Shown here in pieces: positions 1-64,000 of a DNA stretch of 64,000 nucleotides. Numbering within the stretch: position 1 is the first letter of the stretch; the number at the start of each line of letters is the position of its first letter. The translations under genes were made by a program, and so were the position numbers. Under the pieces are notes generated by a model. It saw nothing but the letters and a program-made list of their open reading frames with translations, did no database searches and was not told the DNA's origin. The stretch lies in assembly GCF_023195885.1 (NCBI RefSeq), contig NZ_JALPKO010000001.1, forward strand, positions 124,001 through 188,000, read 5' to 3'. Source of the stretch: Methylonatrum kenyense (GTDB taxonomy: Bacteria; Pseudomonadota; Gammaproteobacteria; Nitrococcales; Aquisalimonadaceae).

Positions 1-249
1 TTGGTCAGCGCGGACCTGGAACAGGATCGGGCCCGCCGGGCACGTGCCCGTTTCGAAGCCCGGGAAGCCCGCCTGCAACGCAAACGAGAGCAGCAGGAGG
101 CACGGCGAAGGGCGAAACGGGATGCCCTGCGCAAGGCAGGTGAGGAAACCGACGGAACACGACAGGATCCGCGCAAGGCCGCCATCGCGGCTGCGCTGGC
201 CCGACGCCGGCGGAAGCAGTCGGACCCGGGTGGAGACGGTGGCGAATGA
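1..249 (+). CDS. rnfC: RnfC C-terminal end (partial)
   Basis: The reading frame enters from the left edge, so only the last 82 residues are seen. They are a charged Arg/Glu/Ala-rich helix with ARARFEAREARLQRKREQQ-type repeats, which is the usual C-terminal tail of RnfC/RsxC, the NADH- and flavin-binding subunit of the membrane Rnf complex. None of the catalytic or Fe-S domain is inside the window. The stop TGA overlaps the rnfD start (ATGA), giving translational coupling, and rnfD, rnfG, rnfE and nth follow in the standard order. The call rests on tail composition plus context. Confidence 0.85.
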   Translation: MVSADLEQDRARRARARFEAREARLQRKREQQEARRRAKRDALRKAGEETDGTRQDPRKAAIAAALARRRRKQSDPGGDGGE

Positions 250-1247
250 TGCAGTCCGCGGCCCCCCACCTGCGGCCGAGGCACGATGTGCCGCGGCTAA
301 TGCGGAGCGTCCTGCTGGCCCTGATTCCCGGCACGTTGGCGATGGTCTGGCTGTTCGGCTGGGGCGTGTTGCTGAATATCCTGCTCTGCGGCGCCACCGC
401 GCTGGCCACAGAAGCGCTGATGCTGCGCCTTCGTGGACGACCCATTGCGCCGGCGCTGGGCGATCACAGCGCCCTGCTCGCCGCACTGCTGCTGGCCCTG
501 TGCCTGCCACCGTTGCTGCCCTGGTGGATGCCGGTGCTCGGCACCTTCTTCGCCCTGGCGCTGGGCAAGCATCTCTACGGCGGACTGGGCTTCAACCCGT
601 TCAATCCGGCGATGCTGGGCTACGTGTTCCTGCTGGTCTCGTTCCCCGGCAGCATGGTGCTCTGGCCGTCGCCCGATCTGGCGCCGCCGGGTCTGCTGCA
701 GACGCTGGCGGTTGGCAGTGGCATGACGGCATTCGACATGGTCAGCGGAGCGACACCGCTGGACGGCCTGAAAACCGCGCTGGCCGCCGGCCAGCCGGTC
801 GCCGCGCAGCGCAACGGATTCGGGCCGTTCTCCCTGCACCAGGAGCCCGACTGGCTGCTGATCAACGCCCTGTTCCTGCTCGGCGGGCTTTACCTGCTGC
901 GGCACCGCATGGTCGCCTGGCAGATCCCGCTCGGCGTGCTGCTGGGCCTGGGCCTGCCGGCTTTTGCCGCCTGGCTGATTGCACCCGATCAGTTCGCCGA
1001 CCCGTTGTTCCACCTGTTCGCCGGCGGCGCCATGCTGGGCGCCTTTTTCGTGGCCACCGATCCGGTCTCGGCCAGCACCACGCCGCTGGGCCGGCTTTAC
1101 TATGGCCTTGGTATCGGGATACTCGTGTGGGTCATCCGGAGCTGGGGTGGCTATCCGGAGGGCGTTGCCTTTGCGGTGCTGCTGATGAACCTGGCGGCGC
1201 CATTGCTTGATCGCCTGTGTCGGCCACGTATCGCGGGGCAGGGATGA
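246..1247 (+). CDS. rnfD: RnfD, membrane subunit of the Rnf electron transport complex
   Basis: 333 residues with about ten hydrophobic segments, belonging to the NqrB/RnfD family of flavin-carrying membrane subunits. The motif SGATPLD is present, and Thr170 in it is the expected site of covalent FMN attachment. RnfD helps couple electron flow between NADH and ferredoxin to ion movement in the inner membrane. An in-frame ATG follows directly at 249, so the start could be one codon later. The gene overlaps the rnfC stop and is followed closely by rnfG. Confidence 0.96.
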   Translation: MMQSAAPHLRPRHDVPRLMRSVLLALIPGTLAMVWLFGWGVLLNILLCGATALATEALMLRLRGRPIAPALGDHSALLAALLLALCLPPLLPWWMPVLGTFFALALGKHLYGGLGFNPFNPAMLGYVFLLVSFPGSMVLWPSPDLAPPGLLQTLAVGSGMTAFDMVSGATPLDGLKTALAAGQPVAAQRNGFGPFSLHQEPDWLLINALFLLGGLYLLRHRMVAWQIPLGVLLGLGLPAFAAWLIAPDQFADPLFHLFAGGAMLGAFFVATDPVSASTTPLGRLYYGLGIGILVWVIRSWGGYPEGVAFAVLLMNLAAPLLDRLCRPRIAGQG

Positions 1248-1272
1248 ACCGACTATCCGGAGTCCGTCACGC

Positions 1273-2145
1273 ATGACCGCTCAACATGCCGCCATTCGCC
1301 AGATGCTGATTGCCGGTGGTCTGCTGCTGGCCTTCACACTGGCTGGCGTCGGTCTGGTCGCACTGACCTACGACAACACGCTTCAGCAAATCGAGGAAAA
1401 CCGGCGCGCCATGCTGCTGCGCCAGCTGAGCGAGGTGGTACCGCATACGGCCTATGACAATCAGCCGCAGGACGATGTCATCGCAGCCAAGGACCCGGTG
1501 CTGCTCGGCGTCAACGAGCACCTGCCTATCTACCGGCTGCGCGGGGATGGCGAACCGGTTGCCACGGTGGTAACCGCAGTGGCGCCGGACGGTTATTCCG
1601 GCGAGATCATCCTGCTTGTCGGCGTCGACCGGCAGGGCGAGATCACCGGGGTACGCGTGGCAGGCCACAAGGAAACCCCCGGCCTCGGCGATGCCATCGA
1701 ACGGAGCCGCAGCAACTGGATCACGCAGTTCCGCGGCGAGACCCTCGGTGACGCCGACAATGACGACGGGGAAAGCGACAGCGAGGCGATTGCCCAACGC
1801 TGGCAACTGCGGCGCGACGGCGGCGAATTCGACCAGATCAGTGGCGCGACGATAACCGCCCGGGCAGTCATCAGCGCGATCCACAATGCCCTGCTGTTTC
1901 AGCAACGACACGGCGAGCTGCTGTTCGCCGATGCCGACACCCTGGAGGACGCGCTGGCCGCGCGGGAAGAGGAGCAACGACGCGAGGCGCTGGAAGCGGC
2001 GGAGGACCGGGAGGACGCCGAGGGCGAAGCCGCGCCCGACGCGGTAGACGATGTCGAGCCGGAGGAGCCGGCCGCGCCCACGCCTGAAGACAGTGACGAC
2101 GACAGCGAGCCGTCCGGGGATCCGAATGACACCGATGATGCATGA
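1273..2145 (+). CDS. rnfG: RnfG, FMN-binding subunit of the Rnf complex, with acidic tail
   Basis: 290 residues from ATG 1273; a longer reading from 1207 would overlap rnfD and adds residues untypical of the family. One N-terminal membrane anchor (about residues 11-33) is followed by a periplasmic FMN-binding domain with [10 protein letters not shown], whose Thr193 is the predicted covalent FMN site. Unusually, the last 65-70 residues are a low-complexity tail in which about half of the residues are Asp or Glu, beyond the normal end of RnfG. This could be a haloadaptation of an exported surface; that is inference. The stop overlaps rnfE. Confidence 0.95.
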
Positions 2146-2815
2146 GCGCGTTCGCGACGGGCTGTGGCGCGACAACCCGGCACTGGTGCAGTTACTTGGC
2201 CTGTGCCCGCTGCTGGCCGTGACCGGCACCCTGGTCAACGGCCTGGCCCTGGGAATTGCCACCCTGCTGGTGTTGCTGGGCTCGAGCACGGTAGTGTCGT
2301 TGATCCGCCATCAGCTCCGACCCGAAATCCGGATTGCGGTATTCGTGATGATCATCGCTTCGCTGGTCACCGCCGTGGAGTTGCTGATGAGCGCCTGGTT
2401 CCACGAACTGCATCAGGTGCTGGGCATTTTTGTACCGCTGATCGTCACCAATTGCGCGATCCTGGGCCGGGCCGAAGCCTTCGCATCCCGACACCCGCCA
2501 ACCGTGGCCGCCATGGACGGGCTGATGATGGGCCTCGGTTTCTGCGCGGTTCTGGTGCTGCTCGGTGGCATGCGGGAGCTGCTGGGGCACGGCACCCTGT
2601 TCCGGGGCGCCGAGTTCCTGTTCGGACCCTCGGCGTCGGCCCTGCAAATCCGGGTGCTGCCGCTGGATGACGGTCTGCTTCTCGCCCTGTTGCCGCCCGG
2701 CGCCTTCATCGGCCTGGGCCTGCTGCTGGCGGCGAAGAACTGGCTTGACCAGCGCAGTGCCCGACAGCCGGCGCGGGCCGTGCCAGTGGCATCACCGACA
2801 ACCCAATCCAATTGA
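2126..2815 (+). CDS. rnfE: RnfE, membrane subunit of the Rnf complex
   Basis: About 229 residues from ATG 2126; in-frame ATGs at 2135 and 2138 are alternatives, and all overlap the end of rnfG. It is an integral membrane protein of the NqrD/RnfE family with about six helices and the conserved stretch [19 protein letters not shown], whose Cys belongs to the membrane Fe-S site of this family. It pairs with RnfA in the membrane ion path. The last 25 residues are polar. nth starts two bases after the stop, the common rnf-nth arrangement. Confidence 0.95.
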
Positions 2816-2816
2816 G

Positions 2817-3449
2817 ATGAACAGGGAAAAGCGGACACAGATATTCCGCCTGCTGCGGCAGGCGAATCCGGAGCCCCGCACCGAACTGCACTACAGTACC
2901 CCGTTCGAACTGCTGATTGCGGTCGTGCTCTCGGCGCAGGCCACGGACCGGGGCGTGAACAAGGCCACCGCCCGGCTGTTCCCGGTCGCCAACACCCCGG
3001 CGGCGATCCTCGCCCTGGGCGAGGACGGCCTCAAACAGCACATCAAGACCATTGGCCTGTTCAACAGCAAGGCGGCCAACATCATCAAGCTCTGCGCGAT
3101 GCTGCTGGAACAGCACGGCGGCGAGGTGCCCCGGACCCGTGAGCACCTGGAGGCCCTGCCGGGGGTCGGACGCAAGACCGCCAACGTGGTCCTGAACACC
3201 GCCTTCGGCCAGCCAACAATGGCGGTGGACACGCATATTTTCCGGGTCGCCAATCGCACCGGCCTGGCGCGCGGCAAAACCGTCCGCCAGGTGGAGGACC
3301 GCCTGGTCCGCCTGACGCCACGGGAATTCCTGCAGGACGCCCACCACTGGCTGATACTCCACGGCCGCTACGTCTGCACCGCCCGAAAACCCCGGTGTGG
3401 GGCGTGTTTGATTTATGACTGGTGCGAATACAAGGAGAAAACGGCGTGA
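2817..3449 (+). CDS. nth: Endonuclease III (DNA glycosylase/AP lyase)
   Basis: 210 residues. Key positions coincide with E. coli Nth: helix-hairpin-helix LPGVGRKTANVVLN with catalytic Lys120, Asp138 in VDTHIFRVANR, and a C-terminal [4Fe-4S] cluster with C187-x6-C194-x2-C197-x5-C203. It removes oxidised pyrimidines in base excision repair and cuts the abasic site. The start ATG lies two bases after the rnfE stop, so it is the last gene of the rnf operon. Confidence 0.98.
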   Translation: MNREKRTQIFRLLRQANPEPRTELHYSTPFELLIAVVLSAQATDRGVNKATARLFPVANTPAAILALGEDGLKQHIKTIGLFNSKAANIIKLCAMLLEQHGGEVPRTREHLEALPGVGRKTANVVLNTAFGQPTMAVDTHIFRVANRTGLARGKTVRQVEDRLVRLTPREFLQDAHHWLILHGRYVCTARKPRCGACLIYDWCEYKEKTA

Positions 3450-3459
3450 TCTGGCGTCC

Positions 3460-3562
3460 GACGGCCGCGTTTTACGTGTAACGTTTTACGTTTAAAGTGC
3501 CGTGACACAAGTAAAATTGACATAAAACCTTAAACTTGACACCTAAAACGAACCGAAAATCT
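3460..3562. repeat. AT-rich intergenic repeat of ACGTTTTA words
   Basis: This gap between nth and the next gene is far richer in A/T than its surroundings. It consists of variants of ACGTTTTACG and TAAAACCTTAAACTTGACACC in both orientations. A related block lies at about 8490-8560, also between genes. The words are imperfectly self-complementary. No gene or clear promoter was recognised in it. Confidence 0.5.
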
Positions 3563-3994
3563 ATGTTCTCCTCCGATCGCGACACCCTCCGCCATCAATA
3601 TATCGATGCCTGGCGCAAGTACCGGGAGGGTCTGCCGTTGACCCCGCTCGAGGACATGATTGCCCGTGTGGTGGTGGACCATCCTGAGTACCATGCCCTG
3701 CTCGAGTCCGGCGAGAAGGGAATGCAGCGGGAATATCTGCCGGAGGATGGCGAGACCAATCCGTTTCTGCACATGGGCATGCATCTGGCCATCCGGGAAC
3801 AGGTCAGTACCGACAGGCCGGCGGGGATCCGCGCCGTGCACCGGACACTGAGCGAACGCCATGGCGGCCCGGTGGAAGCCGAGCACCAGATGATCGACTG
3901 CCTGGCCGAGACCCTGTGGCAGGCGCAACGGAACCAGCGGCCGCCGGATGAGCAGGCGTACCTGCGCAACCTGAAGGCCCTGATTCGGTCCTGA
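3563..3994 (+). CDS. DUF1841 family protein
   Basis: 143 residues from ATG 3563 (an upstream in-frame ATG at 3536 lies inside the AT-rich repeat and is less likely). The N-terminal MFSSDRDTLRHQYIDAWRKY, the central LHMGMHLAIREQ and the C-terminal ...LRNLKAL are characteristic of the DUF1841 family of gammaproteobacteria and betaproteobacteria. The protein is mainly helical and soluble, with no signal peptide. The function is not known; HMGMHLAIREQ contains conserved His residues that might bind a ligand, which is inference. Confidence 0.85.
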   Translation: MFSSDRDTLRHQYIDAWRKYREGLPLTPLEDMIARVVVDHPEYHALLESGEKGMQREYLPEDGETNPFLHMGMHLAIREQVSTDRPAGIRAVHRTLSERHGGPVEAEHQMIDCLAETLWQAQRNQRPPDEQAYLRNLKALIRS

Positions 3995-4136
3995 GCAACC
4001 GTATCGGACCGCCCCCGCACCGCCTTCCCGAGCGCAGCGCCAATCGTCTGTTTCCCTTGCGGAACCGTGATTTGTGTGCATCGGACAGGGACGTTACCAT
4101 GCACGGTTCACTCATGATTTCCGGGGGATTTCACCC

Positions 4137-4598
4137 ATGCAGATTGCGAACGATACCGTGGTCGCCATCGACTACACCCTGAAGGACGACGAGGGCGCGG
4201 TGCTTGATACATCCGAGGGCAAGCAGCCCCTGTCCTACCTGCATGGCGCGGGCAATATCATCCCCGGCCTCGAGAAGGCGCTGGAAGGCAAGGCGGCCGG
4301 CGAGGAAGTCAGCGTTCGAATCGAACCCGCCGATGCCTACGGGGAGCGGCGCGAGGAACTGAAGCAGGCCGTTCCGCGCAATCTGTTCGAGGGTGTCGAC
4401 AACCTGGAAGCCGGTATGCAGTTTCAGGCCCAGGGCGAAGGCGGCACGCAGATCGTGACCGTGGTGGCCGTGGAAGGCGACCAGGTCACCGTGGATGCCA
4501 ACCACCCGATGGCTGGCGTGCCGCTGAATTTTGACGTCAAGGTCGTGGAAGTGCGTGAAGCCAGTGGCGAAGAGAAGGAACACGGCCACGCGCACTGA
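4137..4598 (+). CDS. slyD: FKBP-type peptidyl-prolyl isomerase, SlyD-like
   Basis: 153 residues. The N-terminal half-FKBP domain has LSYLHGAGNIIPGLEKAL and is followed by the insert-in-flap chaperone domain with PADAYGERREE and NHPMAGVPLNFDVKVVEVR, the SlyD/FKBP pattern. The protein catalyses cis-trans isomerisation of prolyl bonds and helps folding. The tail is short (EKEHGHAH), so the long His/Cys metal-binding tail of E. coli SlyD is almost absent. It has no signal peptide and is cytoplasmic. Confidence 0.93.
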   Translation: MQIANDTVVAIDYTLKDDEGAVLDTSEGKQPLSYLHGAGNIIPGLEKALEGKAAGEEVSVRIEPADAYGERREELKQAVPRNLFEGVDNLEAGMQFQAQGEGGTQIVTVVAVEGDQVTVDANHPMAGVPLNFDVKVVEVREASGEEKEHGHAH

Positions 4599-4612
4599 TT
4601 CCTGCTCGACTC

Positions 4613-4648
4613 CGGTTCAGGGTACGCCTCGCGGCCGGCCCTGAACCG
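4613..4648. terminator. Inverted repeat between convergent genes
   Basis: A 10-bp perfect stem, CGGTTCAGGG pairing with CCCTGAACCG, lies between the 3' ends of the slyD-like gene and the minus-strand hydrolase gene. There is no T-run, so intrinsic termination is only possible, not shown. Confidence 0.4.
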
Positions 4649-4710
4649 CTGCTTCCCGCCCGCCAGCTCGTCGCCCGGGGGAAGGCAGTGACCTGTCCGG
4701 TTTCTCCCTC

Positions 4711-5286
4711 CTACCGGATATAGTTTTTCGAAACGGTCCTGAAGAGTTCGGTTCCCGCGCAGTTCAGCCATTCAAAGGCGACCATTTCCCGCGAAACGAT
4801 CTGGGCGCCCGCGGCCCGCATCCGCTCCAGGGCCAATTCGGCATCGCGCGGCTTGCGGCTGGCCACTGCCTCATCGACGATGAACACCTGATAGCCCTCT
4901 TCCAGCAACTGGAAGACGCTCTGCAAGACGCAGACATGGGCTTCGGTGCCCGCCATGATCACCTGCCGACGCCCCATTGCCGCCATCTGCCGGCGAATGG
5001 TATCGGCGTCCATGCAGGAGAAATGCACCTTCTCCAGCAACTCGTCATCCAGCACCAGCGACCGGATCTCCGGCACCGTCGGACCGAGGCCCCGCGGATA
5101 CTGTTCCGTGACGCGCACGGGCACATCCATTTCCCGCGACAGCTTGATCAACCAGGCCACCGACTCCAGCACCTGGTCACCGCCGGGAATCGCCGGTATC
5201 AGCTTCTGCTGCACGTCGATGACCAGCAGGCACGAGAGGGCGGCCTGCATGCGCAACTCGGCCGACTGCCGCTTGCGTTCGCTCAT
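4711..5286 (-). CDS. Isochorismatase-family cysteine hydrolase
   Basis: 191 residues, preceded by a GGAG ribosome site. The isochorismatase-like alpha/beta fold shows its catalytic triad: Asp in LLVIDVQ, Lys in LLEKVHFSC and Cys in GTEAHVCVLQS. The closest types are the YcaC-like and nicotinamidase-like hydrolases. The substrate cannot be read from sequence; it is unlikely to make enterobactin precursors because no siderophore genes are nearby. The next gene (GNAT-nitrilase) is on the same strand upstream and may share its transcript. Confidence 0.88.
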   Translation of the reverse strand: MSERKRQSAELRMQAALSCLLVIDVQQKLIPAIPGGDQVLESVAWLIKLSREMDVPVRVTEQYPRGLGPTVPEIRSLVLDDELLEKVHFSCMDADTIRRQMAAMGRRQVIMAGTEAHVCVLQSVFQLLEEGYQVFIVDEAVASRKPRDAELALERMRAAGAQIVSREMVAFEWLNCAGTELFRTVSKNYIR

Positions 5287-5309
5287 GATTACTATCTCCT
5301 CTGGCCGTC

Positions 5310-6920
5310 TCAGGCCGTATCCTGATCCTCAGGCTCTTGCCGTCCCTGCGGCCTGGCCGCGCCGGCGCTCCAGTGAACCTGAAACAGATCCAGCCGTCGA
5401 TCCTGGTAGTTCCGCACTGAACCTTCGTAACGCAACTCGCGCAGTTTCTCCATGTCCAGATCGACGATAAGCGTCATTTCGGTGTTCGGCGTCGCCTCCG
5501 AGACCACGGCATCATGCGGGAATGCGAAATCCGATGGCGAGAACACCGCCGACTGCGAGTACTGGATATCGACGTTCTCGATCTTCGGCAAATTGCCGAC
5601 GCTGCCGGTAATCGCCACGTAGCACTCGCTCTCGATGGCGCGGGCCTGGGCACAGCGTCGCACGCGCTGGTATCCGTTCTTGGTGTCGGTCCAGTAGGGC
5701 ACGAACAGAATCTTCATGCCCTGCTCCATCAGCACCCGGGAGAGTTCCGGGAACTGGACGTCATAGCAGATCAGGATGCCGACCTTGCCGACATCGGTAT
5801 CAAACACCTGAAGCGAATCACCGCCGGTCAGCCCCCAGTAACTGCGCTCATCCGGGGTGATGTGGAGCTTGTGCTGGTTCTCGGTGGTACCGTCCCGCCG
5901 GCACAGAAACGACACGTTGCGCAACTGCTGGCCGTCGTAGACCGGCATGCTGCCGGCAATGATGTTGATGTTGTAACTCACCGCCAGCGACTGCATCGCC
6001 TCACGAATCTCGTCGGTGTACTGGGCCAGCCCGCGGATCGCCTCGGCCGGATATTCCTGGTTGAAATTGCCCATCAGCGGGGCATTGAAGAATTCCGGGA
6101 ACACCGCGAAATCGGCGTTGTAGCCGGCCAGCGCATCGACAAAGAACTCGACCTGCTGCATCAGTTCCTCGACCGTCTCCGTACGCCGCATCTGCCACTG
6201 CACGGTACCGACCCGGACCGAGGCCTTGGCACCGCCGAACAGCGGCTGGTGCTTCTCCTCGTAGAAGATGTTGTTCCACTGCACCAGCGTCGCATACGCC
6301 TTCGACTCGCGATCCTCGGGCAGATAGCCCGTGATCACGCGACGCACGTGAAAGTCGTTGGCCAACTGGAAGCTCAGGATCGGATCGTAGATTTCCTGCC
6401 GCTTGACCAGCTCGATGTACTGGTCCGGCGTCATCTCCGCAGCATGCTCGCGATAGCCGGGGATGCGTCCACCGGCAACGATGGAGCGGCAATTCAGGGT
6501 CCGACAGAGTTCCTTGCGCGCGTCATACAGGCGTCGGCCGAGGCGCATGCCCGAGTACTTCGGATGCACGAACACATCGGCCCCGTAGAGCACGTCACCA
6601 TTCGGGTCGTGCGTGGTGAAGTAACCGTCACCGGTAATCTGGTCGTAGGTGTGCTTGTCGCCAAACCGCTGGTAGTCGACCATGATGGTCAGCGCGGCGG
6701 CCACCACCTTGCCGTTGTCCTCGATGCAGATCTGGCCCTCCGGAAAGCGGTTCAACTGCGCCGCAAACTGCTTCCGCGTCCACGGCCCCATGGTCGGATA
6801 GACCGCCTCCATGATCTCCTCGATATCCGCAAAGTCCTCGTAGCGGAGTGTGCGCAGGCGCAGATGGTGCTCGTCACCATCCTCCTGCTGCTGGTCCCGC
6901 CGGTCCTGATCGTCCGCCAT
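5310..6920 (-). CDS. GNAT acetyltransferase-nitrilase superfamily fusion protein
   Basis: 536 residues from ATG 6920 (a GTG at 6935 is possible). Residues about 15-215 are a GNAT domain with the acetyl-CoA loop SGMRLGRRLYDARKE. The rest is a carbon-nitrogen hydrolase domain with the catalytic Glu (FPEFF), Lys (HKLHITPDE) and Cys (ICYDVQFPE). This two-domain architecture is a known conserved family of unknown substrate. The order of domains suggests coupled acyl transfer and amide hydrolysis on one amine, which is inference. It is co-directional with the hydrolase downstream. Confidence 0.93.
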   Translation of the reverse strand: MADDQDRRDQQQEDGDEHHLRLRTLRYEDFADIEEIMEAVYPTMGPWTRKQFAAQLNRFPEGQICIEDNGKVVAAALTIMVDYQRFGDKHTYDQITGDGYFTTHDPNGDVLYGADVFVHPKYSGMRLGRRLYDARKELCRTLNCRSIVAGGRIPGYREHAAEMTPDQYIELVKRQEIYDPILSFQLANDFHVRRVITGYLPEDRESKAYATLVQWNNIFYEEKHQPLFGGAKASVRVGTVQWQMRRTETVEELMQQVEFFVDALAGYNADFAVFPEFFNAPLMGNFNQEYPAEAIRGLAQYTDEIREAMQSLAVSYNINIIAGSMPVYDGQQLRNVSFLCRRDGTTENQHKLHITPDERSYWGLTGGDSLQVFDTDVGKVGILICYDVQFPELSRVLMEQGMKILFVPYWTDTKNGYQRVRRCAQARAIESECYVAITGSVGNLPKIENVDIQYSQSAVFSPSDFAFPHDAVVSEATPNTEMTLIVDLDMEKLRELRYEGSVRNYQDRRLDLFQVHWSAGAARPQGRQEPEDQDTA

Positions 6921-7007
6921 GCTGTCTGGTTCCACTTGGCCAAGGGTTTTCGAAGAGCGCCGGTACCGTGACCATCGAACGGACCGGTACCGGCGCCTGT
7001 GCAGGTC

Positions 7008-7061
7008 AGGGAAACACCGATTTATTCCAACGCGGGCGTGGGAATAAATCAGTGTTTCCCT
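7008..7061. repeat. Short inverted-repeat element, GGAAACACTGAT family
   Basis: Two 21-base arms (7008-7028 and 7041-7061) pair at 20 of 21 positions. The arms read close to AGGGAAACACTGATTTATTC and the 12-base loop is GC-rich. The same ends occur at 11134, 30300, 36865, 38211, 47208, 54559 and 59480. The element lies between the GNAT-nitrilase start and the tpx stop. It would fold as a strong hairpin in RNA and may also end transcripts, but the repetition points to a small mobile element. Confidence 0.85.
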
Positions 7062-7089
7062 ATGCCGCGAGGACTGCGGCCGACGACCG

Positions 7090-7587
7090 TCAGAACGCGT
7101 TCAGCGCCGCATCATAATCGGGTTCATCGGCGATTTCCGGTACCTGCTGGGCATGGGCCACCTTGCCGTCTGTACCGACCACAACCACCGCCCGCGAGAG
7201 CAGCCCGACCAGCGGGCCGTTGGCAAACGCGACACCGTAATCGCGGCCAAACTCCGGCGCGCGGAACGCGGAAGCCGACATGACATTGTCGAGCCCCTCG
7301 GCACCACAGAAGCGCTGATGCGCGAACGGCAGGTCGGCAGAGATGCACAGTACGACGGTGTTGGCCTTATCCGCAGCCCGGGAGTTGAAGGTCCGGACCG
7401 AGTTGGCACAGGTGGGCGTGTCGATGCTCGGGAAGATATTGAGCACCACGTTCTTGCCAGCGAATTCGGACAGGCTCACTTCGGACAGATCGGTTCGCAC
7501 CAGCGTGAAGTCCGGCGCTGGCTGGCCGACGGCAGGCAGATCTCCAACCGTCGAAACCGGGTTTCCCTTCAGCGTAATCTGGGCCAT
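7090..7587 (-). CDS. tpx: Thiol peroxidase Tpx
   Basis: 165 residues, the normal length. The peroxiredoxin fold has peroxidatic Cys60 in PSIDTPTCANSV and resolving Cys94 in RFCGAEG, the Tpx arrangement (E. coli Cys61 and Cys95). It reduces hydroperoxides with electrons from thioredoxin. It appears to be transcribed alone; a short inverted-repeat element lies just beyond its stop. Confidence 0.97.
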   Translation of the reverse strand: MAQITLKGNPVSTVGDLPAVGQPAPDFTLVRTDLSEVSLSEFAGKNVVLNIFPSIDTPTCANSVRTFNSRAADKANTVVLCISADLPFAHQRFCGAEGLDNVMSASAFRAPEFGRDYGVAFANGPLVGLLSRAVVVVGTDGKVAHAQQVPEIADEPDYDAALNAF

Positions 7588-7660
7588 GGCAAAGGTCTCC
7601 GCGTCATGAGTGGACAGCCATCGTCACCGGCACAACGGATGCATGCAAGGGTGGAATGGC

Positions 7661-8479
7661 TCAGCGGTCCTCCGCGAGCCGGTCCATCCGCTCCAGCGCA
7701 TCCATTTCGGCTTCGCTGAACCCCGCCACCAGGCGGGCCGGGCGATTGAACGGGCCGCGCAGGCGGCCGCGCATGTAACGCTGCAACAGGTCCCTGAACG
7801 TGGCCTCCGGCTCCAGTCCCCGCTGATCGCAACAATGCCTGAACCAGTGGGAACCGATGGCCACGTGGCCCTCCTCTTCGGCCAGGATCACCTCCAGCAG
7901 CGCCACCGTATCGCCATCACCAGCGCCCTGAAGTCGCTCGATCATGCCGGGAGTGACATCCAGCCCGCGCGCCTCGAGAACGCGGGGCACCAGGGCCATG
8001 CGCACCAGCACATCATGTGCGGTATCGATGCACATTTCCCAGAGGCCGTTATGCGCAGGGAATTCGCCATAGTCGTAGTCGAGCTGGTGCAGCCTTGATC
8101 GCAGCATGCGGAAGTGATTGGCCTCCTCCGCCGCGACCCGCAACCAGTCCCCATAATAGTTGCGCGGCATGTCGCGAAACCGATAAACCGCATCCAGCGC
8201 CAGGTTGATGGCATTGAATTCGATATGCGCGATCGCATGGACCAGTGCCGCGCGACCTTCAAGCGAGGACAGATTTCGTTGCACCAGCTCCCGCGGGGCC
8301 ACCAGCTCCGGCCGCGACGGACGGCCCGGCTCACCGATCGGCGCGGGTTCGTCGACTGCACCGATGATGTCGACGCGCCCCGCATCCCAGTCGGAACGCA
8401 GGGCGATCGCGAAATCGGCCTTGGCTTCGGGATCCGGTTCCCGGATTGCGGCGTCCGCGCGTTCGAATAATGTCGACAT
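7661..8479 (-). CDS. DUF455 ferritin-like domain protein
   Basis: 272 residues, helical and soluble. Carboxylate/His pairs typical of a ferritin-like four-helix bundle are visible: AHIEFNAI, AAEEANHFRML and LAEEEGHVAIGSHW. The family is DUF455. A di-metal site is therefore likely, but substrate and role are unknown. An AT-rich repeat block lies immediately upstream of its start, between it and the glycerate kinase gene. Start ATG 8479 fits the family N terminus. Confidence 0.87.
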   Translation of the reverse strand: MSTLFERADAAIREPDPEAKADFAIALRSDWDAGRVDIIGAVDEPAPIGEPGRPSRPELVAPRELVQRNLSSLEGRAALVHAIAHIEFNAINLALDAVYRFRDMPRNYYGDWLRVAAEEANHFRMLRSRLHQLDYDYGEFPAHNGLWEMCIDTAHDVLVRMALVPRVLEARGLDVTPGMIERLQGAGDGDTVALLEVILAEEEGHVAIGSHWFRHCCDQRGLEPEATFRDLLQRYMRGRLRGPFNRPARLVAGFSEAEMDALERMDRLAEDR

Positions 8480-8489
8480 ATTTTCGGCT

Positions 8490-8560
8490 ATTTAACGTTT
8501 TAAGTTTTATGTTTTATCTCAATGTCTTATACGTTAAACCTAAAACGTTAAACATTAAAC
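8490..8560. repeat. AT-rich intergenic repeat, second copy
   Basis: The block is made of ACGTTTTAAG, TACGTTAAACC and TAAAACGTTAAAC words in both orientations, related to 3460-3562. It runs into the last codons of the glycerate kinase gene, whose TAA stop lies within it. No separate gene is seen. Confidence 0.5.
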
Positions 8561-9798
8561 TTGTACGAAATGTATAAATCCATGACGTTGGTGCCCGTTG
8601 GACCGGTCCGGATCAAATCACCGCTGGCTTGAAGAAAGCGGCCGCTGTCGGCGGCTTCCAGGCAGGCCGCGGGGTCCAGGCCATGCTGCCGGCCGCGTGT
8701 GCAGGTCCGGCCATCAATGATCGCACCGGCATCCTCTCCGGGACCATCGGTGCCATCGGTTCCGGCCGCCAGCAAAACGCAGTCGTCCAACCCGCTCAGG
8801 TCGATGGCCGCGCGCAGGGCCAGGGCCTGGGCCCGTCCACCGCGACCGGGGTTTTCAGGCAGCGCCACCGTGGTCTCGCCACCCTGCACGTACAGCCCGG
8901 GCGCAGCTGCTTGCAGTGCCTTCGCAATCCCCGATCCGGCCTCGATGGCACTTCCCTGCTGCAACTCCGCATTCCAGTGCACGGTCAGCCCGCGTTCCTT
9001 TGCGGCGCGCACCACGGCCTCACAGGCCAGACGGTTGCTGGCGATGACCTCCCAGCGCATTGTCGCGTCGTTTCCGGTGGGTGGCTCGGGCAGCGGCGGC
9101 GCGGCCTCGAGCATGTGTTGCACGCTGGCAGGCAGGCTGGTCGGCAGCGCTACCGATGCCGGCGGAGGAAACAACAGGCCGGAACCGATCACGGCCGGAT
9201 CATCCCCCGGCACATCGGAGATGAGATACACATGCAGTGGCCGTTCGCCCAGGCGTCGACGCAGTCGCCCACCCTTGATGCAGGACACTGCCCGGCGCAC
9301 CGCATTGATACTGTCAATAGGCAGGTCCCTAGACAGCAGCCAGCGGTTCATCTCCGCCAGTGCCCGAGCGCCAAACCCCGCGGGCAACTCCTCGACAAGA
9401 CTTGATGCTCCGCCGGAGAGCAGCACCAGCAGCGGCACGCCGGAGGGCAGTTCGCCAAGAAACTGCCGCAGGGCCAGGCCTGCATCCAGCGTGCGTTGAT
9501 CCGGGATCGGATGGGCGGATTCAAGGCAGCGCAGTCGCGGGTGCTCACGGCATGCGGCGGACAGGTGCTCCTGCTTTGTGATCAGCAGCCCGCAAGACAG
9601 GCGGCCCTCCAGGACCTGCAGCGCGCCCCGACACATGCTGTCGGCGGCCTTGCCAATGGCGAGGACCGCCACCGGCCCGGCCGGCAACGGTTGCCGGTGC
9701 AAGGCATCCGCCATTGCCGCATCGCCGGCGACCGCATCGATCGCCTGCCGGAACAGGCTGCCGAGCAACTGCCGCGCCTCGCTGACGGCGGAAACCAC
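8548..9798 (-). CDS. Glycerate 2-kinase (DUF4147/MOFRL family)
   Basis: 416 residues from GTG 9798, two bases after the metZ stop. The N-terminal DUF4147 domain has VAVLAIGKAADSMCRGAL and the glycine-rich LLVLLSGGASSL. The C-terminal MOFRL domain has AAGTDGTDGPGEDAGAIID. Enzymes of this type phosphorylate glycerate to 2-phosphoglycerate (TtuD/GckA). It probably shares the metZ transcript, although a metabolic link is not obvious. The 3' end runs into an AT-rich repeat, which may have altered the last few residues (YISYKFNV). Confidence 0.9.
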   Translation of the reverse strand: MVSAVSEARQLLGSLFRQAIDAVAGDAAMADALHRQPLPAGPVAVLAIGKAADSMCRGALQVLEGRLSCGLLITKQEHLSAACREHPRLRCLESAHPIPDQRTLDAGLALRQFLGELPSGVPLLVLLSGGASSLVEELPAGFGARALAEMNRWLLSRDLPIDSINAVRRAVSCIKGGRLRRRLGERPLHVYLISDVPGDDPAVIGSGLLFPPPASVALPTSLPASVQHMLEAAPPLPEPPTGNDATMRWEVIASNRLACEAVVRAAKERGLTVHWNAELQQGSAIEAGSGIAKALQAAAPGLYVQGGETTVALPENPGRGGRAQALALRAAIDLSGLDDCVLLAAGTDGTDGPGEDAGAIIDGRTCTRGRQHGLDPAACLEAADSGRFLQASGDLIRTGPTGTNVMDLYISYKFNV

Positions 9799-9800
9799 GG

Positions 9801-10991
9801 TCAGAGCCGGGCCAGCGCCGGCCCCAGGTCGGCCTGCAGATCGGCGACATCCTCGATACCGACGGAAAGCCGGATCAGGTTCTCGCCGATACCGTAATCC
9901 CGCCGCTCCTGTTCGCTGAGCCGGCCATGGGTCGTGCTTGCCGGGTGGGTGATCGTGGTTTTCAGGTCACCCAGATTGGCGGTAATGGATATCAGGCGCA
10001 CCGCATCAATCAGGCGCCATGCTTCCGCCCGACCGCCGTCAACCTCGAACGAGATGATGCCGCCATAGGCCGTCTGCTGGCGACTGGCCAGCGCATGCTG
10101 CGGATGCGACTGCAAACCCGGATAGTTCACCTGACGCACGCTCGGCTGATGCTGCAACCAATCGGCCAGCGCCATGGCGTTTTCGGAATGCGCGCGCATC
10201 CGCAGTGTCAGGGTTTCCAGACCCTTCAGGAAGACCCAGGCATTGAACGCGCTCATGGTCGGCCCGGCGGTACGCAAAAAGGCGAACACCTCCTCGCCGA
10301 CACGCTGATGATCGCCGACAACCGCGCCGCCGATGCAGCGCCCCTGACCATCCAGATACTTGGTCGCCGAGTGGATCACGATGTCGGCGCCCTGCTCCAG
10401 CGGCTTTTGCAGTGCCGGGGTGCAAAAGCAGTTGTCCACCACCAGCAGGCAATCATGGGCCCGGGCCAGGGCCGCCATCCGCTCCATATCCGCGACCTCG
10501 GTCAGCGGGTTGGACGGTGTTTCCAGATACAGCATCCGCGTTTCGGGGCGAATGGCCTGTTCCCAGGCCGCATAATCGGTCAGCGGCACGAAACTGGTCT
10601 CAAGCCCGAACCGCGACAGGATCTTGCTGAACAGATTGACCGTGGTGCCGAACACACCGTTGGACGAGACGATATGGTCGCCGGCGTTGAGCAGCCCCAT
10701 GCAGGTGGCCAGGATCGCCGACATGCCGGAGGCGGTGGCGACGCAGCATTCTCCGCCTTCCATAACCGCCAGGCGATCCTGAAAGGTACGCACCGTCGGG
10801 TTGCTGAAGCGGGAATAGATATTGCCAGGCTCGTCACCGGCAAAGCGCGCGGCAGCCTGCGCGGCGCTGGAAAAGGTAAAGCTGGAGGAGAGGAAAATCG
10901 GTTCCGACTGCTCCTGTTCACCGGTCCGGACCTGGCCGGCACGAACCGCCAGCGTGTCGAAAGCGTATTCCGCGTCGTCAGTGTCTGACAT
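9801..10991 (-). CDS. metZ: O-succinylhomoserine sulfhydrylase
   Basis: 396 residues of the Cys/Met metabolism PLP family. The PLP lysine is Lys211 in HSATKYLDGQGRCIGG, and YSRFSNPT and the central VVDNCFCTPALQKPL are present. It makes homocysteine directly from O-succinylhomoserine and sulfide. A GAAGGA ribosome site lies about 10 bases before ATG. The leader carries a SAM-II riboswitch and a terminator (separate entries), so expression should fall when S-adenosylmethionine is plentiful. purF lies upstream on the same strand and the glycerate kinase gene downstream. Confidence 0.96.
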   Translation of the reverse strand: MSDTDDAEYAFDTLAVRAGQVRTGEQEQSEPIFLSSSFTFSSAAQAAARFAGDEPGNIYSRFSNPTVRTFQDRLAVMEGGECCVATASGMSAILATCMGLLNAGDHIVSSNGVFGTTVNLFSKILSRFGLETSFVPLTDYAAWEQAIRPETRMLYLETPSNPLTEVADMERMAALARAHDCLLVVDNCFCTPALQKPLEQGADIVIHSATKYLDGQGRCIGGAVVGDHQRVGEEVFAFLRTAGPTMSAFNAWVFLKGLETLTLRMRAHSENAMALADWLQHQPSVRQVNYPGLQSHPQHALASRQQTAYGGIISFEVDGGRAEAWRLIDAVRLISITANLGDLKTTITHPASTTHGRLSEQERRDYGIGENLIRLSVGIEDVADLQADLGPALARL

Positions 10992-11008
10992 CGTGTGTGT
11001 CCTTCATG

Positions 11009-11046
11009 AAAAAACCCGCCCCTGGCCAAAGCAGGAAAGCGGGTTT
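11009..11046 (-). terminator. Leader terminator of metZ
   Basis: On the minus strand AAACCCGC pairs with GCGGGTTT around a loop of about 20 bases and runs into TTTTTT, just before the metZ ribosome site. The 5' arm includes CCGCTTT, which is exactly complementary to AAAGCGG at the 3' end of the riboswitch. A choice between terminator and antiterminator is therefore possible. Confidence 0.8.
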
Positions 11047-11051
11047 AATCC

Positions 11052-11132
11052 GGTCTCCGCTTTAGCTGTGTTTCACGCACCGATCCAGGAATCGGCCGTG
11101 GCGCCCGCAAGCTGAAATCAAATCGGCGCTTT
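11052..11132 (-). promoter_or_regulatory. SAM-II (SAM-alpha) riboswitch upstream of metZ
   Basis: Read on the minus strand, the stem GCGCC (11125-11129) pairs with GGCGC (11101-11105). The words GATTTGATTT, GCTTGCGGGCGC and GCTAAAG stand in the order and spacing of the SAM-II class. A small extra hairpin (CCGATTCC..GGATCGG) fills the variable loop. The aptamer sits directly in front of metZ, its usual target class. SAM binding should sequester the 3' strand GCTAAAGCGG in the pseudoknot. Confidence 0.82.
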
Positions 11133-11133
11133 G

Positions 11134-11181
11134 AGGAAACACTGATTTATTACCGCGGCTGCGAGTAGAGCAGTGTTTCCT
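11134..11181. repeat. Short inverted-repeat element, GGAAACACTGAT family
   Basis: The left end AGGAAACACTGATTTATT faces the right end CAGTGTTTCCT; the inner part of the right arm has diverged. The element abuts the 5' edge of the riboswitch, so it probably lies at or just upstream of the metZ transcription start. Confidence 0.75.
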
Positions 11182-11260
11182 TGATCAAGAACATACGTAA
11201 CAGAGAACGGGGCTGTCAATTTGGGTCGGGGAACACAGACCCGTTTCCGCAGCGAAGCGA

Positions 11261-12778
11261 TCAGGCCCGGTTCATCTGTTCGACCAGGTCGTTCATGCCC
11301 AACCGCCGGCGGCGCGCCTTTGCATCATCCGAGCGCTGTTCCTGCAGTTGATCCAGATAGTTGCCATCGACATCTCCGGTGACGTACTCGCCGTTGAAAC
11401 AGGATGCATCGAAACGGCGAATTTCCGAACTCTTGTGCCGAACAGCGTCCACCAGATCGTCAAGGTCCTGGTAGATCAGGCGATCGGCCCCGATCTTCTG
11501 GCAGACCTGTTCGTCACTACGATCATGCGCTATCAGCTCGTTGGCCGCCGGCATGTCGATGCCGTAGACATTGGGATAACGCACCGGAGGAGCGGCGGAC
11601 GCAAAGTAAACCTTGCGCGCGCCCTCGTCGCGGGCCATCTGGATAATCTGCTCGCAGGTCGTGCCGCGCACGATGGAATCATCCACCAACAACACATTCT
11701 TGCCCTTGAACTCGAGACCGATGGGATTCAGCTTCTGGCGCACGGATTTCCGCCGCTGCGTTTGCCCCGGCATGATGAAGGTGCGGCCGATGTACCGGTT
11801 CTTGATGAAACCCTCGCGGTACTTCACGCCCAGCGCATGCGCCAGTTCAAGCGCCGAGGTACGGCTGGTGTCTGGCACCGGAATGACCACGTCGATATCG
11901 TGATCCGGCCAGTCGCGCAGGATCTTCTCCGCGAGTTTCTCGCCCATACGCAGCCGCGCCTTGTACACCGAAATATCGTCGATGATCGAATCTGGCCGTG
12001 CCAGGTAGACGTACTCGAACAGACAGGGCGAGCATTCCGTTGTCTCGGCACACTGACGGGCGGAAAAGCCGCCATCGATAGACAGAAACACCGCCTCCCC
12101 GGGGGCCAACTCCCGGATCAGGCGGAAGCCAAGTGTATCCAGAGCAACGCTCTCCGAAGCCACGGCGTAGTCCATTCCGCCATTGCCGTCAGGCCGTTCG
12201 CCGACACAGATCGGGCGGATGCCATGTGGATCGCGGAACGCGAGTACGCCATAGCCGTTCAGCATGGCGACCGCCGCATAGCCACCCCGGCAGCGTCGGT
12301 GCACGGCGGCCACGGCATCGAAGATATCGTCGGTGGTGACGGTCAGCTTGCCGGAGCGGGCCAATTCGTGGGCAAAGACATTGAGCAGGATTTCGGAATC
12401 CGAATCGGTGTTGATGTGACGCAGGTCCTCAAGAAACATCTCACGCTTGAGCTGTTCCGCGTTGGTCAGGTTGCCGTTGTGCGCCAGGCTGATGCCGTAT
12501 GGGGAATTGACATAGAACGGCTGCGCCTCGGCCGAGGTGGAACACCCCGCCGTCGGATAACGCACGTGGCCGATGCCGATATTGCCCTGCAGTTGCTCCA
12601 TGTGTTCCTGGCGAAACACATCGCGCACCAGACCATTGTCCTTGCGCAGATACAGACGCCCGGCCTCAAATGTCATGATCCCCGCGGCGTCCTGGCCGCG
12701 ATGCTGCAAGACCGTAAGGCCATCGTAGAGCGCCTGATTGACCGGGCTTCCGGCGACCATACCGATTACACCGCACAT
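11261..12778 (-). CDS. purF: Amidophosphoribosyltransferase
   Basis: 505 residues. It starts Met-Cys-Gly-Val, with Cys2 as the glutaminase nucleophile of the Ntn domain. The C-terminal phosphoribosyltransferase domain has the PRPP loop [17 protein letters not shown]. It catalyses the first committed step of purine synthesis, from PRPP and glutamine to phosphoribosylamine. It lies downstream of cvpA, the classic cvpA-purF order. The stop is followed by about 80 bases before a repeat element and the metZ leader. Confidence 0.98.
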
Positions 12779-12811
12779 GTGTGGCTGCTACCTCGTTGCT
12801 GACTGACCTGG

Positions 12812-12826
12812 CGAAGTGTTTCCCTA
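12812..12826. repeat. Half-site of the GGAAACACTGAT repeat at the cvpA stop
   Basis: AAGTGTTTCCCTA matches one outer end of the repeat family; no second arm is seen nearby. Its CTA is the complement of the TAG stop of cvpA, so the element end forms the end of the gene. Confidence 0.55.
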
Positions 12827-13444
12827 ATCCGGCATTTCCGATTCGGGTGGCGTTTCATCGTCCACGGCATCGACCTCGATGTCGCGTTCATCCCTGCAGA
12901 AATCACTCCAGTACTCCGCCGCGCTGGCCGCGTCCGTCTGCGCCGTCGCGTCGCCTATCGGTGCGCGGAACGTTCGCCCGTCCAGCCAGTCTTCGACGCC
13001 GACCCGGCAGACCCAGGGAGTGAGTTGTTCGACCAGTACCGAATCCTGCCACCAGGCCTCTCGCGGCAGGGCCGTCAGGCCGGCGGCGAGCATCAGCACG
13101 GCGATCACAAGGACGCCACGTGCGAGACCGAAAAAGAGACCGATGAAGCGGTCCGTACCACTGAGCCCGGTACGGCCGACCAGAAGGCTGGCGAAATAAC
13201 CGAGAATGCCGCCGGCAATCAGAACGCCGACGAAGAGAACGGCGAATGCCGCACCGATTCGCAGGGTCGGGGAGGCGATCACACCCTCCATCAACACCGC
13301 CACGGGCTCGGCAAAACGCAGGCCGATCCAGATTGCAGCAATCCAGACGGCGAGGGACAGGGTCTCACGGACAAAGCCGCGGACCAGACTGATCACGATG
13401 GACAGGGCAATTACGGCGAGAATGGCAAGGTCAAGCCAGTTCAT
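12824..13444 (-). CDS. cvpA: CvpA family membrane protein
   Basis: 206 residues from ATG 13444 (an upstream in-frame start is less likely because MNWLDLAILAV is the family N terminus). Four hydrophobic segments are followed by a soluble acidic C terminus. CvpA proteins are needed for colicin V export in E. coli and for envelope and biofilm traits elsewhere; the molecular role is unclear. The last 50 residues are strongly acidic and variable, and the TAG stop is supplied by a repeat end. Confidence 0.93.
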   Translation of the reverse strand: MNWLDLAILAVIALSIVISLVRGFVRETLSLAVWIAAIWIGLRFAEPVAVLMEGVIASPTLRIGAAFAVLFVGVLIAGGILGYFASLLVGRTGLSGTDRFIGLFFGLARGVLVIAVLMLAAGLTALPREAWWQDSVLVEQLTPWVCRVGVEDWLDGRTFRAPIGDATAQTDAASAAEYWSDFCRDERDIEVDAVDDETPPESEMPD

Positions 13445-13553
13445 GCGCGTCTCGAAAAACCGGGCAGCCCATGCTGCGGGCACGGAATGGTAGCAAAGCG
13501 GTCACGCCGCTGAAAGAAACCCGCGTTTAAGGCACATTGGGCAGTGCCTCGCA

Positions 13554-14216
13554 TCAGGGATGCCGCACCACGATGCTGTCCACGCCGGCATCCTGCCTTA
13601 CCCGCTCGACCAGGTCACGGGCCTCGTCGCGGCTTGGTACAGGCCCTACCCGCAGGCGGTAGATGGCGCCGTCGGAATCACTGGATTCAACCACGAACGC
13701 TGGCAAACCTTCGTCACGCAGGCGGTCGCGCAAGCCGATGGCATTGCCCTCGCTGCGGAAACTGCCCACCTGCACGGCAAAGCCTTCCGCCTCGACAGGC
13801 TCGGCTTCCGCTTCCGCGGTTTCCTCGGGCTCCGGCTCCTCGTCGGTCGCCGGTTCCGCCGTTTCAGGCTCTTCCTCGGGTTCGCTCGCCACCTCGGGCG
13901 CCTCGACCACATCCGGCTCCTCGGCCGGTGCAACAGGTTCGTCCCCGGGCAGTTGATCCGGCATTGCGAGTTCGTCGTCCGGTTCAGCGGCCTCCTCGTC
14001 CTCCGGCTCCCGAACCGGAATCCGGTCGAGCATCGGCGGCTCCTCATCCCTCGGTGCTTCCACCGCCTCGCGGCCACGCGGCTCGGGGGGAATCTCCATG
14101 GGCAGATCCAGCGCCTGACGATCCACCGGCCCGCGCAGCAGCATCGGCAGGAAGATGACGGCCAGGGCCACGATCACCACCGCACCGACCAGACGTTGCT
14201 GATGCCGTTTCTGCAA
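13554..14216 (-). CDS. dedD: SPOR-domain protein, DedD-like
   Basis: 220 residues: a short N-terminal anchor (residues 9-27), a long low-complexity linker dominated by Glu, Pro and Ala, and a C-terminal SPOR domain (VQVGSFRSEGNAIGLRDRL ... YRLRVGPVPSRDEA). SPOR domains bind denuded septal peptidoglycan, so this is an inner-membrane cell division protein. The gene order folC-dedD-cvpA-purF is that of Pseudomonas and E. coli. The linker is exceptionally acidic, in line with the halophile signal. Confidence 0.93.
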   Translation of the reverse strand: MQKRHQQRLVGAVVIVALAVIFLPMLLRGPVDRQALDLPMEIPPEPRGREAVEAPRDEEPPMLDRIPVREPEDEEAAEPDDELAMPDQLPGDEPVAPAEEPDVVEAPEVASEPEEEPETAEPATDEEPEPEETAEAEAEPVEAEGFAVQVGSFRSEGNAIGLRDRLRDEGLPAFVVESSDSDGAIYRLRVGPVPSRDEARDLVERVRQDAGVDSIVVRHP

Positions 14217-14237
14217 AGTGGGAGCTCCTTCGTTCGC

Positions 14238-15554
14238 TCAGGGGCCGGAGGAAACCAGGCCCGACTCTCTGTCGGCGGCAGTGCCCGCATTCGGCAACAG
14301 GACCTCGCGCGCAACAAGCATCTGCTCAACGGTGCGGAATGATCCGAAGATCACCAATTGATCGCCAGCACCAAGATTCCGCTCACTGAAATCCACCAGC
14401 GCAGTCGCTTCACCCTGCCGATGCACGCGCCCCGTTGGCAACAGGCCGGCGAGCGTCTCCGGGGACCAGGCCTCGGCATCCCGGAGGTCCAGCAACAACC
14501 ACCCATCCATGCAGTCGCAAAGCGGCGTCAGCACCGCCGCAGGGTCCTTGCGCTGCATCAGTCCGATCACACCAATTCGCCGTCCGGTTACCGGATGCGC
14601 GATCAGCCAATCGGCAAGCACCCGCGCACTATCCGCATTGTGAGCCACATCCAACAGCCATTCCACCGTGCCCGGCAAGCGCTGCAAGCGTCCCCCGAGG
14701 CGTACCTCCGCCAAGCCCTGGCGTAGCGTCTCATCACCGATGGGACGGGGCAGGGGCAGCAGCCCCAGCGCGGCAATGACACCCGCCGCATTGGCCAACT
14801 GCACGTCCCCCGGGATGCCGGGCAGCGGCAGATCGGCATGGATGCGATCGGCGGCCCGCCACTGCCAGTGGCTGTCGCCGGTTCGGCTCCAGTGAAAGTG
14901 TTCGCCGGCGCGAACCAGACGGGATCCGCGGGCACCGGCCACCTCGGCGATGGACCCCGGCATGGCGCTGGCTGCAAACACCGCCGGCCGTTCCGTGCGA
15001 AAGATGCCGGCCTTTTCCCGGCCAATCGTCTCCAGGTCATGTCCCAGCCACTCGGCGTGATCCAGCCCGATCGACGCGACCAGTGCGACATCGGCATCCA
15101 CCAGGTTGACCGCATCCAGCCGTCCACCGAGACCGACTTCGAGCAGCTGCACATCGACCGAGGCCTGCCTGAACAGATACAGGGCCGCCAGCGTGCCGAA
15201 TTCGAAATAGCTGAGCGTGATGCCGCCCCGCGCCTGGTCGATGGCATCGAAGGCCCGCAGCAGTTGGTGGTCGCTGCTGTCCACGCCGTCGATCCGGATT
15301 CGCTCGTTGTAGCGCAGCAGATGCGGCGAGGTGTAGGCGCCGGTGCGGTAGCCGGCGGCGCGCAGGATCGACTCGGCACAAGCCACCGACGAGCCCTTGC
15401 CATTGGTTCCGGCAACAGTGAGTGTCAGGCAATCGGGACGGTCGAGCCCGAGCCGCAGCGCCACGCGGCCGACGCGTTCGAGGCCCGGGTCAATCGCCCG
15501 GGGGTGCAGGCTTTCCTGCCAACGCAACCAGTCTTGCAGATTCTCGAACCGCAT
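14238..15554 (-). CDS. folC: Bifunctional dihydrofolate/folylpolyglutamate synthase
   Basis: 438 residues from ATG 15554; an in-frame start at 15578 is possible, but MRFENLQDWLRWQESLHP is the usual N terminus. The ATP loop VAGTNGKGSSVA is at 48-59 and the Mur-ligase-like GLDHAEWLGHDLETIGREKAGIF segment follows. The enzyme adds glutamate to dihydropteroate and extends folate polyglutamate tails. It lies just downstream of accD, as usual. Confidence 0.96.
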   Translation of the reverse strand: MRFENLQDWLRWQESLHPRAIDPGLERVGRVALRLGLDRPDCLTLTVAGTNGKGSSVACAESILRAAGYRTGAYTSPHLLRYNERIRIDGVDSSDHQLLRAFDAIDQARGGITLSYFEFGTLAALYLFRQASVDVQLLEVGLGGRLDAVNLVDADVALVASIGLDHAEWLGHDLETIGREKAGIFRTERPAVFAASAMPGSIAEVAGARGSRLVRAGEHFHWSRTGDSHWQWRAADRIHADLPLPGIPGDVQLANAAGVIAALGLLPLPRPIGDETLRQGLAEVRLGGRLQRLPGTVEWLLDVAHNADSARVLADWLIAHPVTGRRIGVIGLMQRKDPAAVLTPLCDCMDGWLLLDLRDAEAWSPETLAGLLPTGRVHRQGEATALVDFSERNLGAGDQLVIFGSFRTVEQMLVAREVLLPNAGTAADRESGLVSSGP

Positions 15555-15611
15555 GAATGACCGGCCCCCGGCCGTCACACGGCCAAGCCGGAGCCGGCTC
15601 CCGGGCAGACT

Positions 15612-16529
15612 TTAACCGGCAACGGGTTCGTCATGGTCGGCTTCCAGGCGACGCTGTGCCGGCGACGACGGCAGACGCATCAGCAGGGCAAAGAGGCTCG
15701 CCAGCGTCGTGCGCATTTCCCGCCGGTCTACAATCATGTCAATCGCGCCGTGATCAAGCAGAAACTCCGCCCGCTGAAAACCCTCCGGCAGGGTTTCCCG
15801 CACCGTCTGCTCGATGACCCGTGGTCCGGCGAATCCGATCAGCGCGCCCGGCTCGGCCACGTTGATGTCACCGAGCATGGCAAGACTCGCCGAGACACCG
15901 CCCATGGTGGGATCGGTCAGCACCGAGATGTAGGGGATTCCGGCATCCCGCAGCCGGCCCAGCGCAGCGCTGGTCTTCGCCATCTGCATCAATGAAAACA
16001 GCGCCTCCTGCATCCGCGCACCGCCACTGGCGGAAAAGCAGACCAGCGGGATTTCCTGGTCCAGCGCAAAGTGCGCGGCACGCACGAACCGCTCGCCGAC
16101 CACGCTGCCCATGGAGCCGCCCATGAACTCGAAGTCAAACGCGCAGGCCACCACCTCGACGCCCTCGATCTCGCCGTGCAGCACCACCAGCGCGTCGTTC
16201 TCGGCGGTGGTCTTTTGCGCCTGCGCCAGCCGGTCCTTGTATTTCTTGCTGTCGCGGAATCGCAGCACGTCCTGCGGCTGGATGGAGCCGGCCAGTTCCA
16301 TGGCAGAGCCGTCGTCGAGCAAGGCCTCAAGCCGTGCACGGGCATTGATCCGCATGTGCTGGCCGCACTTGGGGCAAACCTCGAGATTCCGCTCCAGCTC
16401 CGGCCGGTACAACACTGCGCTGCAGCCGGAGCACTTGGTCCAGAGCCCCTCGGGGACACTGCGGTTGCGCGCGTTGTCCGTCGCATCCGTGCGGATTCGC
16501 GACGGCATCAACTTCTGGAACCAGCTCAT
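15612..16529 (-). CDS. accD: Acetyl-CoA carboxylase carboxyltransferase subunit beta
   Basis: 305 residues. The N-terminal zinc ribbon has Cys33, Cys36, Cys52 and Cys55 ([10 protein letters not shown] ... EVCPKCGQH). The carboxyltransferase core follows, with [15 protein letters not shown] and [13 protein letters not shown], which form the oxyanion region. With AccA it transfers the carboxyl group from biotin to acetyl-CoA in fatty acid synthesis. The gene follows trpA, the normal trpBA-accD-folC arrangement. Confidence 0.98.
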
Positions 16530-16552
16530 GGACTTACCCCGTCTTGTCCTGC

Positions 16553-17374
16553 TCAGGCCGTGGCTGCGGCATCCGCGTCCATCGCAGAACGCATGGAGGC
16601 CAGCAGGCCGGTGACGTTCTCGACGATAACCGCATCATCGCCGACATTGTCCTGAATCTGGCGGACCAGCGCACTGCCCACCACGACTGCGTCTGCGGCC
16701 TGACTCATCTGCGCTGCCTTGTCGGCGGTGCTGATACCGAAACCGACCCCGACCGGCAGGCCGGTCATGCGGTGCAGCCGCCCGACCCGTTCCGCCACCG
16801 CTGCCACGTCGAGGGTATCGGACCCGGTCACCCCCTTCAGCGAGACGTAGTAAATGAATCCCCGGGCGTGGTCACAAATAACCTGCATGCGCTGCTCGGT
16901 CGTGGTCGGAGCAACCAGGAAGATCGGATCCAGGCCGGCATCGGCCAGGCACTCGCTCAATTCGCCCATTTCTTCCGGCGGCATATCCACGGTAAGCACG
17001 CCATCCACGCCGGCTTCGGCCGCTGCTTCGCAGAACCGCCGGTAGCCCATGACCTCGATCGGGTTCATGTAGCCCATCAGGACCACGGGCGTGTCCCTGT
17101 TCCGCTGCCGGAATTCGCGAACCATCGCCAGCACATCGCCAAGGCTGGTGCCGTGCTTCAGAGCGCGCTCACAGGCAAGCTGGATAACCGGACCATCACC
17201 GATCGGGTCGGAGAACGGCACCCCCAGTTCAACAATATCGGCACCCGCCTCGACCAGACCGTGCATCAGCTGCACCGTCAGGCCCGGGTTCGGGTCACCG
17301 GCCGTGATGAAGGGCACCAGGGCCCGGCGCCCAGCGCTCTTCAGGGCATCGAAACGCGCCTGGATACGACTCAT
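16553..17374 (-). CDS. trpA: Tryptophan synthase alpha chain
   Basis: 273 residues, TIM barrel. The catalytic acids Glu49 ([10 protein letters not shown]) and Asp60 (IGDGPVIQ) are present. It releases indole from indole-3-glycerol phosphate and passes it to TrpB. The start ATGA overlaps the trpB stop, indicating translational coupling. A short alanine-rich tail precedes the stop. Confidence 0.98.
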
Positions 17375-18582
17375 AACGTAATACCTTCCACATTGGCGAC
17401 CGTCTGCAGGTCCTTGTCACCACGGCCTGACAGATTGACGATAATGATGCCACCCGGTCCGATTTCGCGCGCCAGTTTCTCAGCATGAGCCAACGCATGG
17501 GACGTCTCCAGCGCGGGGATGATGCCTTCGGTCCGCGTCACGGCGTGGAACCCCTGCATGGCCTCGTCATCGGTCACCGAGGTATAGACCGCACGCTTGA
17601 TGTCCTTGAGCCAGGAATGTTCCGGACCAACGCCAGGATAGTCCAGCCCGGCGGAAATCGAGTGGGTGCCGATGATCTGCCCCCAGTCGTCCTCCATCAG
17701 ATAGGTCCGGTTGCCGTGCAGGACGCCGGGCTTGCCGGCGCACAGCGGCGCTGCATGTTTGCCACTGTCGATGCCATACCCGCCGGCCTCGACGCCGTGC
17801 AACTGCACCGAGGCGTCATTCAGGAACGGATGGAACAGGCCAATGGCATTGGAGCCACCGCCAACGCAGGCCACCAGTGCATCCGGCAACCTCCCTTCCT
17901 GCTCGAGAATCTGCTCGCGCGCCTCGCGGCCGATGATGGTCTGGAAATCCCGCACCATCAGCGGATAGGGATGGGGACCCGCCACCGTGCCGATGATGTA
18001 AAAGGTGTCATCGACATTGGTCACCCAGTCGCGCATGGCCTCGTTCAGGGCATCCTTCAGCGTGCGGGTACCCGAGGTAACGGGTACCACCTCGGCACCC
18101 AGCAGGCGCATGCGGAAGACGTTGGGGGACTGGCGCTGGATGTCGTCCGCGCCCATGTAGACGACGCATTCCATACCCAGCCGGGCGGCCACGGTGGCAC
18201 TGGCAACGCCGTGCTGGCCGGCACCGGTTTCGGCAATGACCCGTTTCTTGCCCATGCGCTTGGCGAGCAGTGCCTGGCCGAGCGCATTGTTGATCTTGTG
18301 GGCACCGGTGTGGTTCAGATCCTCGCGCTTGAGGTAGATCCGCGCGCCGCCGATTTTCTCGCTCCAGCGCTCGGCGTAGTAAAGCGGAGACGGCCGGCCA
18401 ACGAACTGGCTCGCGTCGGTATCGAATTCGCGCAGAAAGTCCGGATCGTTGCGATACCGAAGATAGGCTTCGCTCAGCTCCGCAAGGGGCGCCATCAGGG
18501 TTTCCGGCACGAATCGGCCACCGTAGACGCCAAAGTGCCCCTCGCTGTCCGGGAACTTGCTGTAGTCCACCGCCTGTTGCAT
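17371..18582 (-). CDS. trpB: Tryptophan synthase beta chain
   Basis: 403 residues from ATG 18582, four bases past the trpF stop; an in-frame start at 18621 would overlap trpF and is less likely. PLP Lys96 is in [16 protein letters not shown] and the phosphate-binding GGGSNAIG is present. It condenses indole with serine. The gene order trpF-trpB-trpA is conserved, and no trp leader peptide or attenuator was noticed ahead of trpF. Confidence 0.98.
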
Positions 18583-18586
18583 GTCT

Positions 18587-19216
18587 TCAGTCGTCTTCGC
18601 CACGACGCACCTCGCTGACAAATTGGCTTACCTGCTCGGGACATTTTCGGCCCGGCTCGCGTTCCACACCGCTGCTGACGTCGACAGCGAACGGCCGGCA
18701 TTGTCGCACTGCAGCGGCAACATTGTCGCAACGCAGCCCCCCGGCAAGCACAAGGGGCCGCGGGTAGTCGCGGGGGAAACTGCCCCAATCAAACACCCGG
18801 CCCGTGCCGCCCTGCTCACCCGGTGCATGACTGTCCAGCAGGAAACCGGACGCATCGCCGTGCTCGGCAACCCGCGCGTCCAGTTCCGTAACGTCGCCGG
18901 CCATACCCAGGGCCTTTACGTAACGTCGGCCGAATTGCCGGCAGAAGGCCGCCGATTCGGTGCCGTGAAACTGCAGTTGGTCTATCGGCAGCCGCCGCAG
19001 CACGTCGCGCACGGCATCGGCTCCGGGGTTGAGGAACAGCCCGACCACCGAGATGAAAGGCGGCACCGCGTTGATCACTGCGGCTGCCTGATCCGCTGTC
19101 ACATGGCGTGGACTCGCCGGATGGAAAACCAGACCAATGGCGTCGATTCCGGCGGCCGCCACCTGCCGTGCGTCCTCCGGATCCGTGATGCCGCAAATCT
19201 TGATCCGTGTCCGCAC
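18587..19216 (-). CDS. trpF: Phosphoribosylanthranilate isomerase
   Basis: 209 residues from GTG 19216, which gives the family N terminus [16 protein letters not shown]; an ATG at 19273 would add 19 untypical residues and overlap truA. The catalytic Cys is in KICGIT and the Asp in [10 protein letters not shown]. It isomerises phosphoribosylanthranilate in tryptophan synthesis. It sits between truA and trpB, exactly as in Pseudomonas. Confidence 0.96.
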
Positions 19217-19247
19217 GCCGGTCGCTCCTGGCCGAAGGGCGTTGATA

Positions 19248-20051
19248 CTAACCCGGCCCCTGAGACGACGCAAAAACCGGCGGCGGCGGCGCTGGCGGCA
19301 GCCCGAAACGCTGCGGATAGTCGACCGCGACCATGTACAAGCCGGCGGCCGGCGCCGTCACGCCACCGGCCGTCCGGTCGCGGGCGGCCAGCACCTGGGC
19401 CGCCCATTCCGGCGCAGCCTCTCCGGCACCGATGGTCATCAGCACACCGGCGATGTTGCGGACCATGTGATGCAGAAAGGCATTGGCAGCGACATCCAGA
19501 TAGATAAACGGACCATCGGCCGTGACCTGCAAGCGGGTGATGCAGCGCCGCGCATGTCTGGCCTGACAGCCAATCGCGCGATAGGAGGTGAAATCGTGCT
19601 CGCCGACCAAGGCGGCGCCAGCCCGCTGCATGACCTTGGCGTCGAGCTGTTTCCAGATCCAGCTGACACGGCCGTGCAGCAATCCGGGCCGGGTCGGCCG
19701 CGACAGAATGACGTAGCGGTAACAGCGCCCGGTGGCACTGAAGCGGGCGTCGAAATCGGCAGGCACCTGGCGCACCCAGGTGACGGCAATATCGTCCGGC
19801 AGGTTGGAGGTGACACCGAGCAGCCAGCCGTGCAGATCGCGCTGCGCATCGGTGTCGAAGTGAACCACCTGGCCGACCGCATGCACGCCGGCATCCGTGC
19901 GGCCGGCACAGGTGACCGCAACGCGGTGATCGGCCACCCGGGACAGGGCGGCTTCCAGCATCTCCTGTACGGAGGTGGCATGCCGCTGGTGCTGCCAGCC
20001 GGCATATCGGCCACCGTCGTACTCGATACCGAGGGCCAGGCGCACGGTCAC
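19248..20051 (-). CDS. truA: tRNA pseudouridine(38-40) synthase
   Basis: 267 residues. The catalytic Asp53 lies in CAGRTDAGVHAVGQ and the second family motif VAANAFLHHMVRNIAG is near the middle. It converts uridines 38-40 of the tRNA anticodon stem-loop to pseudouridine. The C-terminal tail is proline-rich (LPPAPPPPVFA), a little longer than usual. It follows fimV on the same strand, a conserved pair. Confidence 0.97.
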   Translation of the reverse strand: MTVRLALGIEYDGGRYAGWQHQRHATSVQEMLEAALSRVADHRVAVTCAGRTDAGVHAVGQVVHFDTDAQRDLHGWLLGVTSNLPDDIAVTWVRQVPADFDARFSATGRCYRYVILSRPTRPGLLHGRVSWIWKQLDAKVMQRAGAALVGEHDFTSYRAIGCQARHARRCITRLQVTADGPFIYLDVAANAFLHHMVRNIAGVLMTIGAGEAAPEWAAQVLAARDRTAGGVTAPAAGLYMVAVDYPQRFGLPPAPPPPVFASSQGPG

Positions 20052-20088
20052 CGGCCCGCCGCCATGGGCATTCGCGAGGCGACTCGAA

Positions 20089-22731
20089 TCACGATTCGCC
20101 GGATGCCTGCTCCATCAGCTCACGTGCACGCGCCTTCTGCTCCTCGCTTCCTTCCTCGAGCACTTCCTCCAGCAGGGCGCGGGCGCCGTCCGGATCACCC
20201 ATCTCGATGTAGGCATTGGCCAGATCCAGCTTGGTCCCGCTCTCGTCGACAAGACTCTCGTCATCATCCCCTGGCAGCGGTTCCGGGTTCTCTTCGGGCG
20301 TCACGCCCGGAGCGGGCCGCGACGGCTCCGATTCGAAGCCACCCTCGTCCATCGGCAACAGATCGTCGGACTCCGAATCCTCGGCAACGTCGGCGTCATC
20401 GACGGCGAAATCCAGGCCGTTGTCATCGAACTCGTCGCGCTCTTCGTCGCCTGCAGAGGGTTCGTCACCGGCAGCCGTCTCCTCGGCCTCAAGATCGAAA
20501 TCCAGTGACCAGTCCTCGTCCTGCGTATCGGTCTTGTCCGCGGCGGCAACCGCCTCGGATTCCGTCGGCTCGTCGGTCTTGACCTCGTCGTCAGCGCCGG
20601 GCACGCCGTCATCGAGGGCGCGTTCAACCTCGGCATCCAGGTCGAAATCCAGATCGCCCAGCAGTTCCTGGCCTTCGTCCGGCGCGGGATCGGGCTGCAA
20701 TGGCTGCGGCTCGGCATCCTCGGGCGCGGCGGCCTCGGGTGCTGCCGGGGCGGCATCATCCGCCACGTCCTCCGAATTCTCGTCGGCGCGCGGATAGGCC
20801 GAGGCAGCGAACAGTGCATGAGCGGACCCGAGCCCCAATGCCAGCGACTTGACCTCCTGCCAGATCGGATTACGTTCATCCTGCAGTTGCCGATGCAGGG
20901 TTTCGGCCTCAGCCTCGAATGCCGGCAGGTCCTGCTCCTGGGCATGCAGCCGCAGCAAGCGCAGGCGCAACACCTGATTCGCGGGCTCCAGTATCAGGCC
21001 GCGGTTGATCACTTCACGCGCCGTCGTCCGATCCCCGTCCGCCAGCGCGGCGTCGGCCGCTTCCAGCGGCGAACGCGTCACCAGCGCCTCGTCCGCGGCA
21101 AAGGCATCGGCACCCTTGCCGGCGGCATTGGCACCGACCACGGCAGAAGACGGCAACGGGCTGTGAATCCGCTCGTATTCCGCCTCTTCCAGTTCATGTT
21201 GTTGCCGTCGCCGACGGATCATCAGCAGGACCAGCAGCAACAACAGCAGCAGCGCACCGCCACCCATGTACTGCAGGCGCGGATCGGCCAGCATGGCTTC
21301 AAGGGAGGTTTGCTCCGGCTGCGCCAGAGGATCATCGGCGGCAGTTGCCGGCGCGGCCTCGACGCCGTCGTCGGCGGCTGCAGCAGGCTCATCGTCGGCC
21401 AGCGCCACGGCCTCGTCATCGGACTCCCCGGCGGTGGCCGCCTGATCCGTCTCGGCATCGGCCACATCCCCGGCCTCGGCCGCGGTCTCGTCGTCGGCAA
21501 GCGCCGCTGCGTCTTCCAGCGGCGCCGGGTCATCCGGGCTTGCCATACCCGGATCGGCCTGCAGGTTCACCGCGCGTTCCAGGGCATCCAGGCGGGCGCG
21601 CATCTCATCGGTCATCTGCCGCAATTCTTCGTTCTCCGCGCGCAATGCGGCTTCCGAGTCGCGCATGGCAATCAACTGATCCTGCAACAACCGCACATTG
21701 TCGCGCGTTGCCTCGAGATCATCCTCAAGCAGGGCCTGGGCAGCATCATCTCCGGCCAGGTCGGCGGCGCCGCGAAGTTGCAGCCGCGCGTCGGGCTCGT
21801 CCTCCGCCTCGGACGCGGCAACGGCCTCCTCGTCGGTCACCTCTTCGTCGTCGGCCGCGGGTTCGTCATCATCGTCGTCAGCGGCGGCAACGTCCGGTTC
21901 AGCGGCCTCATCCTCGTCGTCACGCACCGGCTCATCGGTTTCGGCCACCGCCGGCGGCTCCTCCGGCGTCGGCTGCCGCGCGGCTTCCCAGGCCTCGGTC
22001 TGCTGCGCAAACTGCCGCCGCGCTTCGCCCTCGGACAGGGATGCCAGCTGCTCCCGGTCGGGCACCTGCAAGGTCACGCCGGCACGCAGATTGTTGACAT
22101 TGCCACCAGCGAAGGCGTCCGGGTTCGCTTCCAGCAGCGCCATCATTGTCTGATGCACGGAAAAGTCCGGATCACGGACCGCGTTGGCCACCTGCCAGGC
22201 GGTCTGCCCCTGGCGCACCTGGTAGGTATTCGGCGGAGCGCGCCGCGGCTCCGGATCTGCGGGCCGCTGCGGCCGGGCATCCGGCGCCGAGGGCTCAGCC
22301 CGGCTCGGTGCGTCCGCAGGCGCATCGCGACGCTCGCTGTAGACCGGCGGATCGAGAAACAGAGTGTACTCGCGGCGGAGCCGACCGCCGGACCAACGCA
22401 CATCGGCAAGGAAGGCGATAAACGGCTCACGCACGGGGTCGCTGGTCCTGACCCGGATGTAAGGTGCGCCGGAACCCTCAGTGACCACCTCGAAACGCAT
22501 CTCGGAGAGTGCATAGGGGCGGTCCAGGCCGGCATCGCGGAAGGCCTCTTCCGAGGCCAGCTCGGCACGCAGCGACTCGAGTTCCGTCGCCTCGGCACGC
22601 ACCGGGATCCGGGCATCCAAGGGCTCGTTGAGTGCCGAACGCACCTCGATGGACCCGAGGCCCAGCGCACTGGCAACGGAAGGAAAAACGAAAACGAGCG
22701 TGACAAACCCGAGAAGCAGTCGCTGCGCCAT
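20089..22731 (-). CDS. fimV: FimV-type pole/motility hub protein
   Basis: 880 residues from ATG 22731 (earlier in-frame ATGs give a non-secretory N terminus). Order: signal peptide (1-22), conserved FimV N-terminal domain, LysM domain (about 169-224, NTYQVRQGQTAWQVAN), a very acidic linker, a coiled coil, one membrane span (about 490-507), an acidic cytoplasmic region and a C-terminal TPR-like FimV domain (LANAYIEMGDPDGARALLEE). FimV binds peptidoglycan and organises the cell pole for type IV pili. No pilus gene is in the window; position between asd and truA is conserved. Confidence 0.94.
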   Translation of the reverse strand: MAQRLLLGFVTLVFVFPSVASALGLGSIEVRSALNEPLDARIPVRAEATELESLRAELASEEAFRDAGLDRPYALSEMRFEVVTEGSGAPYIRVRTSDPVREPFIAFLADVRWSGGRLRREYTLFLDPPVYSERRDAPADAPSRAEPSAPDARPQRPADPEPRRAPPNTYQVRQGQTAWQVANAVRDPDFSVHQTMMALLEANPDAFAGGNVNNLRAGVTLQVPDREQLASLSEGEARRQFAQQTEAWEAARQPTPEEPPAVAETDEPVRDDEDEAAEPDVAAADDDDDEPAADDEEVTDEEAVAASEAEDEPDARLQLRGAADLAGDDAAQALLEDDLEATRDNVRLLQDQLIAMRDSEAALRAENEELRQMTDEMRARLDALERAVNLQADPGMASPDDPAPLEDAAALADDETAAEAGDVADAETDQAATAGESDDEAVALADDEPAAAADDGVEAAPATAADDPLAQPEQTSLEAMLADPRLQYMGGGALLLLLLLVLLMIRRRRQQHELEEAEYERIHSPLPSSAVVGANAAGKGADAFAADEALVTRSPLEAADAALADGDRTTAREVINRGLILEPANQVLRLRLLRLHAQEQDLPAFEAEAETLHRQLQDERNPIWQEVKSLALGLGSAHALFAASAYPRADENSEDVADDAAPAAPEAAAPEDAEPQPLQPDPAPDEGQELLGDLDFDLDAEVERALDDGVPGADDEVKTDEPTESEAVAAADKTDTQDEDWSLDFDLEAEETAAGDEPSAGDEERDEFDDNGLDFAVDDADVAEDSESDDLLPMDEGGFESEPSRPAPGVTPEENPEPLPGDDDESLVDESGTKLDLANAYIEMGDPDGARALLEEVLEEGSEEQKARARELMEQASGES

Positions 22732-23002
22732 CAGTATTCCTTTTGTGTCAACGAATCCGGCGTGGGCCACAAGTCGATCAATGCTGGAGTGAGGTTCGAA
22801 AGGCTGAACGGACGCGACCATACTGGCGTTCGGCCCGCCACCGGACACAGTGTGGGACATGCGGCTCCCCGTCGCCACCAGCAAACACCCTGTCTGTTGT
22901 CACTTTAGGGCGTACCATGACGACCGTCTGTGACTGATTCGGCAGACTGTTGGTCCGGTTGCTGCCCTTCACCGGGGTCGGCCCAGCCCCGGGACCGCCG
23001 GG

Positions 23003-24112
23003 CTACGCCCCCTGCAGGATCCGCAGCATACGGCGCAGGGGTTCCGCGGCCCCCCACAACAACTGATCGCCGACCGTGAATGCCGACAGGTACTCCGGAC
23101 CCATGGCCAGCTTGCGCAGGCGCCCGACCGGAATATCCAGCGTACCGCTGACACCCGCTGGCGTCAGCGCCTGAAGGCTGGCTTCCTTCTCGTTGTCGAT
23201 CACCCGGACCCAGTCATTGGCGCTGGCCAGTGCGGCATGCACCTCATCCAGTGGCACGTCACCGGTGAGTTTGATGGTCAGTGCCTGGGCATGGGAACGC
23301 ATTGCACCGACCCGCACACAGATGCCGTCGATGGGAATGGGATTGTGGCTGCGGCCGAGTATCTTGTTGCTCTCGACTCCGGCCTTCCATTCCTCCTTGC
23401 TCTGGCCGCTTTCCAGCTTCTTGTCGATCCAGGGCAGCAGGCTGCCGGCCAGCGGATGACCGAATTTCTCGCTGGGGAACGCATCGCTGCGCAAGGCGGT
23501 GGTAACGGCCCGATCCAGTTCGAGAATCGAAGCGGACGGATCCATCAGGCCGCCGGAGGCCTCATGGATGTACCCCATCTGCGCCACCAGTTCACGCATA
23601 TTCTGCGCACCGGCGCCGGAGGCCGCCTGGTAGGTCATCGGACTGATCCACTCGACCAGGCCCTGACGGAACAGACCGCCAACGGCGAGCAGCATCAGGC
23701 TGACCGTGCAGTTGCCGCCGACGTAGGTCCTGATGCCCGCGTTCAAGCCGTCGTCGATCACATCGCGGTTCACCGGATCGAGCACGATGATGCTGTCGTC
23801 GGCCATGCGCAGCGTCGAGGCGGCATCAATCCAGTAACCGTCCCAGCCAGTGGCGCGCAGTTTCTCGTAGACCGCACCGGTGTAGTCACCACCCTGGCAG
23901 GTGAGGACCACGTCCATGGCCTGCAACGCCTCGATGTCGTTGGCGTCCTGCAGGGTTCCTGCGCCACCACCCACATCGGGGCCCGGCTGACCGGCCTGCG
24001 AGGTGGAGAAGAACACCGGATCGATGTCGCGGAAATCATCCTCCTCGCGCATGCGCTGCATCAGCACCGAACCGACCATGCCGCGCCAACCGACAATTCC
24101 GACCTTTTTCAT
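23003..24112 (-). CDS. asd: Aspartate-semialdehyde dehydrogenase
   Basis: 369 residues from ATG 24112 ([20 protein letters not shown]). NADP loop GWRGMVGS and catalytic Cys135 in [11 protein letters not shown] are present. It reduces aspartyl phosphate to the semialdehyde for lysine, threonine, methionine and diaminopimelate. Aspartate semialdehyde is also the EctB substrate, linking this gene to the ectoine operon near 52-54.5 kb. The 271-base gap to fimV (22732-23002) shows no further gene. Confidence 0.98.
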
Positions 24113-24143
24113 GTGTCGTCTCCTCAGGGAAATCTGGGTTATC

Positions 24144-25226
24144 TCAAGCCGCCCGCAGCGCTGCCACGACGGCATCGCCCATCTCGACGGTGCCCACGCG
24201 CCGCGTATCGGGCGTGTGAATATCGGCGGTTCGCAAACATTGATCGAGTACCGCGCCCACCGCCGCCTGCACGCGGTCCGCCAGGGCTGGCTCGCCCAGT
24301 GAATGCCGCAGCATCATCGCCACCGACAGGATGGTGGCGAGCGGGTTGGCAACACCCTGTCCGGCAATATCGGGCGCCGAACCATGAATCGGCTCGTACA
24401 TGCCTCTGCCATTCCGGTCCAACGATGCCGAGGGCAGCATGCCGATGGAGCCGGTCAGCATCGCGGCGCAATCGGACAGGATATCGCCGAACATGTTCTC
24501 GGTAACCAGCACATCGAACTGCTTCGGCGCCCGGACCAGTTGCATGGCCGCGTTATCAACATACATGTGGCTGAGCTCCACATCCGGATACTCGCCGGCC
24601 AGGCGGGTCATGATCTCACGCCACAGCTCGGTGACCTCCAGTACGTTGGCCTTGTCCACCGAACACAGGCGCTTGTCGCGCCGGCGCGCTGTCTCGAAGG
24701 CCAGGCGGCCGATGCGCTCGATCTCCGATTCCGTGTACGCCAGCGTGTTGTAGCCCTGGCGTTCTCCGTTATCCAGCGTGCGGATGCCCCGTGGCTCGCC
24801 AAAATACAGGCCGCCGGTAAGCTCCCGCACGATCATGATATCCAGCCCGGACACCACTTCCGGCTTCAATGCCGAGGCCTCTGCCAGTTGCGGATACAGG
24901 ATGGCGGGCCGCAGGTTGCCGAACAGGGCCATCTCCGAGCGAATGGCCAGCAAGCCGCGTTCCGGCCGCAATGGCCGGTCCAGCGCGTCATAAGCCGGCC
25001 CGCCGACCGCGCCGAGCAACACAGCGTCGGATTCCAGCGCCGTTCGCAGGGTTTCGTCCGGCAGTGGTTTGCCGCAGGCGTCATAGGCGGCGCCGCCGAT
25101 CAGGCCATGCGCGAGTTCGGCGTCCAGGCCGTGATCCTGGCGCAGGCAATCCAGCACCTTGACCGCCTCGGCGACGATTTCCGGGCCGATGCCGTCACCC
25201 GGCAGCACGAGGATTTTCTTGCTCAT
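24144..25226 (-). CDS. leuB: 3-Isopropylmalate dehydrogenase
   Basis: 360 residues from ATG 25226 ([21 protein letters not shown]). Family motifs [27 protein letters not shown] and the NAD-site region [21 protein letters not shown] are intact. It oxidises and decarboxylates 3-isopropylmalate in leucine synthesis. leuC and leuD are not in the window; upstream of it here lies an MFS gene on the same strand. Confidence 0.98.
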
Positions 25227-25294
25227 ACAACCATCCCGATTTTTTAATTTACGCGGCATCCGGCGCAGCCGGCCAAATGGCTCAGGGCGCCCGA

Positions 25295-26464
25295 TTATAC
25301 GGATGCAGTCGCGCTTGTCTCCTCACGGCGCAAGGCCCAATGGGCGCACAACAGCGACAACACCGCCGTGAGCGCCGCCAGATAAAAGGTCATGCTGCCG
25401 CCCACGCGGTCCCAGAGCAGGCCGGCACCGAGGCTGCCCACCGCCACACCGGCGCCGAAGGTGATGCTGCTGTACAGCGCCTGCCCGCGACCCTGGTTGC
25501 GGCCGACGAAAAAGCGATTGACCAGATGAATCCCCACCGCGTGATACACACCGAAGGATGCCGCATGCAGGCACTGGGCGAACAACAGCACCGACAGATT
25601 GGCCGGCATGGCGCCGATCAGGATCCAGCGCAACACCGTTAACACCACCGCCAGCAGGAACAGTAACCGTGGCCCGAAGCGCGGCAGCAGACGGTGCATC
25701 AGCAGGAACAGGCCAATCTCGGCAACCACACCCACGGCCCACAGCAGACCGATCATGCTGCTGCGGTAGCCATGCCCTTCCAGGTAGATGCTGAAGAAGG
25801 CGTAGTACGGACCGTGGCTTGCCTGGAGCAGGAAGCAGGCGAGCAGGAAACCCGACACCTCGGGCCGAAACAGGACCCGCAGGATCGGCTCGGCTGCGCG
25901 GCTGTGGTGCCGCTGTGGTGCCTCGGGCGAGACCTGCGCGGCGGCATACAGACCGAGGAAAGCGAGCAGGATCAGCCAGGGCAGGATCTCGACGCCATGG
26001 CGATCGATCAATTCCCCGAAGGCAAGCACCGCGATGATGAACCCGACCGACCCCCAGAGGCGGATACGACCATAGGTGTGAGCTGCCGAGCCCAGATGGT
26101 TCATCGTGTTGGCCTCGAACTGGGGCAGGGCCGCATTCCAGAAAAAACTGAACACGGTCATCACCAGGGCCAGCCACCAGAACTGACTGCCCAGCAGCAC
26201 CCCGGCGAAACTCAGCAGTGCGACGAAGGCGCCGAGCCGCACCACCCACATGCGATGTCCGCTGCGGTCGGCAATCCAGCCCCAGATGTTCGGCGCAATG
26301 ATCTTGGTGCCATGCAGAATTGCGATCAGCAGGCCGATTTCCAGCGAGCTGAAGCCCTGGGCCTTGAGGTACGGCCCCCAGTACGGCGCCAGCCCCCCAA
26401 GCACGGCGAAAAAGCACAGGTAGAAGGCGGACAGGCGCCAGTAGGGAAGCGGCATGCCGCGCAT
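25295..26464 (-). CDS. MFS transporter, phenylpropionate-transporter-like (MFS_1_like)
   Basis: 389 residues from ATG 26464; a TTG overlapping the aroC stop is possible but less likely. Twelve hydrophobic segments are present, with the half-repeat motif [18 protein letters not shown] and [21 protein letters not shown]. The start ([23 protein letters not shown]) resembles the HcaT/LacY-like branch. The cargo is not predictable. It follows aroC on the same strand and is separated from leuB by about 70 bases. Confidence 0.85.
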
Positions 26465-26502
26465 GGGATCTCCCGGCAGAGCTGTGGGCGAAGACTGGCG
26501 GC

Positions 26503-27597
26503 TCAACCGCCAGGAATCAGCGGCGCGCTGACACTGACGTCGGCATTCTGTGCCCGATGCCGGAGCGCATGGTCCATCAGCACCAGGGCCAGCATGGCCT
26601 CGGCAACCGGCACAGCGCGGATACCGACACAGGGATCATGGCGCCCCTTGGTGACGATCTCCACAGGCTCGCCCGTGGTCGACACCGAACGCCCTGGAGT
26701 GACGATGCTGGAGGTGGCCTTCAGGGCGATACTGACCCGCACCGGCTGCCCCGTGCTGATGCCGCCGAGCACCCCGCCGGCGTTATTGCTGAGAAAGCCC
26801 TCTGGCGTCAACTCGTCGCGATGCTCGCTGCCGCGCTGGGTGACCGCCTCGAATCCGGCGCCAAGCTCCACGCCCTTGACCGCGTTGATGCTCATCATCG
26901 CGTGGGCAATGTCCGCGTCCAGGCGATCAAACACCGGCTCGCCCCATCCCGGCGGGCAGCCTTCGGCAACCACATCCACCCGCGCGCCGGCCGAATCCAG
27001 ATCGCGCCGCAGCTGGGTCATGTACGCCTCGAGTTCCGGCACGCGCTCCGGATCGGCACAGAAAAAGGGGTTCTGTTCGACCGCGTCCCAGTCGCGCAGG
27101 GCGAGCGGGATCGGGCCAAGCTGGCTGAGATAGCCGCGGATTCGGACGCCGTACCGCTGCGCCAGGTACTTGCGCGCCACGCCGCCGGCGGCGACCCGCA
27201 TCGCCGTCTCCCGTGCCGAGGAACGACCGCCGCCTCGGTAATCACGAAAGCCGTATTTGTGATCGTAGGTGTAATCCGCGTGTCCGGGCCGGTACTGCTG
27301 GCTGATCGCACCGTAATCGCGTGACCGTTGATCGGTATTCTCGATCAGCAGTCCGATCGGCGTGCCGGTGGTCCGCCCTTCGAACACCCCGGAAAGGATG
27401 CGCACCGCATCCGGCTCCTTGCGCTGTGTGGTGAACTTCGACGAACCGGGACGCCGCCGGTCCAGATCCCGCTGCAGGTCGCTCTCGTCGAGCTCCAGGC
27501 CCGGCGGGCAACCATCAACCACGGCGCCCAGCGCCGGGCCGTGACTCTCACCGAAGGTGGTCACCGTAAACAGCTTGCCAAAGGTATTGCCGGACAT
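26503..27597 (-). CDS. aroC: Chorismate synthase
   Basis: 364 residues. The start [19 protein letters not shown] and the signature [19 protein letters not shown] are diagnostic. It uses reduced FMN to convert EPSP to chorismate, the last common step to aromatic amino acids and folate. Gene order prmB-aroC is common in gammaproteobacteria. Confidence 0.98.
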
Positions 27598-27616
27598 GCC
27601 TGATTGTCTCTCCCGA

Positions 27617-28522
27617 TCAGATGGTGCCGAGCTGCTCGGCGGTTAGCAGAAAAACGCCGTGCCCGCCGCGCTCGAAGTCCAGCCACAGAAACGGAACCTG
27701 CGGATAGGCCTCGGCCAGCGCCCACTCACTGTTGCCCACTTCGCAGACCAGAATACCGTTTTCGCTCAAATGGGCGGCAGCGCCGGCCAGAATCCGGTGC
27801 ACCACGACCAGACCGTCGTCGCCGGCAGCCAGGGCCCGGCGCGGTTCATGCCGATACTCCGGCGGCAGCGCGGCCATGTCCTCGGCATCGACATAGGGCG
27901 GATTGCTGACAATCAGATCGAAGCGGGCATCCGCCGGCACCGCGTCGAAAACATCGGATTGCAGCAACTGCACCTGCCCGGTCAATCCGTGGCGCGCCAG
28001 ATTGTGCTCGGCCAGCGCCAGGGCATCCGTCGACACGTCCGTCGCCAGCACCGCGGCCTCGGGGAACGCCAGTGCACAGGCGGCGGCAATGCAGCCGCTG
28101 CCGGTACCGATCTCCAGGACCCGATCGACCGCGACCGCATCGAGCCACGGCGAGAAACCGGTTTCGATCAGCTCCGCGATCGGTGATCGCGGAATCAGCA
28201 CACGGCGATCGACGTGAAATGGCAGGCCGGCGAACCAGGCCTCGCCGGTGATGTAGGGCAAGGGCAATCGCGTCTCGATCCGCCGCGAAACACGCTCCAG
28301 GATCAGGCGTTGCTCGCCATCGGTAATCCGCGCGTCCCAATACAGGTCGGGGATCTGCGCCGGCAGATGCAGACTGTGACTCACCAGCGCCGCCGCTTCG
28401 TCCAGCGCATTTTCGGTGCCGTGGCCGAAAACCAGTCCGGCCTCGGTAAACCGGCTCGCCGCCCATCGCACGTGGTCTCGAACCGTACGCAGGGTGATTT
28501 CAGCAGACTGGACTTCGAGCAT
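27617..28522 (-). CDS. prmB: Ribosomal protein L3 N5-glutamine methyltransferase
   Basis: 301 residues from ATG 28522 ([20 protein letters not shown]). SAM motif [14 protein letters not shown] and the glutamine-methyltransferase signature [11 protein letters not shown] are present. The N-terminal helical domain and [11 protein letters not shown] match PrmB rather than PrmC/HemK. It methylates a glutamine of ribosomal protein L3. aroC follows 20 bases downstream and the SCO gene is divergent. Confidence 0.95.
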
Positions 28523-28707
28523 ATTACGCCGCCAACACTCGACCCGGGGGACAGGCGCGCAAGCATACAGCAAAGCGCCCGCTGCCCGCGCGCCGGCCGG
28601 GGCGGGAATCCCCCGTCCGGGCCGTTGTCTACCTGTTGCGAGATCCCCGCACAGGGCGATCCGGAGAGTTTTTCCCGACCCCAGTCTGTGACAGAATCCG
28701 GGCCACT

Positions 28708-29349
28708 ATGAAAACCAGTTCAAACGCCCCGCTCCTTATCGTTGCCGCCCTGGCCGGCGTTCTCGCCCTGGCCGGCGGCATGTTCGCGGCCAGTCAGCTG
28801 TTCGCGCCGACAAGCCTCGACACCGAGGAAATGACGGCGACATACCTGGACGGTGGCCGAGAGATCACGGACTTTTCGCTGGTCGCGCACGACGGCCAGC
28901 CGTTCGACCGGGACGCCTTTCATGGTCAGTGGAACCTGGTCTTCTTCGGTTTCACCAACTGCCCCGACATCTGCCCGACGACGATGATCGACCTCGCCCG
29001 GGTGCAGGACGGGGTGAATGGCGGACCGGGCTTGAGGACACTTTTCATCACCGTCGATCCCGAGCGCGATACCAAGGAGCGGCTGGCCTCCTACGTGCCG
29101 GCGTTTCACGACAGCTTCACCGGCATCACCGGTGACCTGGAACAGATCGACCGGCTTGCCCGTGATCTCGGCATTGTCCACGTGCGGCACAATGAAAACG
29201 GCGAACAGGACTACATGGTCGATCACGGCTCGGCGGTGCTGCTGATCAATCCCGAAGGACGGCTGCAGGCCATCTTCCAGGCGCCCCATCGCGCCGCCGA
29301 CATGACCCGGGATCTGCAGGCCATCCTCGACCATCACGCCGGACGCTAG
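28708..29349 (+). CDS. SCO1/SenC family copper chaperone
   Basis: 213 residues from ATG 28708. One N-terminal anchor (residues 8-28) and a periplasmic thioredoxin-like domain with the copper ligands Cys85 and Cys89 (TNCPDICPTT) and His173 (DHGSAVL). Such proteins deliver copper to, or reduce, the CuA centre of cytochrome c oxidase. No oxidase genes are in the window. psd starts three bases after the stop, so the two are co-transcribed. Confidence 0.94.
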   Translation: MKTSSNAPLLIVAALAGVLALAGGMFAASQLFAPTSLDTEEMTATYLDGGREITDFSLVAHDGQPFDRDAFHGQWNLVFFGFTNCPDICPTTMIDLARVQDGVNGGPGLRTLFITVDPERDTKERLASYVPAFHDSFTGITGDLEQIDRLARDLGIVHVRHNENGEQDYMVDHGSAVLLINPEGRLQAIFQAPHRAADMTRDLQAILDHHAGR

Positions 29350-29351
29350 GC

Positions 29352-30254
29352 ATGACGCAGGCGCCGTTCCGCTTCGGCCTTGAAGGCCGTGCCCGGCCAA
29401 TGGACTGGCTGAAAAGCCTGCCGCTGTACCTGTTGCCGCAGCATGCCATTTCCCGGACGACGCACCGCTTCACGCGTATCGAGAATCCGCGGATCCGTAT
29501 CCCGTTCACCAACTGGTTCATCCGACGGTTCGGCGTGGCCATGGACGAGGCCCTGGAGCCTGACCCAGGCGCCTACACCCATTTCAATGCCTTTTTCACG
29601 CGTGCACTGAGGCCCGGTGCCCGCCCGCTTCCCAGTGATCCGCAAACCCTCTGCTGTCCCGCCGACGGGGCGATCAGTGCCTTTGGCCGGCTCGCTGGGG
29701 ATCGCGTACTGCAGGCGAAGGGCCACGACTACTCCCTGTCCGCACTGCTTGGCGGCGACCCGGCTCGTGCCAGGCCGTTCCGGGACGGCTGCTTCATGAC
29801 CGTGTACCTGTCACCACGGGACTATCACCGGGTCCATATGCCCGCCGACGGCCGTCTGCTGGAAACGGTCCATGTACCCGGCAGGCTGTTCAGTGTCGGC
29901 CGCCACACGGTGCGCACGATACCCAGGCTTTTCGCCCGGAACGAACGTCTGGTCTGCCTGTTCGAGACGGTATTCGGGCCGATGGCGGTGGTCCTGGTCG
30001 GCGCGATCAATGTCGGCAGCATCGAGACCGTCTGGGCCGGCGAGGTCACACCGCCGGCGGCAAGCCGGGTAACGGTGCGCAGCTTTGAACGCGAGGCCCC
30101 GCGCTTGCTGCGCGGCCAGGAGATGGGGCGATTCAATATGGGATCGACGGTGATCCTGATCCTGCCGCCGGGCATCGCGAGGCTGAACGAAGGGCTGGAG
30201 GTGGATCAGCAGGTCAGGGTCGGCCAGGCCATCGGCTACCAGGGAATGGAGTAG
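29352..30254 (+). CDS. psd: Phosphatidylserine decarboxylase proenzyme
   Basis: 300 residues. Self-cleavage motif FNMGSTVIL, where Ser265 becomes the pyruvoyl group; the usual LGST is MGST here, a mild variant. FNAFFTRAL, CPADGAIS and VYLSPRDYHRVHMP are conserved. The enzyme makes phosphatidylethanolamine at the inner membrane. It follows the SCO gene directly. A 274-bp repeat element begins about 45 bases after the stop. Confidence 0.97.
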   Translation: MTQAPFRFGLEGRARPMDWLKSLPLYLLPQHAISRTTHRFTRIENPRIRIPFTNWFIRRFGVAMDEALEPDPGAYTHFNAFFTRALRPGARPLPSDPQTLCCPADGAISAFGRLAGDRVLQAKGHDYSLSALLGGDPARARPFRDGCFMTVYLSPRDYHRVHMPADGRLLETVHVPGRLFSVGRHTVRTIPRLFARNERLVCLFETVFGPMAVVLVGAINVGSIETVWAGEVTPPAASRVTVRSFEREAPRLLRGQEMGRFNMGSTVILILPPGIARLNEGLEVDQQVRVGQAIGYQGME

Positions 30255-30299
30255 CGCCCGGCGGCAAATGACGACCCGGAGCCGCGACCCCGGGCCGTT

Positions 30300-30573
30300 A
30301 AGGAAACGCTGATTTATTCGCACGCCTGCGTTGGAGTCCGCATTTTTTCCGAGGCAAGGCGGGCTGCGCAGTGCCGCAGTCATTCTGCGGTCAAGCAGCG
30401 CAACACAGCATTCGGGAAAAATGCGGCCCAAGTCGAAGACCCCGGCCGGTTTTGGCCCCTGGCGGCGTTGCGCTACCGGTCCGGTAGCTTCGGCTACCGA
30501 ACCGGCACCGCGCCTTGCCAGATGACCAAAACCGGTCTCGGGCGCAGACGCGGGAATAAATCAGTGTTTCCTT
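30300..30573. mobile_element. Long inverted-repeat element (MITE-like), copy 1
   Basis: Ends AAGGAAACGCTGATTTATTC and GAATAAATCAGTGTTTCCTT pair almost perfectly. Inside is a nested inverted repeat (CCGCATTTTTTCC facing GGAAAAATGCGG) and a GC-rich hairpin CCGGTAGC..GCTACCGG. It has no reading frame of its own and fills most of the 30255-30587 gap. It is close to collinear with 47208-47480. It is flanked by TTA on the left and TAA on the right, consistent with a TA-type target. Confidence 0.85.
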
Positions 30574-30587
30574 AAGTGGCATGCATA

Positions 30588-31052
30588 TCAGCCGGCAGCA
30601 TCCAGCCCGGCCCGCAACCCCGCGGTTTCGATGCCGGCGCAGGCACAGGCTGCATCCTGGTCCGAGGCATCACCGCTGACACCCACCGCGCCGATCATGC
30701 GGCTTTGGTCGTCCAGCACCAGCACGCCGCCCGGGACAGGCACGAAGGTTCCGCCGGAAGCAACGGCAACGGCCGCCAGAAACGCATCGCGGCCCTCGTT
30801 CCGCGCGCCGATCGTGCCGCTGTCGATACCAATGCCGAGGGCCGCGCGGGCCTTGCCGAGCGCCACTTCCGGCCGCATCAGACCGGCGCCATCGGCACGC
30901 TCCAGCGCCACAAGGTGACCGCCGGCGTCGAGCACGGCCACGGTCAGCGGTTGCAGCTCTCGGGCCTCACCCTCGGCGAGGGTGGCGGCGATGATTTGGC
31001 GTGCCGTGGCGAGAGGCAGGGTCACGGCAGCGTGAAAGACATCTGCGGGCAT
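30588..31052 (-). CDS. GlcG/HbpS family heme-binding-like protein
   Basis: 154 residues. The single domain has LTVAVLDAGGHLVALERADGA near the middle and the glycine-rich GGVLVLDDQSRMIGAVGVSG, both typical of GlcG/HbpS (DUF336). Some relatives bind heme or cobalamin; others lie in diol-degradation clusters. No such cluster is here, so the role is open. It is divergent from the helicase gene. Confidence 0.88.
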   Translation of the reverse strand: MPADVFHAAVTLPLATARQIIAATLAEGEARELQPLTVAVLDAGGHLVALERADGAGLMRPEVALGKARAALGIGIDSGTIGARNEGRDAFLAAVAVASGGTFVPVPGGVLVLDDQSRMIGAVGVSGDASDQDAACACAGIETAGLRAGLDAAG

Positions 31053-31150
31053 GGAAGGCTCCCTGTTTGGGCGGAATGGCCGTCCATGGAAGCAGAACGC
31101 GGCGGGCGTGGCCAGCCATCAGGGAACGGAAATTTTCGACGGAGGCACGC

Positions 31151-33139
31151 TTGCACCGGATTCTCTCGCTCGACCCGGATCAGAAACTGGTCGTGGCCCA
31201 CAGCCAGGGACCGGCGGCCGTGCTCGCCGGGGCCGGATCGGGCAAGACCCGATGCACCACCGAGCGCGCCCTGCGCCGCCTGGCCGAAGATCGGCTGCCA
31301 CCCGCCTCCATGGTCCTGCTGACGTTCACCAACCGGGCCGCCGCGGAAATGCGTGATCGCCTGCAACAGGGCTTGCCGGCCGGTGCGGAGCTGCCGTTCA
31401 TCGGCACCTTCCACGCCTTCGGCCGGCAGCTGTTGCGCCAGCACGGTTCGCGGATCGGCATTCCGGCGCGGACCACGCAGATGGACGGAGAGGATAGCCG
31501 GCGGATGCTCGACACCCTGCTCGCGGGCGTGCTCACCGATCGGCGACGGCGGCAGGCGGCCATCGCCGTGCATGAGGCCTGCACGGCGCGCGGCCTGGAC
31601 ATTGCCGCTGAGGGCGATCTCCGGGCCTTCCATGATGCCCTGTCCGCGGCCGACTTCGGCCCGGTGGCGATTGCGCGCTGCCTGCAGCGATTCCGCCGTT
31701 TCGAGACGCAGAAACGGGAGTCCGGGCTGCTCGATTACAGCGACCTGATCCTGCTCTGCAGCCGGCTGCTGGATGCCTGCCCGGAGCTGGCCGCCGAACT
31801 GCGTGACGGCTACCGCGACATCACCGTGGACGAGGCCCAGGACACGGATGGGGCGCAATTCCGGCTGCTGCAGCGGATCGCTCCACCCTGCCGCAGTATC
31901 TTGCTGGTCGGCGACGACGACCAGGCCATCTACGAGTGGCGGCATGCCCGCCCGGATAACCTCAAGGACTTCATCGCCCAGTACCGGGCGCAAGTCTATC
32001 GCCTGGAACGCAATTACCGCTCGCGACCGGATATCGTCGACAGTGCTGCGAGGCTGGTCGCCCACAACAGCAATCGCCTCGAGAAAACGCCCCGCCCGGT
32101 GCGTTCGGCCAACGACAAGCCCTCGCTGCACCTCCACCTGTACACCGATACGCCTGCCTTGGCCGGGGGCATCGCGGCGTGCATCCAGCGCAGCCTCGAC
32201 CGCGGTCTGGCGCCGGACCACATTGCCGTGCTGTACCGCAAGAAACGCATGGTGCGGGACCTGGAATCGGCCTTGCTGGAGCACGGCATTCCGTTCGAGG
32301 TCCGTGGCAGCCTGGATCTGCTCGGCCATGCCGACGTGCGCATGATGCTTGCCGCGGCCCGCCTGGCGGCAAACCCCCGTGACGGCGGTGCCCTGATCCG
32401 GCTTGCCGAACTGATACCCGGCCTCGGCAGCCGCGGCGTCGGACGATTGCTGGCGCAGACCGGCTCGGACCCACTGGCAGCCGCCGCGGACCTCAGGCCG
32501 GACACCGCCACGGCGGCACTGGAACTGCATCGGGCGGTGGAGCGCCTGCGGCGGCTTGGTCCGAAGGCGCTGGCGCGCTGGTGTCGGGAGACGCCATTGT
32601 TCAGCCAGTGGCTGCAACGGCGCCGCCGCGAACCACCACCGGGGTCACGAAAGTACCCCCGGCTGCAGGCCGTCCAGCGTATTCTGGACAAGCGCCTCGG
32701 TGCCGGCGATGCCGCACGGCAGTGGCAGCAGGCGCTCGACGCCCTGGCGGCAACAGGTTCGGACGACCAGGGCAATGGTGTCGTATTGAGCACCATCCAT
32801 GCAGCCAAGGGGCTGGAGTGGCCGGAAGTCCACCTGGCCGGATTCACCGAGGGACTGATGCCGCTGGAGCGCGACGGCCGGGTGCAGAACGCCGCCGAGG
32901 AACGACGCCTGGGCTATGTGGCGATAACCCGCGCACGGGAATGCCTGCTGTTGCATCATGCCGACCTGATCACGCTGGACGGCGGTCCGCAGAGCAGACC
33001 AACCTCACCCTACTTGCAGGAACTCGGTACCAGCCCCCGGCAACAGGATCACCGGATCAAGGCAGCAGCCGGCGATGCCAGGCCGAAGACGGGAAACGAT
33101 TGGCTGGCAGTGATGCGCGAGCAATTATCAAAAACCTGA
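31151..33139 (+). CDS. UvrD/Rep-type superfamily 1 helicase
   Basis: 662 residues from TTG 31151, chosen because GGAGG lies 5 bases upstream (31141-31145) and the helicase domain begins right after it. Walker A AGAGSGKT is at 26-33. Other motifs: VDEAQDTD, GDDDQAIYEWRHA, STIHAAKGLEW and VAITRARECLLL. It would unwind DNA 3' to 5'. It is shorter than UvrD or Rep and lacks their full C-terminal region, so it is a separate small branch; partner and pathway are unknown. Confidence 0.9.
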   Translation: MHRILSLDPDQKLVVAHSQGPAAVLAGAGSGKTRCTTERALRRLAEDRLPPASMVLLTFTNRAAAEMRDRLQQGLPAGAELPFIGTFHAFGRQLLRQHGSRIGIPARTTQMDGEDSRRMLDTLLAGVLTDRRRRQAAIAVHEACTARGLDIAAEGDLRAFHDALSAADFGPVAIARCLQRFRRFETQKRESGLLDYSDLILLCSRLLDACPELAAELRDGYRDITVDEAQDTDGAQFRLLQRIAPPCRSILLVGDDDQAIYEWRHARPDNLKDFIAQYRAQVYRLERNYRSRPDIVDSAARLVAHNSNRLEKTPRPVRSANDKPSLHLHLYTDTPALAGGIAACIQRSLDRGLAPDHIAVLYRKKRMVRDLESALLEHGIPFEVRGSLDLLGHADVRMMLAAARLAANPRDGGALIRLAELIPGLGSRGVGRLLAQTGSDPLAAAADLRPDTATAALELHRAVERLRRLGPKALARWCRETPLFSQWLQRRRREPPPGSRKYPRLQAVQRILDKRLGAGDAARQWQQALDALAATGSDDQGNGVVLSTIHAAKGLEWPEVHLAGFTEGLMPLERDGRVQNAAEERRLGYVAITRARECLLLHHADLITLDGGPQSRPTSPYLQELGTSPRQQDHRIKAAAGDARPKTGNDWLAVMREQLSKT

Positions 33140-33162
33140 ACAGGGGAACAAGGAGAACGACC

Positions 33163-33552
33163 ATGCTGATGAACGACGCGCTGGGAAAATTCATTCTGCG
33201 ACAGACGCTGGGCATTCTGATGCTGTTCCATGGCGTGCATAAACTCTTTCACGGCATCGACGGCATCAAGGGCCTGGTGGTGAATCACGGCCTGCCGGAA
33301 CTCTTCGCATACGGCGTCTACATTGGCGAAGTGGTGGCACCAGTGCTCATCATTCTGGGCTTTTACGCCCGCATCGGCGCACTGTTGATCGTGATCAACA
33401 TGCTGGTGGCAATAGCGCTGGCCCATCCGCATGAACTGTTTATGCTGACCCAGCACGGCGGTTGGCAGCTGGAACTGCAGGGCTTTTTCCTGTTCACGGC
33501 GGTCACGCTTTTCTTCACCGGGCCGGGTGCTTTCAGCGTTAATCGACGCTAG
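33163..33552 (+). CDS. DoxX family membrane protein
   Basis: 129 residues, four hydrophobic helices, with the family pattern LMLFHGVHKLFHGIDGIKG and YGVYIGEVVAPVLIILGFYAR. AGGAG ribosome site upstream. DoxX-like proteins are small inner-membrane proteins of mostly unknown biochemical role, some linked to redox processes. A strong hairpin follows the stop. Confidence 0.92.
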   Translation: MLMNDALGKFILRQTLGILMLFHGVHKLFHGIDGIKGLVVNHGLPELFAYGVYIGEVVAPVLIILGFYARIGALLIVINMLVAIALAHPHELFMLTQHGGWQLELQGFFLFTAVTLFFTGPGAFSVNRR

Positions 33553-33570
33553 TCGCATCACCTAAAATCG

Positions 33571-33606
33571 CCGCAGGCAGGCGCCAAACCCGGGGCCTGC
33601 CTGCGG
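33571..33606. terminator. Strong hairpin after the DoxX gene
   Basis: Twelve-bp perfect stem CCGCAGGCAGGC facing GCCTGCCTGCGG with a 12-base loop. No T-run follows (TAAATCAC), so it may act as a transcript 3'-end stabiliser or a weak terminator. Confidence 0.55.
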
Positions 33607-33633
33607 TAAATCACAAAAACTTCATGCCGGGCA

Positions 33634-33661
33634 TTGGCGGAATGCGGAGATTGGGTATACA
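33634..33661 (+). promoter_or_regulatory. Candidate sigma-70 promoter for the cold-shock gene
   Basis: TTGGCG, 16 bases, TATACA. This would give a 5' untranslated leader of about 125 bases before the csp start, as is usual for cold-shock genes whose leader RNA senses temperature. Position and match support it; the start site is not shown. Confidence 0.5.
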
Positions 33662-33795
33662 TTTCCCCTTAGCAGTGTCAGCCCTGTCGCAAGATCCGGT
33701 AGTCTTCCCGCGTTGGTAGTCACTCCAGGACGTTGTTGTTCAGTAAGACCTGCTAAATCGTTAATAGAGACAATTTCCGAAGGAGCAGACTCCAA

Positions 33796-33999
33796 ATGAT
33801 GACCGGTACCGTGAAGTGGTTCGATGAGAGCAAGGGCTTTGGCTTCATCTCTCCGGAAGACGGCGGCAAGGACGTGTTCGTGCATTTCTCCGCCATTCAG
33901 GGCGACGGTTTCCGCACCCTGGCCGAAGGCCAGCGCGTGCAGTTCGAAACCCAGACCACGCCGAAAGGCCTGGCTGCCGCGAACGTCTCCGCCATCTGA
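33796..33999 (+). CDS. Cold-shock domain protein (CspA family)
   Basis: 67 residues; one cold-shock domain with RNP1 [11 protein letters not shown] and RNP2 [10 protein letters not shown]. Binds single-stranded RNA or DNA and acts as an RNA chaperone. Two ATG codons stand in tandem after AAGGAG, so the start may be 33799. It has a long leader and its own terminator, so it is monocistronic. Confidence 0.97.
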
Positions 34000-34018
34000 T
34001 CCGGACCAACATTCGCAC

Positions 34019-34045
34019 AAAAAACCCCGCCTAGGCGGGGTTTTC
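34019..34045. terminator. Bidirectional rho-independent terminator
   Basis: AAAACCCCGCC pairs perfectly with GGCGGGGTTTT around TA. It has T-runs in both directions and lies between the convergent csp gene and the minus-strand TraB operon. Confidence 0.92.
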
Positions 34046-34063
34046 TTTGAACGGACAATCGAA

Positions 34064-34594
34064 TCAGAGCTCAACACCCTCCTCGCCCCGGCGGAACTCG
34101 ACGGTCATGTCCGCCCGGGGATAATCGCCGTCACTGTCGCGATGGCCAATCCAGATATTGAAACTCCCCGGACTGACGTCATCCAGCACGAGACTGAGCT
34201 GGCTGCGCGCGCCAGAGGCCGCCAGCGAAGAGCAGACCCACTCGCGCTCGCTGGAATAGACCACGATCAACAGCGGTTCCCTGGTCGCCAGCCGGATAAC
34301 AAGATCCCTGAGCTCCTCGGTCCGCAGATTGAGGTCGAGATCCGGCTGCGCCTGCTCGACATAGCCCTGACAGTCTTCGCCAGCCGCCTCCGGCATGGCC
34401 ATGCCGCCGCCAGCGCGGACCGGGAGCATCGCCAGCCAGTCGCTCTCGTCGGCATGCGCATTCAGCGTGCCGTAGAGCGGCGCCCCCTGCCAATCGGGAT
34501 AGGCCTCCGCCTGCGCCAGCGGCGCCACCAACACGCCGGCGACCAGTACCAGCGCAAGCATGGCCTTGGGCCAGGACCTGCTCGTGGAATCCAT
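34064..34594 (-). CDS. Secreted protein of unknown function
   Basis: 176 residues: signal peptide (about 1-29, ending APLAQA) then a small beta-rich domain. The pattern CQGYVEQAQPDLDLNLR ... VYSSEREWVCSS ... SFNIWIGHRDSDGDYPRADM resembles small secreted proteins often loosely annotated as peptidase S1; no protease triad is seen. Two cysteines could form a disulfide. The start overlaps the TraB-like gene stop (TGATG), so the two are translationally coupled and probably function together in the envelope. Confidence 0.75.
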   Translation of the reverse strand: MDSTSRSWPKAMLALVLVAGVLVAPLAQAEAYPDWQGAPLYGTLNAHADESDWLAMLPVRAGGGMAMPEAAGEDCQGYVEQAQPDLDLNLRTEELRDLVIRLATREPLLIVVYSSEREWVCSSLAASGARSQLSLVLDDVSPGSFNIWIGHRDSDGDYPRADMTVEFRRGEEGVEL

Positions 34595-35493
34595 CAGCCT
34601 CCCCTTTCGCGAACGCGCTCCGGCGCATGTCCTGCGCGGCGCAAACCGTCAAGCACACTGTCCTCGCCCACCAGATGCAGGGCACCCACCGCAATGAAGT
34701 AGGTCCCCGGCTCGGCCAGCATGGCTTCAAGCTGCGGCAACCAGTTGCGGTGCCGATCGACGATCAGTGCCTGATAGAGATCCGGGTAATCGCTGTAGGT
34801 TTCGAGCAGATAGCGTTCCTGCGCGGCCACATCGCCCGCCGACCAGGCCTCCAGGGTCTGCCGGGTGATCGTCTCCAGATCATCCATTTCCCGCGCGGTC
34901 TGCATCAGCAGGGCGATCTGGGTCTGCTCGGACAGATTGGCCAGCACACCGAGCTGCTCGCGGAATTTCTCCAGCTCCCGGACCTCCATGTCTTCGCCCG
35001 CCTGCCGCAGCAGGTAGGACTCGACACCCTGATCGGGACGCATTCCAAGCTGATGCAGGGAACTCAGTGTCAACGTCATGCCTGCGAGCCAGGGCTGCAT
35101 GCCCTCCAGCAGCACCGGCTGCAGGCCCACCTGCTCGACGGCAGCGCGCACCTCGGCCCAGCGTTCGGGGCCGACAATCGCCGACAACCGACGGCCATCG
35201 GTATTGAGCCCGCGCTGGAACATCAACTGCTGGATCTCAGCCTGATTCAGGTTGCTCAGGTTCATTTCCAGCACCAGCACGTCGCTGGCCTCGAAGGCAC
35301 GCTCGATGACCGGCGCCAGCGGCGCGTGTCCCTCCGGCAGAAGATGCATGGTGCCGAAGAGATAAAGCGTGGAATCCCCGCTGTCCACCCGCCATAGCGC
35401 GGGATGCTCCTGCTCGTCGGCGGCAAGGATGCCACTGACGCCAAGGCACAGGATCAGAAGGATGAACCATCGGAACGTTGACGAAACAGCCAT
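34594..35493 (-). CDS. TraB/GumN family protein
   Basis: 299 residues from ATG 35493 with GAGGG eight bases upstream; a TTG at 35508 is an alternative. Signal peptide, then the TraB/GumN (Tiki-like) domain with LYLFGTMHLLPEG near the start and YFIAVGALHLVGEDSVLDGL at the end. The GTMH and GALHLVG motifs mark a predicted metalloprotease-like active site; activity in bacteria is unproven. It is followed by the small secreted protein with overlapping stop and start. Confidence 0.92.
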   Translation of the reverse strand: MAVSSTFRWFILLILCLGVSGILAADEQEHPALWRVDSGDSTLYLFGTMHLLPEGHAPLAPVIERAFEASDVLVLEMNLSNLNQAEIQQLMFQRGLNTDGRRLSAIVGPERWAEVRAAVEQVGLQPVLLEGMQPWLAGMTLTLSSLHQLGMRPDQGVESYLLRQAGEDMEVRELEKFREQLGVLANLSEQTQIALLMQTAREMDDLETITRQTLEAWSAGDVAAQERYLLETYSDYPDLYQALIVDRHRNWLPQLEAMLAEPGTYFIAVGALHLVGEDSVLDGLRRAGHAPERVRERGG

Positions 35494-35504
35494 GAGCAGG
35501 GCCC

Positions 35505-36125
35505 TCAAAGGCGGAACAGATACTCCTGCATGCCGTTGCCAAGCAGCACGGCACGCTCCATCTGCAGCCCGCCAAGGCGTTTCTGCAGTTCAGCGGGCGC
35601 GTGCCGGGGCGCCGGTCGGCGGCTTCCCGAACGCACGCTCGCATAACGAACGGCACCGTCCCGATCAAGGAACAGCGGATGCATCGGGTCCGGCATATCG
35701 CTGGCGCTGTACTCGGTGATGGCATGGATCAGGCCACCGGAGGCGAGCAAATGCCTCAGGCGCCGCCCCAGGGCTTCCAGGACCGGGGTCTCCAGGTAAT
35801 CAAGTAGCTGCCAACACAGCACCAGGTCCGCATTGCCGAACACACTGGCCGGAAGCAATTCGTCGATGACCGCGTCCAGCGAAACCGGCTCCTGCCTGGC
35901 GTCCAGGCGCATCAGATCGTCCAGCACGTCACCTATGCAGTACCGGCATCGAAACCCGGACAGTAAGTCCAGGCTGCCCGGCTGAGCACCACCGAGATCA
36001 AGGATCACCCGCCGCTCGCCGGCCTCCAGGCTATCAATGGTCGCCTGCAGCAGGCGCGCCGGGAAGGCTTCCGTATCCCGCGTACCTCCCGGGGCCCGCC
36101 CCCGCTCCCGCTCAGCTACCGTCAT
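35505..36125 (-). CDS. SAM-dependent methyltransferase-like protein
   Basis: 206 residues. RRVILDLGGAQPGSLDLLSG has the position and shape of the SAM-binding glycine motif (LGGAQPG replaces the usual GxGxG), and ADLVLCWQLLDYLETPVLEALG matches the post-II helix region of class I methyltransferases. The degenerate motif leaves activity uncertain. It sits between the bactofilin and TraB genes on the same strand. The target is not predictable. Confidence 0.6.
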   Translation of the reverse strand: MTVAERERGRAPGGTRDTEAFPARLLQATIDSLEAGERRVILDLGGAQPGSLDLLSGFRCRYCIGDVLDDLMRLDARQEPVSLDAVIDELLPASVFGNADLVLCWQLLDYLETPVLEALGRRLRHLLASGGLIHAITEYSASDMPDPMHPLFLDRDGAVRYASVRSGSRRPAPRHAPAELQKRLGGLQMERAVLLGNGMQEYLFRL

Positions 36126-36158
36126 TGCCCGGGTGTCTGACGTAGGAATGCCACCGGA

Positions 36159-36767
36159 TCAGGCGCCGCCTTTGCCACCCGCAGCTTCGGCCGTCGGCTT
36201 GGCCTGCGAGCCGGAACCTGTGGTCTTGGTTTCGGCGGGCGCGGCAGCACCGCCACCACTTGCCGACGTTTCGGCCGCCGATGCCTGTTTGGCCTTGTTC
36301 ATCGCCGACTCGACTGACTTGCTGTCCATCTCGATGGCGCCCTTGAAGCGGGCACCCTCTTCCAGCGCGACCCGCGGCGCCATCAGGTTGCCGCGAATTT
36401 CGGCGGACTTCCGGATCACGATGCGATCGGCACCGTAAAGGTCGCCGTCCACCGAGCCCTCGACGTACACCGTGTGGGCGTAGACCTCGGCCTTCAGACG
36501 CCCCTTGGGCCCGATGGTCAGGCTGTTCTCCGGCAGGTGGACCCGTCCGCTGATCTGGCCCTCGATGACGAGGTCTTCACCGCCACGCAGCGTGCCCTCG
36601 ATATGAATGGATGGGCCAATCACCGCGGCCCCCCGGCCCCCGGTTGCCTGACTGCTGCCCTGCGCTGCCGGTGTTGCGGTCGTTTCCCGATCCTGCATCT
36701 TGACGTCCTCCTGGCTGGTGGCCGGCTTGCCGCCGTCCCCACGTTTCCCCAAATCGAACATGGACAT
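36159..36767 (-). CDS. Bactofilin (polymer-forming cytoskeletal protein)
   Basis: 202 residues from ATG 36767, preceded by a strong GGAGGAGAGAGG site. Flexible N terminus, then the bactofilin beta-helix (IGPSIHIEGTLRGGEDLVIEG ... VYVEGSVDGDLYGADRI), then a low-complexity Ala/Gly/Thr tail. Bactofilins polymerise without nucleotide and position envelope enzymes. No LytM peptidase gene lies next to it. Confidence 0.94.
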   Translation of the reverse strand: MSMFDLGKRGDGGKPATSQEDVKMQDRETTATPAAQGSSQATGGRGAAVIGPSIHIEGTLRGGEDLVIEGQISGRVHLPENSLTIGPKGRLKAEVYAHTVYVEGSVDGDLYGADRIVIRKSAEIRGNLMAPRVALEEGARFKGAIEMDSKSVESAMNKAKQASAAETSASGGGAAAPAETKTTGSGSQAKPTAEAAGGKGGA

Positions 36768-36864
36768 GCCTCTCTCCTCCAACACCCTGGCCGAGCCGTA
36801 TTCCGCGGCCCGGCAGTGGCACGAATCGTTGTACGGGCAGCAGTTCCAGCGCGCCCGGGACTTT

Positions 36865-36916
36865 AGAGAAACACTGAACTCCAACGCGGGCGTGCGAATG
36901 GATCAGTGTTTCCCTA
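36865..36916. repeat. Short inverted-repeat element at the glgC stop
   Basis: Left end AGAGAAACACTGAACTCC, GC-rich loop (shared with 7029-7040), right end GGATCAGTGTTTCCCTA. The final CTA is the complement of the glgC TAG stop, so the element forms the end of that gene. Confidence 0.8.
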
Positions 36917-38194
36917 GCGAACGTGATCAACCTCCTGGCCAAGCATTTCCGGGGTGACCAGCACGACACCTCCCGGAGAGACGTAGAAGCGGCTGCGATC
37001 CTGTTCCACATCGTAGCCAATGACGGTGCCGTTCGGGATCCGACAGCCTTCGTCGATCACCGCGCGCCGGATGCGACTGCCCTGGCCCACGGTGACCGCC
37101 GGCAGCACCACCGAATCTTCCACCACCGACTGCGGCTGCACCTGCACCTGCGAAAAAAGCAGGCTGTGGCGCACCAGCGAGCCGGAGATGATGTCGCCCC
37201 CCGAGACCATGGAATCCAATGCCATGCCGGGCAGGTCCTCGTCGTTCAACTGCACATTGATGAACTTTGCCGGCGGCAACTGTGCCTGGTAGGTCCAGAT
37301 CGGCCAGAGTTCATCATAGATGTTCAGTTCCGGCCGGGCGCCAATCAACTCCTGATTGGCTTCGTAAAACGCATCCACGGTCCCCACATCCCGCCAGTAG
37401 GGTTGTTCGCCACTCTGCGGATCGCGAAACGGATAGGCAACGACTTTCGCCTCGTGAATCGCCCGCGGAATGACATCGCGGCCGAAATCACGGTCCGAAT
37501 CGGGGTCTTCTGCATCCTGGCGCAGCGCCCGGAACAGGTAGTCACGATTGAAAACATAGATGCCCATGGATACCAGCGCATTGCTGGAATCCCCCGGGAT
37601 CGGATCCGGATTCTCCGGCTTCTCGGTAAATTCCAGCACCTGCCCATGCTCATCGACGCTCATCACACCGAAGGCCCGGGCCCGCTCCAGCGGCGTTTCG
37701 ACACAGCCCACAGTCATCTCGGCCCCGGACTCCACGTGCCGGGCGATCATCGTGCCGTAGTCCATCTTGTAGACGTGATCACCGGCCAGCACCAGGACAT
37801 AGCGGGGATCATGGGCGGTGATGATGTCAATGCTCTGGTACACCGCGTCGGCGGTGCCCGCATACCACAGCGGCTGATCCAGTCGCTGCTGGGCTGGCAC
37901 CAGTTCGACGAACTCGCCGAATTCGCCGCGCAGGAAGCCCCAGCCTCGCTGTACATGCTGGATCAGGGAGTGCGCCTTGTATTGGGTCAGGACCTGGATT
38001 CGGCGAATGCCGGAATTGATGCAGTTGGAGAGCGGAAAATCGATCAGACGAAACTTGCCGCCGAAGGGCACCGCCGGTTTTGTCCGCCAGTCGGTGAGAT
38101 TGACCAACCGCCCGCCTCGGCCACCAGCAAGAATCATGGCCAGCGTGTCCCTGGTCAGGCGGCTGACGAAACGGGGATTGCTCTCGAGAAACAT
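36914..38194 (-). CDS. glgC: Glucose-1-phosphate adenylyltransferase
   Basis: 426 residues. Pyrophosphorylase motif [11 protein letters not shown] with [20 protein letters not shown], and the left-handed beta-helix C terminus ([21 protein letters not shown]). It makes ADP-glucose for glycogen. The last residues (EVDHVR) are followed by a TAG supplied by a repeat element. No other glycogen gene is in the window. A medium-size repeat element lies just upstream. Confidence 0.97.
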
Positions 38195-38210
38195 GCGTCT
38201 GCCTTGTTGT

Positions 38211-38338
38211 TAGGAAAACACCGATCCGTTCCCGCGCCTGCGCCGGGGTCCGCAGCGTCCCCGAGGCAAGGCGCGCCCTGCGGCACCGCCGTGATCCCGC
38301 GGTCAGGCAGCGCGACACGAGTGAATCAGCGTTTCCCT
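38211..38338. mobile_element. Medium inverted-repeat element (internal deletion form)
   Basis: Ends TAGGAAAACACCGATCCG and GTGAATCAGCGTTTCCCT. The first two-thirds align with the first part of the 274-bp form (GAGGCAAGGCGCGCCCTG ... GCAGCGCGACACGAG), after which it jumps to the right end. It therefore looks like a shortened derivative. It lies upstream of glgC; the rest of the 38195-38506 gap shows no gene. Confidence 0.75.
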
Positions 38339-38506
38339 GTGCTCCGACGCGGGCCTGGCTACTCTCGCAGCCGGCCGACAACCGGCTTCTGGCCGGTCCC
38401 CGGGAAAACTTCCGACAAGCCCGTCGATGGACGTGGAACCGACAGGATCTTGAAGACACTGCACCGTTTGCGGGCAGCATACTGGCGAGCGCCGCCCATG
38501 CCAATC

Positions 38507-39139
38507 TCAGCACCGACCAGATATACGCCGCCAGGGCCGAATACCCTGCCGCCGCAGCAGACGGTGCAGGTCCGCCAGGGTATCCACGTCCCAGGCGTTG
38601 CCAAGTTCCTGCAAGCAACCGCCACCCCGGGACACCCGCTGGCGGGTGCAGCGAAGGACCATGGACGTCCCCCAGGGCATCCTGCGGAAGGCGCGTACCG
38701 GCGGCTGGTCGGCCGCGACCAGCACATAGCCGCCGTCCTCGGCCGGCACCACCAGCAGGTCCTCCTGTGCCAGCGCCCCGGTGGCGGCCGTAGTCATGGT
38801 TTCGGCGGAAACGGCGGGGCAATCGGCGCCAATCACAACTACTCGACCGGGTTGCCGCAGCGCCTGCAACATGCGCTGCCCCAGGTCACCAGGTGGTTGC
38901 CGGCGCAGCGGCACGCCGTGCCGCCGGCAAAGCCCGCGCAGCCAGGGATGATCAGGATGCGGCGTGACCCACAATTCGACCGGAAACCCGGTTGCGAGGG
39001 CATTGCGGAGGGTTGCCTCCAGCAGGCGTCGATACCAGAAGCAGGCCGCGCGCCGGCCAAGCCGCGCGGCGAGGCGGGACTTGACCCGCCCGACCACCGG
39101 GCTGCGGCCGAACACAACGATTCGGCACTGCACGCTCAC
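38507..39139 (-). CDS. DUF2064/TIGR04282 arsenosugar-type glycosyltransferase
   Basis: 210 residues from GTG 39139, which overlaps the stop of the next gene (GTGA). The nucleotide-diphospho-sugar transferase fold has RIVVFGRSPVVGRVKSRLA at the start and VVVIGADCPAVSAE with its Asp in the middle. Proteins of this family sit in arsenosugar synthesis clusters beside TIGR04283 proteins, as here, but the other genes of that pathway are not visible. The product call is by family and pairing. Confidence 0.85.
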   Translation of the reverse strand: MSVQCRIVVFGRSPVVGRVKSRLAARLGRRAACFWYRRLLEATLRNALATGFPVELWVTPHPDHPWLRGLCRRHGVPLRRQPPGDLGQRMLQALRQPGRVVVIGADCPAVSAETMTTAATGALAQEDLLVVPAEDGGYVLVAADQPPVRAFRRMPWGTSMVLRCTRQRVSRGGGCLQELGNAWDVDTLADLHRLLRRQGIRPWRRISGRC

Positions 39140-39822
39140 CTTGGCCCTTGCCGGTACAGGCGCGCCAGTTCCTGCGGATTGTCACCCCGCCAGAACCGAT
39201 AGCGCAGTTGCCACATCTGAAGCACCGTCGGCAGCACACCGAATCGTTCCCAACGCCGGGCCGAGGTGCGCACCCGAACGGCAGAACAGTAAGGGCGGCC
39301 CTGGCGCCGCAGCGCACCGCTCAGGGCCACATCCTCCATTAACGGAATCAGCGGGAAACCGCCGACAGCTTCGAAGGCATCGCGCCGCACGAACAGTGCC
39401 TGGTCACCGGTCGCAATCCCGGTCAGGCGACTGCGCTGGTTCATGCACCACTCGATGATTCGAAACGCCGCGCCCGGCGCATCCAGACGAACATCGAAAC
39501 GTCCCCAGGTCGCTCCGCCGGCCATGGCACGGACCACGGAATCTGCCGCGTTCACCGGCACCAGCGTGTCGGCATGCAGAAACCAGAATGCCTCACCCGA
39601 GGCCAGCGCCGCGCCTGCGTTCATCTGCGCGGCGCGGCCCCGCTCGGCTGTCAGCACACGATCCACCAAGGAGAAGGCCAGCCCGGTGGAACCATCAGTG
39701 CTGCCACCATCGACAAGGATCACCTCATGTCCGGCCTCACGCATTCCCTGCAGCGGTGCAAGTACCAACGGCAAGGCCTCCGCTTCGTTCAGACAGGGTA
39801 TTATCACCGACAATCCTGGCAT
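39136..39822 (-). CDS. TIGR04283 family glycosyltransferase (GT2)
   Basis: 228 residues from ATG 39822 ([18 protein letters not shown]); a GTG at 39834 is possible. GT-A fold with [13 protein letters not shown] and LHADTLVP (DxD-like). Paired and overlapping with the DUF2064 gene, the pair described in arsenosugar biosynthesis. Whether arsenic is involved here is unknown because no arsenite methyltransferase or arsS-like gene is in the window. Confidence 0.87.
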
Positions 39823-39920
39823 GTATTCGGCCACATCCTCATTGTCGCTGCCGACAGCGGCAGCGGATCTTGGTCAAGCCCAAGTTTGGTGATACGCTTC
39901 GCGCGCTGGCAAGTCTGCAC

Positions 39921-39996
<76 letters not shown>

Positions 39997-40000
39997 CTTT

Positions 40001-40040
40001 AGAAAGTAAGTTATTGTTTTTGAACAGTTTTTTACTTTCT
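40001..40040. repeat. Inverted repeat just inside attL
   Basis: AGAAAGTAA and TTACTTTCT face each other across 22 AT-rich bases. It may terminate the tRNA transcript. The word ACTTTCTGA at its right edge (40034-40042) recurs at 45325-45333 and 47071-47079, so it may also be an integrase arm site. The remaining bases of the 39997-40347 gap show no gene. Confidence 0.5.
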
Positions 40041-40347
40041 GAACCTCTATACCCCACAACTGAACCATCAACCCCTAAATGGTGGGGAATCAAGGACGCC
40101 GGTCACCTGACCGCCGCCTGAACCCTCAAACCAGCCAAATCTCAGAAACGCCCTCCAATCGTTCATAACCGCCACATCAGTGGTAGTGCATAGGCTGGAC
40201 TATGATCGTCCAGCAGACAGCCTCACAGTCAGCCACCCCCCAGCACCCCCCAGCGGCCAGCGGAAGGCGCGTGACACAACCTCTCCAAAATACAGAAACA
40301 AAATCCTGCTAGGCTTGTGTCAAACCTGTGTCTCGGAGTCAACGAAC

Positions 40348-40884
40348 ATGAAGAATACGATTCTTTCCTTAATCGCACTATTTCTCGTCGGATGCGCCAC
40401 CCCCGGTTCAAACGGAATTGAAACCACAGGAGAAGGCGACGATTTCGAGGATGAAATTCGTATTTCTTCTTACCAATTCTCAAGAAATTACTTAGGTATT
40501 GTTTATGCTGAAAATGCTCATCCGTTTTTTCGAGCATATGTGACGAAAGACGACAGAAACATTAGGGACTTACAATTATATGTGAGAACTAACAACTACG
40601 ATTGGATGTATTGGGACGAAGTTCGCTACCGGAAAAATGGCGAATTACACAGAATCAACATGTCCAATGTTTCTAGGGATGTCGATTGTAGCAGTTACAT
40701 CTGCCAAAATGCAGAGGACATTGTCGGAAGCATTCCTTTAGAACTACTGGAATATATTGCTCAAAAAGAAGGGGATTATGAAATCCGAATCACTTCCAGC
40801 CGAAGCAGTGGGCATATTGATGCCACTATTCCAACAGATGAAGCACGAGACTTTCTAGCTGCGTTAAACGATGTGCGAAACTGA
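40348..40884 (+). CDS. Island-encoded lipoprotein of unknown function
   Basis: 178 residues from ATG 40348; signal peptide MKNTILSLIALFLVGC with a lipobox LVGC. The mature part is a small domain rich in Tyr and Asp with two further cysteines (DCSSYIC), with no match I can name. Low-GC codon use unlike chromosomal genes. Its place as the first gene inside attL is typical of satellite cargo, so exclusion or defence against phages is conceivable; that is inference only. Confidence 0.75.
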   Translation: MKNTILSLIALFLVGCATPGSNGIETTGEGDDFEDEIRISSYQFSRNYLGIVYAENAHPFFRAYVTKDDRNIRDLQLYVRTNNYDWMYWDEVRYRKNGELHRINMSNVSRDVDCSSYICQNAEDIVGSIPLELLEYIAQKEGDYEIRITSSRSSGHIDATIPTDEARDFLAALNDVRN

Positions 40885-40979
40885 CGTTTCCCACTTCATG
40901 CTAGTCAGCACCCCTAGGGAGAACTCGCTAACTTACGACCTGTCGAAATACCTAACAATTGCCAGACACAGGAGGGATT

Positions 40980-41153
40980 ATGATGGATTCTGAAACAGCC
41001 GCCTTGATGATCGCGGCGGTGAAGCGGGGAGAGCTGGGAGAGGAAATCCCACGCTACAAAATCTGCAAAAATGCCCCACCAAACCTATTCCGAGAGATCA
41101 GAAAACGCACCACCCTGAAACGCTCTGCTACGAAACAATCTGAAACATTCTGA
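40980..41153 (+). CDS. Small protein of unknown function (57 aa)
   Basis: Starts MMDSETAALMIAAVKRGELG after a strong GGAGGG site (40971-40976). The sequence is basic toward the C terminus (REIRKRTTLKRSATKQ), so nucleic acid binding is possible. No family recognised. It precedes the replication-gene leader. Confidence 0.6.
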   Translation: MMDSETAALMIAAVKRGELGEEIPRYKICKNAPPNLFREIRKRTTLKRSATKQSETF

Positions 41154-41458
41154 ATAGGGGGGTCGCAAATTTTACAAACGAAAAACTATAATTAAATCAA
41201 TGGCTTATTAAATAATCACTTAACAACTTGGGCCTAAGGCCCTATAGATGGCGGATGCCGAAGCCTCGAATCGAAGCCCCCAAGGTTAAGAATAATATTA
41301 AATATTCATTGAGTTAATTAAGTAGAACTTCGGTATACTATTGAGGTCTACTCCATAGCGTGACGCTAACCCATACCCTTTATCTGCCCGGTTTAGTCAT
41401 GCGCTGAGCCGGGTTTTATTTTGGGTGTGGTAATTATAACAAGGGGATTGGGTAATGG
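41154..41458 (+). promoter_or_regulatory. AT-rich leader/possible origin ahead of the replication gene
   Basis: No gene. It contains a perfect palindrome GGGCCTAAGGCCC (41230-41242), a direct repeat of CGAAGCC nearby, a strong -10 TATACT at 41334 (with TTGAGT 19 bases before it, a long spacer), a small hairpin TAGCG-TGA-CGCTA (41356-41368) and a terminator (41387-41422) before the start at 41459. This arrangement suggests attenuation control of the replication gene, and the palindrome and repeats could be part of an origin. Confidence 0.45.
41387..41422 (+). terminator. Terminator/attenuator upstream of the replication gene
   Basis: CCCGGTTTA pairs with TGAGCCGGG (two G-U pairs) and is followed by TTTTATTTT. 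It lies between the likely promoter and the start codon of the downstream gene. Confidence 0.7.
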
Positions 41459-42637
41459 ATGTATTACAGCGACATTGATGAACTATTAACGAATCAGTTA
41501 ACGGGTTATAGTCAACGACGACACGAATCTAGGCGGCTAGTCCAACAGGTTTTTTCCTGTCCCACTCGGCACTGGGTCAATCCACATTGTCTTGCCCTGA
41601 GCGACAAGTATCTCCGAACTCTCGGACACAATCCACAATCGGCCCGCCGTGTACTATCAGACCTTGGGCTGATACAGTTTAAGCGGACGAAACGTGATTG
41701 TGCAGATTTCGCCATCCCCTCCGACCAGTTCCACGAATTGAGCGCCAATCTACTGGTGGAAAATCTACCTATTCTTGATCGTGATGGTAACGCAGCCAAA
41801 ATCCCCAAGACCAAACGCCACGGATCACTAAAGGTCTGTCAAAAGCCACAAATAAATATCCGCAATCTGCAACGGTGGCTAACCCACAACCGAAACGAAT
41901 ACAGTTTTTTAGCCGCTGCATCATTTTACCGCTTCGCCACCAGCAGCACAGCACCCGGAATAATTCCATTAAACTACAATCTCAGTGGTAAAACAAACAG
42001 GCTGTATGGACTCGGTGCCAACCCGCAGAACACGCAGCGTTGCCTACGGTCGGCTCTGTTCGACGGCTACCATTCAATCGACATCAGTAATTGTCACTTT
42101 TCTTTGCTTGCGAATCATGATGTTGGTGGCTCAATCACTAATTACGCAGCCGACCCCGCCAGTATCCGCCAGCAGATTGCCGCCGATGTAGGAACCACAC
42201 CAGAAGCAGTGAAGAAGTGCCTGCTGGCGCTGATCTACGGCGCTGAATTGAACCTCTCCCCTCGCCAAGCACTAGGCCGTTCGCTCACGTGGCGAGACAC
42301 GGCAAAGGCACCAAAGCGCTTTAAGACCCTAACGGAAGCGGAACGCGAGCTGGTCGAACGGTTTTGGAATCACCCTCTTGTCGTATCGCTTCGCTCCGAC
42401 TTGGAACAGGCAAAGTGCGTGTTCGGAGCCAGGGATTTTAAGGAACTCAGCACAATTTTAATGCAAATTGAACAACGGATTATGCGAGTTGTGTTGGAGG
42501 ATATTTATATCCTCCTTCCTCTCCATGACGGTGTGATTGTGGAAAACGAACTAGACCCGGAGCCGTTAGAACACAAGGTCAGCAAGGTCACGGGGTATGA
42601 AATCAAATTGAAATCAGAACGGGTGGAATATAACTAA
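41459..42637 (+). CDS. Putative replication protein with family-A-polymerase-like palm motifs
   Basis: 392 residues. Three motifs fall in the order and spacing of a family A polymerase palm: DISNCHFSLL (Asp208; motif A), AVKKCLLALIYGAELN (Lys252/253 to Tyr260-Gly261; motif B, K...YG) and LLPLHDGVIVEN (His356-Asp357; motif C, HDG instead of HDE). There is no exonuclease domain and the fingers region is small. The N-terminal about 100 residues look like a helix-turn-helix-type DNA-binding domain. Place after a leader with terminator and palindrome suggests a replication initiator or primase-polymerase. A clear family name cannot be given. Confidence 0.6.
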   Translation: MYYSDIDELLTNQLTGYSQRRHESRRLVQQVFSCPTRHWVNPHCLALSDKYLRTLGHNPQSARRVLSDLGLIQFKRTKRDCADFAIPSDQFHELSANLLVENLPILDRDGNAAKIPKTKRHGSLKVCQKPQINIRNLQRWLTHNRNEYSFLAAASFYRFATSSTAPGIIPLNYNLSGKTNRLYGLGANPQNTQRCLRSALFDGYHSIDISNCHFSLLANHDVGGSITNYAADPASIRQQIAADVGTTPEAVKKCLLALIYGAELNLSPRQALGRSLTWRDTAKAPKRFKTLTEAERELVERFWNHPLVVSLRSDLEQAKCVFGARDFKELSTILMQIEQRIMRVVLEDIYILLPLHDGVIVENELDPEPLEHKVSKVTGYEIKLKSERVEYN

Positions 42638-42657
42638 AAACAATAAAGGAGAAAATT

Positions 42658-43203
42658 ATGGGGAGTTTTTATAATAACAATAAGGTGGGCAAACAAGCCG
42701 AGAAAGCAGTCAGGGTTTGGCTTGAGGGTAAAGGCTGGAAAGTTATTGACGCCAGCAACCACCGATTTTTTCAACAATCCGGTGTTGATTTCGTGGCGGA
42801 AAGGAAAAGTACCACTTATCTCTTAGAGGTTAAGTCAGACCCTCACCCGCCGAAATGCGTTTTTTTGGAATACATCTCAAACGACGAAAAAGGCTCCCCC
42901 GGTTGGCTTGAAACCACCAGTGCCGACCGTATTTTCTACTACTTCCGAAACTACAACCGCGCCGTGATTTTCGACCCGACCAACGCCCGCGACATTATCA
43001 CCCAATGGGAGTACCCCGCAGCCTGTGCCGAAACGACGATTAACGGAAAGGTGATTTACCGAAGCTGGGGTTACATCGTCCCCGTTGACGACTTGGAAAT
43101 ACTGCAAGAATTGCAACTTCCCATCCCGAAAAATTGTCAAAAAAAAAGCACGTTACATAAAAAAGGAGACCTTTTTGAAACGTTATTTCATTCTATCAAA
43201 TGA
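42658..43203 (+). CDS. PD-(D/E)XK-type nuclease-like protein
   Basis: 181 residues. KVGKQAEKAVRVWLEGKG (Glu15), SGVDFVAE (Asp44) and YLLEVKSD (Glu57, Lys59) form the restriction-endonuclease-fold signature. Possible roles are resolvase, replication nuclease or defence nuclease. AAGGAG ribosome site upstream. The 3' end overlaps the next gene, so it belongs to the replication operon. Confidence 0.7.
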   Translation: MGSFYNNNKVGKQAEKAVRVWLEGKGWKVIDASNHRFFQQSGVDFVAERKSTTYLLEVKSDPHPPKCVFLEYISNDEKGSPGWLETTSADRIFYYFRNYNRAVIFDPTNARDIITQWEYPAACAETTINGKVIYRSWGYIVPVDDLEILQELQLPIPKNCQKKSTLHKKGDLFETLFHSIK

Positions 43204-43528
43204 CCTTGCTGACCGTTGGGAAATTGACCCTCACCACCTACAGTTTGCCGTCCGGTCCGACATTATCACCCCGTTCCATACCGATGATGGGACAGCGTTT
43301 GATTGGCTTGAAGTCGTGGCGCATGAACTGCGGGCCGATCTGCCCCACATTCCCGAACGCCTCCGCACAATCCACACCGCAAACTGGCTCGGTATGTACG
43401 GTCATTGGGTGGATCAGTACACCAGCGAGACCTTGGAACGCATCGTGTGGCAGTGCGGCACCAGCCCCAAACTTTTTGAAGTTTTGGATTTGTACAGAGA
43501 GGCAACAACAGGAGAAACCAATGGATGA
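43175..43528 (+). CDS. Unknown island protein (117 aa), TTG start
   Basis: TTG at 43175 chosen because GGAG lies six bases upstream (43165-43168) and the N terminus becomes MKRYFILSNDLADRW. It overlaps the nuclease gene by 29 bases. Soluble, Trp- and His-rich (ANWLGMYGHWVDQY). No family recognised. Its place between replication and packaging-type genes suggests a satellite-specific role. Confidence 0.6.
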   Translation: MKRYFILSNDLADRWEIDPHHLQFAVRSDIITPFHTDDGTAFDWLEVVAHELRADLPHIPERLRTIHTANWLGMYGHWVDQYTSETLERIVWQCGTSPKLFEVLDLYREATTGETNG

Positions 43529-43754
43529 AGTAAAGGCGCGAGAGGCGCTAGAGAAGGAACTGGCCGAACGCGAGGCGGAACTGGCCGATGCACTGAGAGA
43601 GAAATACCGCACGGAACAAGTTGATCGCCTCCAGGCCAAGCAAGCCAAAGGCCCGGACCTGACCAAGCTCCGCCGAAACCGAATGACGAACGACGAAAAA
43701 AGTTATGTAATTCAAGAGTTTGGAATTGATGTGTACAACAAATTGCCACTGTGA
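43521..43754 (+). CDS. Small coiled-coil protein with scaffold-like C-terminal motif (77 aa)
   Basis: ATG 43521 follows AGGAG and overlaps the previous stop. Residues 1-42 form a charged heptad helix; residues 55-77 (MTNDEKSYVIQEFGIDVYN) share 11 of 23 positions with the C-terminal motif of the next gene. That motif type ends some phage scaffolding-like proteins. It may be a truncated duplicate or a partner subunit. Confidence 0.6.
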   Translation: MDEVKAREALEKELAEREAELADALREKYRTEQVDRLQAKQAKGPDLTKLRRNRMTNDEKSYVIQEFGIDVYNKLPL

Positions 43755-43769
43755 AGGAGATCATAATTT

Positions 43770-44372
43770 ATGACTGAAGAAACCACCGAACCAAGTATTG
43801 AAGAACTTCAGGCCGCGCTGGCCGAACGTGATGCAGAGATTGCAGACGCACGTGACCACATCGCCAAACTTAATCAGGAGTCTGCCACCCGTCGGCTGGC
43901 GCTCAAGGAGCGGGAACGCGAACTGGCCGACACTCAGGCAGCAGCGAGTGAATACGAAAAACGCCTTTCCGGCACCGAAGAAACCCTCAGCGAACTACAG
44001 GCCCGCCTTCAACTCGCTGAGACTGAACGAGCGGTTGATCGCGCTATCGCAGACCACGGTGCAATCCCCGAACTAGTGCGTCCGATGCTCACGGGTGCCG
44101 CCGAATATCGGGACGGCGCTGTGATGGTCGGTGACAAGCCAGTATCCGACTACGTGGCATCGCTTCGTGAACAGGAAAGATTCGAAGGGGTGTTTCGTGG
44201 CCGTGGTCAGACCGGAGGCGGTACGCGGTCCAGTAACGCTGCCAAGGGCACAGCGCCCGTACCCAAAAAGCCACGAAGCGAGATGAGCGACGCGGAAAAA
44301 CGGGATTTCATCCTCACCCACGGGATCGAAACCTACAACTCGCTACCGCTTGGATCATTGAACGGTGCCTAA
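43770..44372 (+). CDS. Coiled-coil protein, phage scaffolding-like
   Basis: 200 residues: N-terminal coiled coil (about 8-95), a middle segment DHGAIPELVRPMLTGAAEY ... KPVSDYVASLREQERFEGVF with the flavour of phage scaffold and head-assembly proteins, a Gly/Ser/Lys linker, and the motif MSDAEKRDFILTHGIETYN near the C terminus. No capsid gene follows, so it could act on a helper phage capsid. The function is inferred from pattern only. Confidence 0.6.
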   Translation: MTEETTEPSIEELQAALAERDAEIADARDHIAKLNQESATRRLALKERERELADTQAAASEYEKRLSGTEETLSELQARLQLAETERAVDRAIADHGAIPELVRPMLTGAAEYRDGAVMVGDKPVSDYVASLREQERFEGVFRGRGQTGGGTRSSNAAKGTAPVPKKPRSEMSDAEKRDFILTHGIETYNSLPLGSLNGA

Positions 44373-44853
44373 TCCAGTCGGGAAGCCGTACAAACTGACT
44401 CCCGAAAAGCAGGCCAAGATTCTCGACCTGTTAGAACAGACTGGAAATCTCTCAGCATCCGCTGCCGCTTGTGGTGTCACTGGCCGCGCCGTCTACGCGC
44501 TGATGGCACGCGAACCCGATTTCCGTAAGCAGGTGGACGATGCACGGGAAAAAGCGTGCCTAAAAATAGAACAGGAGATGATTAGGCGGGGGCTGACCGG
44601 CATTGAAAAAGGAATTTATTATCAGGGTGAGCGGGTAGCTACTGAACGCGAATACTCGGACAAGCTGTTGTTAGCACTAGCAAAAAGCAACATGCCCCAC
44701 CGCTATGCGGAACGGTCTGTCGCTTACGTGCAAAACAACTTCAGCGTAGACGACACCAGCCAGAGGGCCAAGGAACGATTAGCGCATCTGCTGGGAATCG
44801 AGGGTGGTGATTACATCGAAGGAGAGATCATCCGCGCCGACGATGAAAATTGA
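44365..44853 (+). CDS. Terminase small subunit-like protein
   Basis: 162 residues from GTG 44365, overlapping the previous stop. N-terminal helix-turn-helix (EQTGNLSASAAACGVTGRAV), then EREYSDKLLLALAKSNMPHRY, a pattern common in small terminase or packaging-recognition proteins, and a charged tail. Small terminase subunits recognise pac DNA. No large subunit is present, so a helper phage would have to supply it. Confidence 0.65.
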   Translation: MPNPVGKPYKLTPEKQAKILDLLEQTGNLSASAAACGVTGRAVYALMAREPDFRKQVDDAREKACLKIEQEMIRRGLTGIEKGIYYQGERVATEREYSDKLLLALAKSNMPHRYAERSVAYVQNNFSVDDTSQRAKERLAHLLGIEGGDYIEGEIIRADDEN

Positions 44854-45325
44854 CATAGACCAACTGTACCGGGACCACTTCAGTTACATCGTAAATGTCT
44901 GCCGAAGGTACGTTGGAGAAGATGCAGAAGACGTAGCGCAGGACACATTCGTTAAGGCGTGGCGATTCAAGGACGGATTCCGTGGCGACGCGGCCCCAAG
45001 AACTTGGCTGCACAAGATTGCCGTCACAACTTGCCTCAACCACATCAAAACGAAAAGCAGACGCCTTCCTCTAGCCGACCGCGACGATGAACCAGAAACA
45101 CCCCACCTAGACACACCAGATGGAATCATCGAACAGGAACAGACCCTCTCCCGCATCAGCGACACAGTAGATGGAATGTCCGTAGAACTGGGCCTGACCC
45201 TGCTGCTCAACGCCTTGGATGGCCTGAAATACGAAGAAATCGCAGAACAGACCAACGTCCCATTGGGAACCGTCCGCAGCCGCCTACACCGCGCCCGCCT
45301 GATGATTCAAGAAGAAGATTCCTAA
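44843..45325 (+). CDS. ECF-type RNA polymerase sigma factor
   Basis: 160 residues from ATG 44843, overlapping the previous gene. Region 2 has YIVNVCRRYVGEDAEDVAQDTFVKAWRF and TWLHKIAVTTCLNHIK; region 4 has LDGLKYEEIAEQTNVPLGTVRSRLHRAR. No anti-sigma gene is adjacent. A sigma factor at the end of a satellite operon is unusual; it could switch on element genes or helper phage genes. Confidence 0.85.
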   Translation: MKIDIDQLYRDHFSYIVNVCRRYVGEDAEDVAQDTFVKAWRFKDGFRGDAAPRTWLHKIAVTTCLNHIKTKSRRLPLADRDDEPETPHLDTPDGIIEQEQTLSRISDTVDGMSVELGLTLLLNALDGLKYEEIAEQTNVPLGTVRSRLHRARLMIQEEDS

Positions 45326-45333
45326 CTTTCTGA

Positions 45334-45492
45334 TTATAGAGACTTTTCCCACTTCTCCAAGTCAGCCACAGACCACCGTTTCAGTCCCAATATCTCCCTC
45401 GGCGGTGGCATTTTCCCTTCATTGACCCGCCGCCATAGCGTGGTCCGGCTGATGGAATAACGTTGTTGAACCTCCCGATTTGAAATGTACAT
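45334..45492 (-). CDS. AlpA/excisionase-like HTH protein (52 aa)
   Basis: Small gene with a strong GGGAGGAAAT ribosome site before ATG 45492. The product reads MYISNREVQQRYSISRTTLW ... GKMPPPREILG ... VADLEKWEKSL, the winged-helix layout of AlpA/MerR-type excisionases. It lies downstream of the integrase on the same strand. In satellites and cryptic prophages AlpA proteins activate the integrase or excision. It is too short to be caught by usual length cut-offs. Confidence 0.8.
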   Translation of the reverse strand: MYISNREVQQRYSISRTTLWRRVNEGKMPPPREILGLKRWSVADLEKWEKSL

Positions 45493-45694
45493 AATTTCCT
45501 CCCATAGGCATTACTCCGTAGTTAATTGGAAGGAAGAAATTAGCCGAAATAACATGTAATTGCAAGAAAAACGGCTTATTTTTTAATAGTGCTTTTTAGC
45601 GTTAATTTTATTTAATTAACCCCAACCCTGTAGGGCACTACCGTGTTAGGTACGTTCGTACAAAATCACCTCAGAAACGTACATAAATCCCCGG
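45493..45694 (-). promoter_or_regulatory. AT-rich control region between integrase and alpA-like gene
   Basis: 202 bases, very A/T-rich, with the palindrome GTACGTTCGTAC (45650-45661) and related GTAC words at 45677-45682 and at the alpA-like start. The symmetric site could bind the AlpA-like protein. No gene is seen. Confidence 0.4.
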
Positions 45695-46948
45695 TTATTG
45701 GAACGGCACCACATTATCAGCACGGTGATTAGGCTCTTTTGCGTCCAAGAACTCGGACCAGTAGTTCATCATCTCCCGCCGCTGCGGTAGCAGTTCATCC
45801 CGAGCATATGCAGCCCGCGTTGCGTCCGAGTTGACGTGTGCCAACGCCAGTTCGCTCACTTCATCATCAAACCGATGCGGGAAACCTTCCGAATCTCTGA
45901 ATGTGTAGTGCCGCGCCCAATCCTTGAAACTAGACCGGAAGCCATGCGGCACCGCATCAACACCCATGCGCCTGCATACGGCACTCATCGTCATGTCCGA
46001 GATTGGACCGCCTTTGGTGTTGGGGAATACGTAGTCGGAGGTTCGCGGCATTGATCTTAAAATATCAATGGCCGCAGTGGACAGTGGCACCTTGTGTTGC
46101 TTACCCGCCTTCATGCGATGCTCGGGTAGCGTCCACAACTTCTCTTCTAGGTTTATTTCATCCCAGGTGGCTTTCCTCACCTCGCCAGACCGTGCAGCCG
46201 TCAATATGGCGAACTCTAGCGCCCTAGCACCAATGCCATCACGCGTCCGCAGATCAACCACGAACGCTGGCACGTCCTTCCAAGGGAGCGCCCTGTGGTG
46301 TGCGACCTTAGTGATTGCGCTCGGCTTCGCAAGTTTGTGTTCGAGGTTGTCTTTCCACCGCGCGGGGTTATCCGCTGTCCTGTAGTCAGACGCGATTGCC
46401 CACGAGAACACCAAATCCATCCTTTGCCTGACTCTAGTGGCCGTCTCGGTTTTCTCATTCCATATAGGTTCCAGAACCTCTAGCACGTCCTTCTTGGTCA
46501 TCTCAGCGACAGAACGCTCCCCAACGTATGGGAACGCATACATCTCAAGACTTTTAATCCAATCCTGTCTGTGCTTCTCGCTCTTAAACTCAGGTGCCTT
46601 GATTTTGTGGTAACGCCTCGCCGCAGCCTCAAAGGTAAGGAATTGCTCCTGAGCGGCCTTCAGTGCGTCCTGTGCGGCCTTGCGCTCAACAACAGGGTCA
46701 ACCCCCCGCGCGATCATATCGCGCATCTCTCGCGCCTTCTTACGAGCATCAGTCAGCGGCACGGTGGGAAAGCCGCCTAACCCAATGTCTCGACGCTTAC
46801 TGCCCACCATCGCACGGAGAATCCACGTCTTGCCCCCGTTCTTGGTGACTTGCAGGTATAGACCAGACACACCACCTACCGCGTGGTAACCGGGTGTGTT
46901 CATGTTCCGCACGTCGGTTGCTGACAACTCTCTCGCTACTTTCGGCAT
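45695..46948 (-). CDS. Tyrosine recombinase/integrase (DUF4102 type)
   Basis: 417 residues. N-terminal DUF4102 arm-binding domain (VGGVSGLYLQVTKNGGKTWILR), core-binding domain, and catalytic domain with Arg253 (TAARSGEVRKATWDEI), His335-x2-Arg338 (HGFRSSFKDW), His371 and Tyr381 (LALAHVNSDATRAAYAR). All catalytic residues are intact. Such integrases use tRNA 3' ends, consistent with the tRNA-Ala att repeats. It points away from attR. Confidence 0.96.
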   Translation of the reverse strand: MPKVARELSATDVRNMNTPGYHAVGGVSGLYLQVTKNGGKTWILRAMVGSKRRDIGLGGFPTVPLTDARKKAREMRDMIARGVDPVVERKAAQDALKAAQEQFLTFEAAARRYHKIKAPEFKSEKHRQDWIKSLEMYAFPYVGERSVAEMTKKDVLEVLEPIWNEKTETATRVRQRMDLVFSWAIASDYRTADNPARWKDNLEHKLAKPSAITKVAHHRALPWKDVPAFVVDLRTRDGIGARALEFAILTAARSGEVRKATWDEINLEEKLWTLPEHRMKAGKQHKVPLSTAAIDILRSMPRTSDYVFPNTKGGPISDMTMSAVCRRMGVDAVPHGFRSSFKDWARHYTFRDSEGFPHRFDDEVSELALAHVNSDATRAAYARDELLPQRREMMNYWSEFLDAKEPNHRADNVVPFQ

Positions 46949-47096
46949 GACCGCTACCTCACATAATACCCATCATAAATAATACAATCACCAGCAACAT
47001 CATGCAACATGCTGAACAGGGTATGTGCGAGATTTTATTTATAAATCAGTGGTTAGTGGTTCCGGTAGCAACTTTCTGAAACAGCGAGTCGGTGGA

Positions 47097-47110
47097 CCTC
47101 GGCTCCACCA
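47097..47110 (+). repeat. attR
   Basis: CCTCGGCTCCACCA, an exact copy of the tRNA-Ala 3' end at 39983-39996. The rest of the 46949-47498 gap holds an ACTTTCTGA word (47071-47079) and the long repeat element at 47208-47480, and no gene. Confidence 0.9.
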
Positions 47111-47207
47111 ATCCCCTCCCCGGCGTTCCTCGCCGATCATGTCCCGCGCCTGCTAATCTTCCTACCTGCTAAACTCGCGGCGCATTTTCTTTATCATGCG
47201 TATATTC

Positions 47208-47480
47208 AAGGAAACACTGATCTATTGGCACGCCTGCGTTGGCGTCCGCATTTTTTCCTAGCCAAGGCGCGCTGCGCAGCGCCGCAGTCATTCTGCAGTC
47301 AAGCAGCGCAACGCAGCAATCGGGTAAAATGCGGCCCAACCCGAAGGGTCCGGCCGGTTTTGGCCCCTGGCTGTGTTGCGTCACCGGCCGGTAGCTCTGG
47401 CTACCGAACCGGCACCGAGTCTTGCCAGATGACCAAAACCGGTCTCGGGCGCAGAGGTGCGAATAGATTTGTGTTTCCTT
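47208..47480. mobile_element. Long inverted-repeat element (MITE-like), copy 2
   Basis: 273 bp, close to collinear with 30300-30573, with ends AAGGAAACACTGATCTATT and AATAGATTTGTGTTTCCTT. It has the same nested inverted repeat around CCGCATTTTTTCC and the same segment ending CCAGATGACCAAAACCGG. No coding capacity is apparent. It lies about 100 bases outside attR and 18 bases before the next gene, so it may supply that gene's promoter region. Confidence 0.85.
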
Positions 47481-47498
47481 AATTCAGTGGAGAAGACC

Positions 47499-47843
47499 AT
47501 GCCGGCGAAAACAATCAAGTCACAACAAGCCCGCGGCGCAAGGCTCAAGTCCTTGTACGTCGTCGGATTCGGCGTCATCGCGATGTTCCTTATGGCTGCC
47601 TGCTCCGAGGAGCAGGTGCCGTCTCCGGACAACGACGCATCCCTTGCGGACGACGTTGCCGAAGTCTGCGATCACGTGCTCGGCCAGTACGGATATGCAT
47701 ACGCCGTTATCGAAACCGCTTGCACCGAGGAAGTGGATAACGACAGGTCCTCCGAGGAAGTCGTTGCAGAAGTCTGCGACCTCGTGGAGGAAGAGTATCC
47801 GTACGCCCACAGGGGCCTCGTCAGAGACGGCATTTGCCCCTGA
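47499..47843 (+). CDS. Small lipoprotein with a duplicated cysteine motif (114 aa)
   Basis: ATG 47499 after GGAG. The signal segment ends in a lipobox LMAAC (Cys35). The mature part has two copies of AEVCDxVxxxYxYA followed by a distant Cys: Cys57/Cys75 and Cys93/Cys113, suggesting two small disulfide-closed helical units. No family recognised. The long repeat directly upstream hints at recent rearrangement. Confidence 0.7.
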   Translation: MPAKTIKSQQARGARLKSLYVVGFGVIAMFLMAACSEEQVPSPDNDASLADDVAEVCDHVLGQYGYAYAVIETACTEEVDNDRSSEEVVAEVCDLVEEEYPYAHRGLVRDGICP

Positions 47844-48034
47844 AGCAGTCGCGGGATTGCGGTGGAATTCGCACGTCCCGCGGGTTCACCAGTTTCTGAA
47901 GGCCCGGACCTGTTCCGGGTCTTCAGTGTCGCCACCGCGCCCGCGCGAACTCCATCCTTGACCCACCCGACCAACAAGCCACCAAGCCGTGGCAGCCCTG
48001 CAGGTCTTCGGTTAGGCTCTTGACCCGAGTCATC

Positions 48035-48111
48035 GCCCTGGTAGCTCAGCTGGATAGAGCAACCGCCTCCTAAGCGGTAGGTCGCAGGTTCAAATCCTGC
48101 CCAGGGCACCA
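48035..48111 (+). tRNA. tRNA-Arg (anticodon CCT)
   Basis: 77 bases with encoded CCA; acceptor GCCCTGG/CCAGGGC, D stem GCTC/GAGC, anticodon stem ACCGC/GCGGT with loop CTCCTAA (anticodon 48069-48071), T arm GCAGGTTCAAATCCTGC. Reads AGG codons. No element is inserted at its 3' end. Confidence 0.97.
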
Positions 48112-48185
48112 TTTTCCCAGGGGTCTGAACCGGAAAATCGGTCAGGCCGGGATCAATGGTTGCCGGGCTTCCAGCCGGCGGCGAT

Positions 48186-48776
48186 TCAGTCCGCGGCCAG
48201 CAGCCGGGCGGTGCGGATGCACCGGGCCATCAAATCCCGCAGCGCCTCTGCCGTTGCCTGGTCCTGCAACTGACCGTTGGCATCAAACGCGTCACCCGCC
48301 TGGCCGACCGTGACCTGGCCAGGCACCACATGCACGCCGATACCAGCAAGCAGCGTGCGCAGGTGCGCCAACGCGCGCATGCCGCCCAGGCGTCCGGGGG
48401 ACGCGCCGCCCAACGCGGCGACCTTTCCGGCATAGGCTACCAGCGGCGGCTCCTCGTCCGATTCTCGGCGAGAAATCCAGTCAAGGGTGTTCTTCAGCAG
48501 CGGCGGGAAGAAACCGTTGTACTCCGGCGATGCAATGAAGAAGCCGTCGCAGGCCAGGAACCGTGCCTTCAGCGCCCGGGCCGACTCTGGCACCCCCTCC
48601 CGTGTCTCCAGGTCACCGTCGTACAGCGGCATCGGGTAATCGGCCAGTTCGATCAGTTCCACTCGCGCCTGCTGTTGCAGGGCAATGTCCGCCGCACAAC
48701 TGGCCAACTTACGGTTGAATGATGCACCGCGGGTACTGCCCGCGACTACGAGTATCAACGGCTGTTTGCTCTCCAC
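48186..48776 (-). CDS. NADPH-dependent FMN reductase family protein
   Basis: 196 residues from GTG 48776, chosen for its GAGGTGA site and family N terminus (LILVVAGSTRGASFNRKLA); longer readings add a non-family extension. Flavodoxin-like fold with FIASPEYNGFFPPLLKNTLDW and GGASPGRLGGMRAL. Reduces FMN or quinone-like substrates with NAD(P)H. Stands alone between tRNA-Arg and mobB. Confidence 0.9.
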   Translation of the reverse strand: MESKQPLILVVAGSTRGASFNRKLASCAADIALQQQARVELIELADYPMPLYDGDLETREGVPESARALKARFLACDGFFIASPEYNGFFPPLLKNTLDWISRRESDEEPPLVAYAGKVAALGGASPGRLGGMRALAHLRTLLAGIGVHVVPGQVTVGQAGDAFDANGQLQDQATAEALRDLMARCIRTARLLAAD

Positions 48777-48796
48777 TGGATCACCTCGCAAAGGAT

Positions 48797-48812
48797 TTAG
48801 GGAAACGCTGAT
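48797..48812. repeat. Half-site of the GGAAACACTGAT repeat
   Basis: TTAGGGAAACGCTGATCC matches one end of the family; no opposite arm is found nearby. Another lone end, GGGAAACGCTGA, lies at about 60097-60108 upstream of dsbB. Confidence 0.5.
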
Positions 48813-48958
48813 CCGGTTCGAACATCGGATGCCCCGGATCCACGCCCATTGCTGCCGTGGTATGAAATGCGCTGGCCGTGCAAACGGCCAGGGATCCCCT
48901 GGCATTCGCCGCGCGGGCCATGGATACTTGCCCGGTCCTCGTAAAGACCTCAGCAGAC

Positions 48959-49558
48959 ATGCTCCGAGATATCGAACTCTCCACCGAGCGCCATCGCGCT
49001 GCAGTCCCCGAATGGCCGGTTAATATCGGCAGCCGCTGCCCGTTGCTCGGATTTGCCGGTTGGAGCGGTGCAGGCAAGACCACACTGCTGGCGAAGCTGC
49101 TGCCGCCACTGCGGCAGTCGGGTCTGCGCATCGCGGTCATCAAGCACGCCCACCATCGATTCGATGTCGACTACCCCGGCAAGGATAGCCACGTGCTGCG
49201 CGGCGCCGGAGCGGGTCAGATCCTGATCAGCTCCGGCCACCGCCGGGTCCTGATTCAGGAGAAGGCGACGGAGAAGGACCCGCAACTGATCGAGGAACTT
49301 GCCCTGCTGGACCAGGACGAGCTTGACCTGATCCTGGTCGAAGGGTTTCGCGACGAGCCGATTCCGAAGCTCGAAGTCTACCGCCGTGAACTGGCACGGG
49401 GCTTCCGATTCCCGCGCGATCCGGCTGTGCTGGCGCTCGCCACGGATACGCCGCCGCCAGGCGGTGGCCGCGACATCACGGCACTGGACCTGAACGACGT
49501 CGATGGCGTTCTCGGCTTCGTGCGAACGCTCTGCCGCGTGCAACGGGCTATCCTGTAA
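48959..49558 (+). CDS. mobB: Molybdopterin-guanine dinucleotide biosynthesis adaptor protein B
   Basis: 199 residues from ATG 48959; in-frame ATGs at 48878 and 48920 are possible because no start has a clear ribosome site. P-loop FAGWSGAGKTTLLAKLLP, KHAHHRFDVDYPGKDS and LVEGFRDEPIPKLEVYR are family motifs. It is a GTP-binding helper for MobA in making the bis-MGD cofactor. mobA is not in the window. Confidence 0.93.
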   Translation: MLRDIELSTERHRAAVPEWPVNIGSRCPLLGFAGWSGAGKTTLLAKLLPPLRQSGLRIAVIKHAHHRFDVDYPGKDSHVLRGAGAGQILISSGHRRVLIQEKATEKDPQLIEELALLDQDELDLILVEGFRDEPIPKLEVYRRELARGFRFPRDPAVLALATDTPPPGGGRDITALDLNDVDGVLGFVRTLCRVQRAIL

Positions 49559-50243
49559 CGTTGTCCCGCAGGTAAACCGGCCGCGCCGATGCCGCGTTCT
49601 CGAGCGTGCCGTTGCGCCAGGCCGCTACCGCATGGGGCAACAGGCAACGCGCATCGGGCAGGGCCTGATCCAGGATGCGGGCTGGCGCTGTACCCAGCGC
49701 CGCCAGCAGGGCCTGGGAATGAACGGCCCATCCAGTCCCGGCGGCCTGCCATTCGGTCCAGCCCGTGGGCAAGGTGACCGCAGCCGGGGGCAATACCGCT
49801 TCCTCGTCGCGCAATTTCAAGGGCTGGTTCGCTTCCAGGCGTTCGTACAGCCCCCAGTAGACCTCCCCCATACGCGCATCAATGGCCACCGCAACCCGAT
49901 GAGGGCCCGCGTCCCGGCCGGCGACATCAGCCACCGCCTGCAGGCTGGACACGCCGATCACCGGGCAACCAAGCCCCCGGGCTAGCCCCTGGGCGACCGC
50001 CACGCTGATCCGCACGCCGGTGAAGGCGCCCGGCCCGCGGCCATAGGCGACCAGGCCGATTGCATCGCGGGACACGCCGGCCTCGGCCAGCAAGCCGTCC
50101 AGCATGGGCAAAAGTTCCCGGGCATGGCCGCGCGGGATCACGGCATGTCGTGAGAACACGTTGCCGCCTGTCGTCAGCGCCACGCTGCAGGCCTCGGTGC
50201 AGGCATCAAGCGCGATAATGACCGGCGTATCAGCCGTCGACAT
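49548..50243 (-). CDS. tsaB: tRNA threonylcarbamoyladenosine biosynthesis protein TsaB
   Basis: 231 residues from ATG 50243, overlapping the MFS gene end by 14 bases. ASKHA fold: IIALDACTEACSVAL, the PGAFTGVRISVAVAQGLA helix and VAIDARMGEVYWG. TsaB partners TsaD in making t6A37 in tRNAs that read ANN codons. Its 3' end overlaps the convergent mobB gene by 11 bases. Confidence 0.95.
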   Translation of the reverse strand: MSTADTPVIIALDACTEACSVALTTGGNVFSRHAVIPRGHARELLPMLDGLLAEAGVSRDAIGLVAYGRGPGAFTGVRISVAVAQGLARGLGCPVIGVSSLQAVADVAGRDAGPHRVAVAIDARMGEVYWGLYERLEANQPLKLRDEEAVLPPAAVTLPTGWTEWQAAGTGWAVHSQALLAALGTAPARILDQALPDARCLLPHAVAAWRNGTLENAASARPVYLRDNVTG

Positions 50244-51540
50244 CGCCTGCCCCCTGCCACCCACCGGTATCACCCGGGGATGCGTCGAAATCGAATTCCA
50301 ACTGCGTGTCCTCGCTATCCGCCTCCAATACCGGCGTCATCGGCGTTGAGGCTACCACCTGCGGTACCGCGCGGTAGACCTCCTGATCGGTGACCGGAAT
50401 CGTGTCGGTGACGCGATCGCGGTACCAGCCGTAAACGGCGATGCAGACGGCGATGATCGCCAGCCCCAGAAACAGGCCCTGGCTACCCAGGCCGGCCATG
50501 AAACGAGCCAGCAACAGCGGGCCGAGAATCATGCCGGTACCGTGCACCAACAACAACGTGGCACTCGCCGGTACCCGTTCCTCCGGTTGCATGAAGTCAT
50601 GCGCCAGGGCCAAGCCCAGCGCATAAACCGTAAAATTCAGCCCGCCCCAGAAAACCGCCAGGCCGATTATTAGCGTCAGTGCGGGCGACTGCACACTGGC
50701 AATGACCAGACTGACCATGGCCAGCAGGCTCGTCACCACGATGATGACGCGGCGGCGGTCAAAATGGTCCGACAGGCGGCCGATCAGGTATTGCAGGAAC
50801 AGCCCACCGAGGATGGCAGCGCCCATGAAACTCGCCACTTCCGCCGTGGAAAACCCCATCCCCACCGCAAACACCGGGCCCAGGGCGAAGAAGCCCCCGT
50901 TGCTGAGACCGGCTCCGAATGCGGTTACCGTGGCCACCGGCGAGATCGCGTACAGGGTGCGTAAGCCGACGCGACGGGTTGGCAGAATCTCCGGCGATGT
51001 CACCCGGGTCAGCGCCACCGGAACAAGCGCCGCGGCCATGAGGATACCCGCAAGGCTGAACAGCTGGTAGCCGGAGACATCCCAGACGTTCAGCAGGAAC
51101 TGACCGGAGCCGAGGGAGACCGAGGTAACGACCACGTAAATACCCAGAACCCGGCCGCGAAACTCACGGGGCGTGCGGTCGTTCAACCAGCTTTCGGTCA
51201 CCATGTACAGACCGGCGACGGCGAAGCCGAAGGTGATGCGCATGCCCGCCCACAACCAGGCATCCACGTGCAATCCATGAACAAGCGCGGAACAGGCCGC
51301 GATCGCAGCGAACGCGGCGAAACAGCGGATGTGACCAACTTTCTGGATGATCCGCGAACAAACCAGCGTGGCCATGACAAAGCCAACCGAATAGCAGGCC
51401 ATGACCAGGCCGATGATATCGGGGCGAAAACCCTCCACCCCCATGCGCACGGCAAGCAAGGTACCGAGCAGGCCGCCGCCCAGCAGCAGGATGCCCATGG
51501 AGAGGAACAGCGGTGACAGGGAACCAAGGGTCCGCAGCAT
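50230..51540 (-). CDS. MFS transporter, YcaD-like
   Basis: 436 residues, twelve hydrophobic helices, with SRIIQKVGHIRCFAAFAA and ESWLNDRTPREFRGRVLGIY, as in the YcaD-type carriers. The C terminus is a 60-residue soluble acidic tail (LEADSEDTQLEFDFDASPGD). Cargo unknown. tsaB overlaps its end, so the two form one transcript. Confidence 0.87.
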   Translation of the reverse strand: MLRTLGSLSPLFLSMGILLLGGGLLGTLLAVRMGVEGFRPDIIGLVMACYSVGFVMATLVCSRIIQKVGHIRCFAAFAAIAACSALVHGLHVDAWLWAGMRITFGFAVAGLYMVTESWLNDRTPREFRGRVLGIYVVVTSVSLGSGQFLLNVWDVSGYQLFSLAGILMAAALVPVALTRVTSPEILPTRRVGLRTLYAISPVATVTAFGAGLSNGGFFALGPVFAVGMGFSTAEVASFMGAAILGGLFLQYLIGRLSDHFDRRRVIIVVTSLLAMVSLVIASVQSPALTLIIGLAVFWGGLNFTVYALGLALAHDFMQPEERVPASATLLLVHGTGMILGPLLLARFMAGLGSQGLFLGLAIIAVCIAVYGWYRDRVTDTIPVTDQEVYRAVPQVVASTPMTPVLEADSEDTQLEFDFDASPGDTGGWQGAGDVDG

Positions 51541-52135
51541 GATAGGCCGGCTCGTCGCGTCAATGGAACTGGCTTCGCCGGGTCCGCGCCGGGAAGCAGG
51601 ATCCAGCGCCGCGAAGCTAAAGGAAACGGCGCCGTATTACCATGCCGGGATTCGTGTTCGCGCCTTTTCAGGAAGCACTGCCATGGCCACGCCTCGCCAG
51701 GCGAGCGGAACCGGACTCCGGTTCAGTCGCGGCAATGGGGCAACGGCTCGCCATCGCCCTCACGATAACTGTAACCAGGAATACAGGAGCCGACGGATTC
51801 GGATCCGGCTGGGCCGAGGGATCAAGTCGCTCGAAGAAAACCAAAAAAAGACATTAATTCGTCAATAAAATATCGAATTTTTATTTGAATCATCGCGTCG
51901 TTAAATGAAAACAAAACACTATTAAAAACAACAAACAGTCGATAGATTTTTATTGACAATTGACCACCCGGTGAGGCATAATTTTACGCCTTTATGACTA
52001 CGTGGCCGAGCCCGACCTGCAGGCGTGGGTTTCCGAGCTTCCGTGACAGGGTGCGCTGGACGAAGCGCTCGCAACGGGGCCATGCCGAACAGCCCGACTT
52101 CGGTGGGCCGGTCTCAAATCGGCGAGGAACACTAC
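51541..52135. other. Intergenic region upstream of ectA
   Basis: No gene supported. The first half is ordinary GC-rich sequence with the palindrome TCGCCAGGCGA. From about 51835 to 51960 the sequence turns extremely A/T-rich, with repeated TTTTTATTTGA/TTTTTATTGACA words, and ends in the ectA promoter. Curved or H-NS-bound DNA here could contribute to osmotic control; that is inference. Confidence 0.6.
51953..51982 (+). promoter_or_regulatory. Candidate ectABC promoter
   Basis: TTGACA (51953-51958), 18 bases, CATAAT (51977-51982): a near-consensus sigma-70 promoter preceded by a long A/T-rich tract. The leader to the TTG start of ectA would be about 145 bases. Confidence 0.6.
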
Positions 52136-52675
52136 TTGAGTCAAGTCACTCCAGAGACCGACGCTTCGATCAAGTTTCGCTCCCCGACCATCGCCGACGG
52201 CGCCGAAATGTGGCGCGTGGTGACAGATTCGGGGGTTCTCGACCCGAACTCCTGCTACATGTACCTGTTGCTGTGCAAGGATTTCGCCGACACCTGCGTC
52301 GTCGCTGAGCATGAAGGGCGGGTTGTAGGTTTCGTGACCGGCTATCGGCCGCCGACGCGGCCGGATGCGATCTTCCTCTGGCAGGTGGGCGTGGACGCCG
52401 CCATGCGGGGCTGCGGGCTCGGCAAACGGCTCCTTGCAGCCTTCCTGCAATCGTCGGGCGCAGCCGGTGCGGCAAGGCTTGAGACCACGATCTCGCCGTC
52501 AAACGAGGCGTCTAAGGCCCTGTTTGCCTCTGTCGCACGCAGCATCGGTGCCGACATGACGGTTGCAACCGGATTCACCGAGGCGGATTTCCCCGCCGAC
52601 GGCAACCACGAAGCCGAAGAACTTTATCTGATCGGACCGCTCGACCCGACACGCACTGAACAACTTTCGCCGTAA
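52136..52675 (+). CDS. ectA: L-2,4-diaminobutyrate acetyltransferase
   Basis: 179 residues from TTG 52136, chosen because GAGGA lies seven bases upstream and the family N terminus (IKFRSPTIADGAEMWRVV) follows shortly; ATG 52082 or 52025 would give longer tails. GNAT domain with WQVGVDAAMRGCGLGKRLL and LETTISPSNEASKALF. It acetylates diaminobutyrate, the second step of ectoine synthesis. ectB follows after 12 bases. Confidence 0.94.
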   Translation: MSQVTPETDASIKFRSPTIADGAEMWRVVTDSGVLDPNSCYMYLLLCKDFADTCVVAEHEGRVVGFVTGYRPPTRPDAIFLWQVGVDAAMRGCGLGKRLLAAFLQSSGAAGAARLETTISPSNEASKALFASVARSIGADMTVATGFTEADFPADGNHEAEELYLIGPLDPTRTEQLSP

Positions 52676-52687
52676 GAGGATTACCCA

Positions 52688-54046
52688 ATGACCATTGATT
52701 CAATGGCAACGATTACCGACAACGAATCGCAGGTCCGGAGTTATATCCGGAATTTTCCTGCCGTTTTCAAAAAGGCAAAGGGATCCTGGATTGAGGACAT
52801 CGAGGGCCGCAAATATCTGGATTTTTTTGCCGGCGCCAGCGTGCTCAATTACGGCCATAACCACCCGGAATTGAAGAAGGCGTTGATCGATTATCTCAGC
52901 AACGACAACATTACGCACAGCCTGGACATGGCCAGCGTTGCCCGGGCTGAATTCCTGGAGACGTTCAAGCGCATTATCCTTGATCCGCGCGGCATGGATT
53001 ACCGGGTGCAGTTCCCCGGGCCGACCGGCACCAATGCGGTCGAGGCGGCGTTGAAAATCGCGCGCAAGGTGAAAGGCCGCGAGAAAATCATGTCCTTCAC
53101 CAGTGCCTTCCACGGCATGAGCCTGGGATCGCTATCGGTGACCGGCAACGCCTTCAAGCGCCAGGGCGCCGGCCTGCCGTTGACCCACAGCGATTCGATG
53201 CCGTACTGCAACTACTTCGGTCCGGAGCAGAACACCATCGAGTACATCGACCGCATGCTTGCGGATTCCGGCTCCGGCATGGATACGCCGGCGGCGGCAA
53301 TCGTCGAGACCGTGCAGGCCGAAGGTGGCGTCAATGTTGCCGACAAGGAATGGCTGCAGGGGCTGGAAGCACTGTGCCGCAAGTACGACATGCTGCTGAT
53401 CGTTGACGACATCCAGACCGGCAACGGGCGCTGCGGTGGGTTCTTCAGCTTTGAGGAAGCGGGAATCAAGCCGGACGTTGTCACCGTCTCGAAATCGATC
53501 AGCGGCTATGGCCTGCCGCTGGCCCTGACCCTGATCCGGCCCGAATTCGATATCTGGGAACCGGGCGAGCACAATGGCACGTTCCGCGGCTTCAACCCGG
53601 CCATGGTTACTGCGAAACGCACGCTGGAACTGTTCTGGCAGGACGATACGTTTGAAAAAGACGTGGCCCGGCGCGGCAGGATGATGCGCGACTTCCTGAC
53701 CATGCTTAGCGAGAAGTATCCGGAGACCGGCGGCTGCCCGACCGATCGCGGCACCTGTATCAACCCGACCAAGAGTTGCCCCAAGGGCGGTGGCTGTCCG
53801 CGTGGCCGGGGCATGATGCAGGCGCTGGAGTTCGCCAACCATGATCTGGCCAGCAAGATTTCGGAAGTCGCCTTCCGCCATGGCCTGATCATCGAGACCG
53901 CCGGTCCTGACGATCAGGTGCTCAAGCTGCTGCCGCCGCTGACCACCAGCGATGAGGACCTGCAGAAGGGTCTGAATATCATCGAGAAGAGCCTCGTTAC
54001 CGCTCTTGAGGAACTCGGACTGAAAAAGAAGGCATCCGGCGAGTAA
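52688..54046 (+). CDS. ectB: Diaminobutyrate-2-oxoglutarate transaminase, with Cys-rich insertion
   Basis: 452 residues; class III aminotransferase with PLP Lys269 (VTVSKSISGYGLPLAL) and DDIQTGNGRCGGFFSF. Converts aspartate semialdehyde to diaminobutyrate using glutamate. Compared with typical EctB (about 420 residues) there is a Gly/Pro/Cys-rich insertion at 348-371 with Cys350, 357, 364 and 370, just before the conserved RGRGMMQALE. The four cysteines could bind a metal or redox-sense; that is inference. Confidence 0.96.
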   Translation: MTIDSMATITDNESQVRSYIRNFPAVFKKAKGSWIEDIEGRKYLDFFAGASVLNYGHNHPELKKALIDYLSNDNITHSLDMASVARAEFLETFKRIILDPRGMDYRVQFPGPTGTNAVEAALKIARKVKGREKIMSFTSAFHGMSLGSLSVTGNAFKRQGAGLPLTHSDSMPYCNYFGPEQNTIEYIDRMLADSGSGMDTPAAAIVETVQAEGGVNVADKEWLQGLEALCRKYDMLLIVDDIQTGNGRCGGFFSFEEAGIKPDVVTVSKSISGYGLPLALTLIRPEFDIWEPGEHNGTFRGFNPAMVTAKRTLELFWQDDTFEKDVARRGRMMRDFLTMLSEKYPETGGCPTDRGTCINPTKSCPKGGGCPRGRGMMQALEFANHDLASKISEVAFRHGLIIETAGPDDQVLKLLPPLTTSDEDLQKGLNIIEKSLVTALEELGLKKKASGE

Positions 54047-54096
54047 GCGTCGACTGCAGGACGGACTCATCCGCCCGACCGGGGAGCGTAGAGAAA

Positions 54097-54133
54097 CGGC
54101 TGGCTGACGTAGTGTAGCCGGCCGTGATTTTTT
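54097..54133 (+). terminator. Terminator-like hairpin between ectB and ectC
   Basis: CGGCTGGCT pairs with AGCCGGCCG (one G-U pair) over a 10-base loop, then TGATTTTTTC. It lies 22 bases before the ectC start, so it may lower ectC transcription or protect the ectAB RNA end. Confidence 0.7.
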
Positions 54134-54155
54134 CAAGCCTATTCAAGGAGCGAGC

Positions 54156-54545
54156 ATGAAAATTGTCAGACTCGAAGACATCATTGGCGGCGATCGCGAC
54201 GTGTCCGGACCGGGCTGGAAAAGTCGCCGGCTTCTGCTGAAGAAGGACGGCATGGGGTTCTCCTTCCACGAAACCATCATCCCCGCCGGCGCCGAATTGC
54301 ACCTCTGGTACAAGAACCACCTGGAAGCGGTTTACTGCGTGGCCGGGAATGGCAGCATCGAGGATCTGGCAACCGGCGAGGTGCACGAGATCAAGGACGG
54401 CACGCTGTACGCGCTGGACAATCACGACCGGCATATCCTTCGCGGCGGCACCGAGGACATGCGACTGGTCTGCGCCTTCAATCCGCCGGTCACCGGCCGT
54501 GAGACCCACGACGAGGACGGCTCCTACAACCTGGTTGAAGACTGA
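54156..54545 (+). CDS. ectC: L-ectoine synthase
   Basis: 129 residues, the family length. Cupin fold with [37 protein letters not shown] and [13 protein letters not shown]. Cyclises N-gamma-acetyl-diaminobutyrate to ectoine. GGAG ribosome site upstream. No hydroxylase (ectD) or aspartokinase (ask_ect) gene follows. Confidence 0.97.
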
Positions 54546-54558
54546 TATCGGCAACCCA

Positions 54559-54589
54559 GGTAAACGCTGATCCATGCATCAGCGTTTCC
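54559..54589. repeat. Short inverted-repeat element after ectC
   Basis: GGTAAACGCTGAT and ATCAGCGTTTCC face each other over only five to six bases: the most compact form of the GGAAACACTGAT family. It lies between the convergent ectC and helicase genes and would serve as a hairpin for both. Confidence 0.75.
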
Positions 54590-54602
54590 CCCTCCTTGCC
54601 GA

Positions 54603-56537
54603 CTATTCAGAACTCGGACGTGATGCCGGCCGCTGCAGGAACGAGGCCACGATTGCGGCATCACGGGTGCGCGCCATCGGCGGCAGGCTGTCAAGAAAGC
54701 GGCGGCCGTAGGAGCGACCCAGGAGTCGCGGATCGCCGATCATGAGGACGCCCCGATCAGTGTGATCCCGGATCAGGCGGCCGACTCCCTGACGCAAGGC
54801 AATCACCGCCTGTGGCAGCTGAAAGTCACGGAACGGATTGCCGTCGTTGCGTCGCAGGTGTGCGATGCGGGCCTCGTTGACCGGATCTGCCGGGGAGGCA
54901 AACGGCAGCCGGTCGATGCAGACCAGTGACAACGCCTCGCCCTTCACATCAACGCCTTCCCAGAAACTCGCGGTCCCCAGCAGCACCGCATTACCAAGGT
55001 CGCGAAACCGGTCCAGCAACTGCCGTTGCGAGGCCTGCCCCTGAACCAGCAGTGGATAATCGCAGCGCTCCCGCAACCAGTCGGCCGCTGCATGCAGGGC
55101 CCGGTAACTGGTGAACAGCAGGAACGCCCGACCGCCACTCGCCTTCACCAGCGGCCAGGCCTGCTCCAGGAACGCCCTGTTGTAGTCGGGTGCGTTCGGT
55201 TCCGGCAAGCCGCGAGGCACGTAGAGCACTGCGTTATTCGCGTAATCGAACGGACTCTCCAGCCGGACATGTCGGGTCTCCTCCGCTAGCCCCAGCCGAC
55301 GCCGGAAATGCTCGAACCCGCCGGCTACGGACAGGGTTGCCGAGGTGAAAACCCAGGCACCGGGATGGCGCTGCATCTGGGCCTGCAGCGGACGCCCCAC
55401 GTCCAACGGTGTCAGGCGCAGGATAAAGGACTGGCTATGGGTCTCGAACCAGGGCACCGCCTCGGTTTCCACCGGCGCCAGAAATGCCTGGAGCTCGGCC
55501 GAAAGCGCAGCACATCGCCTATTGCAGGCCTCCAGTCCCTTGCCCCGCTCCGCCATTCGCTCGAGCAAGACGTGCATCGCAGCCAGGCCGTCCACCAACT
55601 CCTGGACACCCTGGACAACCTGCGGACGATTCTCGACACTGGCCCAGGCGGCACGCGTGGGTCGCTCGCCCAGGCATAGGCGAAAATCCAGCACGGCCTT
55701 GCGCAAATCCGCGACGATCCCGGCCAGCTCGGGTTCATCCCCTGCCTCGCGCAGATCCTCGGCCGTGACATCACGCAGCAGATCCATGAACTGCCGGGCA
55801 CTCACCGACACGCCAAAGAACTGCGCCGCCACCTCGGGCAATTGATGGGCCTCATCCAGGATATAGGCATCGGCAGCCGGAAGGACTTCGCCGTGGCCGC
55901 CCTCCTTCAGCGCCATGTCCGCCATCAGCAGGTGGTGGTTGACCACCACCACATCGGCCTCCTGCGCGCGCTTTCGCGCCTCCATCAGGAAGCAGTCTCC
56001 ATAATCGGGGCAGTCCTGGCCCAGGCAGTTGTCGACAGTCGAGGTTGCCCGGCCCCAGATCGGCCGGTCTGCCGGTACCGCGGCCAGCTCCGAGACATCG
56101 CCACTGCGTGTCATGGCCGCCCATTGCCGGATCTGCTGCAGATCCCTGGCGGCCTCGCGGCGATCAAACCGTGGATCGAACTCGGCATGCTCCATACGGT
56201 AGCGGCAGAGGTAGTTGCCGCGCCCCTTGAGCAGGGCGACACGGACCGGCATGTCCAGGGCATCCCGGACCACCGGCAGATCCTTGTGGAAGAGCTGATC
56301 CTGCAGGGTGCGCGTACCGGTGGAGATGATCACACGACCGCGCGCGCGCAGTGCCGGCAACAAATAGGCAAAGGTCTTGCCGGTGCCGGTGCCGGCCTCG
56401 GCAATCAGATTCTCGCCATCGGCCAGCGCCTGTTCGACCGCCTCGGCCAGGGCCTGTTGCTCCTCCCGGGGCTGGAAGTCGGCAACCCTGTCGGCCAATG
56501 GACCGGCAAGACCGAGCAGGTCACGCACCGATGCCAT
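54603..56537 (-). CDS. DinG/YoaA-type ATP-dependent helicase
   Basis: 644 residues. Walker A AEAGTGTGKTFAYLLPA, the Fe-S cysteines spread over NYLCRYR, NCLGQDC and YGDCFLM, the DEAH box YILDEAHQLPEVA, and the C-terminal GTASFWEGVDVKG and GVGRLIRD. It is an XPD-like 5'-3' helicase; length fits YoaA rather than DinG. The upstream neighbour is the TPR lipoprotein gene on the same strand. Confidence 0.95.
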   Translation of the reverse strand: MASVRDLLGLAGPLADRVADFQPREEQQALAEAVEQALADGENLIAEAGTGTGKTFAYLLPALRARGRVIISTGTRTLQDQLFHKDLPVVRDALDMPVRVALLKGRGNYLCRYRMEHAEFDPRFDRREAARDLQQIRQWAAMTRSGDVSELAAVPADRPIWGRATSTVDNCLGQDCPDYGDCFLMEARKRAQEADVVVVNHHLLMADMALKEGGHGEVLPAADAYILDEAHQLPEVAAQFFGVSVSARQFMDLLRDVTAEDLREAGDEPELAGIVADLRKAVLDFRLCLGERPTRAAWASVENRPQVVQGVQELVDGLAAMHVLLERMAERGKGLEACNRRCAALSAELQAFLAPVETEAVPWFETHSQSFILRLTPLDVGRPLQAQMQRHPGAWVFTSATLSVAGGFEHFRRRLGLAEETRHVRLESPFDYANNAVLYVPRGLPEPNAPDYNRAFLEQAWPLVKASGGRAFLLFTSYRALHAAADWLRERCDYPLLVQGQASQRQLLDRFRDLGNAVLLGTASFWEGVDVKGEALSLVCIDRLPFASPADPVNEARIAHLRRNDGNPFRDFQLPQAVIALRQGVGRLIRDHTDRGVLMIGDPRLLGRSYGRRFLDSLPPMARTRDAAIVASFLQRPASRPSSE

Positions 56538-57068
56538 CTAGCTGCCGCCGAGACGGTCCGCGCGCTGCCGTGCCTCGCCGGCACCCGCGTCGTCACCGGC
56601 AAGTTCGCGGGCCACGGCAATCAACTGCCAGTTGCGCTGCATCAGGCTGCGCCGGCCGTCGGCATAACGGTTGGAACGCATGGCCATGGCTTCCGCCTGG
56701 GCGTAATCACCCTCGCGGTAGCGGACCACGGCCAGGTTGTGCCACAGCACTGGATTGTGCGGCTCGATGCGAAGTGCCCGCTCCAGCAGGGATGCGGCCC
56801 GATCATGCTCACCTTCGGCCGAGGCGGCATCCGCATCGGTTTGCAGTGCCACCACCGCCGCACTGCCACGCGCCGGCGGGTCCGGCTCGGGTTCGGGTTC
56901 GGGCTCCGGTTCCGGTTCGACTTCCGGGGGCGGTTCATCCGGATCCGGCGGCGGCTCCTCCGGCGGAGGTGGCGGCGGGGGCGGCGGTCGCCGTTCCGGC
57001 GGCTCCACGGCACAGGCGGCAAGCAGCAGGCCGATAATCGGAAGCAGTGCGAACAAACGCCAGCTCAT
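56538..57068 (-). CDS. TPR lipoprotein with poly-proline linker
   Basis: 176 residues. Signal peptide with lipobox LLAAC (Cys19), then nine consecutive prolines, a PE-repeat region and two TPR-like helices (AASLLERALRIEPHNPVLWHN ... YREGDYAQAEAMA). Its ATG overlaps the mrcB stop. Position beside PBP1B suggests an outer-membrane activator of peptidoglycan synthesis in the manner of LpoB, but the fold differs, so this is inference. Confidence 0.85.
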   Translation of the reverse strand: MSWRLFALLPIIGLLLAACAVEPPERRPPPPPPPPPEEPPPDPDEPPPEVEPEPEPEPEPEPDPPARGSAAVVALQTDADAASAEGEHDRAASLLERALRIEPHNPVLWHNLAVVRYREGDYAQAEAMAMRSNRYADGRRSLMQRNWQLIAVARELAGDDAGAGEARQRADRLGGS

Positions 57069-59398
57069 TGGAACAGCCCTCGGAACCAGTCGGCAACACC
57101 GCTACCGGCATCGCGCTCTTCCTCCCGGTAGTCGCAATCACGGCTCGGCTCGGGTCGGTGTGCACGACTGTAGGGCAGCGCCCGAACGCCGCTGCAGTGC
57201 TCAGCCGCAAGGCGACCCGTATCGCGCTCGATCCAGACCGTATCGACACCGTCCGGCGGGCGCAATTGCAACGGTGCCGGGTTGATCACGCTGAGCGCAT
57301 CCGCCCAGACCGGCAGTGCGCCGCTTGCGCCTGTGAGATCGGTCGCCGCATTGTCGTCACGTCCAAGCCAGACCACACCAAGCAGGTCACCACCGAAACC
57401 CGCGAACCAGCTGTCCCGCTGATTATTGGTGGTGCCGGTCTTGCCCGCCACCAGAAAGTCCTGCGGCAGAAAGCGATAGGCCCCCTGGCCGGTCCCCTGA
57501 CGCATCGCTGCGACCAGAGCCGTGGTGGTGAGATGCACCGGTACCGGTTCGAACATCCGGTCGGTGGACAAGGGATAGCGATTCAACGGCGTGCCGTCCT
57601 GCCGGGTCACCTCGCGCACCGACCGCAGCGGCGTATTGAAGCCGCCGGCGGCGATGGTCTGGTACATCTGTGCAACCTGCAGCGGTGACAGTTCCTGTGT
57701 GCCCAGCAGGGATGACGGATACAGCCGGCGATTGGCCGGGCCGCCCAGGCGTTCGACGGCACCCTGCACGGTACCGAGGCCGATATCCATGCCGAGGCGG
57801 ACGGTCGGCACATTGAGCGACCAGGCAAGACTGTCGATTAACGCCACCGAGCCGCGGAAGCGCCGGTCGAAATTCATCGGTTCCCAGTGGTTGCCCGTGC
57901 GTTCATCGTCGATCCGCAGGGGCGAGTCGTCGAGCAGGCTGCCGAGCCCGTACTGCTCCGGCGATTCCAGCGCCGCCAGGTAGACCACCGGCTTGACCAG
58001 CGAGCCGATCTGCCGGCGCAGGTCCACCGCCCGGTTGAAACCGGCAAAGCGGGGATTGCGGCCGCCCACCAATGCCAGCACCTCGCCCGACTCCGGTTCG
58101 ACCATCACCGCAGCCGCCTCCAGTTCCTGCGGACGGCCCTCGAGCTGGCGTTCCACGGCCTTCTCGGTCGCGGCCTGAACGCCTGGCGCCATGGTGGTGA
58201 AGATGCGCAGACCCTCGGTGCGCAGATCCTCCAGTTCGTAATCGCGGCGCAGATCACGCTGTACCAGGCTAAGAAAGCCCGGAAAACTGCGTCCGGCATC
58301 GGCGACGCGGGTGCGCACCGCCAGTGACTGTTCGATGGCCAAGGCCGCCACCGCGTCGCTGATCACGCCCTCTGCCGCCATCATCCGCAGCACCTGATCC
58401 CGTCGCGCCCGGGCCCGATCCGGGTTGCGCCGCGGGTCATACAGCGAGGGCCCCCGGATCATCGCCACCATCAGCGCATGCTGCGACAGATCCAGCGAGT
58501 CCAGCGGTTCGCCGAACAGGAACTGCGAGGCCAGACCCACCCCGTGAATCGCGCGGTCGCGATCCTGCGCCAGGTAGACCTCGTTCAGATAGGATTCGAG
58601 GATGTCGTCCTTGCTGTAACGTCGCTCCAGCAGCAAGGCCATCATCGCCTCGTTGACCTTGCGCACGAACGTCCGGTCGCTGGTCAGGTAGAAATTCTTG
58701 ACCAACTGCTGGGTCAGGGTGCTGCCACCCTGCACCACCCGGCCGGCGCGCAGATTGGCCCAGGCCGCGCGGGCGATTCCGGTGATCGAAATGCCCCAGT
58801 GCCGATAGAAATCCCGGTCCTCGACGGCCAGCAGGGCGTCGATCAGGGGCTGTGGCACATCCTCCAGCCGCACCAGCAACCGATCCTCCCGATGCCCCGG
58901 ATAGATGTTCCCAATGCGTGCCGGATCCAGCCGGGCAATGGCGACACTTTCGCCGGTCTCGGCGTCACGCAAATTGCTGACGCGGCCGTTGCTGACTGAA
59001 AAACGGAGGCGTCGGGCGGGTTCGGCGCCGTCCCAGTGCTGGAATGCCCGACTGCTGAGGACGAAATCGGCACCATCGCGCAACCAGGTGCCGGAACCTC
59101 CGGGCGAGGCGGTTTCGTTGTATTCCAGCGCCCGCAGCTCTTCGGTCAACTGGTCCAGGTTCAGGCGTCGGCCCTCGTACAGTTCCAGCGGGCGCGCGTA
59201 AACCGTGGCCGGTACCGACCAGCGCTTGCCCTCGAACTGGCTGCGCACGGTCTGGTCCAGCCAGGCTGCCCAGGCCGTGGTTGCCAACGCCAGCAAGACG
59301 ATCACCAGCAGGAACAGTTTCAGCCAGGGGAAACGGGAGCGACGCCGGCTTGTTCGGCGCTTCGCGGGTTTTTTTCGCTTGCTGGGAGGCTTGGCCAT
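57065..59398 (-). CDS. mrcB: Penicillin-binding protein 1B
   Basis: 777 residues. Basic cytoplasmic tail, one anchor (about 24-46), UB2H-type domain, glycosyltransferase domain with catalytic Glu193 (LLAVEDRDFYRH) and QGGSTLTQQLVKNFYL, and transpeptidase domain with IGSLVKPVVYL (SxxK), SLN in LAWSLNVPTVR and AGKTGTTN. Makes glycan strands and cross-links them. The stop overlaps the TPR lipoprotein start, so both are produced together. Confidence 0.97.
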   Translation of the reverse strand: MAKPPSKRKKPAKRRTSRRRSRFPWLKLFLLVIVLLALATTAWAAWLDQTVRSQFEGKRWSVPATVYARPLELYEGRRLNLDQLTEELRALEYNETASPGGSGTWLRDGADFVLSSRAFQHWDGAEPARRLRFSVSNGRVSNLRDAETGESVAIARLDPARIGNIYPGHREDRLLVRLEDVPQPLIDALLAVEDRDFYRHWGISITGIARAAWANLRAGRVVQGGSTLTQQLVKNFYLTSDRTFVRKVNEAMMALLLERRYSKDDILESYLNEVYLAQDRDRAIHGVGLASQFLFGEPLDSLDLSQHALMVAMIRGPSLYDPRRNPDRARARRDQVLRMMAAEGVISDAVAALAIEQSLAVRTRVADAGRSFPGFLSLVQRDLRRDYELEDLRTEGLRIFTTMAPGVQAATEKAVERQLEGRPQELEAAAVMVEPESGEVLALVGGRNPRFAGFNRAVDLRRQIGSLVKPVVYLAALESPEQYGLGSLLDDSPLRIDDERTGNHWEPMNFDRRFRGSVALIDSLAWSLNVPTVRLGMDIGLGTVQGAVERLGGPANRRLYPSSLLGTQELSPLQVAQMYQTIAAGGFNTPLRSVREVTRQDGTPLNRYPLSTDRMFEPVPVHLTTTALVAAMRQGTGQGAYRFLPQDFLVAGKTGTTNNQRDSWFAGFGGDLLGVVWLGRDDNAATDLTGASGALPVWADALSVINPAPLQLRPPDGVDTVWIERDTGRLAAEHCSGVRALPYSRAHRPEPSRDCDYREEERDAGSGVADWFRGLFQ

Positions 59399-59479
59399 TG
59401 TTTCTCGACAACCGCCCCGTCAGTCGTGATCGAGGCCAGAAATTCCAAAGGAAACGCGGCTCGGCACCCGCACCCCCTC

Positions 59480-59516
59480 AAGGAAACACTGATTTATTCC
59501 CTCGAGCGTTTTCTTA
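59480..59516. repeat. Inverted-repeat element at the dsbB stop
   Basis: Left end AAGGAAACACTGATTTATTC, then a degenerate right end GAGCGTTTTCTTA. The final TTA is the complement of the dsbB TAA stop, so the element end closes that gene. Confidence 0.7.
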
Positions 59517-60035
59517 AAGCCAGATGGAACGCTGCCGGGGCTTCAGATTGGCCCAGACACCGAACAAACCGACAATGATGAACCCCGCCAGAGTCCAGAT
59601 CGGCAGACTCAGGCCAAACACGCTATGTACAGCAGCACACTCGCCGGAACCCTGCAGCACCATCCGCAGCACGTCACTCAGCGGAAAGGTGCTCATCATG
59701 TACTCCAGCCCCGGACCACAGGCGGGCACATCCTCTGGTGGCAGGCTCTGCAGCCAGATATGCCGCCCGGCAATCGCCGCCCCGGTTCCCGCTGCCAGTA
59801 ACATCAGGCTGCCGTAGACAAAGCGCCCCCAGTCCTTGGGCCCGTGCAGCATGGCGACAATGAAAATAACCGCCATGCCGGCCACCGCCATGCGTTGCAG
59901 GATACAGAGCGGACACGGTTCCAGGCCCATGCCGTGCTCCATGTAATAGGCAGCACCCAGCATTAGAAAACAGGCGAGAAAACCAAACAGATTCGAGAGT
60001 CGCAGGGAGCGACGCTCCATCCAGCTCAGGGTCAT
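59514..60035 (-). CDS. dsbB: Disulfide bond formation protein B
   Basis: 173 residues from ATG 60035; this start places the active Cys pair at 41 and 44 (EPCPLCILQRM), as in E. coli. The second pair is Cys106 (PACGPGLEY) and Cys133 (GSGECAAV). Four membrane helices. It reoxidises DsbA and passes electrons to quinone. Longer in-frame readings lack family similarity. The 60036-60270 gap holds one lone repeat end and no gene. Confidence 0.95.
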   Translation of the reverse strand: MTLSWMERRSLRLSNLFGFLACFLMLGAAYYMEHGMGLEPCPLCILQRMAVAGMAVIFIVAMLHGPKDWGRFVYGSLMLLAAGTGAAIAGRHIWLQSLPPEDVPACGPGLEYMMSTFPLSDVLRMVLQGSGECAAVHSVFGLSLPIWTLAGFIIVGLFGVWANLKPRQRSIWL

Positions 60036-60270
60036 TAGGCCTTTCCTGCGGATCGCTTCCGCCATCGAAGCGCGAAGTGTAACAAAAACGGGCATCGGGA
60101 AACGCTGAGGCGATTCCGCGGGCGGGAACCCGACCACTGCCGCACGAACCCTCGATGACTGACGAGCGGAACGGACGCATCCGTCCCAGGTGGCAGAGTA
60201 AATCAGGATCCGGCCGCCGACACGCTGTCGCCAAACGCGGGCAGGCGGCGGCCCGGGTGAGGAGAAACGG

Positions 60271-60705
60271 TCAGTCAGCGCCGGAGAAGCGTCGCAGGGC
60301 TGCACGAATCGCCTGGACCGGCAGCGCCGCACACTGCTCGCGACCGGGAAAGCGCCGCACCGTCAGCAAGGGTCGCAGGGCATCGGGCAACTCGGGCGGG
60401 TCGGCCGTGCCGGCCAGGGCGGCCACATACTGGTCACAGAGACTGAGGGCCGCTGGAACGCCCCGGCCCTGTAGCGTCTCGGTCAGGAGTGATGCCGAGG
60501 CGGTCGCGACGGCGCAGGATTCGCCCTGAAAGCTGATTTCGCTGACTTCGCCGTCCCGCACCACCACGCCGATTTCGACGGTATCTCCGCAGAGTGGATT
60601 ATGCGCCACCGCCTGCGATGCGGCTGCGGGCAGGGGTCGGAAATTCCGCGGCTGTCGATTGTGATCCAGGATCACGGCCTGGTACAGCGAGGTACCGCCG
60701 CTCAT
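60271..60705 (-). CDS. sufU: SUF-system Fe-S scaffold, SufU/NifU-N-like
   Basis: 144 residues. Cys39 (HNPLCGD), Asp41, Cys64 (GESCAVATAS) and Cys125 (GREQCAALP) are the cluster or zinc ligands of the SufU/IscU fold. It overlaps sufS by four bases. In this order it receives sulfur from SufS and aids cluster assembly. It is somewhat divergent, with an Ala-rich middle. Confidence 0.93.
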   Translation of the reverse strand: MSGGTSLYQAVILDHNRQPRNFRPLPAAASQAVAHNPLCGDTVEIGVVVRDGEVSEISFQGESCAVATASASLLTETLQGRGVPAALSLCDQYVAALAGTADPPELPDALRPLLTVRRFPGREQCAALPVQAIRAALRRFSGAD

Positions 60706-61961
60706 CTGCCAAACAGGTCACACACCTTGTGCAGCGAAGCGACCAGCGCGTCGACTTCAGCCATGGTGTTGTAGGCCGCGAAGGATGCACGGGCCGTGGC
60801 CGGAACGCCGTATCGCTGCATCACCGGCTGCGCGCAATGGTGACCCGCGCGGATCGCGACCCCATCGGCATCGAGAATGGTACCGATATCATGAGGATGC
60901 GCGTCTTCCATGACAAAGGACAGGATGCCGGCCTTGGCCGCGGCGTTGCCGATAATCCGAAGGCCCGGCACCGTCTCCAACTCCGATTCCGCGTACCTCA
61001 GCAATGCCGACTCGTGGGCGAAGACAGCCGCCGGATCCAGCGCCCGGAAATAATCGATGGCGGCTCCCATGCCGATCACACCGGCGATGTTGGGTGTACC
61101 GGCCTCGAACCGTGCCGGCGGCTCGGCAAACTCGGTGCGCTCGAAGCTTACACTGCGGATCATGTCGCCGCCGCCCTGCCACGGCGGCATCGCCTGCAGC
61201 AGCTCGTATTTGCCAAACAGCACACCGACCCCGGTGGGGCCGTACAATTTGTGCGCCGAGAAGACGTAGAAGTCACAATCCAGCGCCTGCACGTCCACCG
61301 GCATATGCGGCGCAGCCTGGGCCCCGTCGAGCAGAATCGTCAGCCCGTGCTCGCGCGCCAGGCGGACGATCTCAAGCACCGGGTTGATCGTGCCCAGGGC
61401 ATTGGAGACATGCATGACGCTGATGAACCGGGTGCGCGCCGTGATCCGGCTTGCCACATCCTCCAGCGACAGCTCGCCGGCGTCGGAAAACGGCACGACA
61501 ACGAGCTTCGCGCCGGTGGCGTCGCAGAGCAACTGCCAGGGCACGATGTTGCTGTGGTGCTCCATGGCAGTGATCAGGATCTCGTCACCGGGTTTCAGCA
61601 TCGGCCGCACATGGCTCTGGGCAACCAGGTTGATCGATTCCGTGGTGCCGCGGGTGAACACGATCTCGCGTTCCGAGGGCGCGTTCAGCAGCTCTTTCAC
61701 CTTGCCGCGGACCGCCTCGAAGGCACTGGTGGACTCCTGCGAGAGGGCATGCACGCCACGATGGATGTTGGCGTAATAACGGCGGTAACAATCCGCCTCG
61801 GCCTCGATCACCACCTCCGGCCGCTGGGCACTGGCGCCATTGTCCAGATAGACCAGTGGCTTGCCGTGGACCTCACGGCGCAGAATCGGGAAGTCGCGCC
61901 GGATGCGTTCGACATCCAGCGCGGCAACCTGCCTGCCATTGACCGGATCAACAACACTCAT
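60702..61961 (-). CDS. sufS: Cysteine desulfurase SufS
   Basis: 419 residues, class V PLP enzyme: Lys in FSAHKLYGPTGVGVLFGK, and active Cys in RAGHHCAQPVMQRYG, the group II type. It takes sulfur from cysteine as a persulfide. It overlaps the sufD stop and the sufU start, so sufC-D-S-U is one operon. Confidence 0.97.
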   Translation of the reverse strand: MSVVDPVNGRQVAALDVERIRRDFPILRREVHGKPLVYLDNGASAQRPEVVIEAEADCYRRYYANIHRGVHALSQESTSAFEAVRGKVKELLNAPSEREIVFTRGTTESINLVAQSHVRPMLKPGDEILITAMEHHSNIVPWQLLCDATGAKLVVVPFSDAGELSLEDVASRITARTRFISVMHVSNALGTINPVLEIVRLAREHGLTILLDGAQAAPHMPVDVQALDCDFYVFSAHKLYGPTGVGVLFGKYELLQAMPPWQGGGDMIRSVSFERTEFAEPPARFEAGTPNIAGVIGMGAAIDYFRALDPAAVFAHESALLRYAESELETVPGLRIIGNAAAKAGILSFVMEDAHPHDIGTILDADGVAIRAGHHCAQPVMQRYGVPATARASFAAYNTMAEVDALVASLHKVCDLFGR

Positions 61962-63280
61962 TCAAGCGCCTCCAGCGACGCACCACCCGGCAACAGGGCC
62001 AGCAGGCGCTGACGCGCCTGTCCCGACAATGCCGGCTCGATCATGTCGTCCAGCACCTCGTTGGCAAAGGCGAAGGTCAGCAGGGCCTGCGCATCGTCAA
62101 GGCCGATGCCGCGGCTGCGCAGATAGAACATCGCGTCCTCGTCGAGTTCGCCAACCGTGGAGCCATGCGCGCATTTCACGTCGTCGGCATAGATTTCCAG
62201 CCGCGGATTGGAATGCGCCAGCGCCATCGGGTTGAGTAGCAGATTGCTGTTCTGCTGCTCGGAGTCGGTCTGCTGCGCATCCCGCGCCACGTGGATCGTG
62301 CCGTCGAAAACCGCCTCGCCACGACCACCAAGGATGCCCTTGAACAACTGCTGGCTCTGGCTATGATCGGTGACGTGCCGCACCACGGTGTGATAGTCGG
62401 CGTAGCGCTTGCCATCGACCATGTACAGACCGTTCATGCGCAAATCGGCACCCGGCTCCACCAGGTCCACCTGCACATCGGTGCGGGCAAACCGGCTTCC
62501 GGCCGAAACGGTATGCAGCGCAAAGCGGGCATCGCGCGGCACGCGTGCACTGATCGCCCCCAGGTGCCAGGCACCCGGGCCGTCATCCTGGAAATGCTGG
62601 AGGCTGACGCCGGAGTTGTCCCGCAACACCAGTTCGGTAACCGGCGCCACCAGGTGGGTATCGTCGACGTCGCCCAGATGTTGCTGCACCAGTCGCACCT
62701 CGGATCCCTGGCCGGCGCGCAGCAGGATGCGCGGATAGGCAGCATGGCCGGCCAGCTGGCTGCTGCTGGCGAATATCACCACCACCGGCGCGTCCATGAC
62801 CACGTTATCGGCAATATCGATCACCGCTCCGTCGGCAGAGAAGGCCGTGTTCAACGCTGCGAAGGCATGCCCATCGACATCCACCACCCGGGCGAACTGC
62901 TCCCGCACCAGATCAGTGTCCTCGCGCAGGGCGGCATCCAGCGATTGCACACGAACACCGGCTGGCGCCGCACTCAGGTCCGAATGCCGGCTGCTGAAAT
63001 GGCCATCGACAAACACCAGGCGCACGGCACCCGCCACATCCGCAAACCGGGAAACCACGGCCGGCGACAACTCACCGCCCGGGGCCGCCGGCGGAAAAAC
63101 CTGGCGGGTCAGCGGGTCAAGCTTGGCGTGCTTCCACGCCTCCATGCGGCGGGTCGGAAAGCCCAGCCGCTCGAAGGAATCGATCGCCTGCCGGCGCCGT
63201 TCGCCGAGCATACCGCCAGCTTGGGCCGCCGCCTCGAAGATCTCCATGTAGGCGCTTTTCAGTTCGGTTACCGCTTCCAT
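61958..63280 (-). CDS. sufD: Fe-S cluster assembly protein SufD
   Basis: 440 residues from ATG 63280 (MEAVTELKSAYMEIFEAA). The beta-helix core and the C-terminal VKCAHGSTVGELDEDAMFYL with LRSRGIGLDDAQALL are family marks. SufD partners SufB and SufC in the scaffold complex and is needed for iron entry. The stop overlaps the sufS start. Confidence 0.96.
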   Translation of the reverse strand: MEAVTELKSAYMEIFEAAAQAGGMLGERRRQAIDSFERLGFPTRRMEAWKHAKLDPLTRQVFPPAAPGGELSPAVVSRFADVAGAVRLVFVDGHFSSRHSDLSAAPAGVRVQSLDAALREDTDLVREQFARVVDVDGHAFAALNTAFSADGAVIDIADNVVMDAPVVVIFASSSQLAGHAAYPRILLRAGQGSEVRLVQQHLGDVDDTHLVAPVTELVLRDNSGVSLQHFQDDGPGAWHLGAISARVPRDARFALHTVSAGSRFARTDVQVDLVEPGADLRMNGLYMVDGKRYADYHTVVRHVTDHSQSQQLFKGILGGRGEAVFDGTIHVARDAQQTDSEQQNSNLLLNPMALAHSNPRLEIYADDVKCAHGSTVGELDEDAMFYLRSRGIGLDDAQALLTFAFANEVLDDMIEPALSGQARQRLLALLPGGASLEALE

Positions 63281-63290
63281 CGGACCTCCC

Positions 63291-64000
63291 TCAGGCCGCA
63301 TTTTCTTCGAACAGGGCATATCCGGAGCGTTCCAGTTCCTCGGCCAACTCCTTGCCGCCGGACTGCCGAATCCGGCCGTTGACCAGCACATGCACGTAAT
63401 CCGGCTCGATATGGTCAAGCAACCGCTGGTAGTGCGTGATCAGCAGGAACGCGCGGTCCGGGTCGCGCATGGCGTTCACTCCCTGGGCAACGATGCGCAG
63501 GGCATCGATATCCAGGCCCGAATCGGTCTCGTCAAGAATGGCCAACTGCGGCTCCAGCACCGCCATCTGGAAGATTTCGTTCCGCTTCTTCTCACCACCG
63601 GAGAAACCTTCGTTGACCGCACGCTTGAGCAGGTTCTCGTCCATGTTCACCAGGCTGGCGCGCTCGCGAATCCGCTTGAGAAAGGCGACCGCGTCAAGCT
63701 CATCCTCGCCGCGATGCTTGCGAATCGCGTTCAGTGCCGCTTTCAGGAAATAGGTATTGGCAACGCCCGGGATCTCCACCGGGTACTGGAAGCCCAGGAA
63801 CACACCCAGACGGGCCCGGTCCTCGGCCTCCATGTCCAGCAGGTCCTTGCCGTCGTACAGCACCTGACCGCCCGTAACCTCATAGCCATCATGGCCGGCC
63901 AGCACCTTGGACAGCGTGCTCTTGCCGGAGCCATTGGGGCCCATCACAGCGTGCACTTCGCCGCGATCGACACTGAGGTTGATGCCGCGAAGAATCTCCT
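63291..64000 (-). CDS. sufC: Fe-S cluster assembly ATPase SufC (5' part missing)
   Basis: The frame runs off the right edge; residues up to the window end read EILRGINLSVDRGEVHAV. ABC ATPase with Walker A MGPNGSGKSTLSK, signature FSGGEKKRNEI and Walker B LAILDETDSGLDID. It drives conformational change of the SufBCD scaffold. sufB would lie upstream outside the window. Confidence 0.97.
   Translation of the reverse strand, partial: EILRGINLSVDRGEVHAVMGPNGSGKSTLSKVLAGHDGYEVTGGQVLYDGKDLLDMEAEDRARLGVFLGFQYPVEIPGVANTYFLKAALNAIRKHRGEDELDAVAFLKRIRERASLVNMDENLLKRAVNEGFSGGEKKRNEIFQMAVLEPQLAILDETDSGLDIDALRIVAQGVNAMRDPDRAFLLITHYQRLLDHIEPDYVHVLVNGRIRQSGGKELAEELERSGYALFEENAA

Follow-up and report, generated by a model that had tools for sequence, protein, structure and literature searches.

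A TV-Pol-like minimal family A polymerase as the probable replication enzyme of a 7.1-kb satellite-like element in Methylonatrum kenyense

The window analysed here, a stretch of 64,000 nucleotides from Methylonatrum kenyense (contig NZ_JALPKO010000001.1, positions 124,001 to 188,000 of the forward strand), carries at a tRNA-Ala gene a 7.1-kb element with the gene content of a phage satellite, and the most likely replication enzyme of this element is a TV-Pol-like minimal family A polymerase encoded within it. TV-Pols, a little-studied kind of small family A polymerase found in mobile elements and in virophages, were described in 2008 (Iyer et al., PMC2579912), and they were predicted to be primase-polymerases since they replace AEP prim-pols beside D5 helicases (PMC2579912). 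The window protein is TV-Pol-like and does not constitute a new enzyme family.

The polymerase gene starts with ATG at 41459 and ends with the stop at 42637, and the coordinates and the length of 392 residues agree with those of the first-pass annotation, which had been made from the letters of the DNA. The catalytic part extends over approximately residues 127-392 and contains R181, Q190, D208, K252, E338 and D357. Motif A has D208 within DISNCHFSLL, motif B has K252 and the pair Y260-G261 within KKCLLALIYGAE, and motif C has H356-D357-G358 within LPLHDGVIV. These three strings had already been put forward as the A, B and C motifs of family A; all three are present in that order. The spacing from K to G in motif B is nine residues, the same as in Pol I, where the pair is K758-G767. 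Motif 1, R181...Q190, which the first-pass annotation had missed, was found in NRLYGLGANPQN and aligned with GRLSS..PNLQN of Pol I. A regular expression for the A-B-C motifs matched 6 of 20,000 shuffles of the protein, and 1 of 20,000 once motif 1 had been added; among the 178 frames of 150 aa or longer in the window, either form matched a single one, the polymerase frame itself. Because the expression was composed post hoc, with the protein already seen, the shuffle and open-frame counts are a rough guide. Conservation is a stronger test than motif counts, and the columns kept among divergent relatives are the catalytic ones.

The 11-row alignment (A2) contained the window protein and ten relatives that are 16-30% identical to it. 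Besides M1, residues R181, Q190, D208, K252, E338, D357 and G358 were invariant in all 11 rows, and Y173, C212 and H356 were nearly so; we take the invariant columns to fall on motif 1 (GRL...LQN), motif A, motif B (K...YG), the QG/E helix and motif C. In a second alignment, which partly overlaps the first, all eight rows likewise keep the two metal-binding aspartates and the lysine of the O helix. Motif C reads HDG in 10 of the 11 rows and YDG in the remaining one, so HDG is a trait of the group; the reported replacement of HDE by HDG is therefore real, but it is the norm here and not an oddity. The arginine of the RxxxK motif is absent from the window protein, which has P248 at that position, and an arginine four residues before K252 occurs in only one row (L012) and is missing in gp030 of the Microcystis phage Ma-LMM01 too. 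No aspartate between motifs A and B was invariant in the 11-row alignment. R237, invariant in the eight-row set, may substitute for the RxxxK arginine.

When the protein was searched alone, nothing was found in Pfam (E <=1), NCBIfam or the PDB (phmmer), and neither PF00476, the DNA_pol_A family of Pfam, nor an exonuclease domain was matched in Pfam at E <=1. The profile search that the first-pass annotation had proposed came out in favour of its reading: the 11-row profile gave 11 hits in the PDB at E <=10, of which the best nine were family A DNA polymerases (1.6e-4 to 3.8e-3), with Klenow/Pol I (1.6e-4) and T7 DNA polymerase (about 1e-3) as the best entries and motifs 1, A and B in register in the alignment with Klenow. 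An 8-row profile without the phage TV-Pols (A13) found no family A entry in the PDB at E <=10, and the HMMER match to family A thus depends on the wider set. With hhalign, the comparison of A2 with 20 cellular Pol I domains gave P 4.9e-8 (reversed control 0.63, column-shuffled control 0.60), and A13 (P 1.9e-6) and A12 (P 7.9e-5) were supported as well; the local alignments of A2 and A13 span motifs 1-A-B and not motif C. The host genome encodes its own Pol I.

A first AlphaFold model, of the full-length protein with four rows, was poor (pLDDT 49.7), and its best 50 VIA rows were all family A or mitochondrial RNA polymerases with a top Z of 6.9, a level that is possibly unspecific. The structural reading rests on a second model of residues 127-392 with eight rows (pLDDT 78.7, pTM 0.73), and residues 1-126 lie outside it. 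Along the chain come two helices, the hairpin with R181, the strand with D208 and the K252 helix, then a long helix, the hairpin of motif C and, at the end, one more helix and a final strand. In this model the first palm strand terminates at D208, and D357 lies in the turn of the motif C hairpin. The predicted thumb consists of helices 8-17 and 24-35 (model numbering), which precede the R181 hairpin with its strands 46-49 and 56-59 and with R55 (= R181) just ahead of the second strand, and Pol theta and T7 polymerase align with the model from its residue 1 onwards. As modelled, the order of the elements is that of the TV-Pol core described in 2008 (PMC2579912), for which an N-terminal thumb made of two antiparallel helices, a beta-hairpin whose arginine is absolutely conserved, fingers that have a conserved aspartate and an RxxxK motif, and a palm with two metal-binding aspartates are given. 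The fingers are reduced, the 266 model residues aligning within approximately 387 residues of Taq, in support of the proposed compact palm protein without large fingers; an exonuclease was not recognisable either.

The model contains the palm on which the family A reading depended, and its alignment with family A polymerases runs from end to end. In the comparison with family A DNA polymerases and single-subunit RNA polymerases that had been proposed, the best 50 VIA rows all belonged to these two groups, the best one having Z 12.8, an rmsd of 4.1 A and 240 aligned residues; VIA compared 590 chains top-ranked by Foldseek and is not an independent search. Foldseek itself gave four matches in the PDB at E <=0.001, all of family A (Aquifex Pol I, 1.2e-4), and among its best 50 rows the first 47 were family A, with modest query-normalised TM-scores of 0.36-0.50, while rows 48-50 (E >=0.24) were a pol alpha-primase, a mitochondrial RNA polymerase and a polymerase of family B. 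The comparison with viral models yielded 25 matches at E <=0.001, among them the replication protein of the Zamilon virophage at rank 6 (1.1e-7) and the helicase/primase/polymerase of the Qinghai Lake virophage at rank 14 (1.8e-5); the E-values from the PDB and viral-model libraries are not directly comparable.

Two of 144 related genomes matched, the window's own counted, and the other one, from the same family, has a protein that is 27% identical. The protein or alignment A1 had matches in 2 of 369 genomes of the class and in 2 of 54 of the order, own genome counted each time; the second of the class matches (G327, 46 aa, E 8e-4) was left unused. Among 398 genomes of the phylum, seven, own included, had a match to a four-row profile at E <=0.01, and five of the other six gave alignment rows, an N-terminal-only match (G693) being left unused. 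Relatives are also carried by two Polaromonas plasmids from glaciers, 11.2 and 7.2 kb in size (3e-15 and 5e-12 in the plasmid search), and two Leptolyngbya plasmid records at E 0.5 were dropped as chance, one translation having been read by eye. The Polaromonas relative that matches the window protein at 3e-15 (P0003) in turn matches gp030 of Ma-LMM01 (tblastn, 6e-5), while a tblastn search of phages with the window protein alone gave no relative and two records at E 0.5. Ma-LMM01 carries one TV-Pol of the set of Iyer et al. 2008 (PMC2579912), which in our reading is gp030, and at the level of sequence the window protein is tied through P0003 to the published TV-Pols. Profile searches of IMG/VR found four further relatives (L024, L025, L062 and L063); alignment A1 found none in IMG/VR, and a pattern search with the single sequence found none in the IMG/VR and GTDB contigs. 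In PHROGs the single protein gave weak matches to the uncharacterised families phrog_4756 (0.014) and phrog_10380 (0.28). For one Polaromonas polymerase (L004, 6095-7600) the annotation reads Clp protease N-terminal domain protein, which seems to go back to a Clp_N match below threshold (8e-4; 19.9 bits, cut-off 20.7) at residues 342-372, after motif B.

The element that contains the gene (39997-47110, 7,114 bp) is bounded by two copies of the 14-bp att repeat CCTCGGCTCCACCA, and its GC content is 0.503 compared to 0.652 on the left (19997-39920) and 0.636 on the right (47111-64000). The genes on the forward strand are, in order, those for the lipoprotein, a short ORF, the polymerase, the nuclease-like protein, the small protein, the short scaffold, the scaffold, the small terminase and the sigma factor; after the sigma factor, the AlpA-like regulator and the integrase follow on the opposite strand (Table 1).

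Table 1. Features of the element at the tRNA-Ala gene, in positions of the window
Feature	Position	Strand	Basis or remark
att repeat 1	39983-39996		3' end of tRNA-Ala (39921-39996)
Predicted lipoprotein, 178 aa	40348-40884	+	signal and LVGC box by eye
AT-rich gap ahead of polymerase	41154-41458		23-nt imperfect inverted repeat
TV-Pol-like family A polymerase, 392 aa	41459-42637	+	motifs, profile, predicted fold
Nuclease-like protein, Hjc/YraN type, 181 aa	42658-43203	+	weak family matches
Small conserved protein, 117 aa	43175-43528	+	TTG start chosen by eye
Short second scaffold, 77 aa	43521-43754	+	coiled coil and scaffold C-terminal motif
Phage head scaffolding protein, 200 aa	43770-44372	+	phrog_206 E 2e-16
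Terminase small subunit, 162 aa	44365-44853	+	phrog_4044 E 8e-28
ECF-type sigma factor, ~160 aa	44843-45325	+	Sigma70_r2 8.5e-15, Sigma70_r4_2 1.8e-12
AlpA-like regulator/excisionase, 52 aa	45334-45492	-	HTH_17 2e-6, phrog_66 5.8e-8
Tyrosine integrase, 417 aa	45695-46948	-	Phage_int_M 1.3e-31, Arm-DNA-bind_3 1e-19, Phage_integrase 2.5e-13
att repeat 2	47097-47110		identical 14 bp

Of the features by which satellites are recognised, the element has an integrase, att repeats, an AlpA/excisionase and a packaging gene, and it has no complete virion gene set. By these att repeats and this gene content it looks like a phage satellite, in support of the satellite context given in the first-pass annotation. 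The ORFs scanned (ten each in the Pfam and PHROG scans) included no recognisable gene for a large terminase, portal, capsid, tail or helicase, no OB-fold partner or helicase was recognised by family search beside the polymerase gene, and no origin or helicase was identified in the element. The gap ahead of the polymerase gene, with an inverted repeat at 41189-41211 and 41298-41320 (78%), is a weak candidate for an origin or a promoter. A second scaffold copy was not found in the host genome at E <=0.001, so there is no obvious helper prophage carrying the scaffold.

The nuclease-like protein matched Hjc (0.026), UPF0102 (0.034), YraN (1.4e-4), the Holliday junction resolvase family of PHROGs (0.0023) and PDB entry 2eo0 (0.064), which is named hypothetical and which we take to be an Hjc relative; all these matches are below the curated cut-offs where such exist. 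A restriction-enzyme fold is suspected. The small protein after it had no NCBIfam match and is possibly a DNA-binding protein. The scaffold matched Phage_scaffold at 2.6e-5, under the cut-off, and had no tblastn match in phages, and the small terminase had tblastn matches in 58 phage records. The AlpA-like regulator matched Phage_AlpA at 0.0076, under its cut-off. The lipoprotein gene is the first gene inside the att site; its product had no NCBIfam match and a longer frame had no Pfam match, and it is possibly cargo, e.g. for superinfection exclusion. Just beyond the right end of the element, a small lipoprotein-like ORF (47457-47843) was noted by eye.

A second element of this type was found in Aquisalimonas lutea CECT 8326, where approximately 7.3 kb lie between 53-bp repeats, one of them in a tRNA-Asn gene. 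Eight genes are in the same order in both elements, at different att sites. The products of the two elements are 40% identical for the nuclease-like protein, 35% for the small protein (longer frame), 56% for the scaffold, 54% for the small terminase, 49% for the sigma factor and 28% for the integrase. Since the module is conserved despite the divergent integrases and the different sites, it is read as a working element and not as debris. In both elements the short scaffold (5897-6145 in A. lutea) also carries the C-terminal motif of the full one (5286-5900 in A. lutea), and it is possibly a modifier of capsid size. An ECF-type sigma factor ends the packaging gene row in both satellites (4199-4702 in A. 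lutea); to our knowledge such a factor is unusual for a phage satellite, and it may switch late transcription. The first match to the A. lutea polymerase crosses one TGA upstream of a 336-aa frame (L002/L007), and the N-terminal part of that polymerase may be separate or broken.

This satellite type was found in two genomes only, and bait searches with the nuclease, the small terminase and the scaffold gave no further example beyond A. lutea; L017 and L021 from these searches were, by eye, ordinary phages, and L018, looked at for these two genes only, has a small terminase and a large-terminase-like ORF. The relatives of the polymerase from IMG/VR lie in other surroundings. L024 is a 10,864-bp contig with a 55-bp terminal repeat, read as circular, that encodes the small and large terminase, portal, protease, major capsid protein, two connectors, HNH and ParA; no tail protein was among the nine proteins scanned, all of which had hits. 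L063 has a similar head gene set by eye, again with no tail gene recognised (in 7,082 bp of an 11-kb contig), and the two are candidates for capsid-forming satellites or phage-plasmids. L025, a contig of approximately 11 kb with a 127-bp terminal repeat and likewise read as circular, has the polymerase at 4547-6022, along with a gene for a tape measure protein and an ORF that by eye resembles serine recombinases. Judging by the contents of these three contigs, a number of small phage-like replicons carry related polymerases. A RepA_C-type Rep is encoded by the Polaromonas plasmids themselves, according to the available part of PMC6015842; with this separate Rep the polymerase need not start replication there and is not the sole replication gene.

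We infer that the polymerase replicates the element, and the gene content suggests how. A helper phage would trigger excision by AlpA and the integrase, and on the resulting circle the polymerase, through the metal-binding D208 and D357, would prime and/or extend DNA. DNA ends would perhaps be made by the neighbouring nuclease-like protein, the helicase would come from the host or the helper, and either this nuclease-like protein or the small protein after it could serve as a priming partner. The small terminase would direct the satellite DNA to the packaging motor of the helper, the scaffold and the short second scaffold would act on capsid assembly of the helper, and the element probably travels inside the particles of another virus.

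It is possible, if somewhat doubtful, that the protein is instead a primer-dependent accessory polymerase for gap filling, recombination-linked or second-strand synthesis, which does no priming while the host or the helper starts replication. CCPol, in the available part of PMC7581432, only extends primers when its partner MP is left out, and the absence of a recognised OB-fold partner or helicase next to the gene and the residence of the Polaromonas relatives on plasmids with a separate Rep would also fit such a role; against it stands an element without any other recognised replication gene. That the element is a decaying prophage remnant, with the polymerase left from a phage replication module, is unlikely. 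Its frames are intact, its att repeats match, the order of eight genes is kept at another att site in A. lutea in an element of similar size (7.1 and 7.3 kb), and fragments of large terminase, portal, capsid or tail genes were not recognised among the ORFs scanned, although only part of a phage head and packaging set, the scaffold and the small terminase, is present, as would be expected of a remnant.

With Z 11.0-11.8, a tie with many DNA polymerases, mitochondrial and T7 RNA polymerases are also among the matches of the model, and the protein could be read as a single-subunit RNA polymerase of one of these types that transcribes the element or makes RNA primers. We consider this very unlikely: the PDB hits of the 11-row profile at E <=10 include DNA polymerases and no RNA polymerase, in Foldseek the first mitochondrial RNA polymerase came after 47 chains of family A DNA polymerases and one of pol alpha-primase, and the sigma factor in the element suggests the use of the host RNA polymerase. 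A structural or regulatory role of a catalytically dead palm has been suggested for RRM-only Pol homologues in some SCC-like elements (available part of PMC10061031). For the window protein, the missing RxxxK arginine and a motif C of HDG and not HDE would be in line with such a role, but it is highly improbable, since every row of the two partly overlapping sets (11 of 11 and 8 of 8) has the metal aspartates and the O-helix lysine, and since the five RRM-only homologues described in the available part of PMC10061031 lose one or both of the aspartates that are both kept here.

With a TV-Pol-like replication enzyme as the preferred reading, the question of novelty can be narrowed. The first-pass annotation had seen a different replication strategy in this protein; the enzyme is not new, TV-Pols having been known since 2008, and the possible novelty lies in its occurrence within a phage satellite, beside a nuclease-like gene and without a recognised helicase. 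No report of a TV-Pol in a phage satellite was found in the literature searched (open-licence papers). If true, a TV-Pol-like enzyme in the primase slot of a satellite would be a non-homologous replacement, and the virophage pattern would then reach bacterial satellites too. A more speculative proposal, which we consider rather unlikely, is that of a helicase-free satellite replicon in which the nuclease-like protein would open the circle at the origin and the TV-Pol-like enzyme would start and extend DNA, so that bacterial phage satellites and virophages would rely on the same minimal family A polymerase. With a catalytic part of approximately 266 residues and an element of seven kilobases, the system offers a tractable test of whether a bare family A core can start DNA strands. 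Strand starting by such a core, without exonuclease and with reduced fingers, was predicted in 2008 (PMC2579912), and within the literature covered, as far as the available parts go, priming has been demonstrated for CCPol-MP, which looks more like Pol I.

Compared with known systems, the window protein shares with the TV-Pols a minimal family A core, the beta-hairpin arginine, the two palm aspartates, the O-helix lysine and a mobile-element neighbourhood with an integrase, here a tyrosine integrase. It differs from them in that no D5 helicase was recognised, fused or adjacent, in that the RxxxK arginine is absent, as it also is from gp030 of Ma-LMM01, and in that phage packaging genes lie in the same gene row. 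Moreover, a nuclease-like neighbour is present in both elements (a weak nuclease call), whereas TV-Pols are stated never to show nuclease linkage (PMC2579912); the nuclease assignment, if right, would be a departure from that statement. According to the available parts of PMC7581432 and PMC10061031, CCPol of SCCmec primes only with its partner MP, and CCPol-MP was placed in TV-Pol by the same authors. CCPol-MP and PolA-SSB share with the present case, in the same available parts of both papers, a family A catalytic domain in the presumed replication operon of a mobile element, but they look Pol I-derived, keep part or all of the exonuclease domain, and have an OB-fold partner and a helicase, neither of which was recognised here by family search.

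PICI, PICMI and P4-like satellites share with the element a chromosomal att site, an integrase, an AlpA-like regulator and small size, and genes for packaging or the capsid are present in many of them; the window element has an ECF sigma factor in addition. In descriptions of phage satellites, the priming enzyme is usually an AEP or a DnaG-type primase. For PICMI a putative primase is described, and for SaPIs a primase together with a helicase (available parts of PMC10803314 and PMC10061031), where this element has a TV-Pol-like polymerase, and the available part of PMC12324425, which was checked for a similar polymerase, names no replication polymerase. The cfPICIs have their own large terminase, portal and capsid, none of which was recognised in the window element, while L024 has them. 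By analogy only, the short scaffold-like protein could compete with the scaffold of a helper as CpmB of SaPIs does (available part of PMC5644958), with the difference that a full-length and a short scaffold are both present here.

Virophages are small viruses that parasitise giant viruses. Their replication proteins are long (778 aa in Zamilon, where by analogy with Sputnik the protein would include a helicase part, and 839 aa in the Qinghai Lake virophage), whereas the polymerase of the window element stands alone; they nevertheless match its catalytic part, as modelled, in structure, and virophages, too, are satellites of other viruses.
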